64,000 nt of DNA from contig NZ_LGHL01000003.1 of NCBI RefSeq assembly GCF_001908205.1, forward strand, positions 1 through 64,000, read 5' to 3'. This document shows, piece by piece, positions 1 to 64,000 of the stretch. The notes below the pieces were generated by a model. It searched no databases, was not told the DNA's origin, and saw only the letters and a program-made list of their open reading frames with translations. Source of the stretch: Bradyrhizobium sp. NAS80.1 (GTDB lineage: Bacteria; Pseudomonadota; Alphaproteobacteria; Rhizobiales; Xanthobacteraceae). The position numbers and the translations under genes are program-made. Each line of letters starts with the position of its first letter. Positions within the stretch are counted from its first letter, which is position 1.

Positions 1-79
1 CGCGCCCCCTAGTTAAATCCTGATCCTAGAGAATCACGACACGAAACGCTTCGCTACCGACTTCTTCAACAGCCTGCTA

Positions 80-128
80 GAGCGTTTTCGAGCGAAGTGG
101 ATACCGGTGCGCGTCAAGAAAACGCGTA
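80..128. repeat. Extragenic palindromic repeat
   Basis: Imperfect palindrome with arms GCGTTTT (82-88) and AAAACGC (119-125) around a central ACCGGT-like segment. From memory, elements of this look (gcgttttcgagcgaagtgg...) are scattered between genes in Bradyrhizobium genomes, which supports the host assignment. No gene start is visible in bases 1-178. Confidence 0.5.
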
Positions 129-178
129 AAAATAGGAATCCAGAGCCCCGTTGCGATTCGATCGGAACGGAAATGGCT

Positions 179-1168
179 CTAATCCTCAGGCTCCGCATTC
201 GGCGCGAGATCAGAGGAGCGGAAGGGCTTGGCCTTGTCCAGTTTCCGGTAGGCTTCCGAGGCGGTTCGCAGCAGCTTCTTTTCTCGCTTGCGGTTGAGGA
301 AGCGCATGCCAGCCTCGGGGCCCGCGCCGCTCAACGATGCTACAAGCGCTTGCCCTCGCGCGTCGTCGTTCAATTGTCCGAGGGACTTTTGCGCCTTACG
401 TAATTGCTTGAGGATGGACTTGTGCTTGGTCAGCGATTTGTCGGCGAACAGATCCTGAAGCGACTCGATCGAATAGGTCAGTCGCTTGTTGAGAATCCGC
501 AGCTTGTGCCGCCTCTCGACGTCGAGCTTCCGAAGCTTCCGAGCCTTCCTGAGCAGTGTCTTTTCCCATTCGGTCAGTTGCGCCGTCGCGTGGTCGGCGA
601 GCGGGCGGCGGCGCAGCCTGACGGCCTCCTTGCTGCGTCGGGTCGACCAGGGGCCGCTCTCGATCCAGGTCGAGGTCTGCTCGACCAGGCGACGATAACG
701 CGCGGATTGCAGCGCCCGTGCCAGCAGGCGGTGGCTTTCGGCGCGCTTCTCGTCCCAGTGCTGGAGTTCGGCAATCACGGCAAGCTCGTTGCCGCTCTCC
801 GCGACGACCCGCTCAATCGCCACGTCGAGATCACGAACCATGCCGAGTTGGCTATTCAGCCATTTCAATTCGGCCCAGACATTCGGCCGCAGCGCGTCGT
901 CGGCCATTGGCGAGAAGAAGCGGATGGCGGTGCGCAGATGAGTCAAGGCGATCCGGATCTGATGCAGCGCCTCCGGGTCCCCGCCGCATGTACCCTCATG
1001 TTGGGCGAGGACGGCGTCGAGATGACGGCGGGCGATGATCCGGAACGCCGTATCGCAAGCCATGCCGGGGCTGAGGCGGCCGGGCAGGGCGTTGCGCCTG
1101 GTCGCCGGCTTGGCGTGCGCGGTCGCCGACGAACTCTTGGTGGGTCGCGACATCCTTGCCCGCGCCAA
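179..1168 (-). CDS. CHAD domain-containing protein
   Basis: A 329-residue soluble protein very rich in Arg, Lys and His. The helical CHAD domain (conserved histidine alpha-helical domain) fills roughly residues 40-310, with the recognisable segment EALHQIRIALTHLRTAIRFF near residue 70 and a second basic helical half. CHAD proteins bind inorganic polyphosphate through the basic residues; several are found on polyphosphate granules. No catalytic CYTH domain is attached. A second in-frame ATG lies five codons in, so the start may be 1153. It is the downstream partner of the kinase-like gene that ends at 1179 on the same strand, 10 bp upstream, so the two probably share a transcript. Function is known only at the family level. 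Confidence 0.85.
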   Translation of the reverse strand: MARARMSRPTKSSSATAHAKPATRRNALPGRLSPGMACDTAFRIIARRHLDAVLAQHEGTCGGDPEALHQIRIALTHLRTAIRFFSPMADDALRPNVWAELKWLNSQLGMVRDLDVAIERVVAESGNELAVIAELQHWDEKRAESHRLLARALQSARYRRLVEQTSTWIESGPWSTRRSKEAVRLRRRPLADHATAQLTEWEKTLLRKARKLRKLDVERRHKLRILNKRLTYSIESLQDLFADKSLTKHKSILKQLRKAQKSLGQLNDDARGQALVASLSGAGPEAGMRFLNRKREKKLLRTASEAYRKLDKAKPFRSSDLAPNAEPED

Positions 1169-1178
1169 TCAGATTGCC

Positions 1179-2732
1179 TTATTTTCCCTCAGCGATCGCG
1201 TCGCGGCAGCGCTGGAGCGTCTGCTCTTGTGTCCCGGATGCATCGATGGTCGCCCAACCGATGTGGCCGATCTTATAGTGCTCCTGCTGAGCGGCAACCT
1301 GCTGCGTGGCGTCGGATGCGTCCCCCTGGCGGCTTCCGATCCGCGCCTGCCGCGTTGCGAGGTCCGCAACGAGGAATAGGCCGCTCAGCGGCATGTTGCG
1401 CTGGCGCGCCAACGCGGCGACAGCGTCTCGCTCATCCTCGCGAGCGAATACGCCGTCGATGATCGCCGAATGGCCTTGCGCCAGCACCCGCCGGGCGTGT
1501 TGGGCCAATGTGTCGTAAACGCGAGCCGTGACCTCTGGTGTGTATGCGGATGGCGGCAGCCGGTGCGTGTCCTTGACCCCGAACATCTGTTTGCGGACGA
1601 GGTCGCTGCGCAGGACGACGGCTCCCGGCTGTGGCGTAATGATCGGCGCGAGCGCACGTGCCAAAACCGACTTTCCGGTGCCTGAGAGTCCGCCGACCGC
1701 AATCAGGCGCGGGGCAGGAGGATGGATCAACGTCCGCGCGAGGTCAAAATAACGCCTTGCGTCGTCAAGAGTGCCGGGATCATGGGAATGCGCTGGCTTC
1801 AGCCGTGCCAGCGCCACCTGGGCGCGGATCCCCGCCCGGATGGACATGAACAGCGGCAGGGCGGAGAGGCCGTCGAGGTTCTCGGGCGGCGTCGAAGCAA
1901 GATATCGGTTCAGGACGATGTTGGCCGCGAGGGATTGATCGTGGTGCAACAGGTCCATCAGCGTGAATGCGAGATCGTAGAACACATCGACAGTTGCCAT
2001 CTGCGCGTCGAACTCGATGGCGTCAAACAGGACCGGCTGTTCGTCGATCGACACGATGTTCGCAAGATGCAGGTCGCCGTGACAGCGGCGCACGAAGCCC
2101 TGACGGCCGCGCTCCTCGAGCAAGGGACGGATGCGTAAAAATGCCTCGTGCGAGGCTTTGCCGAGTTGCTCGATCTCTTCAGCTTCCAAATGGCGGCCTT
2201 TCCGCAGGCCGTTGCTGTTTCCATCGATCAGTCCGGGGATGGAGGAAACCCATGCCTTGCCGTTGGCACGGGGCGCCGCCGCGTGCGAATCCACGATTGC
2301 GTCGGCGGCAGCCGAGACAAGGTTCGCATTCAGCGGGCCGGCCTTTGCCAGATGGTCCAGCGTCCGGCGTTCGTCGAAACGAGACATGTCGACCGCATAC
2401 TCGACCGGCCGGCCGTGACCGTTGACCTGCAGTGATCCGTCCGGCTCTTCCGTGATCGCCACGACGCCGTGATAGATCTGTGGTGCCAACGGCCGGTTGA
2501 TCCGGATCTCCTCCTCGCAGGCCGCCTTGCGCCTCTCGAGCGTCGAATAGTCGAGGAACGGAAACCTGACGGCCCGCTTGATCTTCAACGCGCGAGTCCC
2601 GTCGAGAAACACCGAAGCCGCGTGGGTGTCGATCCGTTTCACGTCGGGACGCGCGCTTAGTGCTTGGAAGACCCGTTCCTGGGCTGCAGACTCGTCCGTC
2701 ATCTTTGCGGGCATATCCAGATGCATCGGCAA
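1179..2732 (-). CDS. Bifunctional aminoglycoside-phosphotransferase-like / AAA ATP-binding protein
   Basis: A 517-residue two-domain protein. The N-terminal two thirds resembles the APH/choline-kinase fold: the segment RRCHGDLHLANIV (HGDLHxxN Brenner-type catalytic loop) is followed by a FDAIEFD metal-binding motif. The C-terminal part, from about residue 340, is an AAA_33-type P-loop kinase with Walker A GGLSGTGKS. Such fusions are common in alphaproteobacteria, often near universal stress proteins; the phosphorylated substrate is not known. It is transcribed divergently from the universal stress protein at 2890, and the 157-bp gap holds two perfect TTGA-N6-TCAA boxes that could serve both genes. 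It reads into the CHAD gene. Confidence 0.85.
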   Translation of the reverse strand: MPMHLDMPAKMTDESAAQERVFQALSARPDVKRIDTHAASVFLDGTRALKIKRAVRFPFLDYSTLERRKAACEEEIRINRPLAPQIYHGVVAITEEPDGSLQVNGHGRPVEYAVDMSRFDERRTLDHLAKAGPLNANLVSAAADAIVDSHAAAPRANGKAWVSSIPGLIDGNSNGLRKGRHLEAEEIEQLGKASHEAFLRIRPLLEERGRQGFVRRCHGDLHLANIVSIDEQPVLFDAIEFDAQMATVDVFYDLAFTLMDLLHHDQSLAANIVLNRYLASTPPENLDGLSALPLFMSIRAGIRAQVALARLKPAHSHDPGTLDDARRYFDLARTLIHPPAPRLIAVGGLSGTGKSVLARALAPIITPQPGAVVLRSDLVRKQMFGVKDTHRLPPSAYTPEVTARVYDTLAQHARRVLAQGHSAIIDGVFAREDERDAVAALARQRNMPLSGLFLVADLATRQARIGSRQGDASDATQQVAAQQEHYKIGHIGWATIDASGTQEQTLQRCRDAIAEGK

Positions 2733-2779
2733 GCGCTCGGGAAGCAGGCTAACTCTTAGAGCGGGATCGCGGCCAGTCC

Positions 2780-2793
2780 TTGACTTCCGTCAA
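2780..2793. promoter_or_regulatory. FNR/FixK-type box 1
   Basis: TTGACTTCCGTCAA, a perfect TTGA-N6-TCAA dyad, lies 47 bp from the kinase start and 97 bp from the universal stress protein start. It matches the Crp/Fnr-family consensus bound by FNR and FixK regulators in rhizobia. Binding is inferred. Confidence 0.6.
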
Positions 2794-2828
2794 GGCCTGC
2801 CGTCGGCTGCCTGAGCGGTATTCCCGCC

Positions 2829-2842
2829 TTGAGGAGAATCAA
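2829..2842. promoter_or_regulatory. FNR/FixK-type box 2
   Basis: TTGAGGAGAATCAA, a second perfect TTGA-N6-TCAA dyad, lies 48 bp upstream of the universal stress protein start. Its position near the gene suits either class II activation from an undetected promoter or direct control of translation-start-proximal transcription. The role is inferred. Confidence 0.5.
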
Positions 2843-2889
2843 GGGTCCCGGCGAAAGCGGGGCTATCACGATCAGCAAGGAGAATTCCG

Positions 2890-3729
2890 ATGCCCATCAA
2901 GGACGTCTTTCTGCCGCTTGTTGGCCCTCCGCGCGGGCCGGCCCTCGCTGCGGTTGAGAAATGCGTGGCTGTGGCCGCGGGCCTCGGCGCCAGGATCACC
3001 GCGTTCGCTCTGGAAGACGATGTTTTCGTGCGCCCGACAGTGGTGTTTCCGGCCGATCCGGAATCCGCCCAAGCTGCGGGCGCGCGCGAAGCGTGCGACA
3101 TGCAGCAACTCCTGAATGCCTTCGTCAATGCAGCCTCCCGCACAGGCATTCGCGCCCAAAGCCGCTCCGGCAAGGTGCCAGCCGACCAGATCGCTTCGAC
3201 CCTGGCCGAGCATGCGCGTTTCAGCGATCTCTCGCTGGTCCCCGTGAAGCCGCATGATAGTCGAACGGAGCATATCATCGAAACGTTCCTGTTCGAATCC
3301 GGCCGGCCGCTCCTGCTCTGCCCGGAACAGCATGTGGACGAGCTACGACCGGAATTTGAGAACGTCATGATCGCGTGGGACCACTCCGCGCGTGCGGCGC
3401 GGGCGGTGGGAGATGCGTTGCCGGTCCTTCAGGCGGCCGCCTCTGTTCGGGTGGTGACCGTGGCGGACGACAAGACCGACGCGATCGTGCAATCCAGAAC
3501 GGCACTCGTTGACCATCTCAGGGAACACGGTGTCTACGCCTCGTTCGAAACCGCGAAGGGCAGCGGCAGTTCGATCGGCAAGGTTCTCGGAAGCTGGGCG
3601 AACTCCCATGCCATCGATGCTCTCGTGATGGGAGCCTACCACCATTCGCGCCTGAACGAGACCGTTTGGGGCGGTGTGACAAAGACCGTCATTGGCGAGC
3701 CACCGTGCTGGGTTATGATCTCGCACTAG
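2890..3729 (+). CDS. Universal stress protein, tandem UspA domains
   Basis: A 279-residue protein with two UspA-like domains (about 1-150 and 155-279). The second keeps the nucleotide-binding signature: GSGSSIGKVL followed by ALVMGAYHHSRLNETVWGG, equivalent to the G-x2-G-x9-G-(S/T) loop. Tandem Usp proteins of this size are induced by stress, stationary phase or low oxygen. The ribosome site AAGGAG lies 7 bp before the ATG. Two FNR/FixK-type boxes lie upstream, and the acyl-CoA synthetase gene follows 55 bp later on the same strand, so the pair may be one anaerobically induced unit. Confidence 0.9.
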   Translation: MPIKDVFLPLVGPPRGPALAAVEKCVAVAAGLGARITAFALEDDVFVRPTVVFPADPESAQAAGAREACDMQQLLNAFVNAASRTGIRAQSRSGKVPADQIASTLAEHARFSDLSLVPVKPHDSRTEHIIETFLFESGRPLLLCPEQHVDELRPEFENVMIAWDHSARAARAVGDALPVLQAAASVRVVTVADDKTDAIVQSRTALVDHLREHGVYASFETAKGSGSSIGKVLGSWANSHAIDALVMGAYHHSRLNETVWGGVTKTVIGEPPCWVMISH

Positions 3730-3784
3730 CCAAGTTTCCGGCCTGACCTTAACCTTCGGAACCGCCACCGATCGGGCGCATTTC

Positions 3785-6478
3785 ATGTCAACCTACCGCT
3801 TGAAGAATCTGCTGTCGCCGCGCTCAGTCGCGCTCGTCGGGGCGAGCGCCCGTCCGGTCTCCGTGGGACGCGCCATTCTGGAGAACATTCACAAGGCCGA
3901 ATTCAAGGGGCAGTTCGGTCTGGTCAATCCGCGTCACGCCGAGATCGGCGGCATTGCCGCGGTGAAGAGCCTGGACAGGCTGGACTTCGTGCCCGAGCTG
4001 GTGGTCATCACCGCGCCGGCGCGGGAGGTTCCCGCCATCATCGACCAAGCCGGGCGGCGCGGCTCGGCGGGTGCGCTGATCGTCTCGGCCGGACTGGGGC
4101 ACGGACCGGGATCCCTGCACGAGGCCGCAATCGCTGCGGCCCGCAAATACGGCATGCGGCTGATCGGGCCGAACTGCCTCGGCATTATGATGCCCGGCGT
4201 GAGCCTCAATGCCAGCTTTGCCGCGCACATGCCGGGGGCAGGAAATCTCGCGCTGATTTCGCAATCGGGTGCGATCGCCGCCGGCATGGTGGATTGGGCC
4301 GCGCAGCGCGGCGTCGGCTTCTCCGGCATCGTCTCGATCGGCGATCAGATCGACGTCGATATTGCCGACCTGCTCGACCATTTCGCGATGGATCACAAGA
4401 CCCGCGCGATTCTGCTCTATGTCGAGGCCATCAAGGACGCGCGCAAGTTCATGTCGGCGGCGCGCGCCGCGGCACGCGTAAAACCGGTCGTCGTGGTGAA
4501 GTCCGGCCGCATGGCGCAGGGTGCGAAGGCCGCTGCCACCCATACCGGCGCACTGGCCGGTGCCGACGCCGTCTATGACGCCGCGTTCCGCCGCGCGGGT
4601 GTTCTGCGCGTCTCTGACCTGCGCGAGCTGTTCGACTGCGCCGAGACGCTTGGCCGTGTCGAATCTCCGACTGGAAAGCGCCTCGCCATCCTGACGAATG
4701 GGGGTGGCATCGGCGTCCTCGCCATCGATCGATTGGTTGATCTTGGCGGAATTCCGGCGTCCATCTCGGCGGACGCTCGCAAGAAACTCGATGACGTGTT
4801 GCCGCCGACCTGGTCCGGCGCAAATCCCGTCGACATCGTGGGCGATGCCGATGCACCGCGCTACGCGGCGGCACTGGAGGTGCTGCTCGGCGATTCCGAT
4901 AATGACGCCGTCCTCGTCCTCAATGTGCAGACAGCAATCGCTTCGGCCGCCGACATCGCGGCGACCGTGACGGAGCTCGTCGGAAAATACCGCGAGCGGC
5001 AGCGCCGATGGGCAAAGCCCGTGCTGGCCGCCTGGGTCGGAGCCGACCACAACATCATTCAGGCGCTTTCCGACGCCGGCATTCCGAACTATCCGACCGA
5101 AGATGACGCCGTGCGCGGCTTCATGCATCTCGTGAGGCATCGCGAAGTGGTGGAGGAGCTGAGCCAGGTTCCGCCGGCGATGCCAGATAGGTTCGCGCCG
5201 GATGCCCGGGCGGCCAGGAAGATCGTCACCGCTGCGATCGCCGACGGCCGCAAATGGCTCGAGCCTGTCGAGATCAAGCACCTGCTCGAGGCCTACGACA
5301 TCGCGATGGTGCCGACCTATGCCGCGACCGATGTCGAGCAGGCGGTGGCCTACGCCAACGAGATGTTTGCGAAAGGCGCCACAGTCGTGCTGAAGATCAT
5401 GTCGCGCGACATCGTCCACAAGTCTGACGTTGGTGGCGTCGTCCTCAATCTGACGACGCCAGACGCCGTACGCGCGGCTGCCACCGACATTCTCGCCCGC
5501 GCGAGGAAGCTGCGTCCCGAAGCCCGCATTGAGGGCGTTATCGTGCAGGCGATGGTCGTCAAGGCGAAGGCGCGCGAGCTGATCCTCGGTCTGGCCGACG
5601 ATCCCACCTTCGGCACCGTCGTCGTCTTCGGCCGGGGCGGGACCGCAGTGGAGATCATCAACGACAAGGCACTTGCGCTGCCGCCGCTCGATCTGCAGCT
5701 CGCCCGCGACCTGATCGACCGCACGCGCGTGTCGCGGCTGCTTCGCGCCTATCGGGACGTGCCGGCGGTGAAACAGGACGCCGTCGCGCTGGTGTTGGTC
5801 AAGCTAGCGCAGATGGCGGCCGACATCCCGGAGATCCGTGAATTCGACATCAACCCGTTGCTTGCGGACGAAACCGGCGTGACGGCCGTCGATGCCCGCG
5901 TCGCGGTGGGACTGCCGGAGCGAAAGTTCGCAGGCTCCGGCCCAGCCAATTTCGCCGTTCGCGCCTATCCGTCGCAATGGGAACGCCAGCTGGCGTTGAA
6001 GGGCGACTGGCGCATCTTCGTGCGGCCTCTGCGCCCCGAGGACGAGCCAACCATCCATGAATTCCTGCGTCACGTCACGCCGCAAGACCTCCGCCTGCGC
6101 TTCTTCGCGCCGATGAAGGAGTTCACCCACGAGTTCATCGCGCGCCTGACCCAGCTCGACTATGCGCGCGCGATGGCTTTCATCGCATTCGACGAGGCCA
6201 CTAACGAGATGGTCGGCGTGGTCCGGCTCCATTCGGACTCGATCTACGAGAGCGGCGAATACGCGATCCTGCTGCGGTCTGATCTCAAGGGCAGGGGGCT
6301 GGGATGGACCCTGATGCAATTGATCATCGATTACGCAAAGTCGGAAGGGCTGAAGGTCATATCGGGCGACGTGCTCCAGGAGAACACCGCGATGCTCGAT
6401 ATGTGCCGGCAGCTTGGTTTCGAGGTAAAGCCGGATCCGAGCGAGCCGGACATCTGTGACGTCCGGCTGAAGCTCTGA
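3785..6478 (+). CDS. Bifunctional ADP-forming acyl-CoA synthetase / GNAT acetyltransferase
   Basis: An 897-residue fusion. Residues 1-130 form a CoA-binding Rossmann domain (LLSPRSVALVGASARP), followed by the succinyl-CoA-ligase-like flavodoxin domains with the catalytic-loop motif THTGALAG near residue 257. An ATP-grasp domain spans about 490-710 (YDIAMVPTYA...VVLKIMSRDIVHKSDVGGV, FGRGGTAVEI). The last 160 residues are a GNAT acetyltransferase (RDLxLRFF; GLGWTLMQLIIDYAKSEG acetyl-CoA loop). This architecture is the Pat/PatZ type that acetylates lysines of metabolic enzymes such as acetyl-CoA synthetase; whether the synthetase half is active here is unknown. It follows the universal stress protein closely, as in many Bradyrhizobium-type genomes. 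Confidence 0.9.
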   Translation: MSTYRLKNLLSPRSVALVGASARPVSVGRAILENIHKAEFKGQFGLVNPRHAEIGGIAAVKSLDRLDFVPELVVITAPAREVPAIIDQAGRRGSAGALIVSAGLGHGPGSLHEAAIAAARKYGMRLIGPNCLGIMMPGVSLNASFAAHMPGAGNLALISQSGAIAAGMVDWAAQRGVGFSGIVSIGDQIDVDIADLLDHFAMDHKTRAILLYVEAIKDARKFMSAARAAARVKPVVVVKSGRMAQGAKAAATHTGALAGADAVYDAAFRRAGVLRVSDLRELFDCAETLGRVESPTGKRLAILTNGGGIGVLAIDRLVDLGGIPASISADARKKLDDVLPPTWSGANPVDIVGDADAPRYAAALEVLLGDSDNDAVLVLNVQTAIASAADIAATVTELVGKYRERQRRWAKPVLAAWVGADHNIIQALSDAGIPNYPTEDDAVRGFMHLVRHREVVEELSQVPPAMPDRFAPDARAARKIVTAAIADGRKWLEPVEIKHLLEAYDIAMVPTYAATDVEQAVAYANEMFAKGATVVLKIMSRDIVHKSDVGGVVLNLTTPDAVRAAATDILARARKLRPEARIEGVIVQAMVVKAKARELILGLADDPTFGTVVVFGRGGTAVEIINDKALALPPLDLQLARDLIDRTRVSRLLRAYRDVPAVKQDAVALVLVKLAQMAADIPEIREFDINPLLADETGVTAVDARVAVGLPERKFAGSGPANFAVRAYPSQWERQLALKGDWRIFVRPLRPEDEPTIHEFLRHVTPQDLRLRFFAPMKEFTHEFIARLTQLDYARAMAFIAFDEATNEMVGVVRLHSDSIYESGEYAILLRSDLKGRGLGWTLMQLIIDYAKSEGLKVISGDVLQENTAMLDMCRQLGFEVKPDPSEPDICDVRLKL

Positions 6479-6486
6479 GCGCGGGG

Positions 6487-6975
6487 CTAGGAGCGCGCGT
6501 CAGCCGACGTTGCAGCGGCGGATTCCCTCGCCGACTTCCGCAGGCTCTTGATGATGATGGCGATCAGCGGCACCAGCACCGGCGCGACCGTGCTCAGCGG
6601 ATGATGCACCGCGCCGGACACCTGGGCCTGGAACGCCCGCGCCTCAAGCTGCAGGGCTTCGATGGATGTGCCGTGAATTTCATTGGCGAGCTTAAGGTCG
6701 CGACCCGAGGGAGGACGGCCAGCAATGACGAAGAGAACGCCCGCGATAGCGAAATTGACGGCGCCAAGGATGGCGGCCGCGGCAATTGCGCTCCAGATCT
6801 GCACGAGTGCGAAATAGGCCGAAAGCTCCAACATCAGGAGCCCGAATGCTGCGATCAGCGCCGCGAAGGCGCGAAGGCCCAGCCCGACCAGAAGATTGCG
6901 TAGCCTGATGTCCGCGATGATCCTGTCCGTGCGCCACAGCGCGCGCAGATGTTTGACTACATTTTCCGTATTCAC
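6487..6975 (-). CDS. Phage-holin-type (YqjE-like) membrane protein
   Basis: A 162-residue protein with two adjacent hydrophobic helices at about residues 30-85 (GLGLRAFAALIAAFGLLMLEL; WSAIAAAAILGAVNFAIAG), then an amphipathic helix and a basic Ser/Ala-rich tail. Size and layout fit the Phage_holin_3_6 / YqjE family of inner-membrane proteins usually encoded beside a DUF883 (YqjD/ElaB) protein. Here the upstream neighbour is exactly that, though frameshifted: its stop codon TAG is directly followed by the GTG start of this gene with no gap, so translation was probably coupled. Function beyond membrane association is unknown. Confidence 0.75.
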   Translation of the reverse strand: MNTENVVKHLRALWRTDRIIADIRLRNLLVGLGLRAFAALIAAFGLLMLELSAYFALVQIWSAIAAAAILGAVNFAIAGVLFVIAGRPPSGRDLKLANEIHGTSIEALQLEARAFQAQVSGAVHHPLSTVAPVLVPLIAIIIKSLRKSARESAAATSADARS

Positions 6976-7250
6976 CTAGTGCCTCCTCAGCATGAAGCCG
7001 ACGACCACGCCGAGCGCGAAGGCGGACGCAAGCGATGCAACCGGGCGCTCCGTGATGAGGCCCTGGAGCTGTTCCTGCTCGTCGCTGACGGTCTCGCCGA
7101 GTTCGGCAAGCGCTGCCCAGATCTGATCGGCCAGGCCTCGGCACGATCTTTCGAATTGTCGAACATCTCCTCGCCGGCGGTGCTCAGCAGACGCGTGACG
7201 TCGACCTTCAGCGCCCGCAGTTCTTCGCTCATCCTGTCGCTATCGAACAT
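6976..7250 (-). pseudogene. DUF883 (YqjD/ElaB-like) protein, frameshifted
   Basis: The frame starting at 7250 reads MFDSDRMSEELRALKVDV and continues to KDRAEA. It then goes out of frame at about 7130-7137, where GAGGCCTGG stands in place of an expected GAGGCCCTGG. In the adjacent frame the rest of a DUF883 protein is intact: ADQIWAALAELGETVSDEQ, then a C-terminal membrane anchor ending FALGVVVGFMLRRH and stop. One missing C in a CCC run explains everything, so this is either a recent frameshift or a base-calling error. The family is a small membrane-anchored, ribosome-associated helix protein. The YqjE-like partner follows immediately. Confidence 0.8.
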
Positions 7251-7307
7251 GGATTTGTTGTCTCCATTGAATCGAAGTGAACCTAAGACCTGCGGGAGCG
7301 CTCGCGC

Positions 7308-7321
7308 TTGACTTGCGTCAA
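7308..7321. promoter_or_regulatory. FNR/FixK-type box 3
   Basis: TTGACTTGCGTCAA, a perfect TTGA-N6-TCAA dyad in the divergent gap between the DUF883 gene and mlaE. It lies 58 bp from the DUF883 start and 106 bp from the chosen mlaE start. Confidence 0.55.
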
Positions 7322-7343
7322 GGGGCGGTGCGTGGTCCTGGTC

Positions 7344-7357
7344 TTGAGACAGGTCAA
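7344..7357. promoter_or_regulatory. FNR/FixK-type box 4
   Basis: TTGAGACAGGTCAA, another perfect dyad 36 bp after box 3 and 70 bp before the mlaE start. The paired boxes mirror the arrangement upstream of the universal stress protein gene. Confidence 0.55.
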
Positions 7358-7426
7358 ACCGATCGCCACATGCTGGCCTAGAAATACCGGCTGAATAGGG
7401 GCCAATTGTCCCGAAGAGGAGGAAGT

Positions 7427-8563
7427 GTGAACTCCGAACCGCTGTTGCTGGCGACGCCGTCCGGCGATGCGCTGAACCTGCGCCCGGAAGGGCCGTGGAC
7501 CGCAGCGAATGTGGCGACGCTCGAAACGCTGTCCCGATCGGTCGGGGCGGATGTCGATCGATCCAGATCCGTGACGCTGGACATGTCAGGCGTCGGCGCG
7601 CTCGACACGCTCGGCGCCTGGGTCCTGGAAAAGCTGACGCGCAGGGCCGCATCCTCCGGCAGATCGGCCGAACTCGTCGGTGTCGCCGATCATTTCAGCG
7701 GGCTGATGGACGAGGTGCGTCAGGTCAATCGCCATACGCCAGCGCCGGCGGCCGCGCCGAACCCGGTTCTGCTCTGGCTGAACGATCTCGGCAAGTCCAC
7801 GATCGGCGCGCGAGAAGACATCGCGGTCTTTCTTCAAATGCTCGGCGCACTGTTCACGGCCGTGATCGGCGTACTGCGTCGGCCACGATCGCTGCGGCTG
7901 ACGTCGCTGGTCTACCAGCTCTACCGGATCGGATGGCAGGCGATTCCCATCATCGTGCTGATCACCTTCCTGATCGGGGCGATCATTGCCCAGCAGGGCT
8001 TCTTCCATTTCCGCAGGTTCGGTGCCGAGTCCTACACCGTCGACATGGTTGGCATCCTGGTGCTGCGCGAGCTCGGGGTGCTGATCGTCGCGATCATGGT
8101 CGCCGGCCGCTCGGGAAGCGCCTACACGGCCGAGCTCGGGTCGATGAAGATGCGCGAGGAGATCGACGCGCTCTCGACTATGGGGCTCGACCCTGTCCAT
8201 GTCCTGATCCTGCCGCGCGTTGCGGCCCTGGTCATTGCGCTGCCGATCCTCGCCTTCATCGGATCGATTGCCGCACTCTATGGCGGCGGCCTGGTCGCGC
8301 AATTCTACGGGGATATGGGACCGGCGATTTACATTGCACGGCTGCATGAGGCCATATCCGTCACCCATTTCGAGGTCGGCATCCTGAAAGCACCGTTCAT
8401 GGCGCTGGTGATCGGGATCGTCGCCTGCAGCGAGGGACTGCGCGTGAAGGGTAGCGCCGAGTCGCTCGGACGGCAGACCACGACGTCGGTGGTCAAGTCG
8501 ATCTTCCTGGTGATCGTGCTCGACGGCCTGTTCGCGATCTTCTTTGCCTCGATCGGAATGTGA
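7427..8563 (+). CDS. mlaE: MlaE-family ABC transporter permease with N-terminal STAS domain
   Basis: Permease of an Mla-type phospholipid transport system. Residues 1-90 resemble a STAS domain (VTLDMSGVGALDTLGAWVLEKL). The remaining 280 residues are the multi-helix MlaE permease with the family hallmark AGRSGSAYTAELGSMKMREEIDALSTMGLDP. I chose the GTG at 7427 because a strong AGAGGAGGA ribosome site ends 3 bp before it; an in-frame TTG at 7406 lies upstream of that site. The next gene overlaps the stop codon. The system shuttles lipids between inner and outer membranes; the paired FNR/FixK boxes suggest oxygen-linked control. Confidence 0.92.
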   Translation: MNSEPLLLATPSGDALNLRPEGPWTAANVATLETLSRSVGADVDRSRSVTLDMSGVGALDTLGAWVLEKLTRRAASSGRSAELVGVADHFSGLMDEVRQVNRHTPAPAAAPNPVLLWLNDLGKSTIGAREDIAVFLQMLGALFTAVIGVLRRPRSLRLTSLVYQLYRIGWQAIPIIVLITFLIGAIIAQQGFFHFRRFGAESYTVDMVGILVLRELGVLIVAIMVAGRSGSAYTAELGSMKMREEIDALSTMGLDPVHVLILPRVAALVIALPILAFIGSIAALYGGGLVAQFYGDMGPAIYIARLHEAISVTHFEVGILKAPFMALVIGIVACSEGLRVKGSAESLGRQTTTSVVKSIFLVIVLDGLFAIFFASIGM

Positions 8564-8565
8564 CG

Positions 8566-9333
8566 ATGGAGGGAACGCAGGAAGAGTTCGCGATCCGCGT
8601 CCGCGACCTCGTGGTCGGCTTCGGGCGCCAGACAGTGCTCGACCATCTGTCGCTTGATGTGCGCCGGGGCGAGATCCTCGGGCTGGTGGGCGCGTCTGGT
8701 GGCGGCAAGTCGGTGTTGATGCGGACCATCATTGGTCTCATCCCACGCCAAGGCGGGACCATCGAAGTCATGGGACAGCCAATCGGCGGCCGCACGCAAG
8801 ACGCGGCCACGACATGGGGCATCCTGTTCCAGCAGGGTGCGCTGTTCTCCTCGCTGACGGTTCGGCAGAACGTCCAGTTTCCGCTGCGCGAAAATCTTGT
8901 CCTGTCGCCGGAGTTGATGGACGAGATCGCGATTGCCAAGCTCGAAATGGTCGGGCTGCGGCCGCAGGATGCAGATAAATATCCGGCAGAACTGTCGGGT
9001 GGCATGACCAAGCGCGTGGCGCTGGCGCGCGCCCTTGCCCTCGATCCGCCGATCCTGTTTCTCGACGAGCCGACCTCCGGCCTCGATCCGATCGCCGCCG
9101 GTGATTTTGATGCGCTGATCAGGACGCTGCAAAAGACTTTGGGACTGACCGTGTTCATGGTCACCCATGACCTTGCGAGCCTCACCACGGTCTGCGACCG
9201 CGTCGCCGCGCTCGCGGACGGCAAGATCGTGGCTATCGGCCCGATGCGCGAACTGCTGCAATCCGAGCATCCCTGGGTGCGCGCCTATTTCCACGGCAAG
9301 CGCTCGCAGATGCTGCAACACCAGATGAGATGA
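8566..9333 (+). CDS. mlaF: MlaF-family ABC transporter ATP-binding protein
   Basis: ABC ATPase of about 255 residues: Walker A GASGGGKS, Q-loop LFQQGALF, signature ELSGGMTKRVALARALA, Walker B PILFLDEPTSGLDP and the switch His in MVTHDLASL. The MlaF-specific region after the Q-loop (SLTVRQNVQFPLRE) is present. ATG at 8566 is the likely start; a GTG at 8560 that overlaps the mlaE stop is an alternative. It provides the ATP-driven step for the MlaE permease and is tightly spaced with the MCE-domain gene (3 bp). Confidence 0.93.
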   Translation: MEGTQEEFAIRVRDLVVGFGRQTVLDHLSLDVRRGEILGLVGASGGGKSVLMRTIIGLIPRQGGTIEVMGQPIGGRTQDAATTWGILFQQGALFSSLTVRQNVQFPLRENLVLSPELMDEIAIAKLEMVGLRPQDADKYPAELSGGMTKRVALARALALDPPILFLDEPTSGLDPIAAGDFDALIRTLQKTLGLTVFMVTHDLASLTTVCDRVAALADGKIVAIGPMRELLQSEHPWVRAYFHGKRSQMLQHQMR

Positions 9334-9336
9334 GAC

Positions 9337-10440
9337 ATGGAAACCCGCGCTCCCTATGTGCTGATCGGCGCCTTCGTGCTGGCCGCGATTCTCGCGGTGT
9401 TCGGCTTCGTCTATTGGCTGAACAATACCGGTGGCATCGGGCCGCGCACGAACTACCACGTGCAATTCCAGGGACCGGTGCCGGGCTTGCTGGTCGGCGC
9501 CGGCGTGCTGTTCAACGGCATCCGCGTCGGTGAGGTGACGCAGCTCGGCCTTGCGCCGGACAACCCGCGCTTCGTCAATGCGACGATCTCGGTCGCCACG
9601 ACGACGCCGGTGCGTGCCGACACCAAGGTCGGGCTCGATTTCCAGGGGCTGACCGGCGTGCCGGTGGTGACGCTTGAGGGCGGTATGATCGTCGCCAAAG
9701 CCGGCGAGACCCCGACCTTGATCGCCGAGGCCGGCGCCGGCCAGAGCATGACGCAAGCGGCGCGCGACGCGCTGCGGCGGGTCGACACCGTTCTGGAGGA
9801 CAATTCCGGGCCGCTGAAGGACACAATCGCCAACTTCAAGACGTTCTCCGACGGGCTCGCGCGCAACACCGGCAAGCTCGACGGCATCCTGGCGGGCCTC
9901 GAGAAGATGACCGGCGGCGGCGCGCCCGCGCAGAAAATTACCTACGACCTGCGCACGCCGCAGAACCTGGGGCCGACCGGCAAGACGCTCTCGGCGTCAT
10001 TGGCCATACCCGAGCCGACCGCGGTCGCGATGCTCCAGACGCAGCGAATGCTGTTCTCGCCGGTTGGGGACAATCCGGGCTTTGCCGACTTCCTCTGGGC
10101 CGACAGCATCCCGAAACTGGTGCAGGCGCGGTTGATCGACAGTTTCGAGAACTACGACATTGCCCACGCGCCGTTGCGCACGACCGATCTCGGGCAGGCG
10201 GATTATCAGCTCCTGATCGACATCAGACGCTTCCGGATTGCCACGGAAGGCGAGACCAGGGTCGAGATTGGTCTATCGGCGCGGATCGTTGACAAGACCG
10301 GCAAGGTGATTGCCTCGCGCCTGGTCGAGACCAGCGAGAAGCTCGACAAGGTCGAGCCGGCCGCAGCAGTCGCAGCGTTCGACGCAGCCTTTGCCCGTGT
10401 CGCGAAGGAGCTGATCGGCTGGACCGTGCAGGCGGTGTGA
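9337..10440 (+). CDS. mlaD: MlaD/MCE protein fused to ABC-type transport auxiliary domain
   Basis: A 367-residue protein with an uncleaved N-terminal membrane helix (LIGAFVLAAILAVFGFVYWL) and an MCE/MlaD domain at about 40-120 (VQFQGPVPGLLVGAGVLFNGIRVGEV). After a linker, the C-terminal 170 residues resemble the ABC-type transport auxiliary lipoprotein (PqiC-like) domain (ADSIPKLVQARLIDSFENY). In many bacteria these two parts are separate genes; the fusion is common in rhizobia. MCE hexamers form the periplasmic lipid channel of the MlaEFD complex. It is the last gene of the mla unit. Confidence 0.9.
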   Translation: METRAPYVLIGAFVLAAILAVFGFVYWLNNTGGIGPRTNYHVQFQGPVPGLLVGAGVLFNGIRVGEVTQLGLAPDNPRFVNATISVATTTPVRADTKVGLDFQGLTGVPVVTLEGGMIVAKAGETPTLIAEAGAGQSMTQAARDALRRVDTVLEDNSGPLKDTIANFKTFSDGLARNTGKLDGILAGLEKMTGGGAPAQKITYDLRTPQNLGPTGKTLSASLAIPEPTAVAMLQTQRMLFSPVGDNPGFADFLWADSIPKLVQARLIDSFENYDIAHAPLRTTDLGQADYQLLIDIRRFRIATEGETRVEIGLSARIVDKTGKVIASRLVETSEKLDKVEPAAAVAAFDAAFARVAKELIGWTVQAV

Positions 10441-10446
10441 CGCCGG

Positions 10447-10776
10447 CTATTCCAGCGTCTTCAGGTAGGACAGCAGATCGTGGATCTGGTTCGGATTGAG
10501 CTCGAAGGCTGGCATGTCAGCGTGGCCGGTGTAGATGCCTTCGGCCAGCGCCTCGCCGAGGGTCTCGATCGGATAACGCTGGTGCAGGGTGCGCAGGGGC
10601 GGCGCGATCTTGAGCGGGCTTGCCGAGGTGCGATCGATCGCGTGGCAGCGTGCGCAATTGGCCCGCGCAAAGGTCTTACCCCGCTGGGCGGCGATCGGTC
10701 CGGCCAGGGCAGGGGTGGCCAGAAGCAGCGCAATCAGGCCTTGAATTCGGCCTTGGCGGAGCGCGCCTTGCAGCAT
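10447..10776 (-). CDS. Small periplasmic c-type cytochrome
   Basis: About 109 residues with an N-terminal signal peptide (IQGLIALLLATPALAG) and one haem c site CARCH in the segment FARANCARCHAID. An axial Met candidate lies in HADMPAFELNPNQIHDLLSYLKTL near the end. I place the start at the ATG at 10776, preceded by GGGGAT 8 bp upstream; an in-frame upstream extension to 10830 adds a non-signal sequence. A perfect TTGA-N6-TCAA box lies about 57 bp upstream. It is a soluble single-haem electron carrier, partner unknown, plausibly expressed at low oxygen. Confidence 0.88.
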   Translation of the reverse strand: MLQGALRQGRIQGLIALLLATPALAGPIAAQRGKTFARANCARCHAIDRTSASPLKIAPPLRTLHQRYPIETLGEALAEGIYTGHADMPAFELNPNQIHDLLSYLKTLE

Positions 10777-10832
10777 CAACGTGATCCCCTTGAACTCCGG
10801 AAAGCAGAATAAGGCGGGGATACCTGCCAAAT

Positions 10833-10846
10833 TTGATTTGAGTCAA
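10833..10846. promoter_or_regulatory. FNR/FixK-type box 5
   Basis: TTGATTTGAGTCAA lies between the cytochrome c gene and the divergent FNR-like gene. This is the best match of the five to the FNR consensus (TTGAT...), at 57 bp from the cytochrome start and 84 bp from the regulator start, so it may serve cytochrome activation and regulator autocontrol. Confidence 0.6.
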
Positions 10847-10929
10847 TTGGCTTTGGCGCAGTGCAGTAAAATGCAGCCTGCGCGGTAGACTCGGCCTGAT
10901 GCGGAGGCAGCCGGCGCTTGGAGCGGTGG

Positions 10930-11642
10930 ATGAAGCCTTCCGTGGTGACAATTGAGCCGAACGGGCATTTCTGCAGTGATTGCGCGGTCCGCGACTTCGC
11001 GGTGTGTTCGTCGCTGGACCCGGCCGAGCTTAGGGAATTCGAGCATCTGGGGCGTCGAGTCCATTTTGGTACGGGCGAGACCGTCTTCTCCGAGGAAGAT
11101 ATTACGACCTCGTTCTACAATCTCCTCGAAGGCGTCATGCGCTCTACAAGCTGCTGCCCGACGGCCGGCGGCAGATCGTGGGGTTTGCCTTGCCCGGCGA
11201 TTTCCTGGGGATGAATCTTTCCGGCCGTCACAATTTCTCGGCCGATGCGATCGGCGCGGTGACCGTGTGCCAGTTCGCAAAGGCGCCCTTCGGCCGTTTC
11301 ATTGAGGACCGGCCGCATCTGCTCCGACGGATCAACGAACTGGCGATTCGCGAGTTGAGCCAGGCGCGGGATCACATGGTTCTGCTCGGCCGCCGCTCGG
11401 CGGACGAGAAAATTGCGACCTTTCTGCTCGGCTGGCGCGAACGGCTGTTCGCGCTCAAGGGGCTGCCCGACACGGTGCCACTTCCGATGAGCCGCCAGGA
11501 TATTGCGGACTATCTCGGCCTGACCATCGAAACCGTCAGCCGCACCTTCACCAAGCTGGAGCGCCACGGCACGATCGAGATCATTCACGGCGGCATCAGC
11601 CTGCTCGACCCTGCACGCGTCGAGGCCCTGGCTGCTGCTTGA
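10930..11642 (+). pseudogene. FNR/FnrN-type oxygen-responsive regulator, frameshifted
   Basis: The first frame gives MKPSVVTIEPNGHFCSDC with the N-terminal cluster motif C-x2-C-x7-C (CSDCAVRDFAVC) and the start of the cyclic-nucleotide-like fold, to LLEGVMR. At about 11142 the sequence GCGCTCTAC replaces an expected GCGCCTCTAC, and the frame shifts. The other frame is complete to the stop: LPDGRRQIVGFALPGDFLG, a fourth Cys in AVTVCQFAK, and an HTH with recognition helix ETVSRTFTKL (E--SR, the TTGA-reading residues). With one C restored it would be a normal FNR protein of about 237 residues that senses oxygen through a 4Fe-4S cluster. The frameshift is either a sequencing error or a real loss. 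Confidence 0.85.
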
Positions 11643-11739
11643 CGTCTGATCCATACGCGGCGCTCCGCGATTTTGATCCCGATTAATGACGCCGTCCACG
11701 TGCCGCCGATAATGCCCAAAACAATCGGGGAGGTGGTTT

Positions 11740-11928
11740 ATGCCCGCTGACGCGTTGCCGGTGACCATTGTCGTCGTAGCGGTCTTCGTCGGTTTTGCCG
11801 GCGCTTTGGCTTGGGCGGACCGACAAACCAGCGCAGGCCGGCTCGACCGGGATTCCAAGCGTGAAGCTCCTGAGGCCGCAGCCCCATCTGACGGGCTGAT
11901 CGCCGGCCAACTCTTGACCATTCGGTAG
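11740..11928 (+). CDS. Small single-pass membrane protein
   Basis: A 62-residue protein with one clear transmembrane helix near the N-terminus (PVTIVVVAVFVGFAGALAWA, about residues 7-26), then a charged, Ala-rich tail. A good ribosome site GGGGAGG lies 8 bp before the ATG, which argues that it is real. No recognised family. It lies between the two Crp/Fnr-type genes on the same strand. Function unknown. Confidence 0.55.
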   Translation: MPADALPVTIVVVAVFVGFAGALAWADRQTSAGRLDRDSKREAPEAAAPSDGLIAGQLLTIR

Positions 11929-12134
11929 CGCCTCAACGCAATCGCAGCTTGCGCTGTGTGCAACTCTGAAGCGGCCAAAATGGATCGGCGCATCCTTCGG
12001 ATGCCGAGTTCGAGCCCTCCGCGGCATTTTCGCCGTATTTGCCTCAAGCCGCGGGCTTGCTTTCCGGTTGAAAACCCTGCCAACGTTGACTACGCAGGAA
12101 CTCCAGTGCCTCGCAGTCTTAGGAGCCCCGTGGC

Positions 12135-12863
12135 GTGCCTCAGGACAAGACCGGCGACCCCCGACAGTCGGCGGGCAACAAACTATCGGTCCTGCGCAAG
12201 CACCCGATCTTCGCGGATCTGGAGCCGGAGGCGCTCGATCAGCTCTGCCGTTACGCCAAACACACCACGGTGAAGCGCGGGGCGACGATCGCTGCCAAGG
12301 GCGATCCCGGCAACAACCTGTTCGCGGTGATCACGGGGACAGTAAAGATTTCCTCTTCATCGCCAGATGGCCGCAACGCTATTCTCAATCTCATCGGTCC
12401 CGGAGAAATCTTTGGCGAGATCGCGGTTCTCGACGGTGCGCCCCGTTCGGCCGATGCGACCGCCAACACCAATTGCGAGCTCTACATCATCGATCGCCGG
12501 GACTTCCTGCCGTTCGTGAAGAGCCAGCCGGCGCTGGCCATGAAATTCATCGAGCTGCTCTGCGCACGCCTGCGCTGGACCAGCCAGCAGGTCGAGCAGG
12601 TGATCCTGCAGAATCTTCCGGGCCGGCTTGCGAGCGCGCTGCTCGGTCTCACCGAAGAGCGCAAGCTCGATTCAGGCAGTGGCATGCTCGCCATCACGCA
12701 GCAGGAGATCAGCGAGATGGTGGGAATGACGCGCGAGAGCATCAACAAGCAATTGCGCGCCTGGGCCGGGCGCAACTGGGTCCGCCTCGAGCATGGCGCG
12801 ATCGTCGTGCTGGATATCGACGCGCTGCGCGAACTCGCCGAGAGCGGCCTCGACGGCGAGTAG
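12135..12863 (+). CDS. Crp/Fnr-family transcriptional regulator
   Basis: A 242-residue regulator with a cyclic-nucleotide-binding fold at about 25-140 (HPIFADLEPEALDQLCRYAK; GPGEIFGEIAVLDGAPRSADATA, close to a cAMP phosphate-binding cassette) and a C-terminal winged HTH (ITQQEISEMVGMTRESINKQL). The recognition helix TRESINKQL differs from the E--SR type of FNR/FixK, so it probably does not read TTGA boxes. It has no N-terminal cysteine cluster, so it is more Crp-like. The start is a GTG; no strong ribosome site is visible. Confidence 0.85.
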   Translation: MPQDKTGDPRQSAGNKLSVLRKHPIFADLEPEALDQLCRYAKHTTVKRGATIAAKGDPGNNLFAVITGTVKISSSSPDGRNAILNLIGPGEIFGEIAVLDGAPRSADATANTNCELYIIDRRDFLPFVKSQPALAMKFIELLCARLRWTSQQVEQVILQNLPGRLASALLGLTEERKLDSGSGMLAITQQEISEMVGMTRESINKQLRAWAGRNWVRLEHGAIVVLDIDALRELAESGLDGE

Positions 12864-12872
12864 GCTTCACAC

Positions 12873-13685
12873 CTAATTGTCGATGATGGCGACCGCGCGG
12901 GTCCAGCCCGCGGAGGCACGTTCGATCTTCACCGGAAAGCACGAGACCGCAAATCCGGTCGAGGGCAGCTTGTCGAGATTGTGCAGCTTCTCGAGGTGGC
13001 AATAGCCGATGTGCCGTCCCGCCTTATGGCCTTCCCAGATCAGTCCGGCATTTTTTGTTTCAGCATATTTCTTTGCGGTGTAGACGAACGGCGCGTCCCA
13101 GCTCCAGCCGTCGGTGCCGGTCAGGCGCACACCGCGTTCGAGCAGGTACATAGTGGCCTCATAGCCCATGCCGCAGCCGGAATTGACGTAGTCGGCCTGG
13201 CCGAATTTGGCGCCGGCGCTGGTGTTGACGACCACGATCTCAAGTGGCGACAGCGTATGCCCGATGCGTTTCAGCTCCTTCTCGACGTCGGCGGCGGTGG
13301 CCACGCAGCCGTCAGGCAGATGCCGGAAATCGAGCTTCACGCCGGGCTGAAAACACCATTCGAGAGGCACCTCGTCGATGGTCCACGACCGCTCGCCGCG
13401 ATTCATGGTCGGATGGAAATGCCAGGGAGCGTCGAGATGCGTGCCGTTGTGGGTCGACAGCGAGACCTGTTCGACGGCCCATCCCTGGCCGTCCGGCAAG
13501 TCCTGCGCCTTGAGCCCGTCGAAGAATTGCAGCATGCGCGGCAGGCCCTGCTGGTGATCGATGTACTGGATCGTCGGGTGGTTGCCCGGCGGATCGGCCG
13601 TCACGTCGTTGCGCAACGGCACGGAGATGTCGATCAGCTTCCGCGGCATGGGCATTCCCTCGAGATGATCCGATGTTTCTGACAT
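12873..13685 (-). CDS. Cyclase-family metal-dependent hydrolase
   Basis: A 270-residue cyclase/KynB-like protein. The metal-binding signature HNGTHLDAPWH occurs at residues 79-89, with His79, His83, Asp85 and His89 as likely ligands. The family includes N-formylkynurenine formamidase, isatin hydrolase and polyketide-type cyclases, which hydrolyse amide or cyclic-ketone bonds in the cytoplasm. It is transcribed away from a TRAP transporter/SDR operon, so it may hydrolyse the imported substrate; the substrate cannot be read from sequence. Upstream lie a 21-bp tandem repeat and a long palindrome, likely operators. Confidence 0.85.
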   Translation of the reverse strand: MSETSDHLEGMPMPRKLIDISVPLRNDVTADPPGNHPTIQYIDHQQGLPRMLQFFDGLKAQDLPDGQGWAVEQVSLSTHNGTHLDAPWHFHPTMNRGERSWTIDEVPLEWCFQPGVKLDFRHLPDGCVATAADVEKELKRIGHTLSPLEIVVVNTSAGAKFGQADYVNSGCGMGYEATMYLLERGVRLTGTDGWSWDAPFVYTAKKYAETKNAGLIWEGHKAGRHIGYCHLEKLHNLDKLPSTGFAVSCFPVKIERASAGWTRAVAIIDN

Positions 13686-13702
13686 CTTGAGGGGCCTCCA
13701 TT

Positions 13703-13773
13703 GGCGGCGTCAAGTCACGCGCCGGCGACGTCAAGTGACGCGCTGGCGACGTCAAGTGACGCGCTGGCGACGC
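13703..13773. repeat. Tandem 21-bp repeat containing GTCAAGTGAC palindromes
   Basis: Three direct copies of a 21-bp unit begin at 13703, 13724 and 13745, with a partial fourth at 13766. Units 2 and 3 are identical and each holds the dyad GTCA-AG-TGAC; unit 1 is diverged (GTCAAGTCAC). The 21-bp period equals two helical turns, so sites would face the same side of the helix. It begins 18 bp upstream of the cyclase start. A regulator-binding array is the simplest reading (inference). Confidence 0.7.
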
Positions 13774-13804
13774 CAGGCCAGCCCGCGGTGATGAGTAACG
13801 GCAG

Positions 13805-13835
13805 ATCGATCAATGCAACTCCTGCATTGATCGAT
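13805..13835. promoter_or_regulatory. Perfect 13-bp inverted repeat in the cyclase-TRAP gap
   Basis: Arms ATCGATCAATGCA (13805-13817) and TGCATTGATCGAT (13823-13835) are perfect inverted copies around a 5-base centre. No T-tract follows, so it is not a typical terminator. It lies in the divergent region between the cyclase and TRAP genes, which suits an operator for a dimeric regulator. The 13836-14305 stretch beyond it holds no convincing gene. Confidence 0.55.
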
Positions 13836-14305
13836 GCCGGAATTGGCTTGGACTCAGAATGCCGCCCGCCCTAGGGACGAGATTGGCGATATCGCGCTGA
13901 TGCAGCGCGTTCGCACAAGGATGGGGCGACCGTCTTGTCCGAACCTCCAAGCCGCAGCCAATAGCGGTCGAGCATGAAACGAGAGGAGCGTCCATGGATC
14001 CGACGAGCATCGTCACCTCGCATCCAGCATTGGCCGACGGCGAGGCGATTGCAGCGGGGCCGGCTCTTGCCGCCCAGGCCTCCGCTGGAGAGGGCTGCGG
14101 GGAATTTCCCCGATATCAGCCACCTCTTCATGCCACGACGCCGGGGACTACACGGCGAAGCAGCCAAATCCGCTCGACTCCGTCGCACAATCCTACCAAG
14201 GTGGTGCGGTTGTAGCGCTTGACTTCACACCTGAAGTGGAGCGACCCAAGGCGGCCGGCAGCACCTGCCCAACGACAACATAACTAACTCAGGAGGAAAG
14301 CCCAG

Positions 14306-15277
14306 ATGAAGACACTAACCGGTATCATTGCAGCCGCTGTGCTGGCGGTCTCAGCGCCCTTGGCGACTGCGCGCGATTTCCGCTCCGCCGACATCCATCC
14401 CGCCGATTATCCGACCGTCGAAGCCGTCAAGTTCATGGGCAAACAGCTCGCGACGGCGAGCGGCGGCAAGCTTGGCGTGAAGGTGTTTCCCAATGGAGCC
14501 CTTGGCTCCGAGAAGGACACCATCGAGCAACTCAAGATCGGCGCACTCGACATGATGCGGATCAACGCATCGCCGCTGAACAACTTCGTGCCTGAGACCA
14601 TCGCGTTGTGTCTGCCCTTCGTCTTCCGGGACACGCAGCACATGCGTACGGTCCTCGACGGGCCGATCGGCGATGAGATACTGGCGGCGATGGAGCCCGC
14701 AGGATTGATCGGGCTTGCTTATTACGACAGCGGCGCCCGGTCCATCTACACCGTCAAGGCACCGGTCAAGTCGCTCGCGGATCTCAAGGGCTTGAAGATC
14801 CGCGTCCAGCAGTCCGACCTGTGGGTCGGTATGATCGAGAGCCTCGGAGCCAACCCGACGCCGATGCCGTATGGCGAGGTCTACACCGCTCTCAAGACCG
14901 GTCTGGTGGACGCTGCCGAGAACAACTGGCCCTCCTACGAGTCATCGCGCCATTTCGAGGCAGCCAAGTTCTACAATGTCACCGAGCACTCCCTGGCGCC
15001 CGAAGTTCTCGTGATGTCCAAGAAGGTCTGGGACACGCTGAGCAAGGAGGATCAGGCGATGATCCGCAAGGCGGCCAAGGAATCGGTGCCCGTCATGCGC
15101 AAGCTCTGGGACGAGCGTGAGCAGGCTTCCCGCAAGACCGTCGAGGCGGCAGGCGTTCAGGTGATCACGATCGCCAACAAGCAGGAATTCGTCGATGCGA
15201 TGAAGCCGGTGTACGCGAAGTTCGCCGGTGACGAAAAGCTGCAGAGCCTCGTCAAGCGTATCCAGGACACGAAGTAA
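14306..15277 (+). CDS. dctP: TRAP transporter substrate-binding protein (DctP family)
   Basis: A 323-residue periplasmic receptor with signal peptide MKTLTGIIAAAVLAVSAPLA, cleaved near ATA-RD. The mature part has the DctP fold, including the conserved segment DLKGLKIRVQQSDLWVGMIESLGANPTPMPYGEVYTALKTGLVDAAENNW, whose Arg at IRVQ usually pairs with a carboxylate of the ligand. It has a good AGGAGG ribosome site. It works with the small and large permeases that follow to import an organic acid using a sodium or proton gradient; the ligand is unknown. Co-localised SDR and cyclase genes suggest an oxo- or hydroxy-acid. Confidence 0.93.
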   Translation: MKTLTGIIAAAVLAVSAPLATARDFRSADIHPADYPTVEAVKFMGKQLATASGGKLGVKVFPNGALGSEKDTIEQLKIGALDMMRINASPLNNFVPETIALCLPFVFRDTQHMRTVLDGPIGDEILAAMEPAGLIGLAYYDSGARSIYTVKAPVKSLADLKGLKIRVQQSDLWVGMIESLGANPTPMPYGEVYTALKTGLVDAAENNWPSYESSRHFEAAKFYNVTEHSLAPEVLVMSKKVWDTLSKEDQAMIRKAAKESVPVMRKLWDEREQASRKTVEAAGVQVITIANKQEFVDAMKPVYAKFAGDEKLQSLVKRIQDTK

Positions 15278-15341
15278 AACACAGCGGCGTCGGGTCCGGA
15301 GTCGCCGACCGGCGACACCGGGCCCTCGCAGGGAGACCCGG

Positions 15342-15893
15342 ATGTCAGACCCACACGTCGCAAGTCACGAGCCGGAGGCCGCAGCGGCACGCCCGTCTAC
15401 CGGCTTGCTGTCGCGGATCAATGCCGTCGTCGCTCGCTTGGGCATGTATCTGTCCGTGAGCGGCCTGCTCGTCATCGTCACCATCGTGTTCTATCAGGTG
15501 TTCGGACGTTACGTGCTCAATTCCAGCCCGACCTGGACGGAGAACCTTGCGCTGGTTCTGATCCTGTATGTCACGCTGATCGGCGCGGCCGTCGGCGTGC
15601 GGGATGCCGGACACATCGGCATGGACAGTCTGCTGGTGATGCTTCCGGATCGCCTGCGCGAGAAAATCGAGCTTGTAATCCACGTCCTCGTGGCCGTGTT
15701 CGGCGTTGCGATGGTCTACAACGGCTGGATACTCGGCGCGTCGGTTGGAACCGTGAAGATCCCCAATCTCGGCCTGCCTGAGGTCGTGCGCTACATACCG
15801 CTGATCGCCTCCGGCGTCTTGATCGTCTCCTTTTCAATCGAGCACATCATTGCTCTGCTGCGCGGCGAAGAGGTCGTCCCGTCATGGAATTGA
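15342..15893 (+). CDS. dctQ: TRAP transporter small permease (DctQ family)
   Basis: A 183-residue four-helix membrane protein, beginning MSDPHVASHEPEAA with a soluble N-terminus before the first helix (LSVSGLLVIVTIVFYQVFGRYVL). The FGRYVLNSSPTWTENLA segment is the typical DctQ motif. I chose ATG 15342; the open frame extends upstream but has no DctQ-like sequence. Its end overlaps the large permease start by 10 bp, so the two are translationally coupled. Confidence 0.9.
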   Translation: MSDPHVASHEPEAAAARPSTGLLSRINAVVARLGMYLSVSGLLVIVTIVFYQVFGRYVLNSSPTWTENLALVLILYVTLIGAAVGVRDAGHIGMDSLLVMLPDRLREKIELVIHVLVAVFGVAMVYNGWILGASVGTVKIPNLGLPEVVRYIPLIASGVLIVSFSIEHIIALLRGEEVVPSWN

Positions 15894-17173
15894 TCATTCT
15901 CGGCGCCTCCTTCTTCGGCTTCCTGATCCTCGGCGTACCGGTCGCCTTCGCGATCGGCCTCTCGGCGATTTGCACCATCCTCTACGAAGGCCTGCCGGTT
16001 GCGGTCATCTTCCAGCAGATGATGTCGGGGATGAACATCTTCTCCTTTCTCGCTATACCGTTCTTCGTCTTCAGCGGTGAGTTGATGCTGCATGGCGGCG
16101 TCGCCGACAAGATCGTGCAGCTCGCCAAGAACCTCGTCGGACACATCCGCGGCGGGCTCGGCATGTCGAACGTGGTCGCTTGCACGCTGTTCGGCGGCGT
16201 ATCCGGTTCGCCGGTGGCCGACGTGTCGGCGATGGGAGCGGTGATGATCCCGATGATGAAAAAGGAAGGTTTCGACACCGACTACGCCGTCAACGTCACC
16301 ACCCACGCTTCGCTCGTCGGAGCGCTGATGCCGACCAGCCACAATATGATCATCTATGCACTTGCCGCGCGCAAGGTATCGATCGGCGCGTTGATCGCCG
16401 CCGGCATCTTGCCGGCGCTCGTGCTGATGGTGTGCATGCTGGTTGCCGCTTACGCGGTCGCGGTGAAGCGAGGTTATCCCGCCGGTAAATTCCCGGGCTG
16501 GGCCGAGGTGTTCCGCTCGTTCGCGGCCGCGCTGCCCGGCCTTCTGATCGTCGGCATCATCCTGGCGGGCATCCTGTCCGGTGTCTTCACTGCAACTGAA
16601 TCTGCCGCCGTCGCGGTCACCTACACGATCCTGCTGACGTTCTTCATCTACCGTACCATGACCTGGAAGAACTTCCTGCGGGCCGCTGCGAAGGCCGTGA
16701 AGACGACGGGCGTGGTGCTGCTGCTGATCGGCGTCTCCACCATGTTCCAGTATCTGATGGGGCTCTACGAGGTCGCCGACCTCGCCGGCGACATGATGAG
16801 CAAGGTCTCCACGCAACCCTGGGCCATCTTTCTGCTCATCAACGTCATCCTGTTCCTGCTCGGCACGTTCATGGACATGGCTGCGACCATCCTGATCTGC
16901 ACCCCGATCTTCCTGCCAATAGCGATGAAGGCGGGCATGGATCCGGTGCAGTTCGGCATGCTGATGCTGATCAATTGCGCGCTCGGGTTGAACACCCCGC
17001 CGGTCGGAACGACGCAGTTCGTGGGCTGCGCCATCGGTGGCATCTCGGTGGGCGCGGTGATGCGCACAATCCTGCCGTTCTACGCCGCCCTGATCGCAGC
17101 TCTGATGTTCGTGACCTACATACCCGCGTTCTCGCTGTGGCTGCCCCGCTTACTGATGGGTTACAAGGGATAA
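15884..17173 (+). CDS. dctM: TRAP transporter large permease (DctM family)
   Basis: A 429-residue, roughly 12-helix permease. DctM hallmarks are visible: LGVPVAFAIGLSA near the start, GGLGMSNVVACTLFGGVSGSPVADVSAMGAVMIPMM in the central hairpin, and LGLNTPPVGTTQFVGCAIGG near the end. It is the transport channel of the TRAP system and works with the upstream DctP and DctQ. It overlaps dctQ by 10 bp and is followed 24 bp later by the SDR gene, so all four are probably one operon. Confidence 0.93.
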   Translation: MELIILGASFFGFLILGVPVAFAIGLSAICTILYEGLPVAVIFQQMMSGMNIFSFLAIPFFVFSGELMLHGGVADKIVQLAKNLVGHIRGGLGMSNVVACTLFGGVSGSPVADVSAMGAVMIPMMKKEGFDTDYAVNVTTHASLVGALMPTSHNMIIYALAARKVSIGALIAAGILPALVLMVCMLVAAYAVAVKRGYPAGKFPGWAEVFRSFAAALPGLLIVGIILAGILSGVFTATESAAVAVTYTILLTFFIYRTMTWKNFLRAAAKAVKTTGVVLLLIGVSTMFQYLMGLYEVADLAGDMMSKVSTQPWAIFLLINVILFLLGTFMDMAATILICTPIFLPIAMKAGMDPVQFGMLMLINCALGLNTPPVGTTQFVGCAIGGISVGAVMRTILPFYAALIAALMFVTYIPAFSLWLPRLLMGYKG

Positions 17174-17197
17174 CAGCAACACAGGGAGAATCTGTCC

Positions 17198-18004
17198 GTG
17201 ACCGACTATCGCAAGCTCTTCGATCTCACCGGCAAGACGGCCGTGGTGCTCGGCGCCGCCTCAGGCATCGGCAGGTCGTCGGCCGAGGCGCTGGCCGGGC
17301 TTGGCGCCCGCGTCGTCTGTGCCGATCGCGCGCTTGACGCAGCGGAAGCGACTGCCGCCGGCATTCGTGACAACGGCGGCTGGGCCGAGGCCGCCGCGTG
17401 CGACGCCGCGAGCGCTGCCGACGTCAATGCGCTCGCCAAAACCGTGATGCAGAAGTTCCCGCGGCTCGACATTGCCGTGACCACGCCCGGGCTCAACATC
17501 CGCAAGACCATCCTCGATTACACCGAGGAGGATCTCGACCGCGTCATCACGCTCAACGTCAAGGGTACGGTCTGGTTCTTCCAGGCCTTCGGCCGCATCA
17601 TGGTCGAGCAAAGGGGCGGCAGCATCATCGCCTGCTCGTCGGTGCGCGCCGTCACGATCGAGCCGGGCCTTGCCGTCTATGGATCGACCAAGGCCGCCAT
17701 CGGCCTTCTCGTGAAGGGCTTTGCCTCGGAGGTCGGCCGCTCCGGCGTGCGCGTCAATGCGATCGCTCCGAGCATCGCCGAGACCGCGCTGACCGGCCCG
17801 TTCAAGCAGCGCCCCGACATCTACAATCTCTACGCCGGCCACACCGTGTTCAACCGCTGGAGCAGCGCCGATGAGGTCGCAACCGCGGTGGCCTATCTCG
17901 CCTCGGACGCCGCAAGCTACGTCAGCGGCAGCACGCTGTTCGTCGACGGCGGCTGGACGGCGGTCGACGGGCCGCCGACCGGCTTGACCCAGCTGCACGA
18001 ATAG
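17198..18004 (+). CDS. SDR-family oxidoreductase
   Basis: A 268-residue classical short-chain dehydrogenase/reductase. Cofactor loop LGAASGIGRSSAEALAGLG near residue 18; an acidic residue (CADRAL) after beta-2 points to NAD rather than NADP. The active site is a Ser in IIACSSVRAV and the pair Y-x3-K in AVYGSTKAA. The C-terminus carries the usual YVSGSTLFVDGGW signature. It probably oxidises or reduces the compound brought in by the TRAP transporter upstream. It is the last gene of that operon; the next gene converges from the other strand. Confidence 0.92.
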   Translation: MTDYRKLFDLTGKTAVVLGAASGIGRSSAEALAGLGARVVCADRALDAAEATAAGIRDNGGWAEAAACDAASAADVNALAKTVMQKFPRLDIAVTTPGLNIRKTILDYTEEDLDRVITLNVKGTVWFFQAFGRIMVEQRGGSIIACSSVRAVTIEPGLAVYGSTKAAIGLLVKGFASEVGRSGVRVNAIAPSIAETALTGPFKQRPDIYNLYAGHTVFNRWSSADEVATAVAYLASDAASYVSGSTLFVDGGWTAVDGPPTGLTQLHE

Positions 18005-18019
18005 GGCGGCCATCCGCAT

Positions 18020-18715
18020 CTAGCCGACAAAGCCCACGCGTTGGCGCAGATCCCTGTAATCTGCGCCGGTCAGCAGCGCGATCAGCGCGGCCGCCTCTTT
18101 CGGATGCGCGGCCCGCGTGGTCACGCCGGCCGTGTACATCGTCACGAGCTCGGATCCCGGCGGCAGCGATCCTGACAGCACAATGCCGTCGGTCGCGATG
18201 ATCTCGGTGGCCTGGGTGCACCCGATCGGCCTCGTGGCGGTGGATGCCGCAAGCTCCCTCATTGCGGTTGCGCCATTCGGAAAGATCTTCAGGCGCGAGG
18301 CGACTTCATAGGCGATGCCGAGCTGGTCCAGCACCTTGGCGACGTGTCGTCCCGCGGTCGAGGCCTTGGTATCAGGGACGTAGATTGCGTCGGCGCCGCG
18401 CAGCACCTCGCGCAGATCGGCTTCGGTCTTCACGGTCACCCTGGGATCGCGGCTGCGGACTGCCAGCGCGGTCTCGACCCGGCCGATATCGGCGATCGAG
18501 GAGCGGATCACGAGCTTCTCCTCGGCGAGCTTTGCAAGGAGGGCCTGCGTCAGGATGACGAGGTCGGCCGGCGTGCCTGCACGCAGCTTGTCGGCCATGA
18601 TGCCGACCGCGCCGAACTCGCCGTCGATGCCGAAGCCGGTCTTTGTCTTGAAAGCGTCAGTGAGGCCGCGCACCAGGCCTTGCGCCGCGCCACCGCTCAG
18701 GATGTTCACTGTCAT
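18020..18715 (-). CDS. ModA-like substrate-binding domain protein without signal peptide
   Basis: A 231-residue protein that begins MTVNILSGGAAQGLVRGL and has the type II periplasmic-binding fold (FKTKTGFGIDGEFGAVGIMADKL; GTPADLVILTQ; TQATEIIATDGIVLSGSLPP), like molybdate/tungstate-type receptors. It has no signal peptide, which is odd for a receptor; it may be a cytoplasmic domain or its export signal may be lost. The ATG overlaps the stop of the molybdenum hydroxylase large subunit (ATGA), so the two are coupled. A molybdate- or cofactor-related helper for that enzyme is a reasonable inference. Confidence 0.75.
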   Translation of the reverse strand: MTVNILSGGAAQGLVRGLTDAFKTKTGFGIDGEFGAVGIMADKLRAGTPADLVILTQALLAKLAEEKLVIRSSIADIGRVETALAVRSRDPRVTVKTEADLREVLRGADAIYVPDTKASTAGRHVAKVLDQLGIAYEVASRLKIFPNGATAMRELAASTATRPIGCTQATEIIATDGIVLSGSLPPGSELVTMYTAGVTTRAAHPKEAAALIALLTGADYRDLRQRVGFVG

Positions 18716-20847
18716 CACGATGCAAGCTCCATGGCTGCGATGATCTTGTCGCGCGTGATAGGAAGGTCGCGCACGCGCACGCCGAGGCAATCGAAGACCG
18801 CATTCGCGATCGCCGCCGTCACCGGACCGGGAGCAGCTTCGCCGGCACCGACCGGCTCGATCTCCGGCCGCTGGATGATCTCGACATCCACCACCGGAAC
18901 CTCGCTGAAGGTGAGGATCGGATAGTCCGTCCAGGAGGTTGAGGTGATGCGGGCCCGGTTGAATCGGACGCGCTCCTTCAGCACCCAGCTCGTTGCCTGG
19001 ATCGCGCCGCCCTCGATCTGGTTGACCACGCCATCCGGATTGATGGCCTCGCCAACATCGACCGCAAGCGTCAGCCGCTTCACGCGGATGTCGTCGGTTC
19101 CTTCGATCTCGGCAATCGCGGCGCAATAGGCGCCCATGTTCTTGTAGCGGGCGAAGCCGACGCCGTGACCGATGCCGGATTGCTTCGGTGGTTTCCACTG
19201 GGCGCGTCGCGCCGCGGCCCGGATGACGTCCTTCGCTCGATCGTCACGCAGATGCCGTAGGCGAAACTCGATCGGGTCTTCGCCGCGCAGGGCGGCGATC
19301 TCGTCGAGCAGAGATTCGATGGCGAACACGTTGCCTTGCGCACCCAGGGTCCTCAGCGCCGAGGTGCGCACCGGCATGGTCAGCAGCCGGTGGCTCGTGA
19401 TCGTCCAGGCCGGAAAGTCGTAGAGCGGAACGGAATTGCGGTCGCCGCCGCCGCCATTGGCAGCCGGCGGATTGGACGAGATCATGCGCGGATACGGATC
19501 TGCGATCTCGGTCGCGGCGAGCAGCGCAGGCTGTGCCGCACGCCCCGGCCGCGCTGCGTGGCCATTGCTCCAGATCGCATGGCGCCAGCCGACGATGTCG
19601 TTGTCCGCATCGAGGTCGGCTTCGACCTCGATGGCCATGGCTGCACCGAACGGCGCATGGGACATCTCATCGTGGCGTGACCACTGCACCCGGACCGGGC
19701 GGCCGCTGGCAGCTTTCGCCAGCAGCACGGCATCGAGCGCGACGTCGTCGGCCGCGTTGTGTCCGTAGCAACCGGCCCCCTCCATGTGCTCGACAATGAT
19801 GCTCTCGGCCGGCAGCTTGAGCACGATCGCGAGATCGGCGCGCAGCAGGTAGACACCCTGGCTGTGCGTCCAGACGTGGACACGATCGTCGTCCCATTGC
19901 GCCATGGCGCAGGATGGTGCGATCGAGGCATGCGCGATGTATGGGCGCGTATATTGCCGGCGGAGGGTTTGGGCGGGCTTGGGCGTCGTCGCCGCCGTCC
20001 TGGTATCGATGATGGTCGTTTCGACCGGCTGGCTCTTCAGGAAACCCGCAAGGTCATCTTCATTGGGCAGCGGCTCGCCGCCCGACCATGCCGCGCCCTT
20101 GCGTAAGGCTTTCAACGCGGCTTCCGCCGCCGCCACACTGTCGGCGACCACGCCGCCAAAGTTGCCATCGCGCACGATCGCGACGAGACCGGGGACGGCG
20201 CGCGCAGCCGCCTCATTGAGCACGATCAATCTGGCGCCCGAGACATCCGGCCGCAGCACGCGTCCGTGTAAGATGTCCGGCAGCGCGCGGTCGTGGATGA
20301 AGCGCGGGCGCGCGAACACCTTGTCGGGAATATCGACGCGCTGAACCGAGTGTCCGGCGACGGCGCGCTTGGCGGCAATCTTCGCTGCTGCGCCTGCCGT
20401 GGCGTCGTGGTCGAGAGAGACCTCGCCGGCCAGCTCCCAATAGCTGGTTCTGACATTGCCCGGTCCCGAGATCGTGCCGTCATCGACGTCGAGCTGGGAT
20501 GGATCGACGCCAAGGCGTTCCGATGCTGCGGCCAGGAATAGCTGGCGCACCTCAGCGCAGACGTGTCGGAGCGCGCGGCCGGACTGCTGGACCGAAAGGC
20601 TGCCCGAGGTGACGCCCTCGTTCGGGCTCGTCGCCGTCGAGGCGCGGATCATCTCGATCCTGATGATCTCGACGTCGAGCTCGTCCGCGGCGATCTGGGC
20701 CAGCGCCGTGACGATGCCCTGGCCGATCTCGACCTTGCCGGGCGAGATCGCCACGTGGCCCTCGTCGGTGATCCGCACCCAGGACGACAGCTTTGGATTG
20801 GCCGCCAGGCTGACCGGCAGTTTCGGGGCGGGGGACGGTGTCGTCAT
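18715..20847 (-). CDS. Xanthine-oxidase-family molybdopterin-binding subunit
   Basis: A 710-residue large subunit of a molybdenum hydroxylase. The length and N-terminal portion (ISPGKVEIGQGIVTALAQIAADELDVE) resemble the IorB/aldehyde-dehydrogenase beta-type enzymes that use MCD cofactor and no separate FAD subunit. Other landmarks are the HASIAPSCA segment, the EHMEGAGCYGHNAADDVALDA cofactor region, and GVGFARYKNMGAYCA followed by a conserved EGGAIQATSW. The small 2Fe-2S subunit gene overlaps upstream by 4 bp, and no FAD gene is present. It probably hydroxylates a heteroaromatic or aldehyde substrate; unlike IorB there is no obvious Tat signal. Confidence 0.9.
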   Translation of the reverse strand: MTTPSPAPKLPVSLAANPKLSSWVRITDEGHVAISPGKVEIGQGIVTALAQIAADELDVEIIRIEMIRASTATSPNEGVTSGSLSVQQSGRALRHVCAEVRQLFLAAASERLGVDPSQLDVDDGTISGPGNVRTSYWELAGEVSLDHDATAGAAAKIAAKRAVAGHSVQRVDIPDKVFARPRFIHDRALPDILHGRVLRPDVSGARLIVLNEAAARAVPGLVAIVRDGNFGGVVADSVAAAEAALKALRKGAAWSGGEPLPNEDDLAGFLKSQPVETTIIDTRTAATTPKPAQTLRRQYTRPYIAHASIAPSCAMAQWDDDRVHVWTHSQGVYLLRADLAIVLKLPAESIIVEHMEGAGCYGHNAADDVALDAVLLAKAASGRPVRVQWSRHDEMSHAPFGAAMAIEVEADLDADNDIVGWRHAIWSNGHAARPGRAAQPALLAATEIADPYPRMISSNPPAANGGGGDRNSVPLYDFPAWTITSHRLLTMPVRTSALRTLGAQGNVFAIESLLDEIAALRGEDPIEFRLRHLRDDRAKDVIRAAARRAQWKPPKQSGIGHGVGFARYKNMGAYCAAIAEIEGTDDIRVKRLTLAVDVGEAINPDGVVNQIEGGAIQATSWVLKERVRFNRARITSTSWTDYPILTFSEVPVVDVEIIQRPEIEPVGAGEAAPGPVTAAIANAVFDCLGVRVRDLPITRDKIIAAMELAS

Positions 20848-21320
20848 GGCGCGGCCATCTCCAAAGCCGCCCGCAGCACGGCGCGAACCATGCGGTTATG
20901 CGATCCGCAGCGACACAGATTGCGATCGAGCGCCGCTCTGACCTCACCCTCCGTCGGCGACGGATTGCGCTTCAGCAGCGCCGCCGCGCTGACGAGGATT
21001 CCCGAGACGCAATAGCCGCACTGCATCGCCTGTTCGGAGATGAAAGCGCGTTGCAGCGGATGCGGTTGCTCCGCCGTGCCCAGGCCCTCCACCGTGACAA
21101 TGTCCTTGCCGGCGACCGACCACATCGGCATGTCGCAGGAGGTTACCGCGCGGTCGCCGACCATGACGTAGCAGGCGCCGCACTCTCCGGCGCCGCAGCC
21201 AAAATGCGGGCTGGTGACCCCGAGCCGGCCGCGCAGCACCTCGAGCAGCGTCTGATCGGGATCGGCATCCACGGCGGCCGCGGCGCCATTGAGCTGGAAT
21301 TGAATGTTGGGCATTATCAC
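20844..21320 (-). CDS. (2Fe-2S)-binding subunit of the molybdenum hydroxylase
   Basis: A 158-residue two-domain iron-sulphur protein. The plant-ferredoxin-like N-terminal domain has the motif CGAGECGACYVMVG near residue 40 plus an earlier Cys region. The C-terminal helical domain binds the second cluster with CGYCVSG and LCRCGSH. This is the standard electron-transfer subunit of the xanthine oxidase family. It overlaps the large subunit by 4 bp (ATGA). Confidence 0.93.
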   Translation of the reverse strand: MIMPNIQFQLNGAAAAVDADPDQTLLEVLRGRLGVTSPHFGCGAGECGACYVMVGDRAVTSCDMPMWSVAGKDIVTVEGLGTAEQPHPLQRAFISEQAMQCGYCVSGILVSAAALLKRNPSPTEGEVRAALDRNLCRCGSHNRMVRAVLRAALEMAAP

Positions 21321-21329
21321 TCCACGGCC

Positions 21330-22304
21330 TCAGGACTTGTCGAACTTCTTGACGACGTCGGCCCATTTCTCGATGTCGCCGCGCAGGAACTTGTCGAACT
21401 CCTCCGGTGTCATCGACATGGGCACGGCGCCTTGCTCGGTCCAGAGCTTGACGATGTCGGGCCGCTTCACCATTGCGTTCACGGCGGCATTGAGCTTGTC
21501 GATGATCGGCTTCGGCGTGCCGGCCGGCGCCATCAGGCCCAGCCAGATCGTTGCCTCGTAGCCGGGTACTCCGGCTTCGCCAGCGGTCGGCACGTTCGGC
21601 AACACCGCGGATCGTTGCTTGCCGGTGGTCGCGAGCGCGCGGACCTGGTTCTCGCCGATATTCGGCGCCATCGCCGGCACCGCGTCGATCATCATCTGCA
21701 CCTGCCCGCCGATCACGCCGCTGCGCGCCTCGCCGCTGTTGCGGTAGGGGACGTGCACGACGTCTATGCCGGCCATGGCTTTGAACAGCTCACCGGCCAT
21801 GTGATAGGGCGTGCCCTGGCCAGAGGAGGCGTAGTTCAGCTTGCCCGGCTGCGCTTTGGCGAGCGCGATAAACTCTTGCAGCGTCTTTGCCGGAACTTGC
21901 GGGTTCACCACGATGACGAGATCGGAATAGTTCACCGGCGCGATCGGCGCGAGGTCGCGCATCAGCTCGTATTTGCGCTGCGCCGGGGTCAGCAGCGACT
22001 CGTTCGCTGTCTGGGTGTTGGACATCATCAACAGCGTGTAGCCGTCGGCGGGCGACTTCGCCCCCTCGACCGTGCCGATGACACCGCCCGCGCCGGTGCG
22101 GTTCTCGATCACGAAGGGCTGGCCAAAGCTCTCCTGGAGCACGTTGCCGATCAGCCGGGCCGCGACGTCAGCCGGCCCGCCAGCCCCGAAAGGAACCACG
22201 ATCCGGACCGAATGAGCAGGATAATCTTGCGCAAGCGAGGGGGCAGCAGCGAATTCAGCAACCAGTCCGCCCGCCAATGCCAGCGCGAATCTTCGGGCTG
22301 TCAT
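21330..22304 (-). CDS. Bug/TctC-family tripartite transporter receptor
   Basis: A 324-residue periplasmic receptor that starts MTARRFALALAGGLVAEF with a cleavable signal (AAAPSLAQ). Bug-family signatures follow: YPAHSVRIVVPFGAGGPADVAARLI and NRTGAGGVIGTVEGAKSPADGYTLL. Such proteins bind carboxylates for TctAB-type permeases; no TctA or TctB gene lies nearby, so it is an orphan receptor like most Bug proteins. It is the first gene of the molybdenum hydroxylase operon (9 bp to the next), which suggests it captures or senses that enzyme's substrate. It is divergent from the bis-MGD oxidoreductase gene. Confidence 0.9.
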   Translation of the reverse strand: MTARRFALALAGGLVAEFAAAPSLAQDYPAHSVRIVVPFGAGGPADVAARLIGNVLQESFGQPFVIENRTGAGGVIGTVEGAKSPADGYTLLMMSNTQTANESLLTPAQRKYELMRDLAPIAPVNYSDLVIVVNPQVPAKTLQEFIALAKAQPGKLNYASSGQGTPYHMAGELFKAMAGIDVVHVPYRNSGEARSGVIGGQVQMMIDAVPAMAPNIGENQVRALATTGKQRSAVLPNVPTAGEAGVPGYEATIWLGLMAPAGTPKPIIDKLNAAVNAMVKRPDIVKLWTEQGAVPMSMTPEEFDKFLRGDIEKWADVVKKFDKS

Positions 22305-22538
22305 GCCCACCTCCCGGATCTCGTTCTTGTTGGCCGGCACTGTAGCGGCAGGTGAAGCGGACTGTCGACGCCTCACAAAGCCTAGCGGGCAGGGAATATC
22401 GGGCAGATTTCGGTGTGACCGCGCCGCCTTTCGCGGTTGCGGCAGGAACCCGCGGCGCGTGCGGTTTGAGCAAATCGCATGGGCATTGCCGGATAAATAC
22501 GCTCGGCTGGCTGGTATTTTGGTGTTACGAATTTGGTC

Positions 22539-24629
22539 ATGAACCAGCACGCCAAGATCGAAATCCGCCACTCGACCTGTCCGCACGATTGCCCGTCGGC
22601 CTGCGCGCTCGATATCGAGGTGGTCGAAGGCCGCAGCATCGGTCGCGTCCGCGGTTCGAAAAAGCAGACCTACACGGCGGGCGTCGTCTGCGCCAAGGTC
22701 GCCCGTTATGCCGAGCGCATCCATCATCCTGAAAGGGTGACATTTCCGATGCGCCGCATCGGGCCGAAGGGCTCCGGGCAGTTCGCGCGGATCTCCTGGG
22801 ACGAGGCGCTGGACGAGATCGGAGATCGCTTCAATCAAGCCGAGCGCGAGTTCGGCGCGGAATCGATCTGGCCCTATTACTACGCCGGCACGATGGGGCT
22901 GGTGATGCGTGACGGCATTAACCGTCTCGCGCATGTGAAGAGATACTCGCGCTTCTATTCGACGATCTGCGCCAACGTTGCGCGTATCGGGTTCGCGATC
23001 GGCACCGGCAAGATCGCCGGCGTCGATCCGCGCGAGATGGCGCTGTCCGACCTCGTGGTGATCTGGGGTACCAATCCCGTCAACACGCAGGTCAACGTCA
23101 TGACGCACGCCGCGCGGGCGCGGAAGGAGCGCGGCGCGAAGATCGCGGCGGTCGACATCTACGACAACGAGACCATGAAGCAGGCTGACATCAAGATCAT
23201 CCTGCGCCCCGGCACCGACGGCGCCTTCGCCTGCGGTGTCATGCACGTCCTGTTCCGCGACGGCTATGCCGACCGCGCCTACATGTACAAATACACCGAT
23301 TGCCCTGATGAACTCGAAGCGCATCTGAAAACGCGAACCCCCGAATGGGCCTCCGCGATCTGCGGGGTGCCGGTGGCGGAGATCGAGGCCTTTGCGAAAG
23401 CCGTGGGCGAGACGAAGCGGACCTTCCTCCGCCTCGGTTACGGTTTCACCCGCTCGCGCAACGGCGCGACGCAGATGCATGCGGCGCTTTGCATTCCCGC
23501 GGTGACAGGCGCCTGGCAGCATGAAGGCGGCGGCGCCTTCTTCAACAATTACGCGCTGTGGCATTTCAACGAATCCGTCATCGAAGGTCACGACGCGATC
23601 GACAAGACGACGCGTGCGCTCGATCAGTCGAAGATCGGCCGCATCCTCACGGGCGACGCCGAAGCCCTGCACGGCAAGGGGCCGGTCAAGGCGATGCTGA
23701 TCCAGAACACCAATCCGATGACGGTCGCGCCAGAGCAGGCGAGGGTAGCCCAGGGTTTCGCGCGCGAGGATCTGTTCGTCGCGGTGCACGAGCAGTTCAT
23801 GACCGAGACGGCGCAGATGGCCGACATCGTGCTGCCGGCGACCATGTTCATGGAGCATGACGATCTCTATTACGGTGGCGGCCATCAGCACATCTCCGTC
23901 GGTCCGAAGCTGATCGAGCCGCCCGGCGAATGCCGCTCCAACCACGAGGTCTTGCAGGCGCTGGCGCCGCGACTTGGCGCAAAACATCAGGGCTTCGAGA
24001 TGACGCCGCGCGAACTGATCGACGCGACATTGAAGCTCAGCAACCACGGCGACATCGCGGGGCTCGAAGCCGACATCTGGCGCGACCTGCAGCCGGACTT
24101 CCGCACGTCGCATTATCTCGACGGCTTTGCCCATGCCGACGGGAAATTCCACTTCAAAGCCGACTGGGCCCATCCGCCGTTCGGCATGACGATGGGGGAC
24201 GTCGACAAGATGCCGTCGCTGCCGGACCATTGGGCGGTGATCGAGCACGCCGACCAGGTCCATCCGTTCCGGCTCGCGACCAGCCCCTCGCGCAGCTTCC
24301 TCAACACCACCTTCAACGAGACGCCATCGTCGCAGGCGCGCGAGGGCAAGGCGAGCGTGATGATCCACCCCCTGGACGCCACCGCGCTCGACATCGCCGA
24401 TGGCGATGCCGTGACACTCGGCAACACCCGAGGCGAGACCACGCTGGTTGCGACGCTGTTCGAGGGCGTGCGGCGCGGCGTGCTAATCGCGGAGTCCGTT
24501 CACCCCAACAGCAATCACATCGGCGGCCGCGGCATCAACATGTTGACAGGGGCCGAAGCCATCGCGCCGATCGGCGGAGCCGCGTTCCACGACAACAAGG
24601 TCTGGATCAGGAAAGCCGTCGCGACCTGA
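22539..24629 (+). CDS. Molybdopterin (bis-MGD)-dependent oxidoreductase
   Basis: A 696-residue DMSO-reductase-superfamily enzyme. An N-terminal 4Fe-4S site is present (C14-x3-C18-x3-C22 in STCPHDCPSACALD, fourth Cys in GVVCAKVARY about residue 50). Molybdopterin domains follow (VIWGTNPVNTQVNVMTHA; LPATMFMEHDDLYYGGG), and the C-terminal MGD-binding domain begins RLATSPSRSFLNTTF. It has no Tat signal, so it is probably cytoplasmic. The reaction is unknown; relatives are annotated as formate dehydrogenase-like, and polysulfide- or thiosulfate-reductase-like enzymes are also in this class. It lies 235 bp from the divergent receptor gene and upstream of an enoyl-CoA hydratase. Confidence 0.88.
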   Translation: MNQHAKIEIRHSTCPHDCPSACALDIEVVEGRSIGRVRGSKKQTYTAGVVCAKVARYAERIHHPERVTFPMRRIGPKGSGQFARISWDEALDEIGDRFNQAEREFGAESIWPYYYAGTMGLVMRDGINRLAHVKRYSRFYSTICANVARIGFAIGTGKIAGVDPREMALSDLVVIWGTNPVNTQVNVMTHAARARKERGAKIAAVDIYDNETMKQADIKIILRPGTDGAFACGVMHVLFRDGYADRAYMYKYTDCPDELEAHLKTRTPEWASAICGVPVAEIEAFAKAVGETKRTFLRLGYGFTRSRNGATQMHAALCIPAVTGAWQHEGGGAFFNNYALWHFNESVIEGHDAIDKTTRALDQSKIGRILTGDAEALHGKGPVKAMLIQNTNPMTVAPEQARVAQGFAREDLFVAVHEQFMTETAQMADIVLPATMFMEHDDLYYGGGHQHISVGPKLIEPPGECRSNHEVLQALAPRLGAKHQGFEMTPRELIDATLKLSNHGDIAGLEADIWRDLQPDFRTSHYLDGFAHADGKFHFKADWAHPPFGMTMGDVDKMPSLPDHWAVIEHADQVHPFRLATSPSRSFLNTTFNETPSSQAREGKASVMIHPLDATALDIADGDAVTLGNTRGETTLVATLFEGVRRGVLIAESVHPNSNHIGGRGINMLTGAEAIAPIGGAAFHDNKVWIRKAVAT

Positions 24630-24763
24630 GGCGTGCGCCCGGGCCTCGATCTCCTGCAATTTGCGTCGAGGCGCTAAAGCGGCGCCTCCCCGCAGATTGC
24701 TCTTGCACCTGCCGCCCGGGCTGCCGCAAATGGCTGCAAAACGGCAGCAAGGAAGCGAGTGCC

Positions 24764-25546
24764 ATGACCGACACCACAAGCGTCATCACCGAGAAGCGCG
24801 GGCAGGCGTTCTGGATCATCATCAACCGGCCGGAGAAACGCAACGCGCTGAACGGCGACGTGATCGCCGGCATCACCAAGGGTTATCGCGACGCGCACGA
24901 CGACAAGGACGTCCGTGTGATCGTGCTGACGGGCGCGGGCGACAGGGCGTTCTGCGCCGGTGCCGACCTGCAGAATTCCGGTGCGGCTTTCGCGATGGAT
25001 CATTCCAGGCCGAATGTCGACTATGCCGATCTGTTGCGCCTGTCGCAGAACGCCACCAAGCCCGCGATCGCCCGCGTGGGCGGTGTCTGCATGGCCGGCG
25101 GCATGGGCTTGCTCTGCATGACCGACATGGCTGTCGCGGCCGATCACGTCATCTTCGGCCTGCCCGAGGTGAAGGTCGGCGTGTTCCCGATGCAGGTCTT
25201 GAGCCTGTTGCAGTCCATCGCGCCGCCGCGGCTCGTCAACGAATGGGCGCTGACGGGCGAGCCGTTCGACGCGAAAGCGGCTCAAGGAGCGGGCCTCCTC
25301 AACTACGTCGTGCCCGCGGCCGAGTTAGATGCCAAGGTCGACTGGCTGATCGGCCGCATCGTCGACAAATCGCCGACCGCCATCCGCCGGGGTAAATATG
25401 CGATGCGCGCGATCGCCTCGATGTCCTTCGACGAGAGCATCGCCTACACCGAAAGCCAGATCGCACTGCTCGCGATGACCGAGGACGCCAAGGAAGGGCT
25501 GAAAGCGTTCAGCGAGAAGCGCAAGCCGTCCTGGACGGGGAAATAA
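24764..25546 (+). CDS. Enoyl-CoA hydratase/isomerase family protein
   Basis: A 260-residue crotonase. Oxyanion-hole segments are RNALNG and GAGDRAFCAGADLQ, plus the GGVCMAGGMGLLCMTDMAVAAD strand-helix. The usual glutamate position near GLPEVKVGVFP carries one acidic residue, so hydratase activity is possible but not certain. ATG 24764 follows a good GGAAG ribosome site; upstream open frame in the same phase is antisense-like coding shadow of the preceding gene. It is the last chromosomal gene before the integrated element. Confidence 0.9.
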   Translation: MTDTTSVITEKRGQAFWIIINRPEKRNALNGDVIAGITKGYRDAHDDKDVRVIVLTGAGDRAFCAGADLQNSGAAFAMDHSRPNVDYADLLRLSQNATKPAIARVGGVCMAGGMGLLCMTDMAVAADHVIFGLPEVKVGVFPMQVLSLLQSIAPPRLVNEWALTGEPFDAKAAQGAGLLNYVVPAAELDAKVDWLIGRIVDKSPTAIRRGKYAMRAIASMSFDESIAYTESQIALLAMTEDAKEGLKAFSEKRKPSWTGK

Positions 25547-25607
25547 CCATGTCAAATCGGCAGGCCTGAGTTCTAGCCGTGGAGACCCGCAATAACCCAC
25601 GATGCGG

Positions 25608-26900
25608 TTATTCAGACACGGGGGTAGGGGCGAGTCCGATAAGCGCTGCTCTTGCTCGTTCCTCGTGGCGCTTCTTGGAGCCCGCGATCAGCTGTTTGCG
25701 AGTGCGTTTGGCATAGGTTGGCAGTTGGCGTGCCGATCGATGACGGCCGGCTGCGCGTAACTCAGCATCAGTGAGATCGCTGTCCGCACCTTCAGTAAAT
25801 CCACCGTGACGGAATGAGGTAAAGGAGAGTTCACTCCGAAGCTCAGCTGCCGCGACGATCCTTTTTACGACACCGCGCAAATAACGCAGGTCCTTGCGAT
25901 CTGTGATCCAAGGGAGCTGTGTAGGGGATCTGCGATGTTCATGATCGCGCCGAAAGACCAGCCCCGAGACTACAGTTTCCTTGATGGCGTCGAGCTCCGC
26001 CATCAGTTCGGGGAAAAGAGGTTCGCCCGTTTCGTCGAATAGTGGCCACCAGGCTTCCTCGCCATTCTTCGGATGCACGATCTTCACGCTGTTCGGCCGC
26101 TCCTTTGGCCGATAGTGCGAGATCTCGAAAGCTCCGAAGACGTGCTCTTCGCGTTGCAGCCACTCCCAGGTCAACAACGCGGCAGTTCCGACCGAGCGGT
26201 ATCCGAGCTTCTTCGCCGCCGCCCTGAACGCGACGAGTTCATCCCAAGTCGCTGTGGGCGTCTGGCGGACAGGCTGGCCAGGCGCACGGGTCTTTAGCCC
26301 CATCCGCAAAAATGGATTGATCGCCGGCACTTTCGTTTCTTGTGCGCGCTGCCCAACAAACCATGCGCGCCTGCAAGAGGCCATGGCTGCATTGGCAAAG
26401 CGGCGACGCTCGCGCTTGATAACGTTCCCACATGCGTCCCTGTCTTCCACAACGAGCAGTTTCGCGTAGATTGCGTCGACGAAGCCTTTCGTAAAATCGG
26501 AGAGGTGCTTCGAGCCGGCACGAGTGCCGTCCTTCAGTGTGTGATTAGCGAACAGGGCAAGACTTTGCTTGTATAAGCGCTGCGTGTTGTGATCGATCTC
26601 TCTCCATTTCTGGTGGGCTTGGAAGATGCTGACCAGCCAATCGAAAGTGCCAGGCGCGGGAGAAGGCGGAATCATATCGGTCAACCCTCGTGAGCGCCAA
26701 CTGTCGAAGGCGGGAAGGAGGATATTCTCAACTCGGTCAACGGCAGCGGCGTAGTGTTCCCCTAACGCTTCGGCCTTGACGTTGCAGCCCTGCTGTCGAG
26801 CCCAGGTCGGCGGTTCAAAGAAGTATGCGCATCGATCACGCTTCAATGGCTTTCGTCGGCAGTAGCGCGGAAGCTTCGATCCAGTTTGGGATAATTTCAT
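25608..26900 (-). CDS. int: Tyrosine-type integrase of the integrated element
   Basis: A 430-residue phage-type integrase. The C-terminal catalytic domain keeps SFTSFRHGGFTEGADSDLTDAEL, then AAGRHRSARQLPTYAKRT: Arg-His of box II, the second H/R position and the Tyr nucleophile about 35 residues later. The N-terminal region includes a SAM-like core-binding domain (WLVSIFQAHQKWREIDHNTQRLY). The start at 26900 is fixed by a 4-bp ATGA overlap with the upstream excisionase-like gene. It begins 61 bp after the crotonase stop, so one element end probably lies in 25547-25607, but I could not see an attachment repeat or tRNA. Confidence 0.85.
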   Translation of the reverse strand: MKLSQTGSKLPRYCRRKPLKRDRCAYFFEPPTWARQQGCNVKAEALGEHYAAAVDRVENILLPAFDSWRSRGLTDMIPPSPAPGTFDWLVSIFQAHQKWREIDHNTQRLYKQSLALFANHTLKDGTRAGSKHLSDFTKGFVDAIYAKLLVVEDRDACGNVIKRERRRFANAAMASCRRAWFVGQRAQETKVPAINPFLRMGLKTRAPGQPVRQTPTATWDELVAFRAAAKKLGYRSVGTAALLTWEWLQREEHVFGAFEISHYRPKERPNSVKIVHPKNGEEAWWPLFDETGEPLFPELMAELDAIKETVVSGLVFRRDHEHRRSPTQLPWITDRKDLRYLRGVVKRIVAAAELRSELSFTSFRHGGFTEGADSDLTDAELRAAGRHRSARQLPTYAKRTRKQLIAGSKKRHEERARAALIGLAPTPVSE

Positions 26901-27172
26901 ACGAGAGAAACCAGGTCTTCCGATCTGTCTCGATCCATTGACCTCGCCGGTGCCGCGAAGTTGTCGATGGCAGCCTTCGACCAAATTGGCTGTCGCGCGC
27001 GTCCAATTCCGCGATAGCCAACGGGAGCTGGTGCCTCGCCGCGACCAACAGCGCGTGCGAGTTCACCTGTATCGCGATAATCGAGGTAGGCGGCGGCCAT
27101 GTCAGCGCGCATGAGTGCAGGCCATGTGCCGATGGGCGGATAACGGGCAGGAAGGGCAGGGCGAAGTGCCAT
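26897..27172 (-). CDS. Excisionase-like small helix-turn-helix protein
   Basis: A 91-residue protein with a MerR/AlpA-type winged-helix look: LMRADMAAAYLDYRDTGELARAVGRGEAPAPVGYRGIGRARQPIWSKAAID, i.e. helix-turn-helix followed by a wing with an Arg-rich strand and the W/SKAAID helix. It overlaps the integrase start by 4 bp. Small proteins of this kind directly upstream of an integrase usually act as recombination directionality factors. Confidence 0.75.
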   Translation of the reverse strand: MALRPALPARYPPIGTWPALMRADMAAAYLDYRDTGELARAVGRGEAPAPVGYRGIGRARQPIWSKAAIDNFAAPARSMDRDRSEDLVSLV

Positions 27173-28346
27173 GAGCGTAGGTCAATGGTCGAAATGTCCG
27201 GGCTGTGTCATCAAATCCTCAAGTCGTTTGAGGGGCTCCTGACCTGTGGAAGGCCCAAAAGGTAGAGCTTGTGGTCAAACGTCTTGCCTCTTGCGCGCAT
27301 ACTTCCAAGCCCTCGTGTCAACGCCACCTTCGATATTGAAAGCCAGTGCGCCACAGAAAAAGGAGAGCAGAGAGCTCGTGTGGCAATCGGCTGGCATGGC
27401 GTGAAAATAGGACGGACGATGTAGCCTAACAGAAACGATCAGGGTCGCACGCGTGGTCGGCACTTACGGGTTCAATAGAATCCTGGTCGCAAGGCGGCGA
27501 CAGCTGCGTGTCCGGTCTTGTAGTGGCAGGATCGCCCTATCTGGGCCGTCACGAGCAGAGTAGGCCTAGGATGCGTGTCTTATTACGGATCGCTAGCGGC
27601 GCACCAAATAGCCGCGCTCGCCGGACCAAACTCCTCGCTCGCTTAAAAGGCCGATTGGAGTGGTGCGGATTGGTGAAATGCGAAGTTCGATCGATCTGAT
27701 GATGGGGGCGCAATTGTCCGAATGCCCAGCAACACCGATCGACAAAATAGCGAGGCGCTTCGGCTCGCACTGAGTAATGAGTGGTTTATGCACCGCGACG
27801 GACGCCGGCTGTTGGCACTCAAGCGCCTATCCTCGCCCGCTGGCTGAGAGTCAGCTGATTCTGCTGAACTACCAGTACTCAATCCGACAATCCTGTTGAT
27901 CAACTTGCATGAGAAGGCGCAGCAAGTCATCTCTTTGTCGGAATGATACGGATCGTAAGTACCGCAGCGGTCGTTCGCTCTCAAGGGTGCTCGGCTGGAG
28001 TTCTTGGACGTTCGCAAGGTTGCGATTGGGATGTCGCCGCCAGGGTGTAATCGCTGTCGTTGAGACGCTTTTGATCTGTGCCATCGCGCGTGCGGCGTTT
28101 GCCGCAACGGGCTCTCGTGAACCGAGCCGCTCTGCGTCTCGGCCGACGGCTTCGATCCCTCGCGCACCGTATAGTGTCTCTCGCCGGAGGCGCTCGGTCC
28201 CGGGTTCCGTCGCGTTCCGCGCCGGCGCTATGCTAACCCTCCTGCGGGTGCCTTTTTAACCGGTCTCGAGACTGCAGTCGGTCCCGCGTCCCGCCTGACG
28301 GCGGCGCTATGCTGACGCTCCTGCGGCTGCCTTCTTTGGCCCGCAG
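27173..28346. other. Gene-poor region downstream of the integrase module
   Basis: About 1.2 kb with no open frame I can link to a protein family; base composition looks less GC-rich than flanking coding DNA. It ends with an 80-bp-period duplication (see repeat at 28196). It may hold the promoter of the excisionase-integrase pair or decayed sequence. Confidence 0.4.
28196..28345. repeat. Imperfect direct duplication, about 80-bp period
   Basis: Two copies of a segment starting GGTCCCG(G/C)GT and containing GGCGCTATGCT(A/G)AC(C/G)CTCCTGCGG(G/C)TGCCTT. The second-half motif begins near 28223 and again near 28303. It precedes the ArdC fragment and looks like a duplicated gene leader. Confidence 0.5.
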
Positions 28347-28598
28347 TTGCGGGCCACGGCCCTTGAGGATTCGAGCGCGGAACTGTGCGCCGCGTTCTTG
28401 CGTGCGGCACTGGGCGTTGAGCCGACGGTGCGGCGCACCGACTACATCGCCTCGTGGCTTGAGATGCTGCGCGAGGACAATCGGGCGATTGCCCGCGCGG
28501 CAAGCCAAGCCAGCAAGGCGGCGGATTACATTGTCGGTTTTTTGACAGATCCCGCTGTCGGCATAGCAGGTGGGGATGGGGAGTGTGAGGCGGCTTGA
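28347..28598 (+). pseudogene. C-terminal fragment of an ArdC-type antirestriction/zincin protein
   Basis: About 60 residues (ALEDSSAELCAAFLRAALGV, VRRTDYIASWLEMLREDNRAI, ASKAADYIVGF) match the C-terminus of the ArdC-family protein at 41421-42323 in this same window (TVELLSAMICADLNL, AAYVASWLEVLRSDQRAI, SKAQEIADW). The N-terminal ssDNA-binding domain and HExxH site are missing. It is a remnant of the backbone's own ardC, which commonly precedes the Toprim gene in such elements. Confidence 0.75.
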
Positions 28599-28808
28599 AG
28601 CATCTCTTCTTTACTCGGAAGAAGAGTGAGAGGGGGGGTGGAGTTTCCGCGACGGGTTGGAAGCCGAGAGAGAGGCTCTCGGCAGCCCGCCGTGGAGCAT
28701 CGAAATGGTGGAAGCTGTCCCGACGATCACGACCTGTGACTTTACCTTCAGTAAGGTGGCGTTGGAGCACCACCAGATTGAGTACATCGGCCAGCGGGAG
28801 GCTGCGTG

Positions 28809-29870
28809 ATGTCACGCGGCGCTTCCGAACTGGCGCGGCGCCTCGCGCGAGAAGCCGAGGCGGTGTGCCGTCACTATCTCTCGAACGGTCGGCGCCAAGG
28901 TCGCTATTGGCTGGTTGGCGATGCCCGCAACACGCCGGGACGCTCGATGTTCGTTCGATTGAAGGAATCGCCCAAGGGGCCAGCCGGGAAATGGACTGAT
29001 GCCGCAACGGGCGAGCACGGTGACTTGCTCGACGTCATCCAAAAAAGCTGTGGGCTCCTCGACTTCCACGACGTGGCGAATGAGGCGCGCCGCTTTCTCA
29101 ATTTACCTCGCTCGGACTCAGAGCCGTCGCCGAAACTTGCGCACACCAGAGCGCCAATCAGCTCGCCCGAGGCGGCCCGGCGGCTCTTCGCCATCTCGCA
29201 GCCAGTTGCCGGGACTCTCGCAGAGGTCTACTTGCGCAATCGGGGCATTTTAGCGTCACGCGACGATAGTGCGCTGCGCTTCTACCCGCGCTGCTACTAC
29301 CGACGCGACGAGGACGCGCCCACCGAGATATGGCCGGCATTAATCGCACGTGTCACGGATCTTGATGGCCGGGTCACCGGCGTGCATCGCACCTGGCTCG
29401 ATCCCGATGGCTTCGATATTGTTCGCTTGGGCAAAGCGCCGATCGACACACCGCGACGTGCCATGGGTGACCTTCTCGGTAATGCGGTTCGATTCGGGAC
29501 GGCCGACGACGTGCTGGTGGCGGGAGAGGGCATCGAGACCATGTTGTCGCTGCGCTGTGCAGTTCCAACGCTGCCAATGGCTGCCGCGCTTTCCGCAAAC
29601 CATCTTGCTGCCCTGCTGCCTCCGCTGCAGCTACGCCGACTCTACGTCGCGCGCGATCTTGATGCGGCCGGCAACTTCGCGGTAGCGGCCCTGACCAAAC
29701 GCACCTTGGACGCCGGTATCGAGGCGATACCGCTGACGCCCCGGCTTGGAGACTTCAACGAGGATCTGCTCGCCTTTGGCCTCGATGAGCTTCGTGAGGC
29801 CTTGCGCGTACAGCTCGCTCCACAGGACGTTATGCGCTTCATGTCCCCGGCGGCTGCCGAGACGAGTTGA
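28809..29870 (+). CDS. Toprim-domain protein of mobile elements
   Basis: A 353-residue primase/topoisomerase-type protein. An N-terminal zinc-less DUF7146-like region (RRLAREAEAVCRHYL, HGDLLDVIQ) precedes a Toprim domain with the conserved Glu in LVAGEGIETMLSL and the D-x-D pair in LYVARDLDAAG. Proteins of this type are near universal on alphaproteobacterial plasmids and ICEs and are thought to act in element replication; no helicase part is present. GTG at 28806 is directly before the ATG used. Confidence 0.85.
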   Translation: MSRGASELARRLAREAEAVCRHYLSNGRRQGRYWLVGDARNTPGRSMFVRLKESPKGPAGKWTDAATGEHGDLLDVIQKSCGLLDFHDVANEARRFLNLPRSDSEPSPKLAHTRAPISSPEAARRLFAISQPVAGTLAEVYLRNRGILASRDDSALRFYPRCYYRRDEDAPTEIWPALIARVTDLDGRVTGVHRTWLDPDGFDIVRLGKAPIDTPRRAMGDLLGNAVRFGTADDVLVAGEGIETMLSLRCAVPTLPMAAALSANHLAALLPPLQLRRLYVARDLDAAGNFAVAALTKRTLDAGIEAIPLTPRLGDFNEDLLAFGLDELREALRVQLAPQDVMRFMSPAAAETS

Positions 29871-30132
29871 ACGTGCGTTGCTTAAAGGGCGTCGCGGTCG
29901 GTTGTTTGGGGCCGCGGCCGCCGGACAGAGTCGCGCCCGAGGCCTTCTGGAGGGCGATCGGACGGCAGGCGGGTGCGGCCCTGCAATGGCAGAGATTGCG
30001 TCTATTTTCCGCCGGCGCGCCTCGCGCCTTTGCATCGCGAAACAAAATACCCGCATCTCTGCAATCCTCCGCTGTCGCTTCGGCCCTTCGCTTTCGCTTC
30101 GGGTTCTGGTCCTTTCCACCCGCCGTCAAGTG

Positions 30133-30162
30133 ATCGCCACGAAGGCCGCGATGGGCGCGGCC
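30133..30162 (+). promoter_or_regulatory. Structured 5' leader hairpin (DUF2493 gene)
   Basis: Stem GGCCGC (30144-30149) pairs with GCGGCC (30157-30162), 22 bp before the DUF2493 ATG. It belongs to a 30-bp block that recurs at 33916-33945 before DUF736 with 25/30 identity. One differing stem pair is compensatory (C-G here, T-A there). The gap 29871-30184 otherwise has no gene. Confidence 0.5.
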
Positions 30163-30184
30163 GATCCAGCAAAGGGCCTCACCC

Positions 30185-31123
30185 ATGATGACCGACCACG
30201 ACGACACCGATTTCGAACCGCCGCACGCTCCGTCTGCGACCGATCACATCCTGAGCGAGCTTCAGCTCTATGGCTATCGCCCGTTGCAGGGTGAACCCGA
30301 TCCAAGGCCACTTCCGGAAGGCAAGGTGATCGCCGGTGCTGTCGCCGACATCTTCGATGCCTTAGTCTCGACACTGAATGACACTCGCCTCGAACCGGAT
30401 CTTGAGGACTTGCTCTGGTCGGCCGTCAATCTCTTCCATCGTGCGGCGGCCCGCATCGAACGCGAGCTCGACACAAACGAGCAGGCGCAGCAGAAGAGCC
30501 AACGGGGGCAAAATGGCTCGGAGGTACGATCCGTCGAGCTAGAACGGCTCACTGCCGAGGGCATCACGCTCATAGAGCGCCGCAATGCCATGGAAGTCTT
30601 TCGCGACCAGGCTGCCGAATGGTTCGAAGTCCACACCGGCACGCCCTGGCGGCCGCGGTCTGGATCAGTCATCAACCACGGCACGCTCACCGCCGCGATG
30701 ATCGACAGCCGCGATTTCCTCGCCGCCAAGCGTCGGGCCGAAACCGAGGTGATGGTGCCGGCCGGCCCGAAGATCGCGCTCACCGGCGGGCTTGACTTCA
30801 ACGACGTTTCGCTCGTTTGGGACCGGCTCGACAAGGTTCACGCGAAGCATCCCGACATGGTCCTGCTTCACGGCGGTTCACCGAAAGGTGCTGAATTGAT
30901 CGCTGCGAAATGGGCCAGCAATCGCAGGGTACCACAGATCACCTTCAAACCCGACTGGACGAAGCACGCCAAGGCTGCACCATTCAAGCGCAACGACGCC
31001 ATGCTGGCAATCATGCCGGTCGGAGTCATGTACTTCCCGGGGACCGGCATACAGGACAACCTCGCCGACAAGGCGAAGAAGCTCGGCATTCCGGTCTGGA
31101 AATTTCGCAAAGACGGCGCGTGA
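30185..31123 (+). CDS. DUF2493 (SLOG superfamily) protein
   Basis: A 312-residue protein. The N-terminal half is helical and charged (a typical backbone feature is DALVSTLNDTRLEPDLEDLLWSAVNLFHRA). The C-terminal half is a DUF2493/YspA SLOG Rossmann-like domain: KIALTGGLDFNDVSLVWDRLDKVH, then LLHGGSPKGAELIAAKWA. SLOG domains bind nucleotide-like ligands; the role on mobile elements is unknown. It is a common backbone gene of alphaproteobacterial ICEs and plasmids. Confidence 0.85.
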   Translation: MMTDHDDTDFEPPHAPSATDHILSELQLYGYRPLQGEPDPRPLPEGKVIAGAVADIFDALVSTLNDTRLEPDLEDLLWSAVNLFHRAAARIERELDTNEQAQQKSQRGQNGSEVRSVELERLTAEGITLIERRNAMEVFRDQAAEWFEVHTGTPWRPRSGSVINHGTLTAAMIDSRDFLAAKRRAETEVMVPAGPKIALTGGLDFNDVSLVWDRLDKVHAKHPDMVLLHGGSPKGAELIAAKWASNRRVPQITFKPDWTKHAKAAPFKRNDAMLAIMPVGVMYFPGTGIQDNLADKAKKLGIPVWKFRKDGA

Positions 31124-31511
31124 GCGCCGTCTTACTCGACTCCAGCCGAAAATCGGTTCGCGCGGGCACCGCCAGATGAAGCTAGCCCGCTCATCAAAGG
31201 CCATTTCATCCGAGACCTTTGTCCGTCGCGTCTTGGCCTGTACATCCAAATGCGCCCTGACGGAAGGCCGACCATGGATTCGTCCTCAATGTCGCTGGGC
31301 TCATCCTATTTTTCTGGCTGACCCTTCTCTCGCGACATGTGCCCTGTCGTTCATCGCTGCAGTTAGAATTGGCTCGATGAGATCGGTCCCTCGAGGCTAC
31401 AGACGAGTGTCTTTGCCAGCGCCGGATCGAGAGGCGCTCGGGTCGAAACTCGAGCTGATTGAAATGCTCTTCGCAAGACGCGCCTGTGAATCTAATCCGA
31501 TGTACCGTCAG

Positions 31512-33050
31512 TCACTCTCGGCTTTGGCCGAACGCGTCTGCGTATAGTCGTTCAATCTTTGAGACCTCGTCATCCGTCAGCGCAGCGAATTCATTCTCTC
31601 TCGCGCGCTTCGACAGCCTGCCCTGATTCTGTCTGAGGAAGCCGAATAGATTGTTCAGCGTCCGCTCTGGCATGTCGATCATGTTCTCGATGCCGGCGCG
31701 GAACGTATCGAAGCCGAGAAGGAAGCTGGTTTCGTTCGGAAGATCCCGCTCTATTGTCTGGCGCACGCAGGCGTACAGAAACTCCGCGTGCGGCGTCGCA
31801 TCGAAGAACCGGTAGAAGTCTGCCGTATCGTTGAGAACCCTGACATTGCCGCTTGAGGTCGCCTCCCACCTGATGCAGGACAGCAGCCTGCCCGAATAGC
31901 TCTCAAGCACGTTCTTATACTGAGCGATCCGATCGAGGATCGCCGAGGACACAGGAAAGTGCACGCCCGCCGGGTTGAACCCGCGACGTGCGAGAACATG
32001 ATGCATCAGATAGCGATGAATGCGCCCATTGCCGTCCTCAAACGGGTGGATATACACGAAGCCGAACGCGAGAACGGCCGCCGCGACAACGGCATCGAGG
32101 TTGTTCTCGGCGCTGTGGTCGAAAGCGATCAGTCCAGCCATGAGCGAAGCGATGTCCTCATGCTTTGCACTGATATGGTCCGGAATGGGCCGTTGCGTGT
32201 CGCGGTCGTGCTCGCCGATAAAGCCGTCGTCCCTGCGAAGTCCGAGCTTCACGAAACGCTCGTCCCCGATCACAATGCGCTGTAGGCGAAGAAACTCCTG
32301 CTCGTCGAGCGGTGCGCGACCTGCTTCGCCAATGGCGCGGCCCCATCGCTGGATCCGATCCTGCGGCGGCCTTTCTCCTTCTATCACGTAGCTGGACTTC
32401 GAGTCCTTCAGCAGAAGGAAGGCGGCGGTACGGGCAAGCAGATCCTTCGGCACTTGGCTCACGACGGCGCGCGCGCGCTCTTTCCAGTCCTGCGCGATGA
32501 ATTCGTTCAGCGCAGCAGTCTTAAAGACGAGCGGACAAAATTCCGGCGTGCCGGGAAGGTTGTTGCGGACGCGATGCCGAGCCGAATTCTGCCCCGCGCC
32601 ACCAAACTGGATGTCGGTATCGACAGCATCTACATACGAGACCTTGTCCGCGGCAGGCAGGCTAAGCTCGCGGCCAAGCAGCCATTCGTACAAGAACCAG
32701 ATGCGGCGCGTGTACACCCCTGTAGGCTTCCGTCGCACAATTTCGGCAACGTCTTCGTCCTTGACGGCGAGGAACAGCCGCTTGAGGAGGGCGAGATCCA
32801 AGCCCTCGTACTTGAGCGCAAAGGTCAGGTGCCCCTCAAGCGAGGCCTCAGGCGCATGGCGCGGCGTATAGATGTGCCAATCGTCCTGTTCAACGATGCG
32901 GTGCTTGATGCCGATCGCCGAAAGCGCCCGGGGAACCGGGACAGGCAGATTGTAGGCGTCGATCAGGGCGGCGTAGCCCACCGGGATGGCCGTCTCGGGT
33001 AGCCGTCGGTCGTGAAAAACGTTCACTGGTCCTGAAAATCGTTCGCTCAT
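31512..33050 (-). CDS. Fic-domain protein (putative AMPylase), class II
   Basis: A 512-residue protein with a complete Fic active site HPFEDGNGRIHR (catalytic His about residue 335). An N-terminal inhibitory motif S-Y-V-I-E-G at about 220-225 fits the class II S/T-x3-E-G/N pattern that blocks ATP binding. A C-terminal winged-helix-like part follows. Fic proteins transfer AMP to Ser/Thr/Tyr hydroxyls. I start it at ATG 33050 (GGGA upstream); an in-frame ATG lies 21 codons before. It is transcribed against the backbone direction and is cargo. No antitoxin gene is needed with an internal inhibitor, and I see none. Confidence 0.88.
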   Translation of the reverse strand: MSERFSGPVNVFHDRRLPETAIPVGYAALIDAYNLPVPVPRALSAIGIKHRIVEQDDWHIYTPRHAPEASLEGHLTFALKYEGLDLALLKRLFLAVKDEDVAEIVRRKPTGVYTRRIWFLYEWLLGRELSLPAADKVSYVDAVDTDIQFGGAGQNSARHRVRNNLPGTPEFCPLVFKTAALNEFIAQDWKERARAVVSQVPKDLLARTAAFLLLKDSKSSYVIEGERPPQDRIQRWGRAIGEAGRAPLDEQEFLRLQRIVIGDERFVKLGLRRDDGFIGEHDRDTQRPIPDHISAKHEDIASLMAGLIAFDHSAENNLDAVVAAAVLAFGFVYIHPFEDGNGRIHRYLMHHVLARRGFNPAGVHFPVSSAILDRIAQYKNVLESYSGRLLSCIRWEATSSGNVRVLNDTADFYRFFDATPHAEFLYACVRQTIERDLPNETSFLLGFDTFRAGIENMIDMPERTLNNLFGFLRQNQGRLSKRARENEFAALTDDEVSKIERLYADAFGQSRE

Positions 33051-33915
33051 GGTAAATTTCCCGAAAAAAGCTCCCGTCTCCTGAATTTTCTTCGCAGAAG
33101 CCCTTAAAACCATCGAAGCATAAACAGTCCATGAAAAACAATCTCCAAATGCGAGTTTTGTGAAAATTATTCACCGACTGGTTCCGCTCGCCAGTCTGGC
33201 ACCCAGCCTCCCGTTGGGACTGGCCATCCTCCGGCCGAGCGTGCCGTGCGTTGCTCTCCGCGTCAGTGGCCACTCCTCCGAGTTTGAAGACGGCCAGATC
33301 GAAAGAACATGCGAACGACACATGCCCACGACTGCGCTGTTGCCGGCGGCCCTTGCAGCACTGTCACTGCGACCCGAGGTCAACCCGGTCGGAGATTCGC
33401 ATGTACGCGGCAGGCCAACGGAACGCTGTGGCGTGCTGGTCAATCAGCAGCAAGTAATTGAGGCCCGGATGCTTTGATCGTGTGATGACTGAGAGAGTTG
33501 AGATCAGCTTTTGACGGCACTTTCGGCCGTACCCGCGCCCTGCACGCGGGAAACGCCCGCGCGTGCGATGAGGTTTGCTGGTGTTTGCCGAGGCGCGTCT
33601 TCCTTGCCGTTAATGCGCGGCCGTCAGCATGTGTCCGATCGATCCAGCCTAAGTCCTTGTGGTGCGTCGGTGTCGGAATCCATGGTGCTCCGTCAGTTCG
33701 TTCACGGTGCGCGTCCAACGCAACCTCGAATGGGCTGATCAGGCCCGAGGGCCGGCAAGAGCCTCGATCGCCTTCCCGCAACGGCTGCGCCTGCTTTTTT
33801 CCCCTGCCGCGACGAGGCGGCATTCCTCGCGGGAGACAAAAAAGCAGGCTTGCCGCCGTCCTCCGCTGGCGCTGCGGGCCTGAAGGCTGCGGGCCGATCG
33901 CTCCCCGGGCCAAGG
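33051..33915. other. Non-coding stretch before DUF736
   Basis: About 0.87 kb between the Fic start and the DUF736 leader block. No open frame here has a recognisable family or good ribosome site. The last 200 bases are probably the long leader of DUF736. Confidence 0.35.
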
Positions 33916-33945
33916 ATCGCCATCGAGGCTGCGATGGGCGCAGCC
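33916..33945 (+). promoter_or_regulatory. Structured 5' leader hairpin (DUF736 gene)
   Basis: Stem GGCTGC (33927-33932) pairs with GCAGCC (33940-33945), 26 bp before the DUF736 ATG. Second copy of the block found upstream of DUF2493; the stem pair that differs between copies is compensatory. Confidence 0.5.
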
Positions 33946-33971
33946 CGAGCAACCAACAAACGGAGACTATC

Positions 33972-34286
33972 ATGGCTACCATCATCGGCACCTTCACCGC
34001 TTCGGACAACGGCTACGTCGGCTTGATCAAGACGCTGACGCTGAACATCAAGGCAAGGTTCGCCGCGTCCGAGAAGGACAACGACAAGGCGCCCGACTAC
34101 CGCATCTTCGCAGGCATGATCGAGTTCGGCGCCGCCTGGAAGAAGACCGCCCGCGACAGCGAACGCGAATACCTCTCCGTCAAACTCGACGATCCGAGCT
34201 TCCCGGCCCCAATCTACGCTTCGCTGGTGAAGGTCGAAGGCGACGCGGGCTTCACCCTGATCTGGTCGCGCCGCAACGGCGACTGA
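33972..34286 (+). CDS. DUF736 family protein
   Basis: A 104-residue protein starting [22 protein letters not shown] and ending in a beta-rich stretch ([24 protein letters not shown]). DUF736 is a small, abundant backbone protein of alphaproteobacterial ICEs and plasmids, probably beta-barrel-like and perhaps nucleic-acid-binding; function unknown. ATG 33972 has a GGAGA ribosome site; the frame continues upstream without family similarity. A strong terminator follows at 34302. Confidence 0.92.
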
Positions 34287-34301
34287 TCCCTCGGAATCAT
34301 C

Positions 34302-34331
34302 AGCCCCGCCTCCTCGGAGGCGGGGCTTTTT
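34302..34331 (+). terminator. Rho-independent terminator after DUF736
   Basis: Stem AGCCCCGCCT / AGGCGGGGCT with a short CCTCGG loop, followed directly by a T5 run, 15 bp after the DUF736 stop. Confidence 0.9.
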
Positions 34332-34643
34332 GCGTTTTCTGCGCAGCATTGAAGGAAGCAGAAAGAGCATTTTTTTGAAGGGTTGCTAAGGGCTCCGCCC
34401 TCGCGCCGGCAAGGGTGAAGCTCACTTCGTGTGCCGGCTGGAGCGGTGTCCCCGGTCTTCCGCGCAAAGGATCTTCATGACGACGTCGTCATCAGGCGCG
34501 TGCAGACGCGCAGCCTTCGGCGCGCCCTTGCCAGGCGGGTGATCCCCCTCCGCGTCCTGCCGCCCTTGCCCTTGCTACCCCACGTCTCGCCGACGGGCAG
34601 GGTTGCAGCGCAGCGCTGCGCTTCAACCTCAGCCCATAGGAGA

Positions 34644-35060
34644 ATGACCATGAACATGAACATGATGACTTTGTCCCAAAGCGAACAGCCTTTGTCGGGC
34701 GGTTTCCGCGTGGATGTATCGCGTGGCCAGCGGATCGGCCGCGTGTCGTCCGAGTGGTTTGCGCGACCGGACGACGAGCGTTACCTGAATTTGCCGGACC
34801 TCTATGAAGCGGTGCGAGGACGTGCCGAACGCGCGCAGGCACGGACGGTGGAAAGCCGGGCTATCCGGGTGGAGGCGAACTGCGAAAATTCCGAGCGGCT
34901 GGCCCTGACGGTGCCGGGACGTGACGAGCCGGTGGCGCCGACGCATTGGAGCTTTGGCCAGTTGAGTACGCTGGTTGGCGCGCCGACCTCCTACCTGCGG
35001 CAACTGCCTGCGGCACTATCGGCCATCAACCTGCAACACGGCTTGCTGTCACATCGCGCC
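34644..35060 (+). pseudogene. DUF932 gene, 5' half (split by a 10.8-kb insertion)
   Basis: The frame starts MTMNMNMMTLSQSEQPLSGG and gives the N-terminal part of a DUF932 (phage/plasmid-like) protein: HWSFGQLSTLVGAPTSYLRQL, then INLQHGLLSHRA, where it leaves the family at base 35060. The rest of the protein resumes at 45829 with ELVKTLETNNGRVELRAVTGP. Joining CGCGCC at 35055-35060 to base 45829 gives one continuous reading frame (…LLSHRA-ELVKTLE…). The leader at 34600-34620 holds a GCGCAGCGCTGCGC palindrome like the neighbouring gene leaders. Confidence 0.9.
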
Positions 35061-35094
35061 TTATCCTAACACTGTGATCCTGTCTCAGAATCAG
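35061..35094 (+). repeat. Left terminal inverted repeat of the trio element
   Basis: TTATC-CT-AACA, nine bases, then TGTCTCAG-A-ATCAG. It matches the reverse complement of 45791-45822 at 22 of the 23 to 25 conserved positions, with a 2-base spacer difference. Confidence 0.85.
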
Positions 35095-35108
35095 GCATGG
35101 AGCCGCGT

Positions 35109-35235
35109 CACCGCTGTTGCGGTGAAGCTCTTCAGACGTCCGAGTCAAGCGTTCCCGCAGCGAAGCGAGGACAACGCTTGACGCGGCGGCGCCACCACAA
35201 GCTATTCGAAGGGGTGCAGGCGAAGTCCTGCAACC
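35109..35235. other. Hairpin-rich left subterminal region
   Basis: Contains CACCGC-TGTT-GCGGTG (35109-35124), a perfect 10-bp inverted repeat GTCAAGCGTT / AACGCTTGAC (35144-35153, 35173-35182), and TGCAGG/CCTGCA arms around 35215-35235. It lies between the terminal repeat and the first recombinase. It may hold accessory binding sites or a structured leader. Confidence 0.5.
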
Positions 35236-35322
35236 CTGCCACGCGGCGAGCGGGAGAGCGCGGAGGGGGAACCCCTCGCATCCTAAACAAAAAGAGTCGC
35301 GCCGAAGGCGCTCCGCTTGGGT

Positions 35323-36753
35323 ATGTGCGTGCAGTTGTACTTTACGAACCTTGACGTGCTGTCGCGTCCGCTTCCGCTTTCCATTGATGGCCTTGCAGTG
35401 AGTACCGCGCCCGGTGCGCTCGACGTTGCCGAGCGCGCCGGGCTGATCGACGGCATGCCGTTCATCCTCATGGATGATGGAAGCTACGATCTCAATCTCA
35501 ATCGATTCTTCCGCGCCTGCCCAGGGATGGGCGCGCGCTCGCCGAACACCTAGCGGTCCTACGCGCGGGACATTCTGGTCTGGGCTCGCTTCCTTCGCGA
35601 GCGGCGCGGCGGCAAGACGGTCTGGCAAGCAGACCGCCATGACGTTCTGGCGTTCCATCGAGCACGGCGGCTATCTGCGGCTCCCTACCGCATCTCGGCA
35701 TCGAGCTGGAATCGGGGCATCGCGGCGCTCGACAAACTCTATCGGTGGGCCGTCGAAGAGGGGATCATGACGACCTCGCCCTTCAGCTACGGCGTGACCG
35801 CTTATAGGAGGGCGGGGACGCGCGCGTTGCTGGCGGCGACGGCGAACCGCTCGCGCGAACGTGCCGCGCGGCGGCACGATATGCGTTTCATCGATCTTGG
35901 CAGCTATTTGCTATTCCGCGACGTCGGCTTGCGCGGAAGGCTTCCGGACGGTTCGGAGGACCCGGCCTGGCGTGGCCGCAACGGCGAGCGCAATGCGTTG
36001 TTCGCGGAACTCCTGGTCACGACCGGTCTGCGGTTGTCCGAGGGCGGCAGCTTGCTGCTCGCCGATCTTCCGCGCAGGTCGGATTCCAGCATGCGCTCGC
36101 TCCCGTTCGACCTTCCCGGGGCGGTCGCCAAGGGCGGACGACCGCGCCGCATTCGCATCCCCCGCCGGGTCTTGAAGCTCGTCAGCGACTACATCGATCT
36201 TGAGCGAATGATCTCGGCAGCCCGGCGAGAGCCGACGGTGTCCAATCCGTTCTGGTTGACGTCGGATCGCGAGAAGGTCGTCGACGCGAAGGGCAAGCGG
36301 GTTCGCCTCGACCGGCTGACGCCGCGCGAGCGAGGCCGTGTGCTGACCGGCGCGCCCGGCAAGGCGCAGCATGCTCTGCTATGGCTGACGGAAGGCGGCG
36401 CACCCGTCCCGTCAGCAACCTGGGAAGCCGCGTTCCGCCGCGCCTGCGCGCGCTGCCACCGTTTCGGCATCGACGTCAACGTGACGCCGCACACGCTGCG
36501 GCACACCTTCGCCGTCAACATGCTCTCCATGCTGATCCGTGAGCAGATCGGGATCGTGTTCGATCCGCAGGATCGACATGGCGCGGCCTACCGTCGGATT
36601 CTGGGGGATCCGCTGCAGAAGCTCCAGCACCTGTTGGGCCACGCCAGCGTGACCAGCACTTACATCTATCTCGACAGTCTTGCCGAAGCGCAGGAACTGG
36701 TCGACGCGGCCGCCGATCGCTGGGCCGAAGATGCGGCCGGTAACGCGCAATGA
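35323..36753 (+). pseudogene. Tyrosine recombinase A of the trio, in-frame TAG
   Basis: The frame starts at ATG 35323 (MCVQLYFTNLDVLSRPLPL), meets a TAG at 35551-35553 after GMGARSPNT, and continues in the same frame (RSYARDILVWARFLRERRGG) to 36753. The full length would be 476 residues. Downstream the catalytic domain is complete: Arg in VTTGLRLSEGG, HTLRHTFAVNML, LLGHASVTSTYIYLD with the Tyr nucleophile. Only the core-binding domain is interrupted. Translation could restart at ATG 35767, which would give a catalytic domain only. The stop overlaps the next gene's start (ATGA). Confidence 0.85.
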
Positions 36754-38591
36754 CCGATCTGACAGCTGGACCGGTGCGGCGGCCGGGACGCCGCGCGCTG
36801 TTTCCTGAGGCATTGCCTGATCCCGAGGGCGAAGCCGCCGCTGCCATCGCCTCGCTCCGATTCACTGTCACCCTCGCGGATCGCAGCATCACGATCGATC
36901 TGACGATGCTGTCCGGCCGCAAGGCGTTGGCCCAAACGCTTGCGGGCGCGCTCTGGCGCGCCTGTCAGGTCGGCGGCCCCGTAGGCTCGATCTCAACCGC
37001 GGCGGCGTATGCCAGTGCGCTCAAGCTGTTCTGGCGGTATCTCGATTCCGTCAGCCCCAGTGTCACGCGCCTCTCAGACATGAGCGCGGCCTGCATCGAC
37101 GGATTCGATGCGTGGATGGAGGAGAGTGGGCTGCACCCCAATCACAGGCTTCACCGCATGAGCAAGGTGCTCAATCTATGCCGGCTCGCCGAGGCCGCCG
37201 AGCCGGGTTGTCTGCCGCCCGATGCCTCGAGGCGGCTGATGTACACGAGCGACCGACCGGGGGTGCGCGCCCGGCCACGCGATGCCTACGGCGATGATGT
37301 CGCCACGGCCGTGCGGAACGCCGCTCGCACCGATCTCACCACGCTGATCGGTCGCCTTGCCGAGACGGATCGCATTCCGACGCTCGAAGATGCCGATCGG
37401 AGCAAAGCTCTGCAAGTTGCGCACGAACGCGCAATGGCTGTAGTCGACGCCGAAGGCGTCATTGGTCACCGGCACCCTGTCTTCAAGCGGCTCTACACGC
37501 TTCGCCGCGAGAGCGGCTTGTCGAACGATCGCCTGATCCACGATCTGCACGGCCGCCGTCATCTGCTCGCCATCGATCTCCTGCCGCTGATGGTCTTGCT
37601 GTCGCTCGATACCGGGCTGGAGATCGAAGCGATTAAGGACTTGCGGTCGGATTGCCTGAAGAACCCTGCGGGCGGCTATGTCGAGATCGAGTATTGCAAG
37701 CGGCGGGCACGCGGTAACGAGTGGAAGCGGTTGCGCGTGCGTGATGGCGCTTCATCGACACCGGGCGGCCTGATCCGCAAGGTGCTGCAGTGGACCGCTC
37801 CGGCGCGAGGCCGGCTTGCCGCCTGCACGCTCTGGGCTCACTTCGCCTGGGGGCGGTTGACCCCGCGCGTCCTCGCCACGAAGGAACTTGTCGCCTCATG
37901 GACCGAGCGACATGGTATTCGCGATGAAGAGGGCAAGCCTCTCCGGCTCAACCTGACACGCCTGCGCAAGACGCACAAAGCGGCTTGGTATCGGCGAACC
38001 GGCGGTCAACTCGACCGCTTTGCGGTCGGCCACAGCGTGGCCGTTGCGGCCAATCACTACGCCGATATCCCCGCGCTTCGCCATATCCACGAAGCCACCA
38101 TCGCCGACGCCACAGGGGACGCGCTCGACGCCGCCCTGCATCCGTGCGTCCTCTCATCACAAGATGAGGCAGCCATTCGAGCCGATCCGGACGAGGCCAT
38201 CGGTCTGCCGGTTTCTGGGCGTGCGGCCGTCAACGCGCTGTTCAGCGGCGAACAGGATGTCTGGCTCGCCAGTTGCGGCGGTTTCTACAAGAGCCCGTTT
38301 GGCGACGAAGGGGATGCCTGTTCGTCGCCGTTCTGGGGCTGCCTCGAATGCAGCAACGCGGTGATCACCGCACGCAAGCTGCCCGCGCTCCTGTCGTTTC
38401 TGAGCTTTATCCGGGCGCAACGACAGTCGCTCAGCGAAGCCGACTGGATCACCAAGTTCGGCCGCATTCATGGGCGGATCGCCGATCAGATTTTGCCGCG
38501 GTTCAGCGCGGCCGAGATCGAACAGGCCGGCCAGCTCGCGGCATCGGACCCGACGCTTATTTACCTCCCGCCCGAAGCTGGAGCACCATGA
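36750..38591 (+). CDS. Tyrosine recombinase B of the trio
   Basis: A 613-residue recombinase. Core-binding region around AYASALKLFWRYLDSVSP; catalytic segments LSLDTGLEIEAIKDLRSD, then LTRLRKTHKAAWYRRTGGQLDRFAVGHSVAVAANHYADI (Arg, His and Tyr positions). The box-I Arg expected in TGLR is Glu here (TGLE), so it may not cut on its own. A C-terminal Cys-rich patch (WLASCGG, ACSSPFWGCLECSN) looks like a small zinc site. It overlaps A and C by 4 bp each. Size is close to Tn554 TnpB. Confidence 0.85.
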   Translation: MTDLTAGPVRRPGRRALFPEALPDPEGEAAAAIASLRFTVTLADRSITIDLTMLSGRKALAQTLAGALWRACQVGGPVGSISTAAAYASALKLFWRYLDSVSPSVTRLSDMSAACIDGFDAWMEESGLHPNHRLHRMSKVLNLCRLAEAAEPGCLPPDASRRLMYTSDRPGVRARPRDAYGDDVATAVRNAARTDLTTLIGRLAETDRIPTLEDADRSKALQVAHERAMAVVDAEGVIGHRHPVFKRLYTLRRESGLSNDRLIHDLHGRRHLLAIDLLPLMVLLSLDTGLEIEAIKDLRSDCLKNPAGGYVEIEYCKRRARGNEWKRLRVRDGASSTPGGLIRKVLQWTAPARGRLAACTLWAHFAWGRLTPRVLATKELVASWTERHGIRDEEGKPLRLNLTRLRKTHKAAWYRRTGGQLDRFAVGHSVAVAANHYADIPALRHIHEATIADATGDALDAALHPCVLSSQDEAAIRADPDEAIGLPVSGRAAVNALFSGEQDVWLASCGGFYKSPFGDEGDACSSPFWGCLECSNAVITARKLPALLSFLSFIRAQRQSLSEADWITKFGRIHGRIADQILPRFSAAEIEQAGQLAASDPTLIYLPPEAGAP

Positions 38592-40756
38592 TGCCCGCCG
38601 TTAACAACGCCTTGCTGCAGCCCGCATCGCTGCCATCGGCCATCTATGGCGACGACGAGCCTGTGCTTGCCGGCATTCCGGTCAGGGAGGATGCCAACCG
38701 AGCGCAATTCCCGCGCTTTGGCGATGACCACTGGGATTTGGGAGCCGCCATCTTCCGGGTGAACGCCCGCTACAGCAATTACCGGCTCAATTTCGCCCGC
38801 ATCGTCGATCCTGTGACCCGGCGGCTCGCTAAGGAGTATGTGCTCGCCCGCCTGCGCATCCATGTGCCGGGATACCGGGCACCGTGTGGTGTCGCTTGGG
38901 CGATCCGGCTGCTGCGGTACATCCAGCATTTTGCAGCGTTCCTCACCGCACGTATTGGCGCCGTCGATCTGCACCGGATCGATCAGCCTCTCCTCGACTC
39001 TTATCTGGCGCACGCCCGCGACGGCGGCCGGCGAACGCCGCACGAGACAGTGAAGTATGTCGAGGTGCCGATCGACCTGCATCATCTGTCGCCATGGCTG
39101 ACGGGCCGCGGCATCGGCTTTCTGCCGTGGCGTGGGCGTGCGGCTCACCATGTTGCCAAGCGGCCGCCGGCGCCGGCCGAGAATGCCACGCCGCGCATTC
39201 CCGAACCGATCATCGGCGCCATGCTGCGCTGGTCGCTCAAATACGTCGAGGTCTTTGCGCCGGATATCCTCGCCGCGCGAGTGGAACTCGATGCGCTCGA
39301 AGCCCGTTGCGAGCAACTAATGGCGGAGGACGCGCGCGCCGGACGAGCGGTCGCCGAGACCTATCGTGCGCGCATGATCAAATGGCTCGAGGCGCGCCGG
39401 ATGGTCGGCAGAGGCGTGCCGATCTGGGAGCGGGCGCCCAATGTCGCCCGCCGCATCGACCTGCAAACGGGCGCAGAGACACCACCTTACAATCTTCACC
39501 TGATGCGCCTGCACGTCGGCGCTCGCGAGAGCGGCCGTGTCAGCCAGTCCGAACCGACGGCACGGCTGATTGATCAGGCGGCGGCCGAGCTCGGGACCGA
39601 GGTCGGCGGCCTCGATACGCCGATCTCGATCGACCCGGACACCGGTATGCCGTGGCGCCAACGCTTCGACGGCCTGAGCCTCGCCCGGGAGGAACGCATG
39701 CTGCAGGGCGCCTGTTACGTCATCTGCGCCTACCTCACCGGCATGCGCGACAGCGAGGTGCAGGCCATGCAGCCGGGCTGTGTGTCGGCGGAGCGCAGCG
39801 CCGACGGCTTGGTCGAACGCTACCGGGTGCGCAGCACCGTCTACAAGCGCCAGGGGGCGCGCGGCGTGACGGCCGACTGGATCACGATCGAACCGGTCGC
39901 CCGCGCCGTTGCGGTGATGGAGGTTCTCTCGGCGCGCAATCGCCGGGAGAAGGGATTATCATCTCTCTGGGTGGCGCTGAAGGACTGGCCCTGGAGTGCC
40001 GATCATCTCGGCATCGGCGCGACGCCGACCCTAAACTTGTTCCGCGAAGGTCTCGATGCGCGCTCTGGCGACGAACCGGTCATTCCGCGGATCGCGGATG
40101 AACCCTGGAAGTTCACGACCCGGCAGCTTCGCCGGACCATCGCATGGTACATCGCCAACCGCCCGTTCGGCACCGTTGCGGGCAAGATTCAAGACAAGCA
40201 TGCCTCGGTCGCCATGTTCGAGGGGTATGCGGGTTCGGCCCGAGGCGATTTTCGCTTGGCGGTCGAACGTGAACGCGCCCTCGGGCAGCTCGACGACATC
40301 ATCGCCCATTATGAGGCGTTCCGTCGCCATGAGGGTCCCGCCGGACCGGCCGCCGCGCGACTGCGACGCGAGTTCGCCCGTGTGCAGGATGAGCTTGGTG
40401 AGCTGCCCGGCCGGATTGTAGATCGCAAACGATTGCGCACCATGCTCGCCCATCTCGGCCGAACCTTGCATGTCGGCTTTCTCAACGACTGCCTTTTCGA
40501 CGCCGCGACCGCGCTGTGCCTCGCAGCCTCGCCCGATCCTGAACGCACCGCACCAGCCTTGTCGCGATGCAGTCCGGATCGTTGCCCCAACGCTTGCCTG
40601 ACCGCGCGCCATCTTGAGCCATGGCAAGCCTCGATCGCGGAGGGCGAAGCTTTGCTCAGCGACGGTCGCCTGTCGTCGCTGCAACGCGCAGCCATCGCGC
40701 AGGACAACGAGCGCAAGCGCCGGCTGATTGCACCCCTTGTAGATGGTGGCGCATGA
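38588..40756 (+). CDS. Tyrosine recombinase C of the trio
   Basis: A 722-residue recombinase starting MMPAVNNALLQPASLPSA (ATG 38588 overlaps the TGA of B). The catalytic part has LTGMRDSEVQAMQPGCV (box-I Arg present), then FTTRQLRRTIAWYIANRPF and KIQDKHASVAMFEGYAGSA, the Arg, His and Tyr region in a degenerate form. A Cys-rich tail (CSPDRCPNACLTARHLEPW) is a likely metal-binding patch. The frame is open upstream but only the 38588 start is coupled to B. Confidence 0.85.
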   Translation: MMPAVNNALLQPASLPSAIYGDDEPVLAGIPVREDANRAQFPRFGDDHWDLGAAIFRVNARYSNYRLNFARIVDPVTRRLAKEYVLARLRIHVPGYRAPCGVAWAIRLLRYIQHFAAFLTARIGAVDLHRIDQPLLDSYLAHARDGGRRTPHETVKYVEVPIDLHHLSPWLTGRGIGFLPWRGRAAHHVAKRPPAPAENATPRIPEPIIGAMLRWSLKYVEVFAPDILAARVELDALEARCEQLMAEDARAGRAVAETYRARMIKWLEARRMVGRGVPIWERAPNVARRIDLQTGAETPPYNLHLMRLHVGARESGRVSQSEPTARLIDQAAAELGTEVGGLDTPISIDPDTGMPWRQRFDGLSLAREERMLQGACYVICAYLTGMRDSEVQAMQPGCVSAERSADGLVERYRVRSTVYKRQGARGVTADWITIEPVARAVAVMEVLSARNRREKGLSSLWVALKDWPWSADHLGIGATPTLNLFREGLDARSGDEPVIPRIADEPWKFTTRQLRRTIAWYIANRPFGTVAGKIQDKHASVAMFEGYAGSARGDFRLAVERERALGQLDDIIAHYEAFRRHEGPAGPAAARLRREFARVQDELGELPGRIVDRKRLRTMLAHLGRTLHVGFLNDCLFDAATALCLAASPDPERTAPALSRCSPDRCPNACLTARHLEPWQASIAEGEALLSDGRLSSLQRAAIAQDNERKRRLIAPLVDGGA

Positions 40757-41196
40757 CCGCACGAACGGGTTCGAAGAGCGAGGCGGCGTTGCGGGCGGCG
40801 ATGGCACGATTGCTCGACGGTCGGCCCGAGCGCACCGACGGCGCGCTCACCGTCGCCAACCTGGCGCGCGAGGCAGGTGTCAGCCGGGCTACCGCGAACC
40901 GCGCCGCGGATCTTCTCGCCGAGTTTCGTGTCGCCGAAGCCCGCCAGCGCCGATCGTCTCCCCAGACCCTGAAGCAGCGCATCCGCACCCTCGAAGCCGA
41001 ACTCAGAGCCGTGCGCGGCGCCGAGATGGCCGAGTTACGTACGCGCAACCGCACGCTCGCCCAGCATATCCAGATCTTGACGTTGCAAGTCGCCGAACGG
41101 GATGCGGTGATCGCGCGCTTGCAGGAAGAGCTCGCCCAATCGCGTGAGGCCAACGTCATTCCGCTGCGGCGCTCATCTCGCGACGGCGCAGGCTGA
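40753..41196 (+). CDS. Small HTH/coiled-coil partner of the trio (DUF6262/TnpC-like)
   Basis: A 147-residue protein. An N-terminal helix-turn-helix (LTVANLAREAGVSRATANRAADLL, about residues 32-55) is followed by a long heptad-like coiled coil (LKQRIRTLEAELRAV...LAQHIQILTLQVAERDAVIARLQEEL). Size, position and layout fit the DUF6262/TnpC-like proteins that end such recombinase operons. It starts in an ATGA overlap with recombinase C. It probably sets orientation or helps synapsis, by analogy with Tn554 TnpC. Confidence 0.75.
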   Translation: MTARTGSKSEAALRAAMARLLDGRPERTDGALTVANLAREAGVSRATANRAADLLAEFRVAEARQRRSSPQTLKQRIRTLEAELRAVRGAEMAELRTRNRTLAQHIQILTLQVAERDAVIARLQEELAQSREANVIPLRRSSRDGAG

Positions 41197-41382
41197 GAGC
41201 CGCGCAGCATCCCATCGCAGTCTGATCCCGCAGCGGCCGCTCGCATGGTCATCGTCTCCTGTGCTCGCCCGTCGAGGCAGGGGCTCGGTTGTGGCAGACG
41301 CTGCCGACCCGTCAACCCTGTTCCGCACCAGCGACCGAGAACAGGGTGTGACGGGCCGGCCCGCCGCGTCTGCCCCTGATGC

Positions 41383-41406
41383 CTCGCCCTCGACGGAGAG
41401 GGCGAG
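41383..41406 (+). promoter_or_regulatory. Leader hairpin before the ArdC gene
   Basis: Perfect 9-bp stem CTCGCCCTC / GAGGGCGAG with a 6-base loop, 14 bp before the ArdC ATG and just before its GGAG ribosome site. Its position matches the leader hairpins of DUF2493 and DUF736. Confidence 0.5.
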
Positions 41407-41420
41407 CACAGGAGACAGAC

Positions 41421-42323
41421 ATGACCAGGGATCGCAACAGCACCGCCCAAGCCAGCAAGGATATCTACGAGCGCGTCACCAACCAGATCATCGCCGCCAT
41501 CGAGGCCGGCGCTGGCGAGTACCGGATGCCTTGGCACCACGACGGATCGTCCATCACCACGCCCGTCAATGTCGCCTCACGCAAGGCTTATCGCGGCGTC
41601 AACGTCATCGCGCTCTGGGCCGCGGCGCAGGCGAGCGCATATCCGAGCAGCATCTGGGGCACCTATCGCCAATGGCACGAGCTTGGCGCTCAGGTGCGCA
41701 AGGGCGAGCGTGGCCACTTGGTGGTGTTCTGGAAGCAGACCGATCGCGACCGCGACGTCGATCGTCAGGACGGCGATCAGGATAGTGATGAACCGGCCTG
41801 CCGCATGTTTGCCCGCGGCTAAGTCGTCTTCAATTGTGCCCAGGTCGACGGCTACACGCCACCCGAGCTGCCGGCGTTGCCGGAGACCGAACGCATCGCG
41901 CATGCCGAACGCTTCTGCGCCGCCCTTAGCATCGATATCCGGCATGGCGGATCGCAGGCCTGCTACATCCCATCCAGGGACTACGTGGAGATGCCGGCGT
42001 TCGCGAGCTTCCGCGACGCGATCGCTTATTACGCCGTCTTGCTCCACGAGTGTGGACACGCCTCCGGCGCCAAGCATCGCCTCGATCGCGATCTCACCGG
42101 ACGGTTCGGCTCGGCTGCCTATGCCATGGAGGAATGCACCGTCGAGTTGCTCAGCGCCATGATCTGCGCCGACCTCAATCTCAGCGTCGAACCGCGGCCC
42201 GATCACGCCGCCTATGTCGCGTCCTGGCTCGAGGTGCTCCGCTCCGACCAGCGCGCCATTTTCACAGCCGCCAGCAAGGCACAAGAGATCGCCGACTGGA
42301 TGCATGCCCGGCAGCCGGCGTAA
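41421..42323 (+). pseudogene. ardC: ArdC-type antirestriction/zincin protein, in-frame TAA
   Basis: The frame runs MTRDRNSTAQASKDIYERVT, ssDNA-binding domain (SRKAYRGVNVIALW, GTYRQWHELGAQVRKGERG), to CRMFARG. It then has TAA at 41820-41822 and continues in the same frame with VVFNCAQVDGYTPPELP. A Tyr codon (TAC/TAT to TAA) would explain it. The C-terminal metallopeptidase-like domain has HECGH in LLHECGHASGAKHRL and the third-ligand Glu in YAMEECTVELL. ArdC proteins protect incoming ssDNA from restriction. It may be a dead gene, or the two halves may be made separately. Confidence 0.85.
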
Positions 42324-42471
42324 GCCGGTTGCGCTATTTGTCGCGCGTTCAGATGCTCGGCTCGTTGTTTCCCGCGCACCGTCCGAGTCAGAACCTGCAT
42401 CAATGGGAGCTGCACGAAGAGAACCGACACTGTCGGCTCGGACGGCGTTATTGTGCCGCTGCGCTCTTGAG

Positions 42472-43335
42472 CTACCTGTTCAAGAACGGAATCGCGGTCT
42501 CCGCCACCGCGTCTGGCAGCTCCTCGTGCACCGCCAGCTTCCCTTTTGCGAGCCGTTCGGACCGAACGTTCGGAAGGTCGGCAAGCGCTTCCATCTCGGC
42601 GCGAGACTTCGGTGGAGTCTCGTTCCCATAGACGACGAGGATCGGCACGTTCGCGTGGCGGGCGAGATCGAGGAAGGCGCCACGGCTGTCTATCCGATCG
42701 AGGCCGCCGGTCACGAAGCGCACCGAGCCGTGCCGGGCGCCTGGCGCGCGGGTGACAGCGAGCTTCTCGGTCAGGCGGTCCCCCGTCAGCCAGCCTGGAT
42801 CGCTGTAGACGTGCTCGCGTGCCATCTTCCTGATCACGATGCGGCTGACGTTGAGCCGGTAGAGCAATGGCCCGACGACGGGATGATCGACCGCCGCGCG
42901 CACACGCGCGAACCAAGCGCGCGTCCCACCCATCATGGTCGGCAAAGGTCCCCGCCATGTCGGCGCGATCAGAACAAGCCGCTCGATCGTGCCGGGGTGG
43001 TAGACTGCCTGATAGAGCGCATAAGTCGCGGCATGGCCGGCCGCGATCACCGCATGGGGCGGCGAGACGATCTCGCTCAGGAACCAGTTGAGGAAGGCCG
43101 AGAGGATATCTGGCGACCAGTCGTCCCGTGGGCGCGGACGATCGCCGAAGCTCGGCCAGTCGACGGTTGCGACACGGAACTGCGATTGGAGCCTGTCGAA
43201 GAGCGGGCGCATTTCTCCCCGCGTCGAGATCGAGCTCAAGGCCGGCAGAAGTACCACCGAGCGCCCGCTGCCGGCTTCATCCATGCCGAGTGCGATTTCT
43301 CCGCGCTCCCATCGGCAGCGAATCGTTCGCTCCAT
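42472..43335 (-). CDS. Alpha/beta-hydrolase fold protein lacking the nucleophile
   Basis: A 287-residue alpha/beta-hydrolase. The nucleophile elbow reads A-G-H-A-A-T (residues 99-104), with Ala102 where Ser, Asp or Cys is expected, so ordinary esterase chemistry looks impossible. The fold is otherwise intact: VVLLPALSSISTRGEM oxyanion loop, VATVDWPSFGDRPRP, FLDLARHANVPILVVYGNETPP, and C-terminal GKLAVHEELP carrying the His. It lies 8 bp downstream of the P-type ATPase on the same strand and probably belongs to the metal operon. Role unknown. Confidence 0.85.
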   Translation of the reverse strand: MERTIRCRWERGEIALGMDEAGSGRSVVLLPALSSISTRGEMRPLFDRLQSQFRVATVDWPSFGDRPRPRDDWSPDILSAFLNWFLSEIVSPPHAVIAAGHAATYALYQAVYHPGTIERLVLIAPTWRGPLPTMMGGTRAWFARVRAAVDHPVVGPLLYRLNVSRIVIRKMAREHVYSDPGWLTGDRLTEKLAVTRAPGARHGSVRFVTGGLDRIDSRGAFLDLARHANVPILVVYGNETPPKSRAEMEALADLPNVRSERLAKGKLAVHEELPDAVAETAIPFLNR

Positions 43336-43343
43336 CGCGCTGC

Positions 43344-45353
43344 TCAGGCTGCCTTGGCCTCTGGCTCGAGGTCTGGCGGCGCTTGCACCGTCTTCTCCGG
43401 CGCCGGTAGCAGCCGTGCCGAGTTGAGGATGAACACCAGTTCGGACACGACATGGATCGCCGCGGCGAGCAGCGGGTTCAGGAACCCGAAGGCGGCAAGC
43501 ACGATGCCGAGCGTGTCGACCCCGATTGTGCCGGCAAAGTTCTGCCAGATGATGCCGCGCGTGCGGCGAGCGACGGCGAGCGTTTCGACGAAGCGTTCGA
43601 GGTCGTTGCCGAGCAGCACCACATCGGCGCTTTCTTGCGCCACATCCGTGCCGGAGCCCATGGCAACGCCGACATTGGCTTGAGCCAGCGCCGGCGCGTC
43701 GTTGATGCCGTCGCCGACCATGGCGACGAAGTGCTTCTGCGCCACCAGCGCCTCGACACGCTTCAGCTTGTCCTCGGGTAGAAGCTCCGCCTCGATTTCC
43801 TTGATGCCGAGCGCAGCGCCCACAACCGTCGCCACGCGCAGCGTGTCACCCGTCAGCAGGACCGTCCGGATGCCCATGCGCTGCAAGGACGCGACGGCCT
43901 CTCTTGCCTCGGGCCGGACCGTGTCCGCCACGACGATGCCGCCGAGCAGAGCGCCGTCTCGGGCAACAAAAACCTGCGTGCCCGCGCCGGTCTCATCGTC
44001 GGATGAGACTGGCACCTTGATGCCATTGTCCGCCATCCAGGCCTGATTGCCCACCAGGATAGTGGCCTCGCCAAGCTTCGCCGTGATTCCGCGTCCAGGC
44101 GTGTAGCCGAAGCTCGTGGGCTCCGCGATCTCGCGTCCTTGGCGGCGGGCATAGGCGAGGATCGCCTTGCCGAGCGGGTGCTCGGAGCGCAACTCGGCCG
44201 TAGCAGCAGCATCGAGCAGCTCATCCACCGTTGTCCCAGTGTTCGGCACCACGCGCTGCACCTCGGGGCGGCCAAAGGTCAGCGTGCCGGTCTTGTCGAG
44301 CACCACCGTGTCGACGCGGCCCAAGGTCTCCAGATGCACACCGCCCTTGACGATGGCACCGAGCCGGGCCGAACGGCCGATGCCGCCGAGGATGGCAAGC
44401 GGCGTGCCGGCGGCGATACCGCAGGCGCCGGCGACGATGATGACCGAGATCGTCGAATAGATGTCGCGCGTGATCAAGAAGGTCAGCGCGGCCGCGCCCA
44501 GCGCGAAGTAAACGAGATAGCCGGCCAGGCGGTCGGCGAGGCGCTGGACGGGCGCGCGCGACTTTTCGGCGCGCTCGACCGCCTCGATGATCTTGCCGTA
44601 GCTCGTATCGCGGCCGATCCGCTCGGCGGCAATTTCGAGCGCCCCGGACTGATTGATCGAGCCGGCAAAGACATGCGCGCCGGCAACCTTCTCGACCGGC
44701 ATGGATTCTCCGGTAATGCGCGACTCATCGACGAAGGAATGGCCCGACAGCACGGCGCCGTCGACGGGAATGCGCCCGCCGGGCGCAACCAGGATGGCGT
44801 CGCCGACCGACAGTTCCTCCGCCGAGACGGAGTGAATCGCACCGGCCCGGCGCACCGACACCTCACGCGGCAAGAACTCCAGAAGATCGCGGATCGCCTT
44901 GCGGCCGCGACCGACTGTCAGGCCCTCCAGCACCTCAGCGACCAGCACGAACAGCGTGATGACGAGCGCCGTGAACAACTCGCCGATGGCCGCCGCCGCA
45001 ACGATCGCGATCGTCATCGACAGCTCCATCGTCATGCGGCGCTCGACGATGTTCTCGAATGCCTCCTTGAGGATCGGCCAGCCGCCGATCAGGAGACCGA
45101 CGATGCCGATGAGGCTGACCGTCGCAAACGGCTCCCACACCCTGAACCACACCGCGGCTGACGCGGCCGCGACGAGGGCGATCCGCACAGCCTCCGGCCA
45201 TTCGAACGGATGGTCGTGATCATGCCCGTGCTCATGATCGTGGTCGTCATGATCATGATCATAATGGAGGTGAGAATGCGCTTCCGGCGCCACGGTGCGC
45301 GCTTCCGCGTCGTCTACTAGTGTCAGGCGATGAGAGGTGTTCTGGACGGCCAT
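43344..45353 (-). CDS. Heavy-metal P1B-type ATPase with His-rich N-terminus
   Basis: A 669-residue P-type ATPase: His/Asp-rich N-terminal tail (residues 26-48, HSHLHYDHDHDD...), TGES at 214-217, phosphorylated Asp353 in DKTGTLT, GDGINDAPAL hinge, and the C-terminal membrane helices. The transmembrane-4 metal motif is not CPC: it reads GACGIAAGTP with a single Cys311, so ion choice may differ from ZntA/CopA types. The His tail and the RcnR-like regulator suggest nickel, cobalt or zinc efflux. It lies between the regulator (17 bp) and the hydrolase (8 bp). Confidence 0.9.
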   Translation of the reverse strand: MAVQNTSHRLTLVDDAEARTVAPEAHSHLHYDHDHDDHDHEHGHDHDHPFEWPEAVRIALVAAASAAVWFRVWEPFATVSLIGIVGLLIGGWPILKEAFENIVERRMTMELSMTIAIVAAAAIGELFTALVITLFVLVAEVLEGLTVGRGRKAIRDLLEFLPREVSVRRAGAIHSVSAEELSVGDAILVAPGGRIPVDGAVLSGHSFVDESRITGESMPVEKVAGAHVFAGSINQSGALEIAAERIGRDTSYGKIIEAVERAEKSRAPVQRLADRLAGYLVYFALGAAALTFLITRDIYSTISVIIVAGACGIAAGTPLAILGGIGRSARLGAIVKGGVHLETLGRVDTVVLDKTGTLTFGRPEVQRVVPNTGTTVDELLDAAATAELRSEHPLGKAILAYARRQGREIAEPTSFGYTPGRGITAKLGEATILVGNQAWMADNGIKVPVSSDDETGAGTQVFVARDGALLGGIVVADTVRPEAREAVASLQRMGIRTVLLTGDTLRVATVVGAALGIKEIEAELLPEDKLKRVEALVAQKHFVAMVGDGINDAPALAQANVGVAMGSGTDVAQESADVVLLGNDLERFVETLAVARRTRGIIWQNFAGTIGVDTLGIVLAAFGFLNPLLAAAIHVVSELVFILNSARLLPAPEKTVQAPPDLEPEAKAA

Positions 45354-45370
45354 GATGGCGAGCTCCGGTC

Positions 45371-45646
45371 CTATTTGAGATAGGCGCGCACGACGTCGAT
45401 CAGCTCGGCGGCGCCTTCGTTGCGTTGCTTCTGCTCGAGGTCGGCATCGGCCACATGCAGTTGAATGTGGTCCTCGACCACCTCGGCCATGAGCCCGTTG
45501 ATCGCGCCCCGCACCCCGGCGATGAGCTGCAGCACGTCGGCGCAGCCCCTTTCTTCCTCAAGCGCCCGTTCGACCGCCTCCATCTGGCCGCGGATGCGGC
45601 GCACGCGGTTGAGCAGCTTCTGTTTCTCACGGGTCGTATGCGACAT
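45371..45646 (-). CDS. RcnR/FrmR-type metal-sensing repressor (CsoR family)
   Basis: A 91-residue all-helical DUF156 repressor: RVRRIRGQMEAVERALEEERGCADVLQLIAGVRGAING. The ligand set is His3, Cys35, His60 and His64, which exactly matches the Ni/Co ligand positions of E. coli RcnR (established for that protein); FrmR shares most of them. Metal binding should release it from the operator at 45675-45688 and turn on the ATPase. It is the first gene of the three-gene minus-strand cassette. Confidence 0.9.
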   Translation of the reverse strand: MSHTTREKQKLLNRVRRIRGQMEAVERALEEERGCADVLQLIAGVRGAINGLMAEVVEDHIQLHVADADLEQKQRNEGAAELIDVVRAYLK

Positions 45647-45670
45647 GCGGCCTCCTCATATTGCCGCATA

Positions 45671-45690
45671 TATAATACCCCCCTATACTA
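45671..45690 (-). promoter_or_regulatory. CsoR/RcnR-type operator and promoter
   Basis: Core ATACCCCCCTATAC at 45675-45688, a dyad with a six-C/G tract, 29 bp upstream of the repressor start. G-tract dyads of this form are the known operators of RcnR/FrmR-type repressors. An AT-rich TATTATATA on the minus strand overlaps it and may be the -10. Confidence 0.75.
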
Positions 45691-45790
45691 TTCAAGATGG
45701 CGCAAAGAACTCCCTTTCAAGCCACTCATCCCTAGCCATTGTGTCTCACGCCGCTGGTCGCCCTGAAGACCCCAGAACGTATGAGGTCCG

Positions 45791-45822
45791 CTGATACTGA
45801 GACAGCTTGACTGTTCAGATAA
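45791..45822 (-). repeat. Right terminal inverted repeat of the trio element
   Basis: Reverse complement reads TTATC-TG-AACA, seven bases, TGTCTCAG-T-ATCAG. It mirrors 35061-35094 and abuts the second CGCGCC copy. Confidence 0.85.
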
Positions 45823-45828
45823 CGCGCC

Positions 45829-46622
45829 GAGCTCGTGAAAACATTGGAGACCAATAACGGGCGCGTTGAGCTTCGCGCTGTCACCGGGCCGGACTATGGC
45901 CGCATTTGGGACCATGAACTGGTTGCGGCGGTCATGAAGATCGCAGGCAATGGCACGGGTGACACGCGGTGGAAGGTCCCGGGCGTGATGGATTGGTCAA
46001 CCATGACCCACAATCCGTTTGTAGACGTGACCAAGGACACCACGACGCTTTACGCCAGCGATCGCGATGTATTTCTGTTTCTGGTCGACGATACCAATCC
46101 GATCGAGGCGGGCCGCTTGGCGGACGGGTCGCCGGAAATTTGTATTTTCGGGGATTTTACTGCTGGAATAGTGAAGTCGGCAGCAAAACGCTGGGTATTG
46201 CAAGCTTCTACCTTCGCGCCGTGTGTATGAACCGCAATCTGTGGGGCGTGGAGAATTTCGAGGAGATCACTATCCGGCATTCGAAATTCGCCGCACAACG
46301 TTTCGCGCATGAAGCCGCCCCCGCGCTGACGCGCTTTGCCAATTCCTCGCCCGCGCCATTCGTCGCCGGCATCAAGGCCGCACGGGAGCGGATCGTTGCC
46401 CGCACCGACGACGACCGGGAGACCTTCCTGCGCAAGAGCGGCTTTTCCAAATCTGAGACATCAAAAATCATCGAAACCGTCTTGGGCGAAGAATATCGCA
46501 AGCCGGAGAGCATCTTTGATTTCGTGCAGGGCATCACCGCGTTTGCTCGCGGTAAGGCTCACCAGGATACGAGGCTTGAATTAGAAGGCAAAGCCAAGCG
46601 CTTGATGGAGCGTGCAATCTGA
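45829..46622 (+). pseudogene. DUF932 gene, 3' half (also frameshifted)
   Basis: Resumes the DUF932 protein cut at 35060: ELVKTLETNNGRVELRAVTGP, DYGRIWDHELV, VPGVMDWSTMTHNPFVDV. At about 46137 the frame breaks (GGAAATTTG; one base missing relative to a GAAGATTTG-type reading) and continues in another frame with YFRGFYCWNSEVGSKTLGI, NRNLWGVENFEEI, ending LMERAI at 46622. So this half carries its own lesion beside the insertion. DUF932 proteins are large backbone proteins of unknown function. Confidence 0.85.
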
Positions 46623-46834
46623 CACTGTGAGCCGCGCAATCGGGAACGGCCGCGCGGCTTCGGTCGATGCCTGACGCGCCGCCGCCGATGCGGCAAGCCG
46701 GATCGGCGGCGGCGACGCGTATCCGCGTCCGGCGCTCGCCGGGCCTCCGGCCCGGCTCGCGATAACCAGGAACAAACTAGAAAAGTGTGATCCTTGTCAT
46801 CTCACCAATCCCAAGATGGAAGAGCCGCAGACAG

Positions 46835-47116
46835 TTACTTCTTCTCGCGATTTGGTCGGATCGGCTTGCGCCCCTTGGGCAATGTCTTGGGCGTCGTCGC
46901 TCCTTTAGGCGGCTGAAGGAAGAATTCCGATAACTGAACACCAAGCGTTTCCGCCAGTCGGTCGAGCAGATCAATCGTCGGGTTCTCCGATTGCCGTTCA
47001 AGGCCGCTCATGTATGATCGATCGATCCCTGCATCGTACGCCAATTGCTCTTGCGGAATGCCGCGATCGACGCGGATCCGACGAACATTCCAGGCCACAA
47101 GCGCACGAGCTTTCAT
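46835..47116 (-). CDS. XRE-family helix-turn-helix regulator
   Basis: A 93-residue regulator starting MKARALVAWNVRRIR. Classical Cro/C1-type HTH: GIPQEQLAYDAGIDRSYMSGLERQSENPTIDLLDRLAETLGV, then a Lys/Arg-rich tail. Its direction, opposite to the backbone genes, and its position between DUF932 and the replication module fit an element regulator. The start at ATG 47116 is preferred to the TTG 6 bp upstream. The 46623-46834 gap holds only a GCCGGGC/GCCCGGC-type palindrome. Confidence 0.85.
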   Translation of the reverse strand: MKARALVAWNVRRIRVDRGIPQEQLAYDAGIDRSYMSGLERQSENPTIDLLDRLAETLGVQLSEFFLQPPKGATTPKTLPKGRKPIRPNREKK

Positions 47117-47226
47117 GCGCAAAAGCAGCCATTTGGTAGGCCATCAAACCACTGGCTATAACCGATCTATTTCGATAGTTTAGTCCATAAGATAGGCTCA
47201 GGCTTCAATGAAGCGCCATATGCTAC

Positions 47227-47499
47227 ATGAATAGACCGCCAGTGGACCCCGACGTTGCAGATGTGGCGCCAAATGAATCGGCGATAACGGCCTATGACGA
47301 ACAGCATGTCGTCACATACATTCGCCTTCTGCAGGCGGAGGGTGAGGGAGCGGACTGGCGGGAGGTGGCTCGTATCGTCCTACATATCGATCCGGAGCGA
47401 GAGCCGGACCGTGCGCGGACCGCATATCAGACTCATCTTGCGCGCGCCAAGTGGGTGACCGAGCAAGGGCGCCTCTTACGCGGCACTGGCTCGAAATAG
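47227..47499 (+). CDS. Small backbone protein of the DUF2285 gene neighbourhood
   Basis: A 90-residue acidic protein with the recognisable core AITAYDEQHVVTYIRLLQAEGEGADWREVARIVLHIDPEREPDRARTAYQTHLARAKWV. Short proteins with this motif commonly precede the DUF2285/HTH/RepA genes on alphaproteobacterial ICEs and are annotated as DNA-binding-domain or DUF2285-type proteins; the exact family name is from memory. No function is known. Confidence 0.7.
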   Translation: MNRPPVDPDVADVAPNESAITAYDEQHVVTYIRLLQAEGEGADWREVARIVLHIDPEREPDRARTAYQTHLARAKWVTEQGRLLRGTGSK

Positions 47500-47665
47500 A
47501 AGAAAATCGCCGACTAGAGCCTTTGCAGCCGAAACAATTTTCTCCCGTTAACCGGTGGTCGTTCTCATGCACCACGTGGTGCCAAACTAGGGGCTTCCTA
47601 CAACCGCCTCGTTCATAACTATTGCGCCGCAATCCTTGTTAGCTGCGTGCAATGGGGTGGAAGCA

Positions 47666-48437
47666 ATGCCTGAATTCGACTGGCGATCGCCGGATTCGTT
47701 TAAGAGCCTAGAGAACGCCGAGATCACTCACATCGCCTGGGAAGGCCTTCGTATGAACGTGGACTACCAACGCGATTACGAAACAATGATCGCGAACAGC
47801 CCCGATGGAGAAGTGACCGAGGAATTCAGGAGGAGGTGGGGCATCTGCTTTCGCCCACGATCCGCAGCGGTCTTTCAAAGAACAGGCAATCTTTTGGACA
47901 CCTGAGGTTCTAGCGTCCGTTGTTCCGGTGGCAACCGCCCCGGCTGTTTCCCACAAGTCAGCGTCTCACCCGCTGCTAGACTTTGCAGCCGGACAGGTGT
48001 GCCGCGCCGCTGACGGCTGGCATGCGGTGCTGCACATCGGCTCGGTGGAGCATCGCATCTGGTCGAAACAGCCGCTGATCGCGGGCGCTCACTACGCAGC
48101 CGAGTTGCCGTTTGACGGCGATTTCGAAGCGCGCGCGCACGCTGCTAAGCGGCTGTGGCGCGCGATGAATGGACGCGCGCCGGGACCTGCCCTTCATCGC
48201 TTGCCCAAACAGCGGCGCGAACGATTGTGCGCGGCCCTTCGCGCGGTCGCCGCGTATTTCGCCGGAGCGACTTATCGCAGCATCGCAGCGGCTCTGTTCG
48301 GGGGAAAGCGCATACCGGATCGCGCTTGGAAAACACACGATTTGCGCAGCCGAACCATCCGCCTGGTACAGGGCGGCCTCGCGTTTGTGCGCGGAGGCTA
48401 TCGCAAGCTTCTTCGACCCGGGCACAGGCACGAATAG
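47666..48437 (+). pseudogene. DUF2285-type transcription factor, frameshifted
   Basis: The frame starts MPEFDWRSPDSFKSLENAE (the N-terminal WRSP...YQRDY transcriptional-regulator-like domain) and goes to RRWGICF. At about 47853 one extra C (TTTCGCC for TTTGCC) pushes it out of frame. The other frame carries the rest: DPQRSFKEQAIFWTPEVLAS, then the DUF2285 C-terminal domain (LCAALRAVAAYFAGATYRSI, TIRLVQGGLAFVRGGYRKLL). Removal of one base gives a normal protein of about 256 residues. It sits just upstream of the HTH and repA genes. Confidence 0.8.
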
Positions 48438-48571
48438 CGCCGCTCCTCTGGGGGTGCCGAAAATCGCCCCATCCATATTCGGCATCCCCCTCCGACACCG
48501 CGCTTCTCCATGATGACCGCACACACGCCGGCGCCGCCAGCCGCAATGCGCTGTCACCTTGGAGCTCTCAA

Positions 48572-48853
48572 ATGCCAGATCCGATGGCCGGTCTACCCCC
48601 GCGCTTCCTGCGTACACCGGAGGCCGCGCGGTACCTCGGTCTCTCAGGTCGCACGCTAGAGAAGCACCGCACGTACGGCACCGGCCCGACGTATCGGAAG
48701 ATCGGCGGGCGTGTCGTTTACGCACTGGATGATCTGAAGGCTTGGGCCGATCTCGGCGCCAAAACGTCGACGTCGGATCCAGGCAAGGGCACCGTGCTGC
48801 CGGCCAAGAAACATCCGGTCCTGCGCCCGTATGCGGGCCAGGAACGTCGCTGA
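48572..48853 (+). CDS. Helix-turn-helix (excisionase/AlpA-type) protein
   Basis: A 93-residue protein with the MerR-like excisionase fold: RFLRTPEAARYLGLSGRTLEKHRTYGTGPTYRKIGGRVVYALDDLKAWADLGA. ATG 48572 has a GGAG ribosome site; the upstream open frame lacks similarity. On related elements this gene directly precedes repA and is thought to control element genes or excision. Confidence 0.85.
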   Translation: MPDPMAGLPPRFLRTPEAARYLGLSGRTLEKHRTYGTGPTYRKIGGRVVYALDDLKAWADLGAKTSTSDPGKGTVLPAKKHPVLRPYAGQERR

Positions 48854-48875
48854 TCACCGGGCAAGGACAGTGACA

Positions 48876-49757
48876 ATGCGGCGTCGGCATCATTCCGAGC
48901 GCGACCAGGTTGAACTTTTTCGGGCGCTGCCCGGCGATCTCGCACCGCGCAATGCGCAGGATGTGATGGCTTATCCCTTCTTTTCGCTGGCAAAAACAAA
49001 GCGGATTGTGCCGATCGACTTCCGAGCGGGTGCAATCGCAATTCGTGTCGAAGCCGTGCCGGAACACGGCATGGCGACCATCTGGGATGCAGACGTTTTG
49101 ATCTGGGCCGCGTCCCAGATTGTCGAAGCCCGTGACGCCGGCTTGAAGACGTCGCGCCTGATGGCTGCAACGCCTTACGAAATTTTGACGTTTGTCGGCC
49201 GCGGCACCAGCGCGCGCGACTATGACCGGCTGAAGGCTGGTCTCGACAGACTTCAGTCAACGACCGTGCTGACATCGATCCGCCAGCGGACAGAGCGCCG
49301 ACGGCACCGTTTCTCATGGATCAACGAGTGGAAAGAAACGGCCGATGCAAACGGACGTCCATTCGGGCTCGAACTGGTCCTGCCTGATTGGTTCTATGCC
49401 GGCGTGATCGATGACGCACTCGCGCTCACGATCGATCGCGCCTATTTCGATCTGACGGGAGGGCTCGAGCGGTGGCTCTACCGGCTCGTTCGCAAGCACG
49501 GCGGGCGGCAGAACGGGGGCTGGAGTTTCGATCTTGTGCACCTCCATGCCAAGTCCGGCATCCTCTCGCCGCTCAAGCACTTTGCTTACGATGTACGTCA
49601 GATCGTCCAGCGCCAGACATTGCCCGGCTATCAGCTCGTGCTCACGCGCGATCCGAACGGTACCGAGCGGCTGAACTTCGCGCCTACGCCCGTCGATCCC
49701 TTAACGGCACGCCTGCGCCGGCACGGTCTCATTCCAAATTCGGAGGACAGCCTGTGA
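48876..49757 (+). CDS. repA: Replication initiator protein A
   Basis: A 293-residue initiator of the RPA family (PF10134-type). Landmarks: AYPFFSLAKTKRIVPIDF, WDADVLIWAASQIVEARD, TPYEILTFVGRGTSARDYDRLKAGLDRLQSTTV, and IDRAYFDLTGGLERWLYRLVRKHGG. These proteins bind iterons and start plasmid replication. Three identical 18-bp repeats lie just after the gene at 49763-49827. ATG 48876 is used; a GTG two codons upstream is possible. On ICEs such genes support transient replication after excision. Confidence 0.9.
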   Translation: MRRRHHSERDQVELFRALPGDLAPRNAQDVMAYPFFSLAKTKRIVPIDFRAGAIAIRVEAVPEHGMATIWDADVLIWAASQIVEARDAGLKTSRLMAATPYEILTFVGRGTSARDYDRLKAGLDRLQSTTVLTSIRQRTERRRHRFSWINEWKETADANGRPFGLELVLPDWFYAGVIDDALALTIDRAYFDLTGGLERWLYRLVRKHGGRQNGGWSFDLVHLHAKSGILSPLKHFAYDVRQIVQRQTLPGYQLVLTRDPNGTERLNFAPTPVDPLTARLRRHGLIPNSEDSL

Positions 49758-49762
49758 ATCAG

Positions 49763-49827
49763 CTCGTGCTATCGGGGACCGTAACCCTCGTGCTATCGGG
49801 GACCCGATCCTCGTGCTATCGGGGACC
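49763..49827 (+). repeat. Three replication iterons
   Basis: CTCGTGCTATCGGGGACC occurs three times at 49763-49780, 49787-49804 and 49810-49827, with periods of 24 and 23 bp, starting 5 bp after the repA stop. The near-helical-turn multiples suit co-linear initiator binding, so an origin is probable here. Confidence 0.85.
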
Positions 49828-49886
49828 GGAATCGAGCTTAAGAGCTTGTTTCTCCGTACCTTCTAGCCGCTCTAACTTTACTAACC

Positions 49887-49909
49887 AAAAATCCTTCGGA
49901 TTTTTTCTA
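49887..49909 (+). terminator. AT-rich hairpin terminator after repA
   Basis: Stem AAAAATCC / GGATTTTT with TTC loop, followed by T. It lies between the iterons and the left end of the Tn7-like element. Confidence 0.6.
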
Positions 49910-49926
49910 ACGGACCGGACCACAAG

Positions 49927-49950
49927 TGTCGGTGCGCGAGGTTTCGCGAA
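49927..49950 (+). repeat. Left terminal inverted repeat, Tn7-like
   Basis: TGTCGGTGCGCGAGGTTTCG followed by CGAA. Within the next 55 bp the motif AGG(T/A)TTCGCGAA(C/A) recurs near 49939, 49958 and 49979, plus a diverged GATTCACGAACC, with about 20-bp spacing, as for multiple TnsB sites. Confidence 0.85.
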
Positions 49951-49996
49951 CTGGTGCAAGGTTTCGCGAAACGGCTCCAGGATTCGCGAACTGGAT

Positions 49997-51499
49997 TCAC
50001 GAACCAGGAGCTGGATCATGAGTAGATCCTGCAACCTGCGTCGTTCTCTGCGGCTTGGGTTTCCATGGACGATGACGCCGCCCCGGCCTGGCCCGATGGT
50101 CGCGAAGCAATCTGGACGCCTGGTCCGGACTGAGAACGATGCCGAACTGAGACAGCGCTGCACTGATCACTGCGCCGCGACGTTGATGCGCGCGATCGGC
50201 AGCGATCCATTTCCCCAACGCCTCGGCTTGCGCGCCGCTCAGTTGCGACCGGCGTTGAGGACGCTCCAGCGCAGCTTCCAGGCCGTGCGTTGCAGCGTCG
50301 TGCAGCCAACGACTGAGCGTTTGCCTGGTGACGCCGACGCTCTCCGCTGCAGCCTCGACCGGTGTTCCGTCGCGAACCGCCGCGAAGGCGAACAAACGCT
50401 GATGACGCAGTTTGTAGCGCTCGCTGAGAGCTCGCTCGCGCAATTCACTTCCAGTCTCCGGAAGAGATATGATCCAACTGCGCCAACTCCAGGGTCCTCT
50501 TGGCGAAGGAGCATTTGCCCGCGTGAGCATCACGCGCAGCCGGTCGCCGATCTCGGAGGACAGGTCGGGCACACGAGTGAGCAGGCGATCGAGCCGAGGG
50601 GCGTGCAGAATCGCGATAGTGGCCGGCAGGCGTGTCGGGAGGTCCTCGAGCAGCCAGGCAAGGATCGCCAATCCACCGTAGTTCGAGGCCCACACAATAT
50701 TATTGTGTTGGCTAAGGCCGAAGTCGTTAGCGATGCGAGCAAACAGCCGGTCGCGGTACCTTCCCGGAATGTCGATCCAGACCATGCCGAGAAGAACATC
50801 GACCAGCGCCATCGTGGTCGACCAGTCGAGCGCGCCGACGCCGGGGAGCTCTGTTCGGTTCAATTGCTTGCCCGCGACAAGGAGTTCCTGAAGCCGCAGC
50901 GCCGCTTGATGCGCGCCGTCGCCCGCGACGCCTGCGAGCGTCGCGCCGCATCGCCGGCAGATGCTTGGGTCAACCGGTTTGCGAGCATTGAGACCAGAGG
51001 CGCGCAGCACGCAATAACAAGACGGACAACGTCCTGTCAGGACGGTCCGATGCTGCGGGCAGATGCCGGCCCAACCGTTCATCCAGAGCAGTCTCAAACA
51101 GCCCCGCCGGTCTTCAGCAAGGCATTGCGGACAAATGTTCACGCGGCGGTCACTTGGATTGCGAGGCAAGGACAGGGCGGAGCCGTGCCTGCTGCAGAAC
51201 CGCTGTGGGGCCTCGTCGTCGCGGGCGCTCGCCGAGCCGATGAACGTCATCCCTACAAGTGCATGCGTGCTGATGCCGGTCCTTTTTGCAATCCGCGCCA
51301 GCGTTTGGGTGGATGGACGACGCCACCATTCCGCGTCGACATCGGCATCGATGCCAAAAGCCATGCGGCCCAGCGCCAGCGGCGACAGTCTCAGAGCAAC
51401 GCTCAGCCGCAAAATCCAGGATGCCAGAGCCTCACCGTTCTGCGGAGCAACGTGCACGGGCAAGAGTCCAGTCGTCGCCGGAGCTGGCGGCAACGCCAT
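49997..51499 (-). CDS. tniQ: TniQ/TnsD-type target selector with extra C-terminal HTH
   Basis: A 500-residue TniQ protein starting MALPPAPATTGLLPVHVAP (ATG 51499, just after the TniB stop; an in-frame ATG at 51559 would overlap TniB). N-terminal TniQ zinc region: FCSRHG, NICPQCLAEDRR, GICPQHRTVL, RCPSC, plus ICRRCGATL. The last 130 residues add an IS630-like HTH (DGTPVEAAAESVGVTRQTLSRWLHD and a winged segment AQRRGAVISAALSQFGI). The HTH may read a specific target sequence. Its 3' end is 46 bp from the left terminus. Confidence 0.88.
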   Translation of the reverse strand: MALPPAPATTGLLPVHVAPQNGEALASWILRLSVALRLSPLALGRMAFGIDADVDAEWWRRPSTQTLARIAKRTGISTHALVGMTFIGSASARDDEAPQRFCSRHGSALSLPRNPSDRRVNICPQCLAEDRRGCLRLLWMNGWAGICPQHRTVLTGRCPSCYCVLRASGLNARKPVDPSICRRCGATLAGVAGDGAHQAALRLQELLVAGKQLNRTELPGVGALDWSTTMALVDVLLGMVWIDIPGRYRDRLFARIANDFGLSQHNNIVWASNYGGLAILAWLLEDLPTRLPATIAILHAPRLDRLLTRVPDLSSEIGDRLRVMLTRANAPSPRGPWSWRSWIISLPETGSELRERALSERYKLRHQRLFAFAAVRDGTPVEAAAESVGVTRQTLSRWLHDAATHGLEAALERPQRRSQLSGAQAEALGKWIAADRAHQRRGAVISAALSQFGIVLSPDQASRLLRDHRARPGRRHRPWKPKPQRTTQVAGSTHDPAPGS

Positions 51500-51512
51500 G
51501 ACGCCAAACAGA

Positions 51513-52406
51513 TCAGATCGCAACACGTCTACGCTCGGAGGGCCGGATGAAGCCTGCACCCTCGATCATGCGCGGGGAGATCGTTTCCACCCCCGTCTCG
51601 ACTGCCTTAACGGCGGCGCGAATGACGATTGCGATGACCTCGCCAAGCACACCTTCGGCAGCCGAAAGGATGCGGGCTGCCATGGCCGGATCCGTCAGAT
51701 GCGATGGCTTGCGCAGCGGGAGCACCGCCTCCAGCGTGGTCAAGAGGCGGCGATACTCTTTATCGTCGGTCCATAGCGGTAGCGGCCAAGGCTCGAAGCG
51801 ATTGGCCAGTTGTTCGTCACTCCGGATCGCGCGCAGCGCTTCCGCCGTGCCGACCCCGACCAACGGGATCTGCAGTTCGTTGCCGAGCCAGCGAAGCACG
51901 TTGAGCAAGCGCCGCTGCTGCAGCGCTGTGCCGGACAGCAGATTGTGCAGTTCATCGATCACCAGCAACTGTACTTTGGTGGCACGCATGAGGCGGACGG
52001 CCGCGTCCTGCTTGGCGGCGATCCGATCACGGGCGCCGAACGGCATTCCCAGCGCATCGAGGATCGCGCCGAAGAAGCGGCCTTCGTCTGGACCCGACGG
52101 CATTTGCACCTTCAATACGGGAATGAGTGCCGGGCCCTCGGCAGGTTCGCCGCCGGCCGCCAGATGTGTTCGCCGGAACTTCTCCACGATCATCGTCTTG
52201 CCGTTGTTGGTCGGACCGACCAACAGAAGATTGGGCATCCGCAATCGCTTCGGGAAGCTCAAGAGGTCTTCCAGCGCCGCCAGGACGGCTTCCGCCCGTG
52301 CGTAGCCGATCCATCGATCTGTGCGGATCCGCCGTATCCGCGAGGCAGCATCTTCGTCGGCAAATGGCCGCGTCGAGGGGCGGAGATGCGCATACTTCTC
52401 GCTCAT
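51513..52406 (-). CDS. tniB: TniB/TnsC-type AAA ATPase
   Basis: A 297-residue AAA+ protein: Walker A GPTNNGKT (64-71), Walker B LLVIDELHN (147-155), sensor-type GVGTAEALRAIRSDEQ and Arg finger region NRFEPW. It couples the target selector TniQ to the transposase. The ATG at 52406 overlaps the TniA stop (ATGA). Confidence 0.92.
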   Translation of the reverse strand: MSEKYAHLRPSTRPFADEDAASRIRRIRTDRWIGYARAEAVLAALEDLLSFPKRLRMPNLLLVGPTNNGKTMIVEKFRRTHLAAGGEPAEGPALIPVLKVQMPSGPDEGRFFGAILDALGMPFGARDRIAAKQDAAVRLMRATKVQLLVIDELHNLLSGTALQQRRLLNVLRWLGNELQIPLVGVGTAEALRAIRSDEQLANRFEPWPLPLWTDDKEYRRLLTTLEAVLPLRKPSHLTDPAMAARILSAAEGVLGEVIAIVIRAAVKAVETGVETISPRMIEGAGFIRPSERRRVAI

Positions 52407-54076
52407 TCCCATTCCTCCACAGGGAACATCCGCTCGTGCGGCTGCAGGTCCATGCTTGTCTGCTCAAGCGTGTCGACCGCATCGAGCTCGACCGGGAGCA
52501 GATCGGACCGCTCGCCGGCGGGCACGATGCTCTTGCGTCGCTCGCGCTGCCGGCGCGCCGTCTTGCTGGCAAGAACCGCGTCGTTGGCAATCGTGCGCAT
52601 AGCCTCGATTGTGCGGAAGATCGCGGTCTCGTCGACCAGAGCCCGGCCGTCCTCGCGCAGCCCCTTCAGCGCCAAGCGGTGCTCCCACAGGCTAATGGGC
52701 GGGCGCCGCAGATCGCGGTAGCTCAAGTCATAATAGGAGCCGTCCGGGCCGAGCAGATAGATGCGACTGAGATCGCGCGGATCATAGCGGATGATCATTG
52801 GCTCCGGATGTCCGGTCCAGGTGCTGAGCACGTCGGCCCAGTAGGCAATCGAGTGCAGCGCCACGCCATCGCGCCGGATCATGCGCCGGGCAATCGGCAG
52901 GAAGTCGATCAGGAAGCGGCGAGGATCGGCTACCGCTGTTGGTTCGCCGCGGCCAAGCGTCGTGCCATCACCGAGGGTGCCGCGCTTCCAGGCAGCCAGC
53001 GGCGTCATGCCGATGCCCCGATGCAGATCGCAGTGATAGACGCCAGCGATTGCGTGGCCCAGCCAGCGCTCGACTTCATCGAGCGTCATGGCAGCCGTCT
53101 TGTCGGGGTTCAGATCGCCCTTCGCCTGCACATTGGAGAATGTCGTTCCCGGCAGCAGATGAACCTTACCCATCACGGTGCCGATCAGCCGCTCAATGTG
53201 CCCACCGTAATGCGGCGTCCGAACCGGCCTGTGATCAATGGCGATGCCATACTGTTCGCAGCCGCGCTTCAAGGCTTCGGATCGGAACTCCTTGGCGTTG
53301 TCGAGATGCAAGCGCTCGGGGATGCCGCGCACCGGCCAGACTGCGTCGATGCCGCGCTCAGCCAACCAGCTCTCCTTGGAGAGGGCTGCATGACTCAAGC
53401 ACAACGCGACCGACGTCGCAGACGGCGGCTCCAACGACAGATGGAATCCAGCAACACAGCGCGTGCAGACATCAATCGCAAGCGTCAGCCATGGGCGCTG
53501 GATCGGCATCCGGGTCACGCTGTCGACCACGATGACGTCGACCAGCGTGTGGTCGATCTGAATCAGCGACAGGGGCCAGTGGGCCTCAAGGGATCCCACT
53601 GCGGGAAGGTAGCGATCACGGGCAGCCTTGCGGCCTTCACGCTTTGCCACGACGTCGCGCGGACGACGCGTTTGCAACCGCGCGGTAATTGCCTTACGGC
53701 TCGGTGGAACCAAGCCGGCTGCGATGCAGTGGCGCCTGACCTCATCAAAGAGGTCGGCGATCCGCGGTTGCTGACGGGTCAGATAGAAGTTGTCGATCAC
53801 CTCGCTGATCAGGGCGTCGACCTCCTGATCAAGCAGGGATCTGCCTCGCTCGGGGCCGCGGCGACGCGGCAACAGGCTGGTGAGCCGTGCATCGGCCAGG
53901 TAGCGCCGCAGCAGCGCGTACACGTGGGTCGGTCCGTAACCAAGTTCAGCCGCGGCCGCGATGACGTCGCGTCGTTTGCGCGCCGAATTCTCCGCCAGGC
54001 GACGGATGACCGGCAAACAACGACGGGCCTCGTCCCAAGCTGCCGCATCAACCGTGGACAGCTCGGGCGCGCTCAT
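52403..54076 (-). CDS. tniA: TniA/TnsB-type DDE transposase
   Basis: A 557-residue transposase. HTH regions lie in the first 140 residues (AAAELGYGPTHVYALLRRY; PRIADLFDEVRRHCIAAGLVPPS). The RNase-H-like catalytic core has Asp175 (IQIDHT), Asp259 (LHLDNAKEF) and Glu295 (GGHIERLIG), then the Mu-transposase-type C-terminal beta domain. It cuts 3' ends and joins them to target DNA. Start overlaps the TnsA stop by 4 bp. Confidence 0.93.
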   Translation of the reverse strand: MSAPELSTVDAAAWDEARRCLPVIRRLAENSARKRRDVIAAAAELGYGPTHVYALLRRYLADARLTSLLPRRRGPERGRSLLDQEVDALISEVIDNFYLTRQQPRIADLFDEVRRHCIAAGLVPPSRKAITARLQTRRPRDVVAKREGRKAARDRYLPAVGSLEAHWPLSLIQIDHTLVDVIVVDSVTRMPIQRPWLTLAIDVCTRCVAGFHLSLEPPSATSVALCLSHAALSKESWLAERGIDAVWPVRGIPERLHLDNAKEFRSEALKRGCEQYGIAIDHRPVRTPHYGGHIERLIGTVMGKVHLLPGTTFSNVQAKGDLNPDKTAAMTLDEVERWLGHAIAGVYHCDLHRGIGMTPLAAWKRGTLGDGTTLGRGEPTAVADPRRFLIDFLPIARRMIRRDGVALHSIAYWADVLSTWTGHPEPMIIRYDPRDLSRIYLLGPDGSYYDLSYRDLRRPPISLWEHRLALKGLREDGRALVDETAIFRTIEAMRTIANDAVLASKTARRQRERRKSIVPAGERSDLLPVELDAVDTLEQTSMDLQPHERMFPVEEWE

Positions 54077-54696
54077 GGGACCGTGACCTGTGTCTCGGCC
54101 GTGATCGGCTTCGTGAGATCGACGACGAGTGTGCCGCGCGCAATCAGTCGCCAGACTACGGCGAGACTGGCCTCGCGCGACGTCGGCAGTACATCGACAA
54201 CCTCGCCAACATTGGCCGAGCGGGCGCGGACATATGTAATCGCTTGCTCTGCAAGCACCGCGTCAACCGGCGTGCCCCGCAGCGGCAGCAAACGCTTCGC
54301 CGCTTCAAGGCGCGGACCGCGGATGCCGCGCTCGGTAGCGATCCTGAATCGCGCACCGTTGCTGCGCGCCCAAGCCCGAGCAGCTGCAAAGGCTGGCCGG
54401 AGCCTGCGCCATCCCGCGCGCAAGTCAGCCCGATATTTGATCTCGACGATATCGGTGCGGCCGTCGCTCCAAATGACGCGGAAGTCCGGCGTATATCGGC
54501 GCTGCCGACCTTCATGCTCAAAACGGATTGTCAGCGGCTGCGCCGTTCTGACGGCGCCCGCATCCATGAAGCTCGCGAGCGTCACGAAGTCCCGCTCCAG
54601 CGCGCTCTCATGCTCCGTCACACCGGTCGGCAACGACTGGAATCCGGTCACATGCGACCGGTGGCTCAGCGGAATGCGCCGCAAATCGCCCTCCAT
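54073..54696 (-). CDS. tnsA: TnsA-type endonuclease
   Basis: A 207-residue restriction-like nuclease. Active-site residues: Glu in HESALERDFVTL, Asp in RRYTPDFRV, and E-x-K in DIVEIKYRADLR. A helical C-terminal domain (VGEVVDVLPTSREASLAVVWRLIARGTLVVDL) resembles the TnsA C-terminal winged helix that contacts TnsC. It cuts the 5' ends, allowing full excision. It is the first gene of the operon, 117 bp inside the right terminus. Confidence 0.9.
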   Translation of the reverse strand: MEGDLRRIPLSHRSHVTGFQSLPTGVTEHESALERDFVTLASFMDAGAVRTAQPLTIRFEHEGRQRRYTPDFRVIWSDGRTDIVEIKYRADLRAGWRRLRPAFAAARAWARSNGARFRIATERGIRGPRLEAAKRLLPLRGTPVDAVLAEQAITYVRARSANVGEVVDVLPTSREASLAVVWRLIARGTLVVDLTKPITAETQVTVP

Positions 54697-54809
54697 CCGG
54701 AAAACGACTCAGTACGCAATCCTCGCACATTTTGGGATCAGTTCACAAACATGGAACGAACTCTATGCACGCCAGTCCTTGGTCGGACTCAGGTCCGCTC
54801 GCCCGCCGA

Positions 54810-54833
54810 TTCACGAAACCTCGCGCACCGACA
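54810..54833 (-). repeat. Right terminal inverted repeat, Tn7-like
   Basis: Reverse complement is identical to the left terminus for 20 bases, then TGAA instead of CGAA. Degenerate copies of the same motif (AGGATTGCG type) lie inward around 54715-54735 before the TnsA start. Confidence 0.85.
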
Positions 54834-54951
54834 GTATTGGAGGCGACCGGCAACAGCGGGCCGTCAAACCTGCTTGCCGGCAGAAGCCAAACAGGTACTT
54901 CCCCGCCCCCAAAGCTCATGGCTACCCGTTCCAGCCTCGGAGAGCGGCGGC
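54834..54951. other. Junction between Tn7-like element and DUF2840
   Basis: 118 bp with no assignable coding sequence. On related elements a parA gene normally lies here; no ParA Walker motifs are visible here or anywhere else in the window. Confidence 0.4.
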
Positions 54952-55416
54952 ATGAGCGATCTCACCGAAGTGGAAGTGTTGTGGCTCGAGAAGCGCATCG
55001 AAAACCGCGTTCGGTTCGGTCGTGTCGTCAAGGAACGGAAGCTTGATCGTCACCGGCGTGTCCTGTCATTCGCTCCTGGCAGCATCTTTGCCTTTGTCCG
55101 TTGGACCTCCAACGACTTTGGAACGACTATTTCGCGGATCGACATCGTGCGCGCGGTCGCACAGGGACAGCGCTGCTCGACCGTGCCGTATGTGACGCCC
55201 GGCGGTGAGATTTTGCTGCGGCTCTCCGGTTGGCCGAAGGTCGAACGAGTGTTGCAGATGATCGACGCCGTTGAGGCGCTCGGCATCGATCCCGCCGACG
55301 TTGCGCCTGATCATTGGCATCACGTTCATAATCGTCTGTCCGTCAACGAAAACCCGCGTCCGTATACGAAAGCGCGCCACCAGGCTTGGCTTAACCGTCA
55401 GAGAGTGATCCGGTGA
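54952..55416 (+). CDS. DUF2840 family protein
   Basis: A 154-residue backbone protein: MSDLTEVEVLWLEKRIENRVRFGR, FAPGSIFAFVRWTSNDFGT, and the ending RPYTKARHQAWLNRQRV. DUF2840 lies between parA and traF on many alphaproteobacterial ICEs and plasmids; function unknown. It overlaps traF by 4 bp (GTGA). Confidence 0.9.
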   Translation: MSDLTEVEVLWLEKRIENRVRFGRVVKERKLDRHRRVLSFAPGSIFAFVRWTSNDFGTTISRIDIVRAVAQGQRCSTVPYVTPGGEILLRLSGWPKVERVLQMIDAVEALGIDPADVAPDHWHHVHNRLSVNENPRPYTKARHQAWLNRQRVIR

Positions 55417-55925
55417 CGGGCCGCCTGAAGACGCTGGCCGCGACGTTTGGGGCCGTTGCTGCACTCGTCGCGACGATCGTCCTAGAGCCACTTCCGCTCT
55501 ACATCTGGAATGCATCCGCGAGCGTGCCGGTCGGTCTCTATCGCCTGCGGCCGGCGGAACACCTCCATGTCACTGAGTTGGTCGCCGTGCAGCCGCCGGA
55601 GCCGCTTGCGACCTTCCTCGACGTTAACGGCTATCTGCCGGTCGGCGTCCCGATGCTTAAGCGCGTGCTGGCGCTCCCCGGTCAGACGGTCTGCAGAAGC
55701 GGGATCACGATTTCGGTCGATACCATCGCGGTGGGCGAGGCGCGGGATCGCGACGGGCGCGGCCGGCCACTGCCGAGATGGCAGGGCTGCCGCGTCGTCG
55801 GCGACGGCGAGCTGTTTCTCATGAATTGGCAGTCGGACGACTCTCTTGATGGCCGGTACTTTGGATTTCTTCCGGCGTCGGCGGTGATCGGCCGCGCGCT
55901 TCCGATCTGGACGTGGGAGGAGTGA
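55413..55925 (+). CDS. traF: TraF-type S26 signal peptidase
   Basis: A 170-residue membrane-anchored protease: helix FGAVAALVATIVLEPLPLYIW, then catalytic Ser in NASASVPVGLYRLR and Lys in MLKRVLALPGQTV, then C-terminal NWQSDDSLDGRYFG. TraF processes pilin precursors in conjugation. The GTG start overlaps the DUF2840 stop; its own stop overlaps the next GTG. Confidence 0.9.
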   Translation: MTGRLKTLAATFGAVAALVATIVLEPLPLYIWNASASVPVGLYRLRPAEHLHVTELVAVQPPEPLATFLDVNGYLPVGVPMLKRVLALPGQTVCRSGITISVDTIAVGEARDRDGRGRPLPRWQGCRVVGDGELFLMNWQSDDSLDGRYFGFLPASAVIGRALPIWTWEE

Positions 55926-56824
55926 TCGTGCGTGTTCCACGTGTTCGCCCCGCCATTCCTCCGTTCGATCGATTGCGGGACCATTCCTCGGTCCCGACCA
56001 ATGTTTGCAACGCCGGCGCGCGCAGCGGCGGTCCAGGGCGGCCGAACGGCCGGCGCGAAGCAGCTTTACCCTGGACGGGCGCGAGCACGACGGCATGCTT
56101 GGCTCGGTCGGACGTGCGTGTTTGGGCCATTGCGTCGCTGCTGCTCATCTGGGCTGTGCCGCACGGTGCGGCTCTGGCCGAGAGTGGAGCGGCCGCGGTT
56201 CGAGCGGTCACTCAGGTGAGCAACCCGTTTGCAGCTTTCGTCGACGAAGCTTCAAAGCGCTTTGCAGTTCCGGGGAATTGGATCGGCTCAGTCATTAGCA
56301 TCGAAAGCGCTGGAGACGTGCGCGCCAGATCGCCCAAAGGTGCACTCGGCCTGATGCAGATCATGCCGGCGACCTGGACCGAATTGCGCCAACGCTATGA
56401 TCTAGGCAACGATCCGTACGATCCGCGCGATAACATTCTGGCCGGCACGGCATATCTGCGTGAACTGCTCGACCGTTATGGTTCGCCTGGCGTGTTTGCC
56501 GCGTACAATGCGGGGCCATCTCGCTACGAAGAGCATCTCGCGGGCGGCCCTTTGCCAGACGAGACGCGAGCCTATGTGACAAGGCTTGCAAATCTGCTTG
56601 GCATCGAATTGCCAGCGGCGTGGGCCGTGAGCCAGCGGTCGTCAGCAGCAGCGGCGATGCTGTTCGTCGAGCGAGCTGACCTGATCAATGCGGGCGATCG
56701 GAAGGCGACGTTCGTGTCTTCGAGCGGCGCAACGACCGCAATCTCGTCGCGTGATGTTTCGCAGATGGTACCCAAGTCTACTGGCGTGTTTGTCGCTCGA
56801 TCGGATGCGGGAGCATCGCGATGA
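55922..56824 (+). CDS. Lytic transglycosylase of the transfer region
   Basis: About 300 residues. A hydrophobic N-terminal segment (VWAIASLLLIWAVPHGAALA) is probably a signal or anchor, preceded by a long basic stretch. The SLT-type domain contains ISIESAGDVRARSPKGALGLMQIMPATW with the catalytic Glu, and AAYNAGPSRYEEHL. It opens peptidoglycan for the conjugation machinery. GTG 55922 overlaps the traF stop (GTGA). Confidence 0.88.
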   Translation: MIVRVPRVRPAIPPFDRLRDHSSVPTNVCNAGARSGGPGRPNGRREAALPWTGASTTACLARSDVRVWAIASLLLIWAVPHGAALAESGAAAVRAVTQVSNPFAAFVDEASKRFAVPGNWIGSVISIESAGDVRARSPKGALGLMQIMPATWTELRQRYDLGNDPYDPRDNILAGTAYLRELLDRYGSPGVFAAYNAGPSRYEEHLAGGPLPDETRAYVTRLANLLGIELPAAWAVSQRSSAAAAMLFVERADLINAGDRKATFVSSSGATTAISSRDVSQMVPKSTGVFVARSDAGASR

Positions 56825-57078
56825 CCGGGCGCGCAAAGTGGCAAGCAATGGCGTGCTTCAGCGAGCAGTTGGCGGAAGAGCGAGAGCAGTGGGCAGGCAC
56901 GACGGCAGGAGGGCGAGATAAAAGGGGCTCACCGGTCGAACCGCAAGTCATTGACATGGCTTGCGTTCCGGCGTGCCGGTCGGTCGGGGCGCGTGCCGCG
57001 CCTTGCATTTTGACGAATGCGATCAAAGGCGTTTTCGGCACCGTGTGCGCTTTGGATCGTAGGGAGGCCCTGCCGTGA
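56821..57078 (+). CDS. Hypothetical protein between transglycosylase and relaxase
   Basis: An 85-residue frame (MTGRAKWQAMACFSEQLAEERE...). It is linked to both neighbours by 4-bp overlaps, ATGA with the transglycosylase stop and GTGA with the relaxase start, which favours a real gene. I recognise no family. Confidence 0.4.
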   Translation: MTGRAKWQAMACFSEQLAEEREQWAGTTAGGRDKRGSPVEPQVIDMACVPACRSVGARAAPCILTNAIKGVFGTVCALDRREALP

Positions 57079-58838
57079 GCGCGGGCGACAGCGACCTGCG
57101 TATTCGGCCTGGGCGCATCCGCAGCACCCGCGCGCCGAAGCCGAAGAGCTTTATCAACCAGGTGCTGCGTGCCGCGAAGAAAGCCGGACACACCTCGAGT
57201 CAGGCCACGGCCCGCAGGCGTTCTGCTGCCCACGGTCGCTCGACGTTCGGCCGCGGCCGGCTCGCCTTTAGTCGCAGCCGGTTGTTCAGCCCGACGCGGC
57301 GCGTTGTGGTGAAGGCGCGTGTTGTCCGACACAAGGGACGTGCCTTCCGCTCAGCACCACTGACCGCCCATCTGTCATATCTGAAGCGCGATGGCGTGAC
57401 CCGGAGTGGTGAGCGGGCCGAGATGTTCGATGCCGGCACCGACTGCGCTGATAGCGCGGCTTTTGCAGAACCGTGCAAGGACGACCGCCATCATTTCCGG
57501 TTCATCGTCTCGCCCGAGGACGCAGGCGACATGACCGACCTCAAGGCCTTCACGCGCGACCTCGCCAAGCAGATGGAGGCTGATCTCGGCACGCGGCTCG
57601 ATTGGGTAGCCGTCGATCACTGGAATACGGACAACCCTCACGTCCATCTTCTCGTTCGGGGAGTAGATGAGGAAGGGGCCGATCTCGTGATCTCCCGCGA
57701 CTACATCAGCCGAGGCCTGCGCTCACGCGCCGAGGAACTGGTCGCGATCGAACTGGGTCCGAAGCCGGAACATGAAATCCGCAGTTCGCTGGAGAGAGAA
57801 GTCACGGCAGAGCGATGGACGCGGCTCGATCAGGAAATCCGGCTGGCCGCTGACGAAACCGGCTATATTGATGTTCGCCCCGAACACCCCGGCAGTTTCG
57901 ATCCCGAGATCCGGTGCCTGATGGTCGGTCGCCTTCAGCACCTCGAGAGGATGGGTCTTGCCGCATCGGCCGCAGCCGGAGAATGGATGGTCGGGCTCGA
58001 GGCGGAGCGTAGCTTGCGCGACCTCGGCATGCGCGGCGACATCATCAAGACCATGCACCGCGCCTTTGCCGAGCGTGGGGAAGCGCGCGGCGTTGCCGAC
58101 TACATCATCGAAGGTGGACACCCGACGTCCCAAATCATCGGACGGCTGGTCGATCGTGGATTGCATGACGAACTGACTGGTGAGGCCTACGCCCTGATCG
58201 ACGGGACAGACGGTCGCGCGCACCACATGCGCTTCCGAGGGGTCGAAGCCTTCGAACATGCACCACCGGTCGGCGGTATCGTCGAAGTCCGGCGCTTCCG
58301 TCAGACTGGCGATCCGCGCCCCACTTTGGTGCTCGCAACCCGTTCCGATCTCGATCTCGGTGGGCAGGTCACTGCAAAAGGGGCCACCTGGCTCGACCAC
58401 CGGCTGGTCGAGCGGGATCCGATGCCGCTCGCGATGGGAGGCTTCGGCCGCGAGGCCCGCGATGCCATGGAAGCCCGTGCTGAGCATCTTGTTCAGGAAG
58501 GTCTCGCGCGGCGACAGGGCCAACGCATCATCCTGCAGCGCGACCTCCTGGACACGCTGCGCCGACGCGAACTGGACGGGGTGGCGGCAAAAATCTCGGC
58601 CGACACCGGCCTGCCTCATGTGAAGGCCACCTCAGGGGAGCATGTGGCGGGCACGTACCGACAGCGGCTGACGCTCACCTCGGGGCGTTTCGCCATGATC
58701 GACAATGGGCTCGGCTTCCAGCTCGTACCCTGGTCGCGCGAGCTCGAAAAGAGGCTCGGCCAACACGTCACCGGCGTCGTAAAGGACGGTGGCGGCATCG
58801 AATGGGGCTTTGGTCGGAAGCGCGACCTCGGCCTCTAG
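57075..58838 (+). CDS. MOBP-type relaxase (DUF3363, VirD2/TraI-like)
   Basis: A 587-residue relaxase. Candidate catalytic Tyr102 in HLSYLKRDGVTR; metal site H-W-N-T-D-N-P-H-V-H at 182-191 (His182, His189, His191); the DUF3363 part follows (AERWTRLDQEIRLAADE, YIDVRPEHPGSFD). It nicks oriT and pilots the strand. The long basic N-terminus is typical for the family. oriT was not identified; the natural place to look is upstream of the operon or around the 56.8-57.1 kb junction. Confidence 0.92.
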   Translation: MSAGDSDLRIRPGRIRSTRAPKPKSFINQVLRAAKKAGHTSSQATARRRSAAHGRSTFGRGRLAFSRSRLFSPTRRVVVKARVVRHKGRAFRSAPLTAHLSYLKRDGVTRSGERAEMFDAGTDCADSAAFAEPCKDDRHHFRFIVSPEDAGDMTDLKAFTRDLAKQMEADLGTRLDWVAVDHWNTDNPHVHLLVRGVDEEGADLVISRDYISRGLRSRAEELVAIELGPKPEHEIRSSLEREVTAERWTRLDQEIRLAADETGYIDVRPEHPGSFDPEIRCLMVGRLQHLERMGLAASAAAGEWMVGLEAERSLRDLGMRGDIIKTMHRAFAERGEARGVADYIIEGGHPTSQIIGRLVDRGLHDELTGEAYALIDGTDGRAHHMRFRGVEAFEHAPPVGGIVEVRRFRQTGDPRPTLVLATRSDLDLGGQVTAKGATWLDHRLVERDPMPLAMGGFGREARDAMEARAEHLVQEGLARRQGQRIILQRDLLDTLRRRELDGVAAKISADTGLPHVKATSGEHVAGTYRQRLTLTSGRFAMIDNGLGFQLVPWSRELEKRLGQHVTGVVKDGGGIEWGFGRKRDLGL

Positions 58839-58873
58839 TTATCTCACCAATTCAGTACGGAAGGGCGTTGGCG

Positions 58874-60862
58874 ATGTCCGGAACTAAAATCCTCTGGGGA
58901 CAGGTGATCGTTGTCGGCCTGATCGTTTTGCTTGCCATCTGGGGAGCAACCGAGTGGACGGCCTGGCGGCTCGCCTGGCAACCGGAGCTCGGGCGGCCCT
59001 GGTTCGAACTGTCGGGCTTCAAGATCTACTATCCGCCAGTCTTCTTCTGGTGGTGGTTCGTCTATGACGCCTATGCGCCACGGGTCTTTGTCGAGGGTGC
59101 CTTCATCGCGGCGTCGGGGACCTTCGTTTCGATCGCGGTGGCGATCGGCATGTCGGTTTGGCGGGCGCGCGAGGCCAAGCATGTCGAAACCTATGGTTCG
59201 GCGCGCTGGGCTGATGCGGAAGAAGTTCGAGCGGCCGGACTTCTCGGTCCGGATGGTGTCGTGCTGGGCAGGCTCGATCGCGACTACCTCCGCCATGACG
59301 GACCGGAGCATGTGTTGTGTTTTGCACCCACCCGGTCGGGCAAGGGGGTCGGCCTCGTGGTCCCCTCGCTTCTCACTTGGCCGGGTTCGGCCATCGTGCA
59401 CGACATCAAGGGTGAGAACTGGCAACTGACCGCCGGCTTCCGCTCTCGTCATGGCCGCGTCCTGTTGTTCGACCCAACCAACCCACAGTCCTCAGCCTAC
59501 AATCCGCTGCTCGAGGTCAGGCGCGGGGAATGGGAGGTTCGCGACGTCCAGAACGTCGCCGACGTCCTGGTCGACCCCGAGGGCTCACTCGACAAGCGGA
59601 ACCATTGGGAGAAGACCAGTCATTCGCTCCTGGTCGGCGTCATCCTCCACGTCCTCTACGCCGAGGCGGACAAGACTTTGGCGGGCGTCGCCGCCTTTCT
59701 GTCCGACCCGAAGCAGCCGATCGAAGCCACCTTGAAGGCGATGATGACCACGCCGCATCTTGGCGAGCAGGGTGCTCATCCTGTGGTCGCCTCGACCGCG
59801 CGCGAGCTCCTCAACAAGTCCGAGAACGAACGTTCTGGCGTCCTGTCCACTGCGATGTCGTTCCTGGGGCTCTACCGCGATCCCGTCGTGGCCCGGGTAA
59901 CCTGCCGTTGCGACTGGCGGATCGCGGATCTGATCGCGGATAGCCGTCCGACGACGCTGTACCTCGTGGTGCCGCCCTCCGACATCTCCCGGACGAAACC
60001 ATTGATCCGACTCGTGCTGAACCAGATCGGCCGGCGCCTGACCGAGGATCTGCACGCCCGCGACCGCCGGCATCGAGTCCTGATGATGCTCGACGAGTTC
60101 CCGGCGTTGGGCCGGCTTGATTTCTTCGAGTCTGCGCTGGCCTTCATGGCGGGGTACGGCATCAAGAGCTTCTTGATCGCGCAATCGCTCAATCAGATCG
60201 AGAAGGCTTACGGACCCAACAACGCCATTCTCGACAACTGCCACGTCCGAGTCAGCTTCGCGACCAATGACGAGCGGACCGCCAAGCGGGTGTCCGACGC
60301 GCTGGGCACGGCAACGGAGATGCGGGCGATGAAGAACTATGCTGGGCACAGGTTGAACCCATGGCTGGGGCACCTCATGGTCTCACGGCAGGAGACTGCG
60401 AGACCCCTTTTGACTCCTGGCGAAGTCATGCAGCTTCCGCCGCAGGACGAGATCGTCATGGTGGCAGGGACGGCGCCGGTCCGGGCGAGGAAGGTCCGCT
60501 ACTACGAGGATCGGCGATTCGCTGAGCGGGTCTTGCCGCCGCCCGATCCGGCGGGGGCCGGCCGATCATCACGAACGGACGGATGGTCAACGCTCGGAAC
60601 GCCGAAGCCGACGGAAGGTCCAACTGACAAGGCCGCGGAGGCCGACGGAGATACGGCTAACAGCGGCCTCCGCCGCGAGCCCGAACTCCCCGATCACGTC
60701 GCAATCGTCAAAGAAACAACCGAGCCGACTCCGGCAGAGGAATTTGCCGCCGTTCTTGACGATGACGAGGATGCGGTCCGCCAGTCCCGGCCCACACGCC
60801 AACAAATGCGCGGTGTCGCCCGTCAAGTCGCCATGGACCCGAATGACGGCATGGAGCTCTGA
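58874..60862 (+). CDS. traG: TraG/VirD4-type coupling protein
   Basis: A 662-residue inner-membrane ATPase. Two or three N-terminal helices (WGQVIVVGLIVLLAIWGATEW; VFVEGAFIAASGTFVSIAVAIG). Walker A in LCFAPTRSGKGVGLVVPSLL, Walker B in MMLDEFPALGRL, and the C-terminal LLTPGEVMQLPPQDE motif. It delivers relaxase-DNA to a type IV secretion channel. It follows the relaxase by 35 bp. Confidence 0.93.
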   Translation: MSGTKILWGQVIVVGLIVLLAIWGATEWTAWRLAWQPELGRPWFELSGFKIYYPPVFFWWWFVYDAYAPRVFVEGAFIAASGTFVSIAVAIGMSVWRAREAKHVETYGSARWADAEEVRAAGLLGPDGVVLGRLDRDYLRHDGPEHVLCFAPTRSGKGVGLVVPSLLTWPGSAIVHDIKGENWQLTAGFRSRHGRVLLFDPTNPQSSAYNPLLEVRRGEWEVRDVQNVADVLVDPEGSLDKRNHWEKTSHSLLVGVILHVLYAEADKTLAGVAAFLSDPKQPIEATLKAMMTTPHLGEQGAHPVVASTARELLNKSENERSGVLSTAMSFLGLYRDPVVARVTCRCDWRIADLIADSRPTTLYLVVPPSDISRTKPLIRLVLNQIGRRLTEDLHARDRRHRVLMMLDEFPALGRLDFFESALAFMAGYGIKSFLIAQSLNQIEKAYGPNNAILDNCHVRVSFATNDERTAKRVSDALGTATEMRAMKNYAGHRLNPWLGHLMVSRQETARPLLTPGEVMQLPPQDEIVMVAGTAPVRARKVRYYEDRRFAERVLPPPDPAGAGRSSRTDGWSTLGTPKPTEGPTDKAAEADGDTANSGLRREPELPDHVAIVKETTEPTPAEEFAAVLDDDEDAVRQSRPTRQQMRGVARQVAMDPNDGMEL

Positions 60863-60868
60863 GGCAAT

Positions 60869-61294
60869 ATGCGCGACCGGATGAACGTCTACTTTCCGCC
60901 AGAGCTTCTGAAACAGATCTCGGAGCTCGCCGATCGCAAGAAGCTTTCCCGGTCTGCGATCGTGGAAGCGGCTGTCGCTTCGTTTCTGTCACCGGATGGA
61001 GCGGACAGACGGGAGGCGGCGTTTAACCGTCGCTTGGATCGGTTGTCGCGTCAAATGCAGAGGCTGGAGCGCGACGTTGGCTTGACAGCCGAGAGCTTGG
61101 CTCTCTTCATTCGTTTCTGGCTGACCATCACGCCACCGTTGTCGAACGACGCACAGGCCGCCGCGCAGATAAAGGGCAGGGAGCGCTTTGAAGGATTCGT
61201 CGAGGCGCTCGGGCGTCGTTTGCAAAAGGGACAAAGCTTTCTCCGCGAGATTCCGGAAGATATCCGCCGCCAGGAACCGGTCGACGAATCCTGA
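60869..61294 (+). CDS. CopG/ribbon-helix-helix conjugal transfer regulator
   Basis: A 141-residue protein: ribbon-helix-helix at the N-terminus (RMNVYFPPELLKQISELADRKKLSRSAIVEAAVASFL) and a helical, Arg-rich C-terminal half. Genes of this type follow traG and precede trbB on complete alphaproteobacterial elements. Here trbB and the rest are missing, so it marks the present right edge of the transfer backbone. Confidence 0.85.
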   Translation: MRDRMNVYFPPELLKQISELADRKKLSRSAIVEAAVASFLSPDGADRREAAFNRRLDRLSRQMQRLERDVGLTAESLALFIRFWLTITPPLSNDAQAAAQIKGRERFEGFVEALGRRLQKGQSFLREIPEDIRRQEPVDES

Positions 61295-61430
61295 CCGAGC
61301 CTTCCGGGACAAGCTAACGGCGCCGTCCCTTCTTTTTCTACGCCAGCCTACGACCGCAGCAATTTAGCCGAACTGACAAAAAGCTGGACGCGCTATCGGC
61401 TCGCACGAGCTGAGAGCAAAAGGGGCCAGC

Positions 61431-62750
61431 ATGAAAATCTTAATAGCATGGCGTCGAATCGCGTGCGTATTTCTCCCGTTTGCTGCTGGATACTATCTTT
61501 CGTACCTGTTTCGAACGATCAACGCTTTGATCGCCAGTCATCTCAGCTCGGATACCGGGCTTGGGACTGCCGACCTCGGGTTGCTTACGTCAGTCTATTT
61601 CCTTGTTTTCGCGGCGGCTCAGATCCCCGTCGGCATATTGTTGGACCGATTTGGTCCGCGTCGCGTCCAGAGTGTTCTGCTCTTGCTCGCAGCAGTGGGC
61701 GCCGGACTGTTCGCGGTATCGACCGACTTCCTGTCACTTTTGATCGCGCGTGCAATGATCGGGCTTGGCGTGGCGGCGGCGCTGACAGCAGGTCTGAAAT
61801 CAATCATCCTTTGGTTCCCCAGGGAGCGAGTTGCCTTGCTGAACGGCTACATGGTAATGCTGGGCTCGCTAGGAGCGGTGACCGCTACTGCTCCCGTCGA
61901 ACACCTGCTCGCGTGGATGGGCTGGCGGCAGCTCTTTGAGATCCTGGCAGCCGCTACTGGTGCGATAGCCATTCTCATCTATATCGTCGTGCCTGAACGA
62001 GGCGCTGTCCCATCAGCAGCGCGCGCCACCCTTGGCTCCGTTTTCGGCGATCGGCGCTTCTGGCGCATTGCCCCGTTGTCGGCGACTTGCGTTGGATCGG
62101 CCTGGTCCCTGCAGGGATTGTGGGCATCGCCGTGGCTGACAGACGTAGAGGGGCTTGATCGCGCAAGTCTCGTCAGACAGCTTTTCATAATGTCCATCGT
62201 ATTGAGCGGTGGTGCCTGGTTGTTCGGTACAACGGTCCATTGGATCAAACGAAGAGGGGGCGGGGCGGAGACGATTCTGGTGGTCGTCGCGGTGCTGTTT
62301 ATCGTAGCCGAATTGGCGTTGATCCTGCGCGTCCCCCTTCCATCCGTTCTGCCGTGGTCCGTCGTCGCAATGGTCGGAACGGCGACAGTGGTCAGCTTCG
62401 CGGTGATAGCGGATTACTTTCCGCCGGAGCTTGCCGGCCGTGCTAATGGCGCCTTGAACGTTCTGCACTTCGGTTGGGCATTTCTGGCCCAGTACACGAC
62501 GGGCCTGGTCTTGGAGCAGTGGCCCTCGGAGGACGGCCATAGGTCCGTCCAAGCCTATCAAGTCGCGTTCGGTCTCAACGTAGCACTGCAGATCGCGGCA
62601 TTCGTCTGGTTCGCGCTACCTTGGCGTCGATCCATTTGGCGGATCGGTTCATTTCCACTCATCGTGGCCGTATCCGACGCAGCCGAGCCAGTCTCATCGT
62701 ATGAGGAAGCGGTTGCAACCATCTCCGCGGATGATGGTGGCGAGTGGTGA
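61431..62750 (+). CDS. MFS transporter
   Basis: A 439-residue, about 12-helix transporter. Motif A-like loop GILLDRFGPRRVQ between helices 2 and 3; N-terminal FLPFAAGYYLSYLFRTINALI; a second-half equivalent at about 275. Nitrate/organic-anion-type MFS proteins look like this but the substrate cannot be assigned. It starts 136 bp after the CopG stop; whether it is cargo or resident is unclear. Confidence 0.88.
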   Translation: MKILIAWRRIACVFLPFAAGYYLSYLFRTINALIASHLSSDTGLGTADLGLLTSVYFLVFAAAQIPVGILLDRFGPRRVQSVLLLLAAVGAGLFAVSTDFLSLLIARAMIGLGVAAALTAGLKSIILWFPRERVALLNGYMVMLGSLGAVTATAPVEHLLAWMGWRQLFEILAAATGAIAILIYIVVPERGAVPSAARATLGSVFGDRRFWRIAPLSATCVGSAWSLQGLWASPWLTDVEGLDRASLVRQLFIMSIVLSGGAWLFGTTVHWIKRRGGGAETILVVVAVLFIVAELALILRVPLPSVLPWSVVAMVGTATVVSFAVIADYFPPELAGRANGALNVLHFGWAFLAQYTTGLVLEQWPSEDGHRSVQAYQVAFGLNVALQIAAFVWFALPWRRSIWRIGSFPLIVAVSDAAEPVSSYEEAVATISADDGGEW

Positions 62751-62853
62751 GTAACGCCCTGAGACGTTACCATAAGGACCGTCCCAGCGAACATTAGCTC
62801 AATCAGCGGGGAGAGTGTGCCCCGGTCGCTTCCGAGCACACTCTCTCCGATGT

Positions 62854-64000
62854 TCAACCGATCTCCTCAGATAGCGAGCGAGATCGCGTTTCAGGTGCAA
62901 CAATCGCAGCGATAAGACTCACCAATGCGAGGCCTGCGAGCCAAGCCGGAGCTGGCCAATAACTTCCATCGGCCCATTTGACCAGCGCTGTCGCAATGAG
63001 AGGGGTAAGTCCGCCACCCAGTGCTGCTGACAACTGATAACCGAGGGAAGCTCCGGTGTAGCGAACGCTGGTCTTGAAGAGTTCCGGGCCGAATGATCCC
63101 ATAATTCCGAACAAGACACCGTTGGCTATTCCACCGACCGCCATGGCAAGGAAGATCAACGATGTGGCTTTCGTATTCACGAGCCAGAACAGGGGAAAGG
63201 CAAACAGGATCGTGAAGATCGCAGCCGCCATGAACACTGGCCGGCGTCCAATTCGGTCGGAAAAAGCGCAAACTGGGACGATGATCAGCAGTTCGGTGAT
63301 TGCGAATGCCAGAACGCCGTGGAGCATCAGTTCTCTAGACAAGCCGAGACTTGTCGAGCCGTAAGCGACCATGAAGGTCACATAGACGTAGAAGCCGCCA
63401 CTCGTCACAAGAAACAGTCCGCCTGCCAGCAAAACCTCGCGCCACTGGGTCCGCAACGTTTCCACGAGCGGAAATGCCGCGATTGCCTTCGTGCGTTTCG
63501 CCTTGGAGAAGGCTTTGGTTTCCGGCATCGAGAATCTGGCGAATGCGCCCACCACTACGAGCACGAAGCTGAGAAGGAAAGGTAGACGCCAGCCCCATGA
63601 GGCAAATTGATCGGTGCCCAAGATTGCCGTCGTCGCCGTAAATACCAGCGTTGCGATCACCAGACCTGCGGGAGAGCCTAACTGTGGAAGGCTGCCGAGC
63701 AGTCCGCGCCGTGTTTGCGCCTCGCTTTCGGTCATGACCAGCACGGCGCCACCCCATTCGCCGCCCAGGCCGATGCCCTGAATGAGACGAAGGAGCACCA
63801 GCAGGATGGGCGCGAGGACGCCAATAGCCTCGTAGTTGGGAAGGCACCCGACGAGGAGGGTCGCCACTCCCGTCAGCAGGAACGTCGTGATGAGCGTCGA
63901 CTTGCGACCAATGCGATCGCCCATATGCCCGAAGATGATCGCTCCGATCGGACGGGCGAGAAAGCCGACGGCGAAAGTGGCGAATGAGAGCAGCGTACCG
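62854..64000 (-). CDS. MFS transporter of the MHS (metabolite:H+ symporter) type, partial
   Basis: The gene runs off the window: upstream frame at 63925-64000 continues FATFAVGFLARPIGAIIFGHMGDRIGRKSTL, the motif A of MHS-type carriers (ShiA/ProP/KgtP-like). The C-terminal end is at 62854 (LSEEIG). Visible landmarks: LLRLIQGIGLGGEWGGAVLVMTE and LFGIMGSFGPELFKTSVRYTG. The likely substrate is a carboxylate such as shikimate or alpha-ketoglutarate type, unproven. It converges with the MFS gene at 62750. Confidence 0.88.
   Translation of the reverse strand, partial: GTLLSFATFAVGFLARPIGAIIFGHMGDRIGRKSTLITTFLLTGVATLLVGCLPNYEAIGVLAPILLVLLRLIQGIGLGGEWGGAVLVMTESEAQTRRGLLGSLPQLGSPAGLVIATLVFTATTAILGTDQFASWGWRLPFLLSFVLVVVGAFARFSMPETKAFSKAKRTKAIAAFPLVETLRTQWREVLLAGGLFLVTSGGFYVYVTFMVAYGSTSLGLSRELMLHGVLAFAITELLIIVPVCAFSDRIGRRPVFMAAAIFTILFAFPLFWLVNTKATSLIFLAMAVGGIANGVLFGIMGSFGPELFKTSVRYTGASLGYQLSAALGGGLTPLIATALVKWADGSYWPAPAWLAGLALVSLIAAIVAPETRSRSLSEEIG

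Follow-up and report, generated by a model that had tools for sequence, protein, structure and literature searches.

The 64,000-nucleotide stretch of Bradyrhizobium sp. NAS80.1 analyzed here (hereafter, the window) contains a 10,762-bp element, spanning positions 35061 to 45822, which lies inside a DUF932 gene and has the hexamer CGCGCC on either side (Table 1). The initial annotation had proposed that the element splits this gene with both ends known to the base, and the junctions ACAT-CGCGCC|TTATCC (35060/35061) and GATAA|CGCGCC-GAGCTC (45822/45823) confirmed this placement. Joining the two flanks through a single hexamer restored the predicted reading frame, ...LLSHRA-ELVKTLE.... The element ends are imperfect inverted repeats that have in common an outer TTATC and an inner CTGTCTCAG, and the left end is also present in 27 other close loci. 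We adopt the name DUF932 from plasmid annotations; no Pfam match was obtained for the two halves of the gene or for two intact relatives.

Table 1. Features of the element and of the interrupted gene (positions in the window).
Feature	Position	Strand	Remarks
DUF932 N-terminal part	34650..35060	+	cut after ...LLSHRA; intact relatives known
Left hexamer CGCGCC	35055..35060	.	target codons R-A
Left terminal repeat TTATCCTAACACTGTGATCCTGTCTCAG	35061..35088	+	
Structured leader upstream of ginA	35132..35320	+	conserved; also in distant trio elements
ginA-like tyrosine recombinase 1	35329..36753	+	frame from GTG at 35329; in-frame TAG at 35551; Phage_integrase match in the open part (35767-36753)
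ginB-like protein 2 (613 aa)	36750..38591	+	tyrosine-recombinase fold predicted
ginC-like recombinase 3	38588..40756	+	Arg392, His543, Tyr552 invariant
ginD/TnpC-like small protein	40753..41196	+	weak HTH and coiled-coil matches
Carried ardC	41421..42323	+	ssDNA-binding and zincin domains; in-frame TAA at 41820
Alpha/beta hydrolase (cargo)	42472..43335	-	
Heavy-metal P-type ATPase (cargo)	43344..45353	-	Cd-family model above cut-off
Metal/formaldehyde-sensing repressor (cargo)	45371..45646	-	FrmR/RcnR below cut-off, Pfam family above
Right terminal repeat	45797..45822	-	
Right hexamer CGCGCC	45823..45828	.	read as footprint of previous site
DUF932 C-terminal part	45829..46622	+	frameshifted near 46.1-46.2 kb

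Uninterrupted DUF932 genes showed the junction that had been predicted for an empty site, with one hexamer. The joined halves from the window were 73-75% identical to four uncut DUF932 loci in alignments of 1,119-1,147 columns, including 4-12 gap columns. Among the matches listed for the two halves (40 of 301 and 40 of 306 records), 13 plasmids were common to both, with the N-half match reaching the junction, and the two matches overlapped by exactly 6 bp in all 13, corresponding to a single hexamer at the empty site. The terminal repeats were also found with other cargo in other genomes, as had been anticipated, and the recurrence of identical ends and target codons in relatives indicates that the insertion geometry is not due to chance. 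A search for a second copy in the same genome gave only one match each for the left end and for protein 3.

The left end of the element is occupied by a 5.9-kb operon of four ginABCD-like genes, coupled by three ATGA overlaps and kept in the same order in relatives, with the cargo behind. The assignment of three tyrosine recombinases and a TnpC-like protein was borne out, with weak fold matches for proteins 2 and 3: neither matched a family in Pfam or NCBIfam, and the best solved folds found by Foldseek were tyrosine recombinases (Cre/Tre, Tn1549 Int, and XerH) with low TM-scores and best E values of 0.0011 (protein 2) and 0.012 (protein 3). In protein 2, Arg404, His428, and Tyr437 are invariant columns and the first Arg is absent, its expected position being occupied by Glu in 27/27 aligned sequences. 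The three invariant residues of protein 3 were likewise kept in 27/27 aligned sequences (numbering from 38573). The catalytic roles of these residues are read from the recombinase motif. No DDE transposase family was matched by the scanned proteins of the element, and the leader had no Rfam match at the gathering threshold or at E<=1. In a phylum-wide profile search with protein 3, 3 of 299 genomes matched, including the window's own. The last 170 bp of the element form a short AT-rich right end (49% GC versus 66% in ginABCD, one copy measured).

The element had been described as a complete transposon. Its ends are indeed known, but ginA and ardC each carry an in-frame stop codon, and the C-terminal half of DUF932 also shifts frame; relatives free of these interruptions exist. 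Since both the first recombinase and ArdC are interrupted, the window copy is probably dead or immobile and fixed in place.

As judged by comparison of loci, the element in the window is a decayed member of a family of site-specific transposons found in Alphaproteobacteria. Within contig limits, its plan recurs in 30 other close loci and in one remnant: a ginABCD-like operon at the left is followed by ardC and then by exchangeable metal cargo, all enclosed by imperfect inverted ends. The element, whose combination of genes was at first thought undescribed, is thus not unique. Moreover, ArdC is no part of a new cargo mix as had been supposed and is instead a constant companion of the operon, which it follows in 32/32 close loci (six of them truncated at the end of a contig and one of them a remnant); a 7.4-kb form in M. 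sophorae has ArdC and lacks the other cargo. Metal cargo is no distinctive trait either, as mercury cargo was present in 22 of the 26 close loci whose cargo region could be seen, and copper and mercury cargo has been reported for GInts in the published text available to us (PMC5385486). The metal pump was found, among close loci, only in the window copy.

The flank was readable in 28 of the 32 close loci, and all 28 insertions lie in a DUF932 or an ArdC gene, at fixed codons (SHRA|ELV in DUF932, EEL[VI]A|E in ArdC). The insertion site was viewed directly in 15 and 17 junctions. The 33 ArdC left flanks were taken only if they matched to the last query residue, so that their count is no test of the site; the 26 that exceeded 180 aa were retained. 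A Rhodobacterales group has a third target gene, with the site RHHA|EGIF.

The hexamers on the two sides behave differently. On the left, the hexamer fits the entered gene in 25/25 close loci, encoding V-A or I-A in 15 ArdC genes and R-A in nine DUF932 genes, with one further DUF932 locus (L021) encoding R-G rather than R-A. On the right, 8 of 21 hexamers belong to the class of the other gene, compared to 0/25 on the left (Fisher p=0.0008). One of these loci, L040, has a left flank from ArdC and a right flank from DUF932, so that its right hexamer may reflect a rearrangement; its removal leaves 7/20 foreign right hexamers (p=0.0017). Furthermore, the two hexamers are unequal in 13 of the 18 close loci readable on both sides, the window being among the five with equal ones. 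The best reading of CGCGCC is therefore the 6-bp core of a site-specific exchange rather than a target duplication. In Bosea sp. AS-1, the left hexamer of one locus (L002) and the right hexamer of another (L003) are the same, ATCGCG.

The ArdcN (PF08401) and zincin metallopeptidase (PF18818) domains were detected in both open ArdC pieces of the window and in an intact relative. On a tree deduplicated from 115 to 78 rows, the carried ArdCs group together in a single clade (23 rows, 1 change, support 100/100, recovered in 100% of bootstrap trees), and the target ArdCs are scattered among ordinary ArdCs (17 changes). Distances among carried ArdCs track those of GinC (Mantel r=0.81, p=0.0005, n=28, rows deduplicated), and those among target ArdCs do not (r=0.04, p=0.36, n=11). 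A recent acquisition of ArdC as cargo from the target was considered and rejected, the carried copies being one clade apart from the targets.

The carried copies also differ at the insertion site. We defined as conserved 38 columns with an identity of 97% or more among 30 background ArdCs (30 loci from 34 genomes with a match; motif readable in 28). In 59 carried copies, a set that includes near-copies, the most changed of these columns are L580 (5% kept), the codon directly before the hexamer, and A582 (38% kept), the second hexamer codon; the HExxH residues are retained. The site codons vary within the clade (ECTV, ECVV, ECCV, EATA, EACA, and EAIA). Divergence is not all at the site, since T501, which lies outside it and is present in 77% of the background, is wholly replaced in carried copies. 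Two carried ArdCs (L067 and L084) still read EELVAEL with an att-like DNA sequence, and a third (L093) is near it. In addition, the right hexamers TGCGCC (L085 and L096) and ACGGCC (L091) resemble carried-type codons, so that the carried copies may not be fully resistant.

We then compared ArdC carriage with the target along GinC, using 41 rows (L009, added by hand, and 40 representatives sharing less than 95% identity) labeled by hand for target and carriage, "other" denoting flanks with no ArdC or DUF932 match. One unlabeled row (L094) and six rows with no assigned target (L034, L068, L070, L073, L077, and L086) were left out of this comparison. ArdC was carried by 26 of 27 rows with an ArdC or DUF932 target and by 0 of 6 rows with another target (p=6e-6, not corrected for kinship, with L044 set aside). 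Counting L044, whose flank is not readable and whose label "other" follows from kinship, gave 0 of 7 (p=1.5e-6, likewise not kinship-corrected). The other-target state corresponds to three changes on the GinC tree, with ArdC absent each time; absence of ArdC corresponds to seven changes and is thus not tied only to target switches.

On balance, these comparisons make it likely that the family moves site-specifically via a 6-bp core and that its ArdC, itself resistant to insertion, stands in for the gene that the family breaks. The recombinases would exchange strands across the core, and the excised circle would take up the hexamer from the left of the old site. At the new site, the target's own hexamer would stay on the left and the imported one would end up on the right, where foreign hexamers suggest that elements shuttle between DUF932 and ArdC genes. 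In Bosea sp. AS-1, the element probably passed from the L002 plasmid to the L003 plasmid. By breaking the ArdC gene of its conjugative vehicle, the family would favor the keeping of one dedicated ArdC lineage, which the mostly changed codons at the insertion site may make a poor target. Such a stand-in could keep anti-restriction working in the recipient, and hence the vehicle transmissible. In favor of this reading, the ArdC of R388 acts in the recipient against HsdRMS, and R388 requires it to pass from E. coli to P. putida KT2440 (PMC7213743).

Several observations count against a stand-in. DUF932, the other broken gene, is not carried. In H. zavarzinii (L062-L064), ArdC was entered and a carried ArdC was not found, and ArdC was not seen in L070, L073, and L086, which have no assigned target. 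According to the available text on R388, the protease activity of ArdC is dispensable for antirestriction (PMC7213743), so that an ArdC interrupted at EELVA may remain partly functional and make a stand-in unnecessary.

The role of ArdC in recipients would also suit an ordinary beneficial passenger that protects the element and its vehicle from restriction when they enter a new cell and is unrelated to the broken gene, its site codons reflecting lineage drift. Elements inserted in DUF932 carry ArdC too, and the carried ArdCs are one old clade, whose members could have their odd residues in common through ancestry. We nonetheless consider such a passenger unlikely, if deserving of serious attention: ArdC is absent from three separate other-target parts of the GinC tree, the carried clade displays many different non-target site states rather than one inherited state, and change is concentrated on the site codons among the 38 near-invariant columns.

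A bolder proposal, which seems improbable to us, is that ArdC is a transposition factor, an ssDNA-binding, Spartan-like protease that would strip covalently bound recombinase off the nicked strand and let the element be copied out. Elements that spare ArdC would then borrow the intact ArdC of their plasmid, and those that break it would bring their own, preferably one no longer recognized by their recombinase. Idola et al. state that a DNA-protein crosslink step should occur for SEs, with no enzyme named in the text available (PMC10214605); if the proposal were true, the carried ArdC would fill that step.

Still less credible is a RIT/Tn554 transposon that happened to acquire ArdC and metal cargo. 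The recombinase trio with a TnpC-like protein, the 6-bp footprint described for Tn554-related elements (PMC10214605, in part), and the leader shared with cargo-less trio elements would all suit it. However, RITs are described as about 3.5 kb long (PMC3414803, in part) compared to a 5.9-kb operon here, protein 2 lacks the first Arg, Tn554 has two recombinases rather than three, and ArdC is constant, not picked up. Finally, the idea that CGCGCC is a 6-bp target-site duplication left by staggered transposase cuts has next to no credibility: equal hexamers in the window and in four other close loci of the 18 readable on both sides would suit it, and the repeats noted initially are real, but their inequality in the other 13, the confinement of other-gene hexamers to the right side, and the lack of a DDE transposase match among the scanned proteins all speak against it.

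Under the preferred reading, a single insertion opens onto a family with a readable travel record, in which the right hexamer would name the plasmid gene that the element left. The transposon damages a conserved motif of the vehicle that carries it, and a single co-inherited copy whose site is mostly lost appears to make up for this. For the vehicles concerned, conjugative plasmids and ICEs, anti-restriction has an effect on host range. Among the matches listed from the open-licence literature, as titles and abstract openings, ArdC was not found as a target or constant passenger of such elements, which does not prove its absence from print.

Compared by published descriptions, the design resembles those of GInts (genomic islands with three integrases), SEs (strand-biased circularizing integrative elements), RITs, and Tn554, with membership in none established (PMC5385486; PMC10214605, both in part). 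GInts, in the portions available (PMC5385486; PMC10214605), share a left-end four-gene operon encoding three integrase-like proteins and a small helix-loop-helix/coiled-coil protein, cargo directly behind it (including metal genes), a short AT-richer right end, a 6-nt core, and imperfect direct repeats at hybrid attL/attR, the last features being seen here from locus comparison. Bardaji et al. reported alphaproteobacterial GInt homologues. GInt protein 3 differs in lacking the catalytic motif or the first Arg, whereas in the window it is protein 2 that lacks the first Arg, protein 3 retaining Arg, His, and Tyr; those portions mention neither a constant ArdC nor ArdC/DUF932 targets. SEs, in the text available (PMC10214605), share the order catalytic, not fully catalytic, catalytic, and small protein, imperfect inverted ends (13-19 bp), and the passage of the donor left hexamer to the right of the new site, for which our evidence is again locus comparison. 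In contrast, SE Tfp lacks the whole RHRY motif, and SEs were detected only in Gammaproteobacteria, with no constant ArdC mentioned in that text.

The initial annotation had called the element RIT/Tn554-like, which holds for the overlapping trio and the TnpC-like protein; as a whole it does not fit a plain RIT or a plain Tn554 element, having three recombinase-like proteins of which the second lacks the first Arg. RITs share three overlapping recombinase genes, inverted ends, and alphaproteobacterial plasmids, but their three proteins each have a possible catalytic motif, and the part of the description available mentions no fourth gene or cargo (PMC3414803). Tn554-related elements, as far as the source text available goes (PMC12486829), share site specificity, TnpC, and the arrival of the donor att on the right, but use two recombinases (TnpA and TnpB) and reside in Gram-positive hosts. 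The same text describes Tn552-II as carrying a homologue of its target gene, tgl, which according to its authors may rescue the broken gene; tgl keeps a copy of att, whereas most carried ArdCs of the present family have lost theirs.

The insertion of the element into a DUF932 gene, with CGCGCC at both junctions, had been proposed in the initial annotation and is borne out by the window sequence together with uncut relatives. The element is 10,762 bp long and terminates in imperfect inverted repeats. In plasmid relatives the split gene bears the annotation DUF932, and a Pfam search of its protein gave no recognition. Alignment of the joined halves with four uncut loci revealed just 4-12 gap positions in approximately 1,130 columns. 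Moreover, in 13 of 13 plasmids common to both flank searches with a match reaching the junction, among the matches listed (40 for each flank), the two flank matches overlapped by 6 bp, and uncut relatives thus carry a single hexamer at the predicted junction. Further copies of the element ends were also sought, and found, in other genomes. The window covers 64 kb of a genome assembled into 532 contigs totalling 9.23 Mb; its genes are of chromosomal type up to ~26 kb, followed by plasmid/ICE-type genes that include a DUF736-like gene, DUF932, a DUF3363 relaxase, and a TraG-type coupling protein.

Coordinates of the element and related features
Feature	Sequence	Position	Description
Truncated ArdC C-terminal piece	window	28350-28598	close to where chromosomal-type genes give way to plasmid/ICE-type genes
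DNA alignment to Bosea, operon/ArdC part	window	35057-42314	
Element	window	35061-45822	CGCGCC flanks on both sides
Leader block	window	35132-35320	185-bp block between left end and ginA
DNA alignment to Bosea, right end	window	from 45797	
Related locus L040	Mesorhizobium sophorae contig8	981-8388	ArdC gene left, DUF932 right
Related locus L065	Chelativorans multitrophicus	6594-14766	48% relative; in DUF932 at a different site, opposite orientation; ArdC on minus strand

The four operon genes (ginA to ginD, encoding proteins 1 to 4) are coupled by ATGA overlaps and followed by genes for ArdC, an alpha/beta hydrolase, a Cd-family P-type ATPase, and a metal/formaldehyde-type repressor. Protein 1 is a tyrosine recombinase with a Phage_integrase domain (Pfam), the large proteins 2 and 3 gave no Pfam match, and protein 4 (147 aa) showed weak HTH and coiled-coil matches. 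The best solved structures for the AlphaFold models of proteins 2 and 3 (mean pLDDT 79 and 74) were tyrosine recombinases (Cre/Tre, Tn1549 integrase, XerH), with weak scores. With catalytic roles assigned from what we take to be the recombinase motif, protein 2 carries Glu at the expected first catalytic Arg in 27/27 aligned sequences, and all 27 protein 3 sequences retain Arg, His, and Tyr. One stop codon each interrupts the first recombinase and ArdC, and the downstream DUF932 half is frameshifted; relatives without these interruptions exist. Since all four operon genes are required for excision and integration of GInts (PMC5385486), and the first recombinase is interrupted here, the window copy is probably immobile.

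A plasmid search returned a B. betae remnant and two Bosea sp. AS-1 plasmids sharing the operon and ArdC at 81% DNA identity, with mercury genes in place of the metal pump. At DNA level, the element aligns to Bosea only in the operon/ArdC part and at the right end, and the cargo between them has therefore been exchanged. Scanning 84,980 species genomes confirmed 187 loci, of which the best 80 were listed; protein 3 was 83-92% identical in 28 of those 80, and adding both Bosea copies, the B. betae remnant, and the window gives 32 close loci. ArdC lies behind the operon in all 32, although six are cut by contig ends and the B. betae remnant lacks most of the operon. Mercury genes occupy 22 of the 26 covered cargo regions, Mesorhizobium sophorae holds three bare copies (7.4 kb), and the metal pump is found in the window copy alone among close loci. 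Protein 3 was detected in 3 of 299 genomes phylum-wide (the window's own and two weak matches) and in 18 of 296 genomes of the same family, including 11 strong matches with E below 1e-180. Three contigs (L023, L034, L058) span almost exactly a single element, a pattern that a collapsed repeat or a free circle would produce.

Within the close family, insertion is site specific, the hexamers show a polarity, and the presence of ArdC is constant. Of the 32 loci, 25 had a readable left flank, 21 a readable right flank, and 28 at least one of the two, and every readable target was either DUF932 cut between SHRA and ELV or ArdC cut between EEL[VI]A and E. The left hexamer belonged to the native codon class of the entered gene in 25/25 cases (nine R-A and one R-G, L021, in DUF932; 15 V-A or I-A in ArdC), while the right hexamer was native in 13/21 and of the other gene's class in 8/21 (L019, L021, L033, and L040 in DUF932; L004, L037, L041, and L043 in ArdC; Fisher p = 0.0008, or 0.0009 without near-duplicates). 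Without L040, whose flanks come from two genes, 7/20 right hexamers were of the other class (p = 0.0017). Direct inspection of left junctions in ArdC, 15 from close loci and 17 from wider relatives with 45-92% protein 3 identity, showed a V-A or I-A hexamer immediately preceding TTATC in every case. The hexamer polarity is the one reported for SEs, in which the hexamer on the left of the donor ends up on the right of the newly entered site (PMC10214605). The left hexamer in Bosea NZ_CP022370 and the right hexamer in NZ_CP022371 are both ATCGCG, which under this rule points to probable movement of the element from the former to the latter. The equal CGCGCC hexamers of the window fit a previous residence in a DUF932 gene, without proving it.

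L040 may be a rearranged locus, with the appearance expected from recombination between two copies that reshuffled the replicon. The Rhodobacterales relatives (L045-L055, with short contigs L044, L047, L048, and L054) are mostly ~6.2 kb and, where flanks are readable, sit in another gene between RHHA and EGIF; ArdC was not found in L044-L055.

The carried ArdC has a single origin and has mostly lost the codons of the target site. Among 30 background ArdC loci sampled, the motif region in the zincin domain could be read in 28, and 27 of these showed the target motif EEL[VI]AE. In a 78-row tree, carried ArdCs (23 rows) formed one fully supported clade requiring one change, whereas target ArdCs were scattered among background genes (17 changes). 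Distances among carried ArdCs tracked those of protein 3 (r = 0.81, p = 0.0005, n = 28), whereas those of target ArdCs did not (r = 0.04, p = 0.36, n = 11). Across 38 columns at least 97% identical in the background, scored in 59 carried copies, the most altered were L580 (5% kept), the codon just before the hexamer, and A582 (38%), its second codon, followed by A643 (51%); HExxH residues were 98-100% kept. T501, a less conserved column away from the site, was fully replaced, and exceptions at the site were L067 and L084 (EELVAEL) and L093 (EELTAEL). Right hexamers TGCGCC and ACGGCC (L085, L096, L091) encode C-A and T-A, carried-type rather than target-type codons, making past entry into a carried ArdC possible.

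ArdC was carried by 19/20 elements entering ArdC, 7/7 entering DUF932, and 0/6 entering another gene (41 rows; 0/7 with L044, placed there by kinship; Fisher values uncorrected for relatedness among rows). The switch to another target gene required three changes on the tree, with ArdC absent each time; absence as such required seven and therefore also arises apart from target switches. In Hyphomicrobium zavarzinii the target is ArdC, yet the cargo consists of metal genes in its place, and three rows without an assigned target also lack ArdC.

By analogy with Tn554, SEs, and GInts, the element would form a circle and shuttle between target sites. The carried ArdC would replace the broken one. 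Tn552-II offers a precedent for such replacement: it carries a target-gene-like gene, and rescue of the disrupted target by this gene has been suggested by the authors who described it (PMC12486829). The main weakness of this compensation idea is possible residual function of the cut gene: in R388, ArdC acts against HsdRMS and is required in the recipient, and its protease activity is dispensable there (PMC7213743), and ArdC cut at EELVA may therefore keep some function. ArdC is likened by its crystallographers to the crosslink protease Spartan (PMC7213743), and Idola et al. state that removal of bound recombinase should be involved in SE movement, naming no enzyme in the portion available (PMC10214605). 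That ArdC strips covalently bound recombinase during movement nevertheless seems to us quite improbable.

The leader shares 85-91% identity with those of other trio elements, although in three such elements that were compared (L005, L010, and L012) the recombinases are only 23-30% identical to the window's where aligned, some not significantly. Its predicted fold pairs 99.2% of cells, versus 38-54% when slid, and compensating changes occur in four pairs (as many in 2/500 shuffles); the count of further pair types was not above shuffles, and the single-sequence z was only -2.1. A covariance model gave 41 strong matches (at least 194 bits) in 40/93 sources, including the 18 that built it, and beyond these a single borderline match at 20 bits; no Rfam match was obtained. 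Because its presence is all-or-none across loci, sequence comparison suggests a module exchanged between elements. L005, L006, L010, L012, L013, and L014 are trio elements with a different end (TTAGGTT...), mostly without cargo, and interrupt other backbone genes of plasmids, which visual inspection of the flanks and their annotation indicates to be ParB-like, DUF736, and DUF4326 genes.

The RIT/Tn554-like assignment made initially fails on gene content for both RIT and Tn554. Alphaproteobacterial homologues were reported by Bardaji et al. (PMC5385486), whereas Idola et al. found no ginC-ginD blocks at all in Alphaproteobacteria (PMC10214605). We call the element a variant within the trio/SE/GInt/Tn554 kind: its plan matches GInts (PMC5385486) and SEs, whereas GinC is catalytically empty in GInts and protein 3 here is not.
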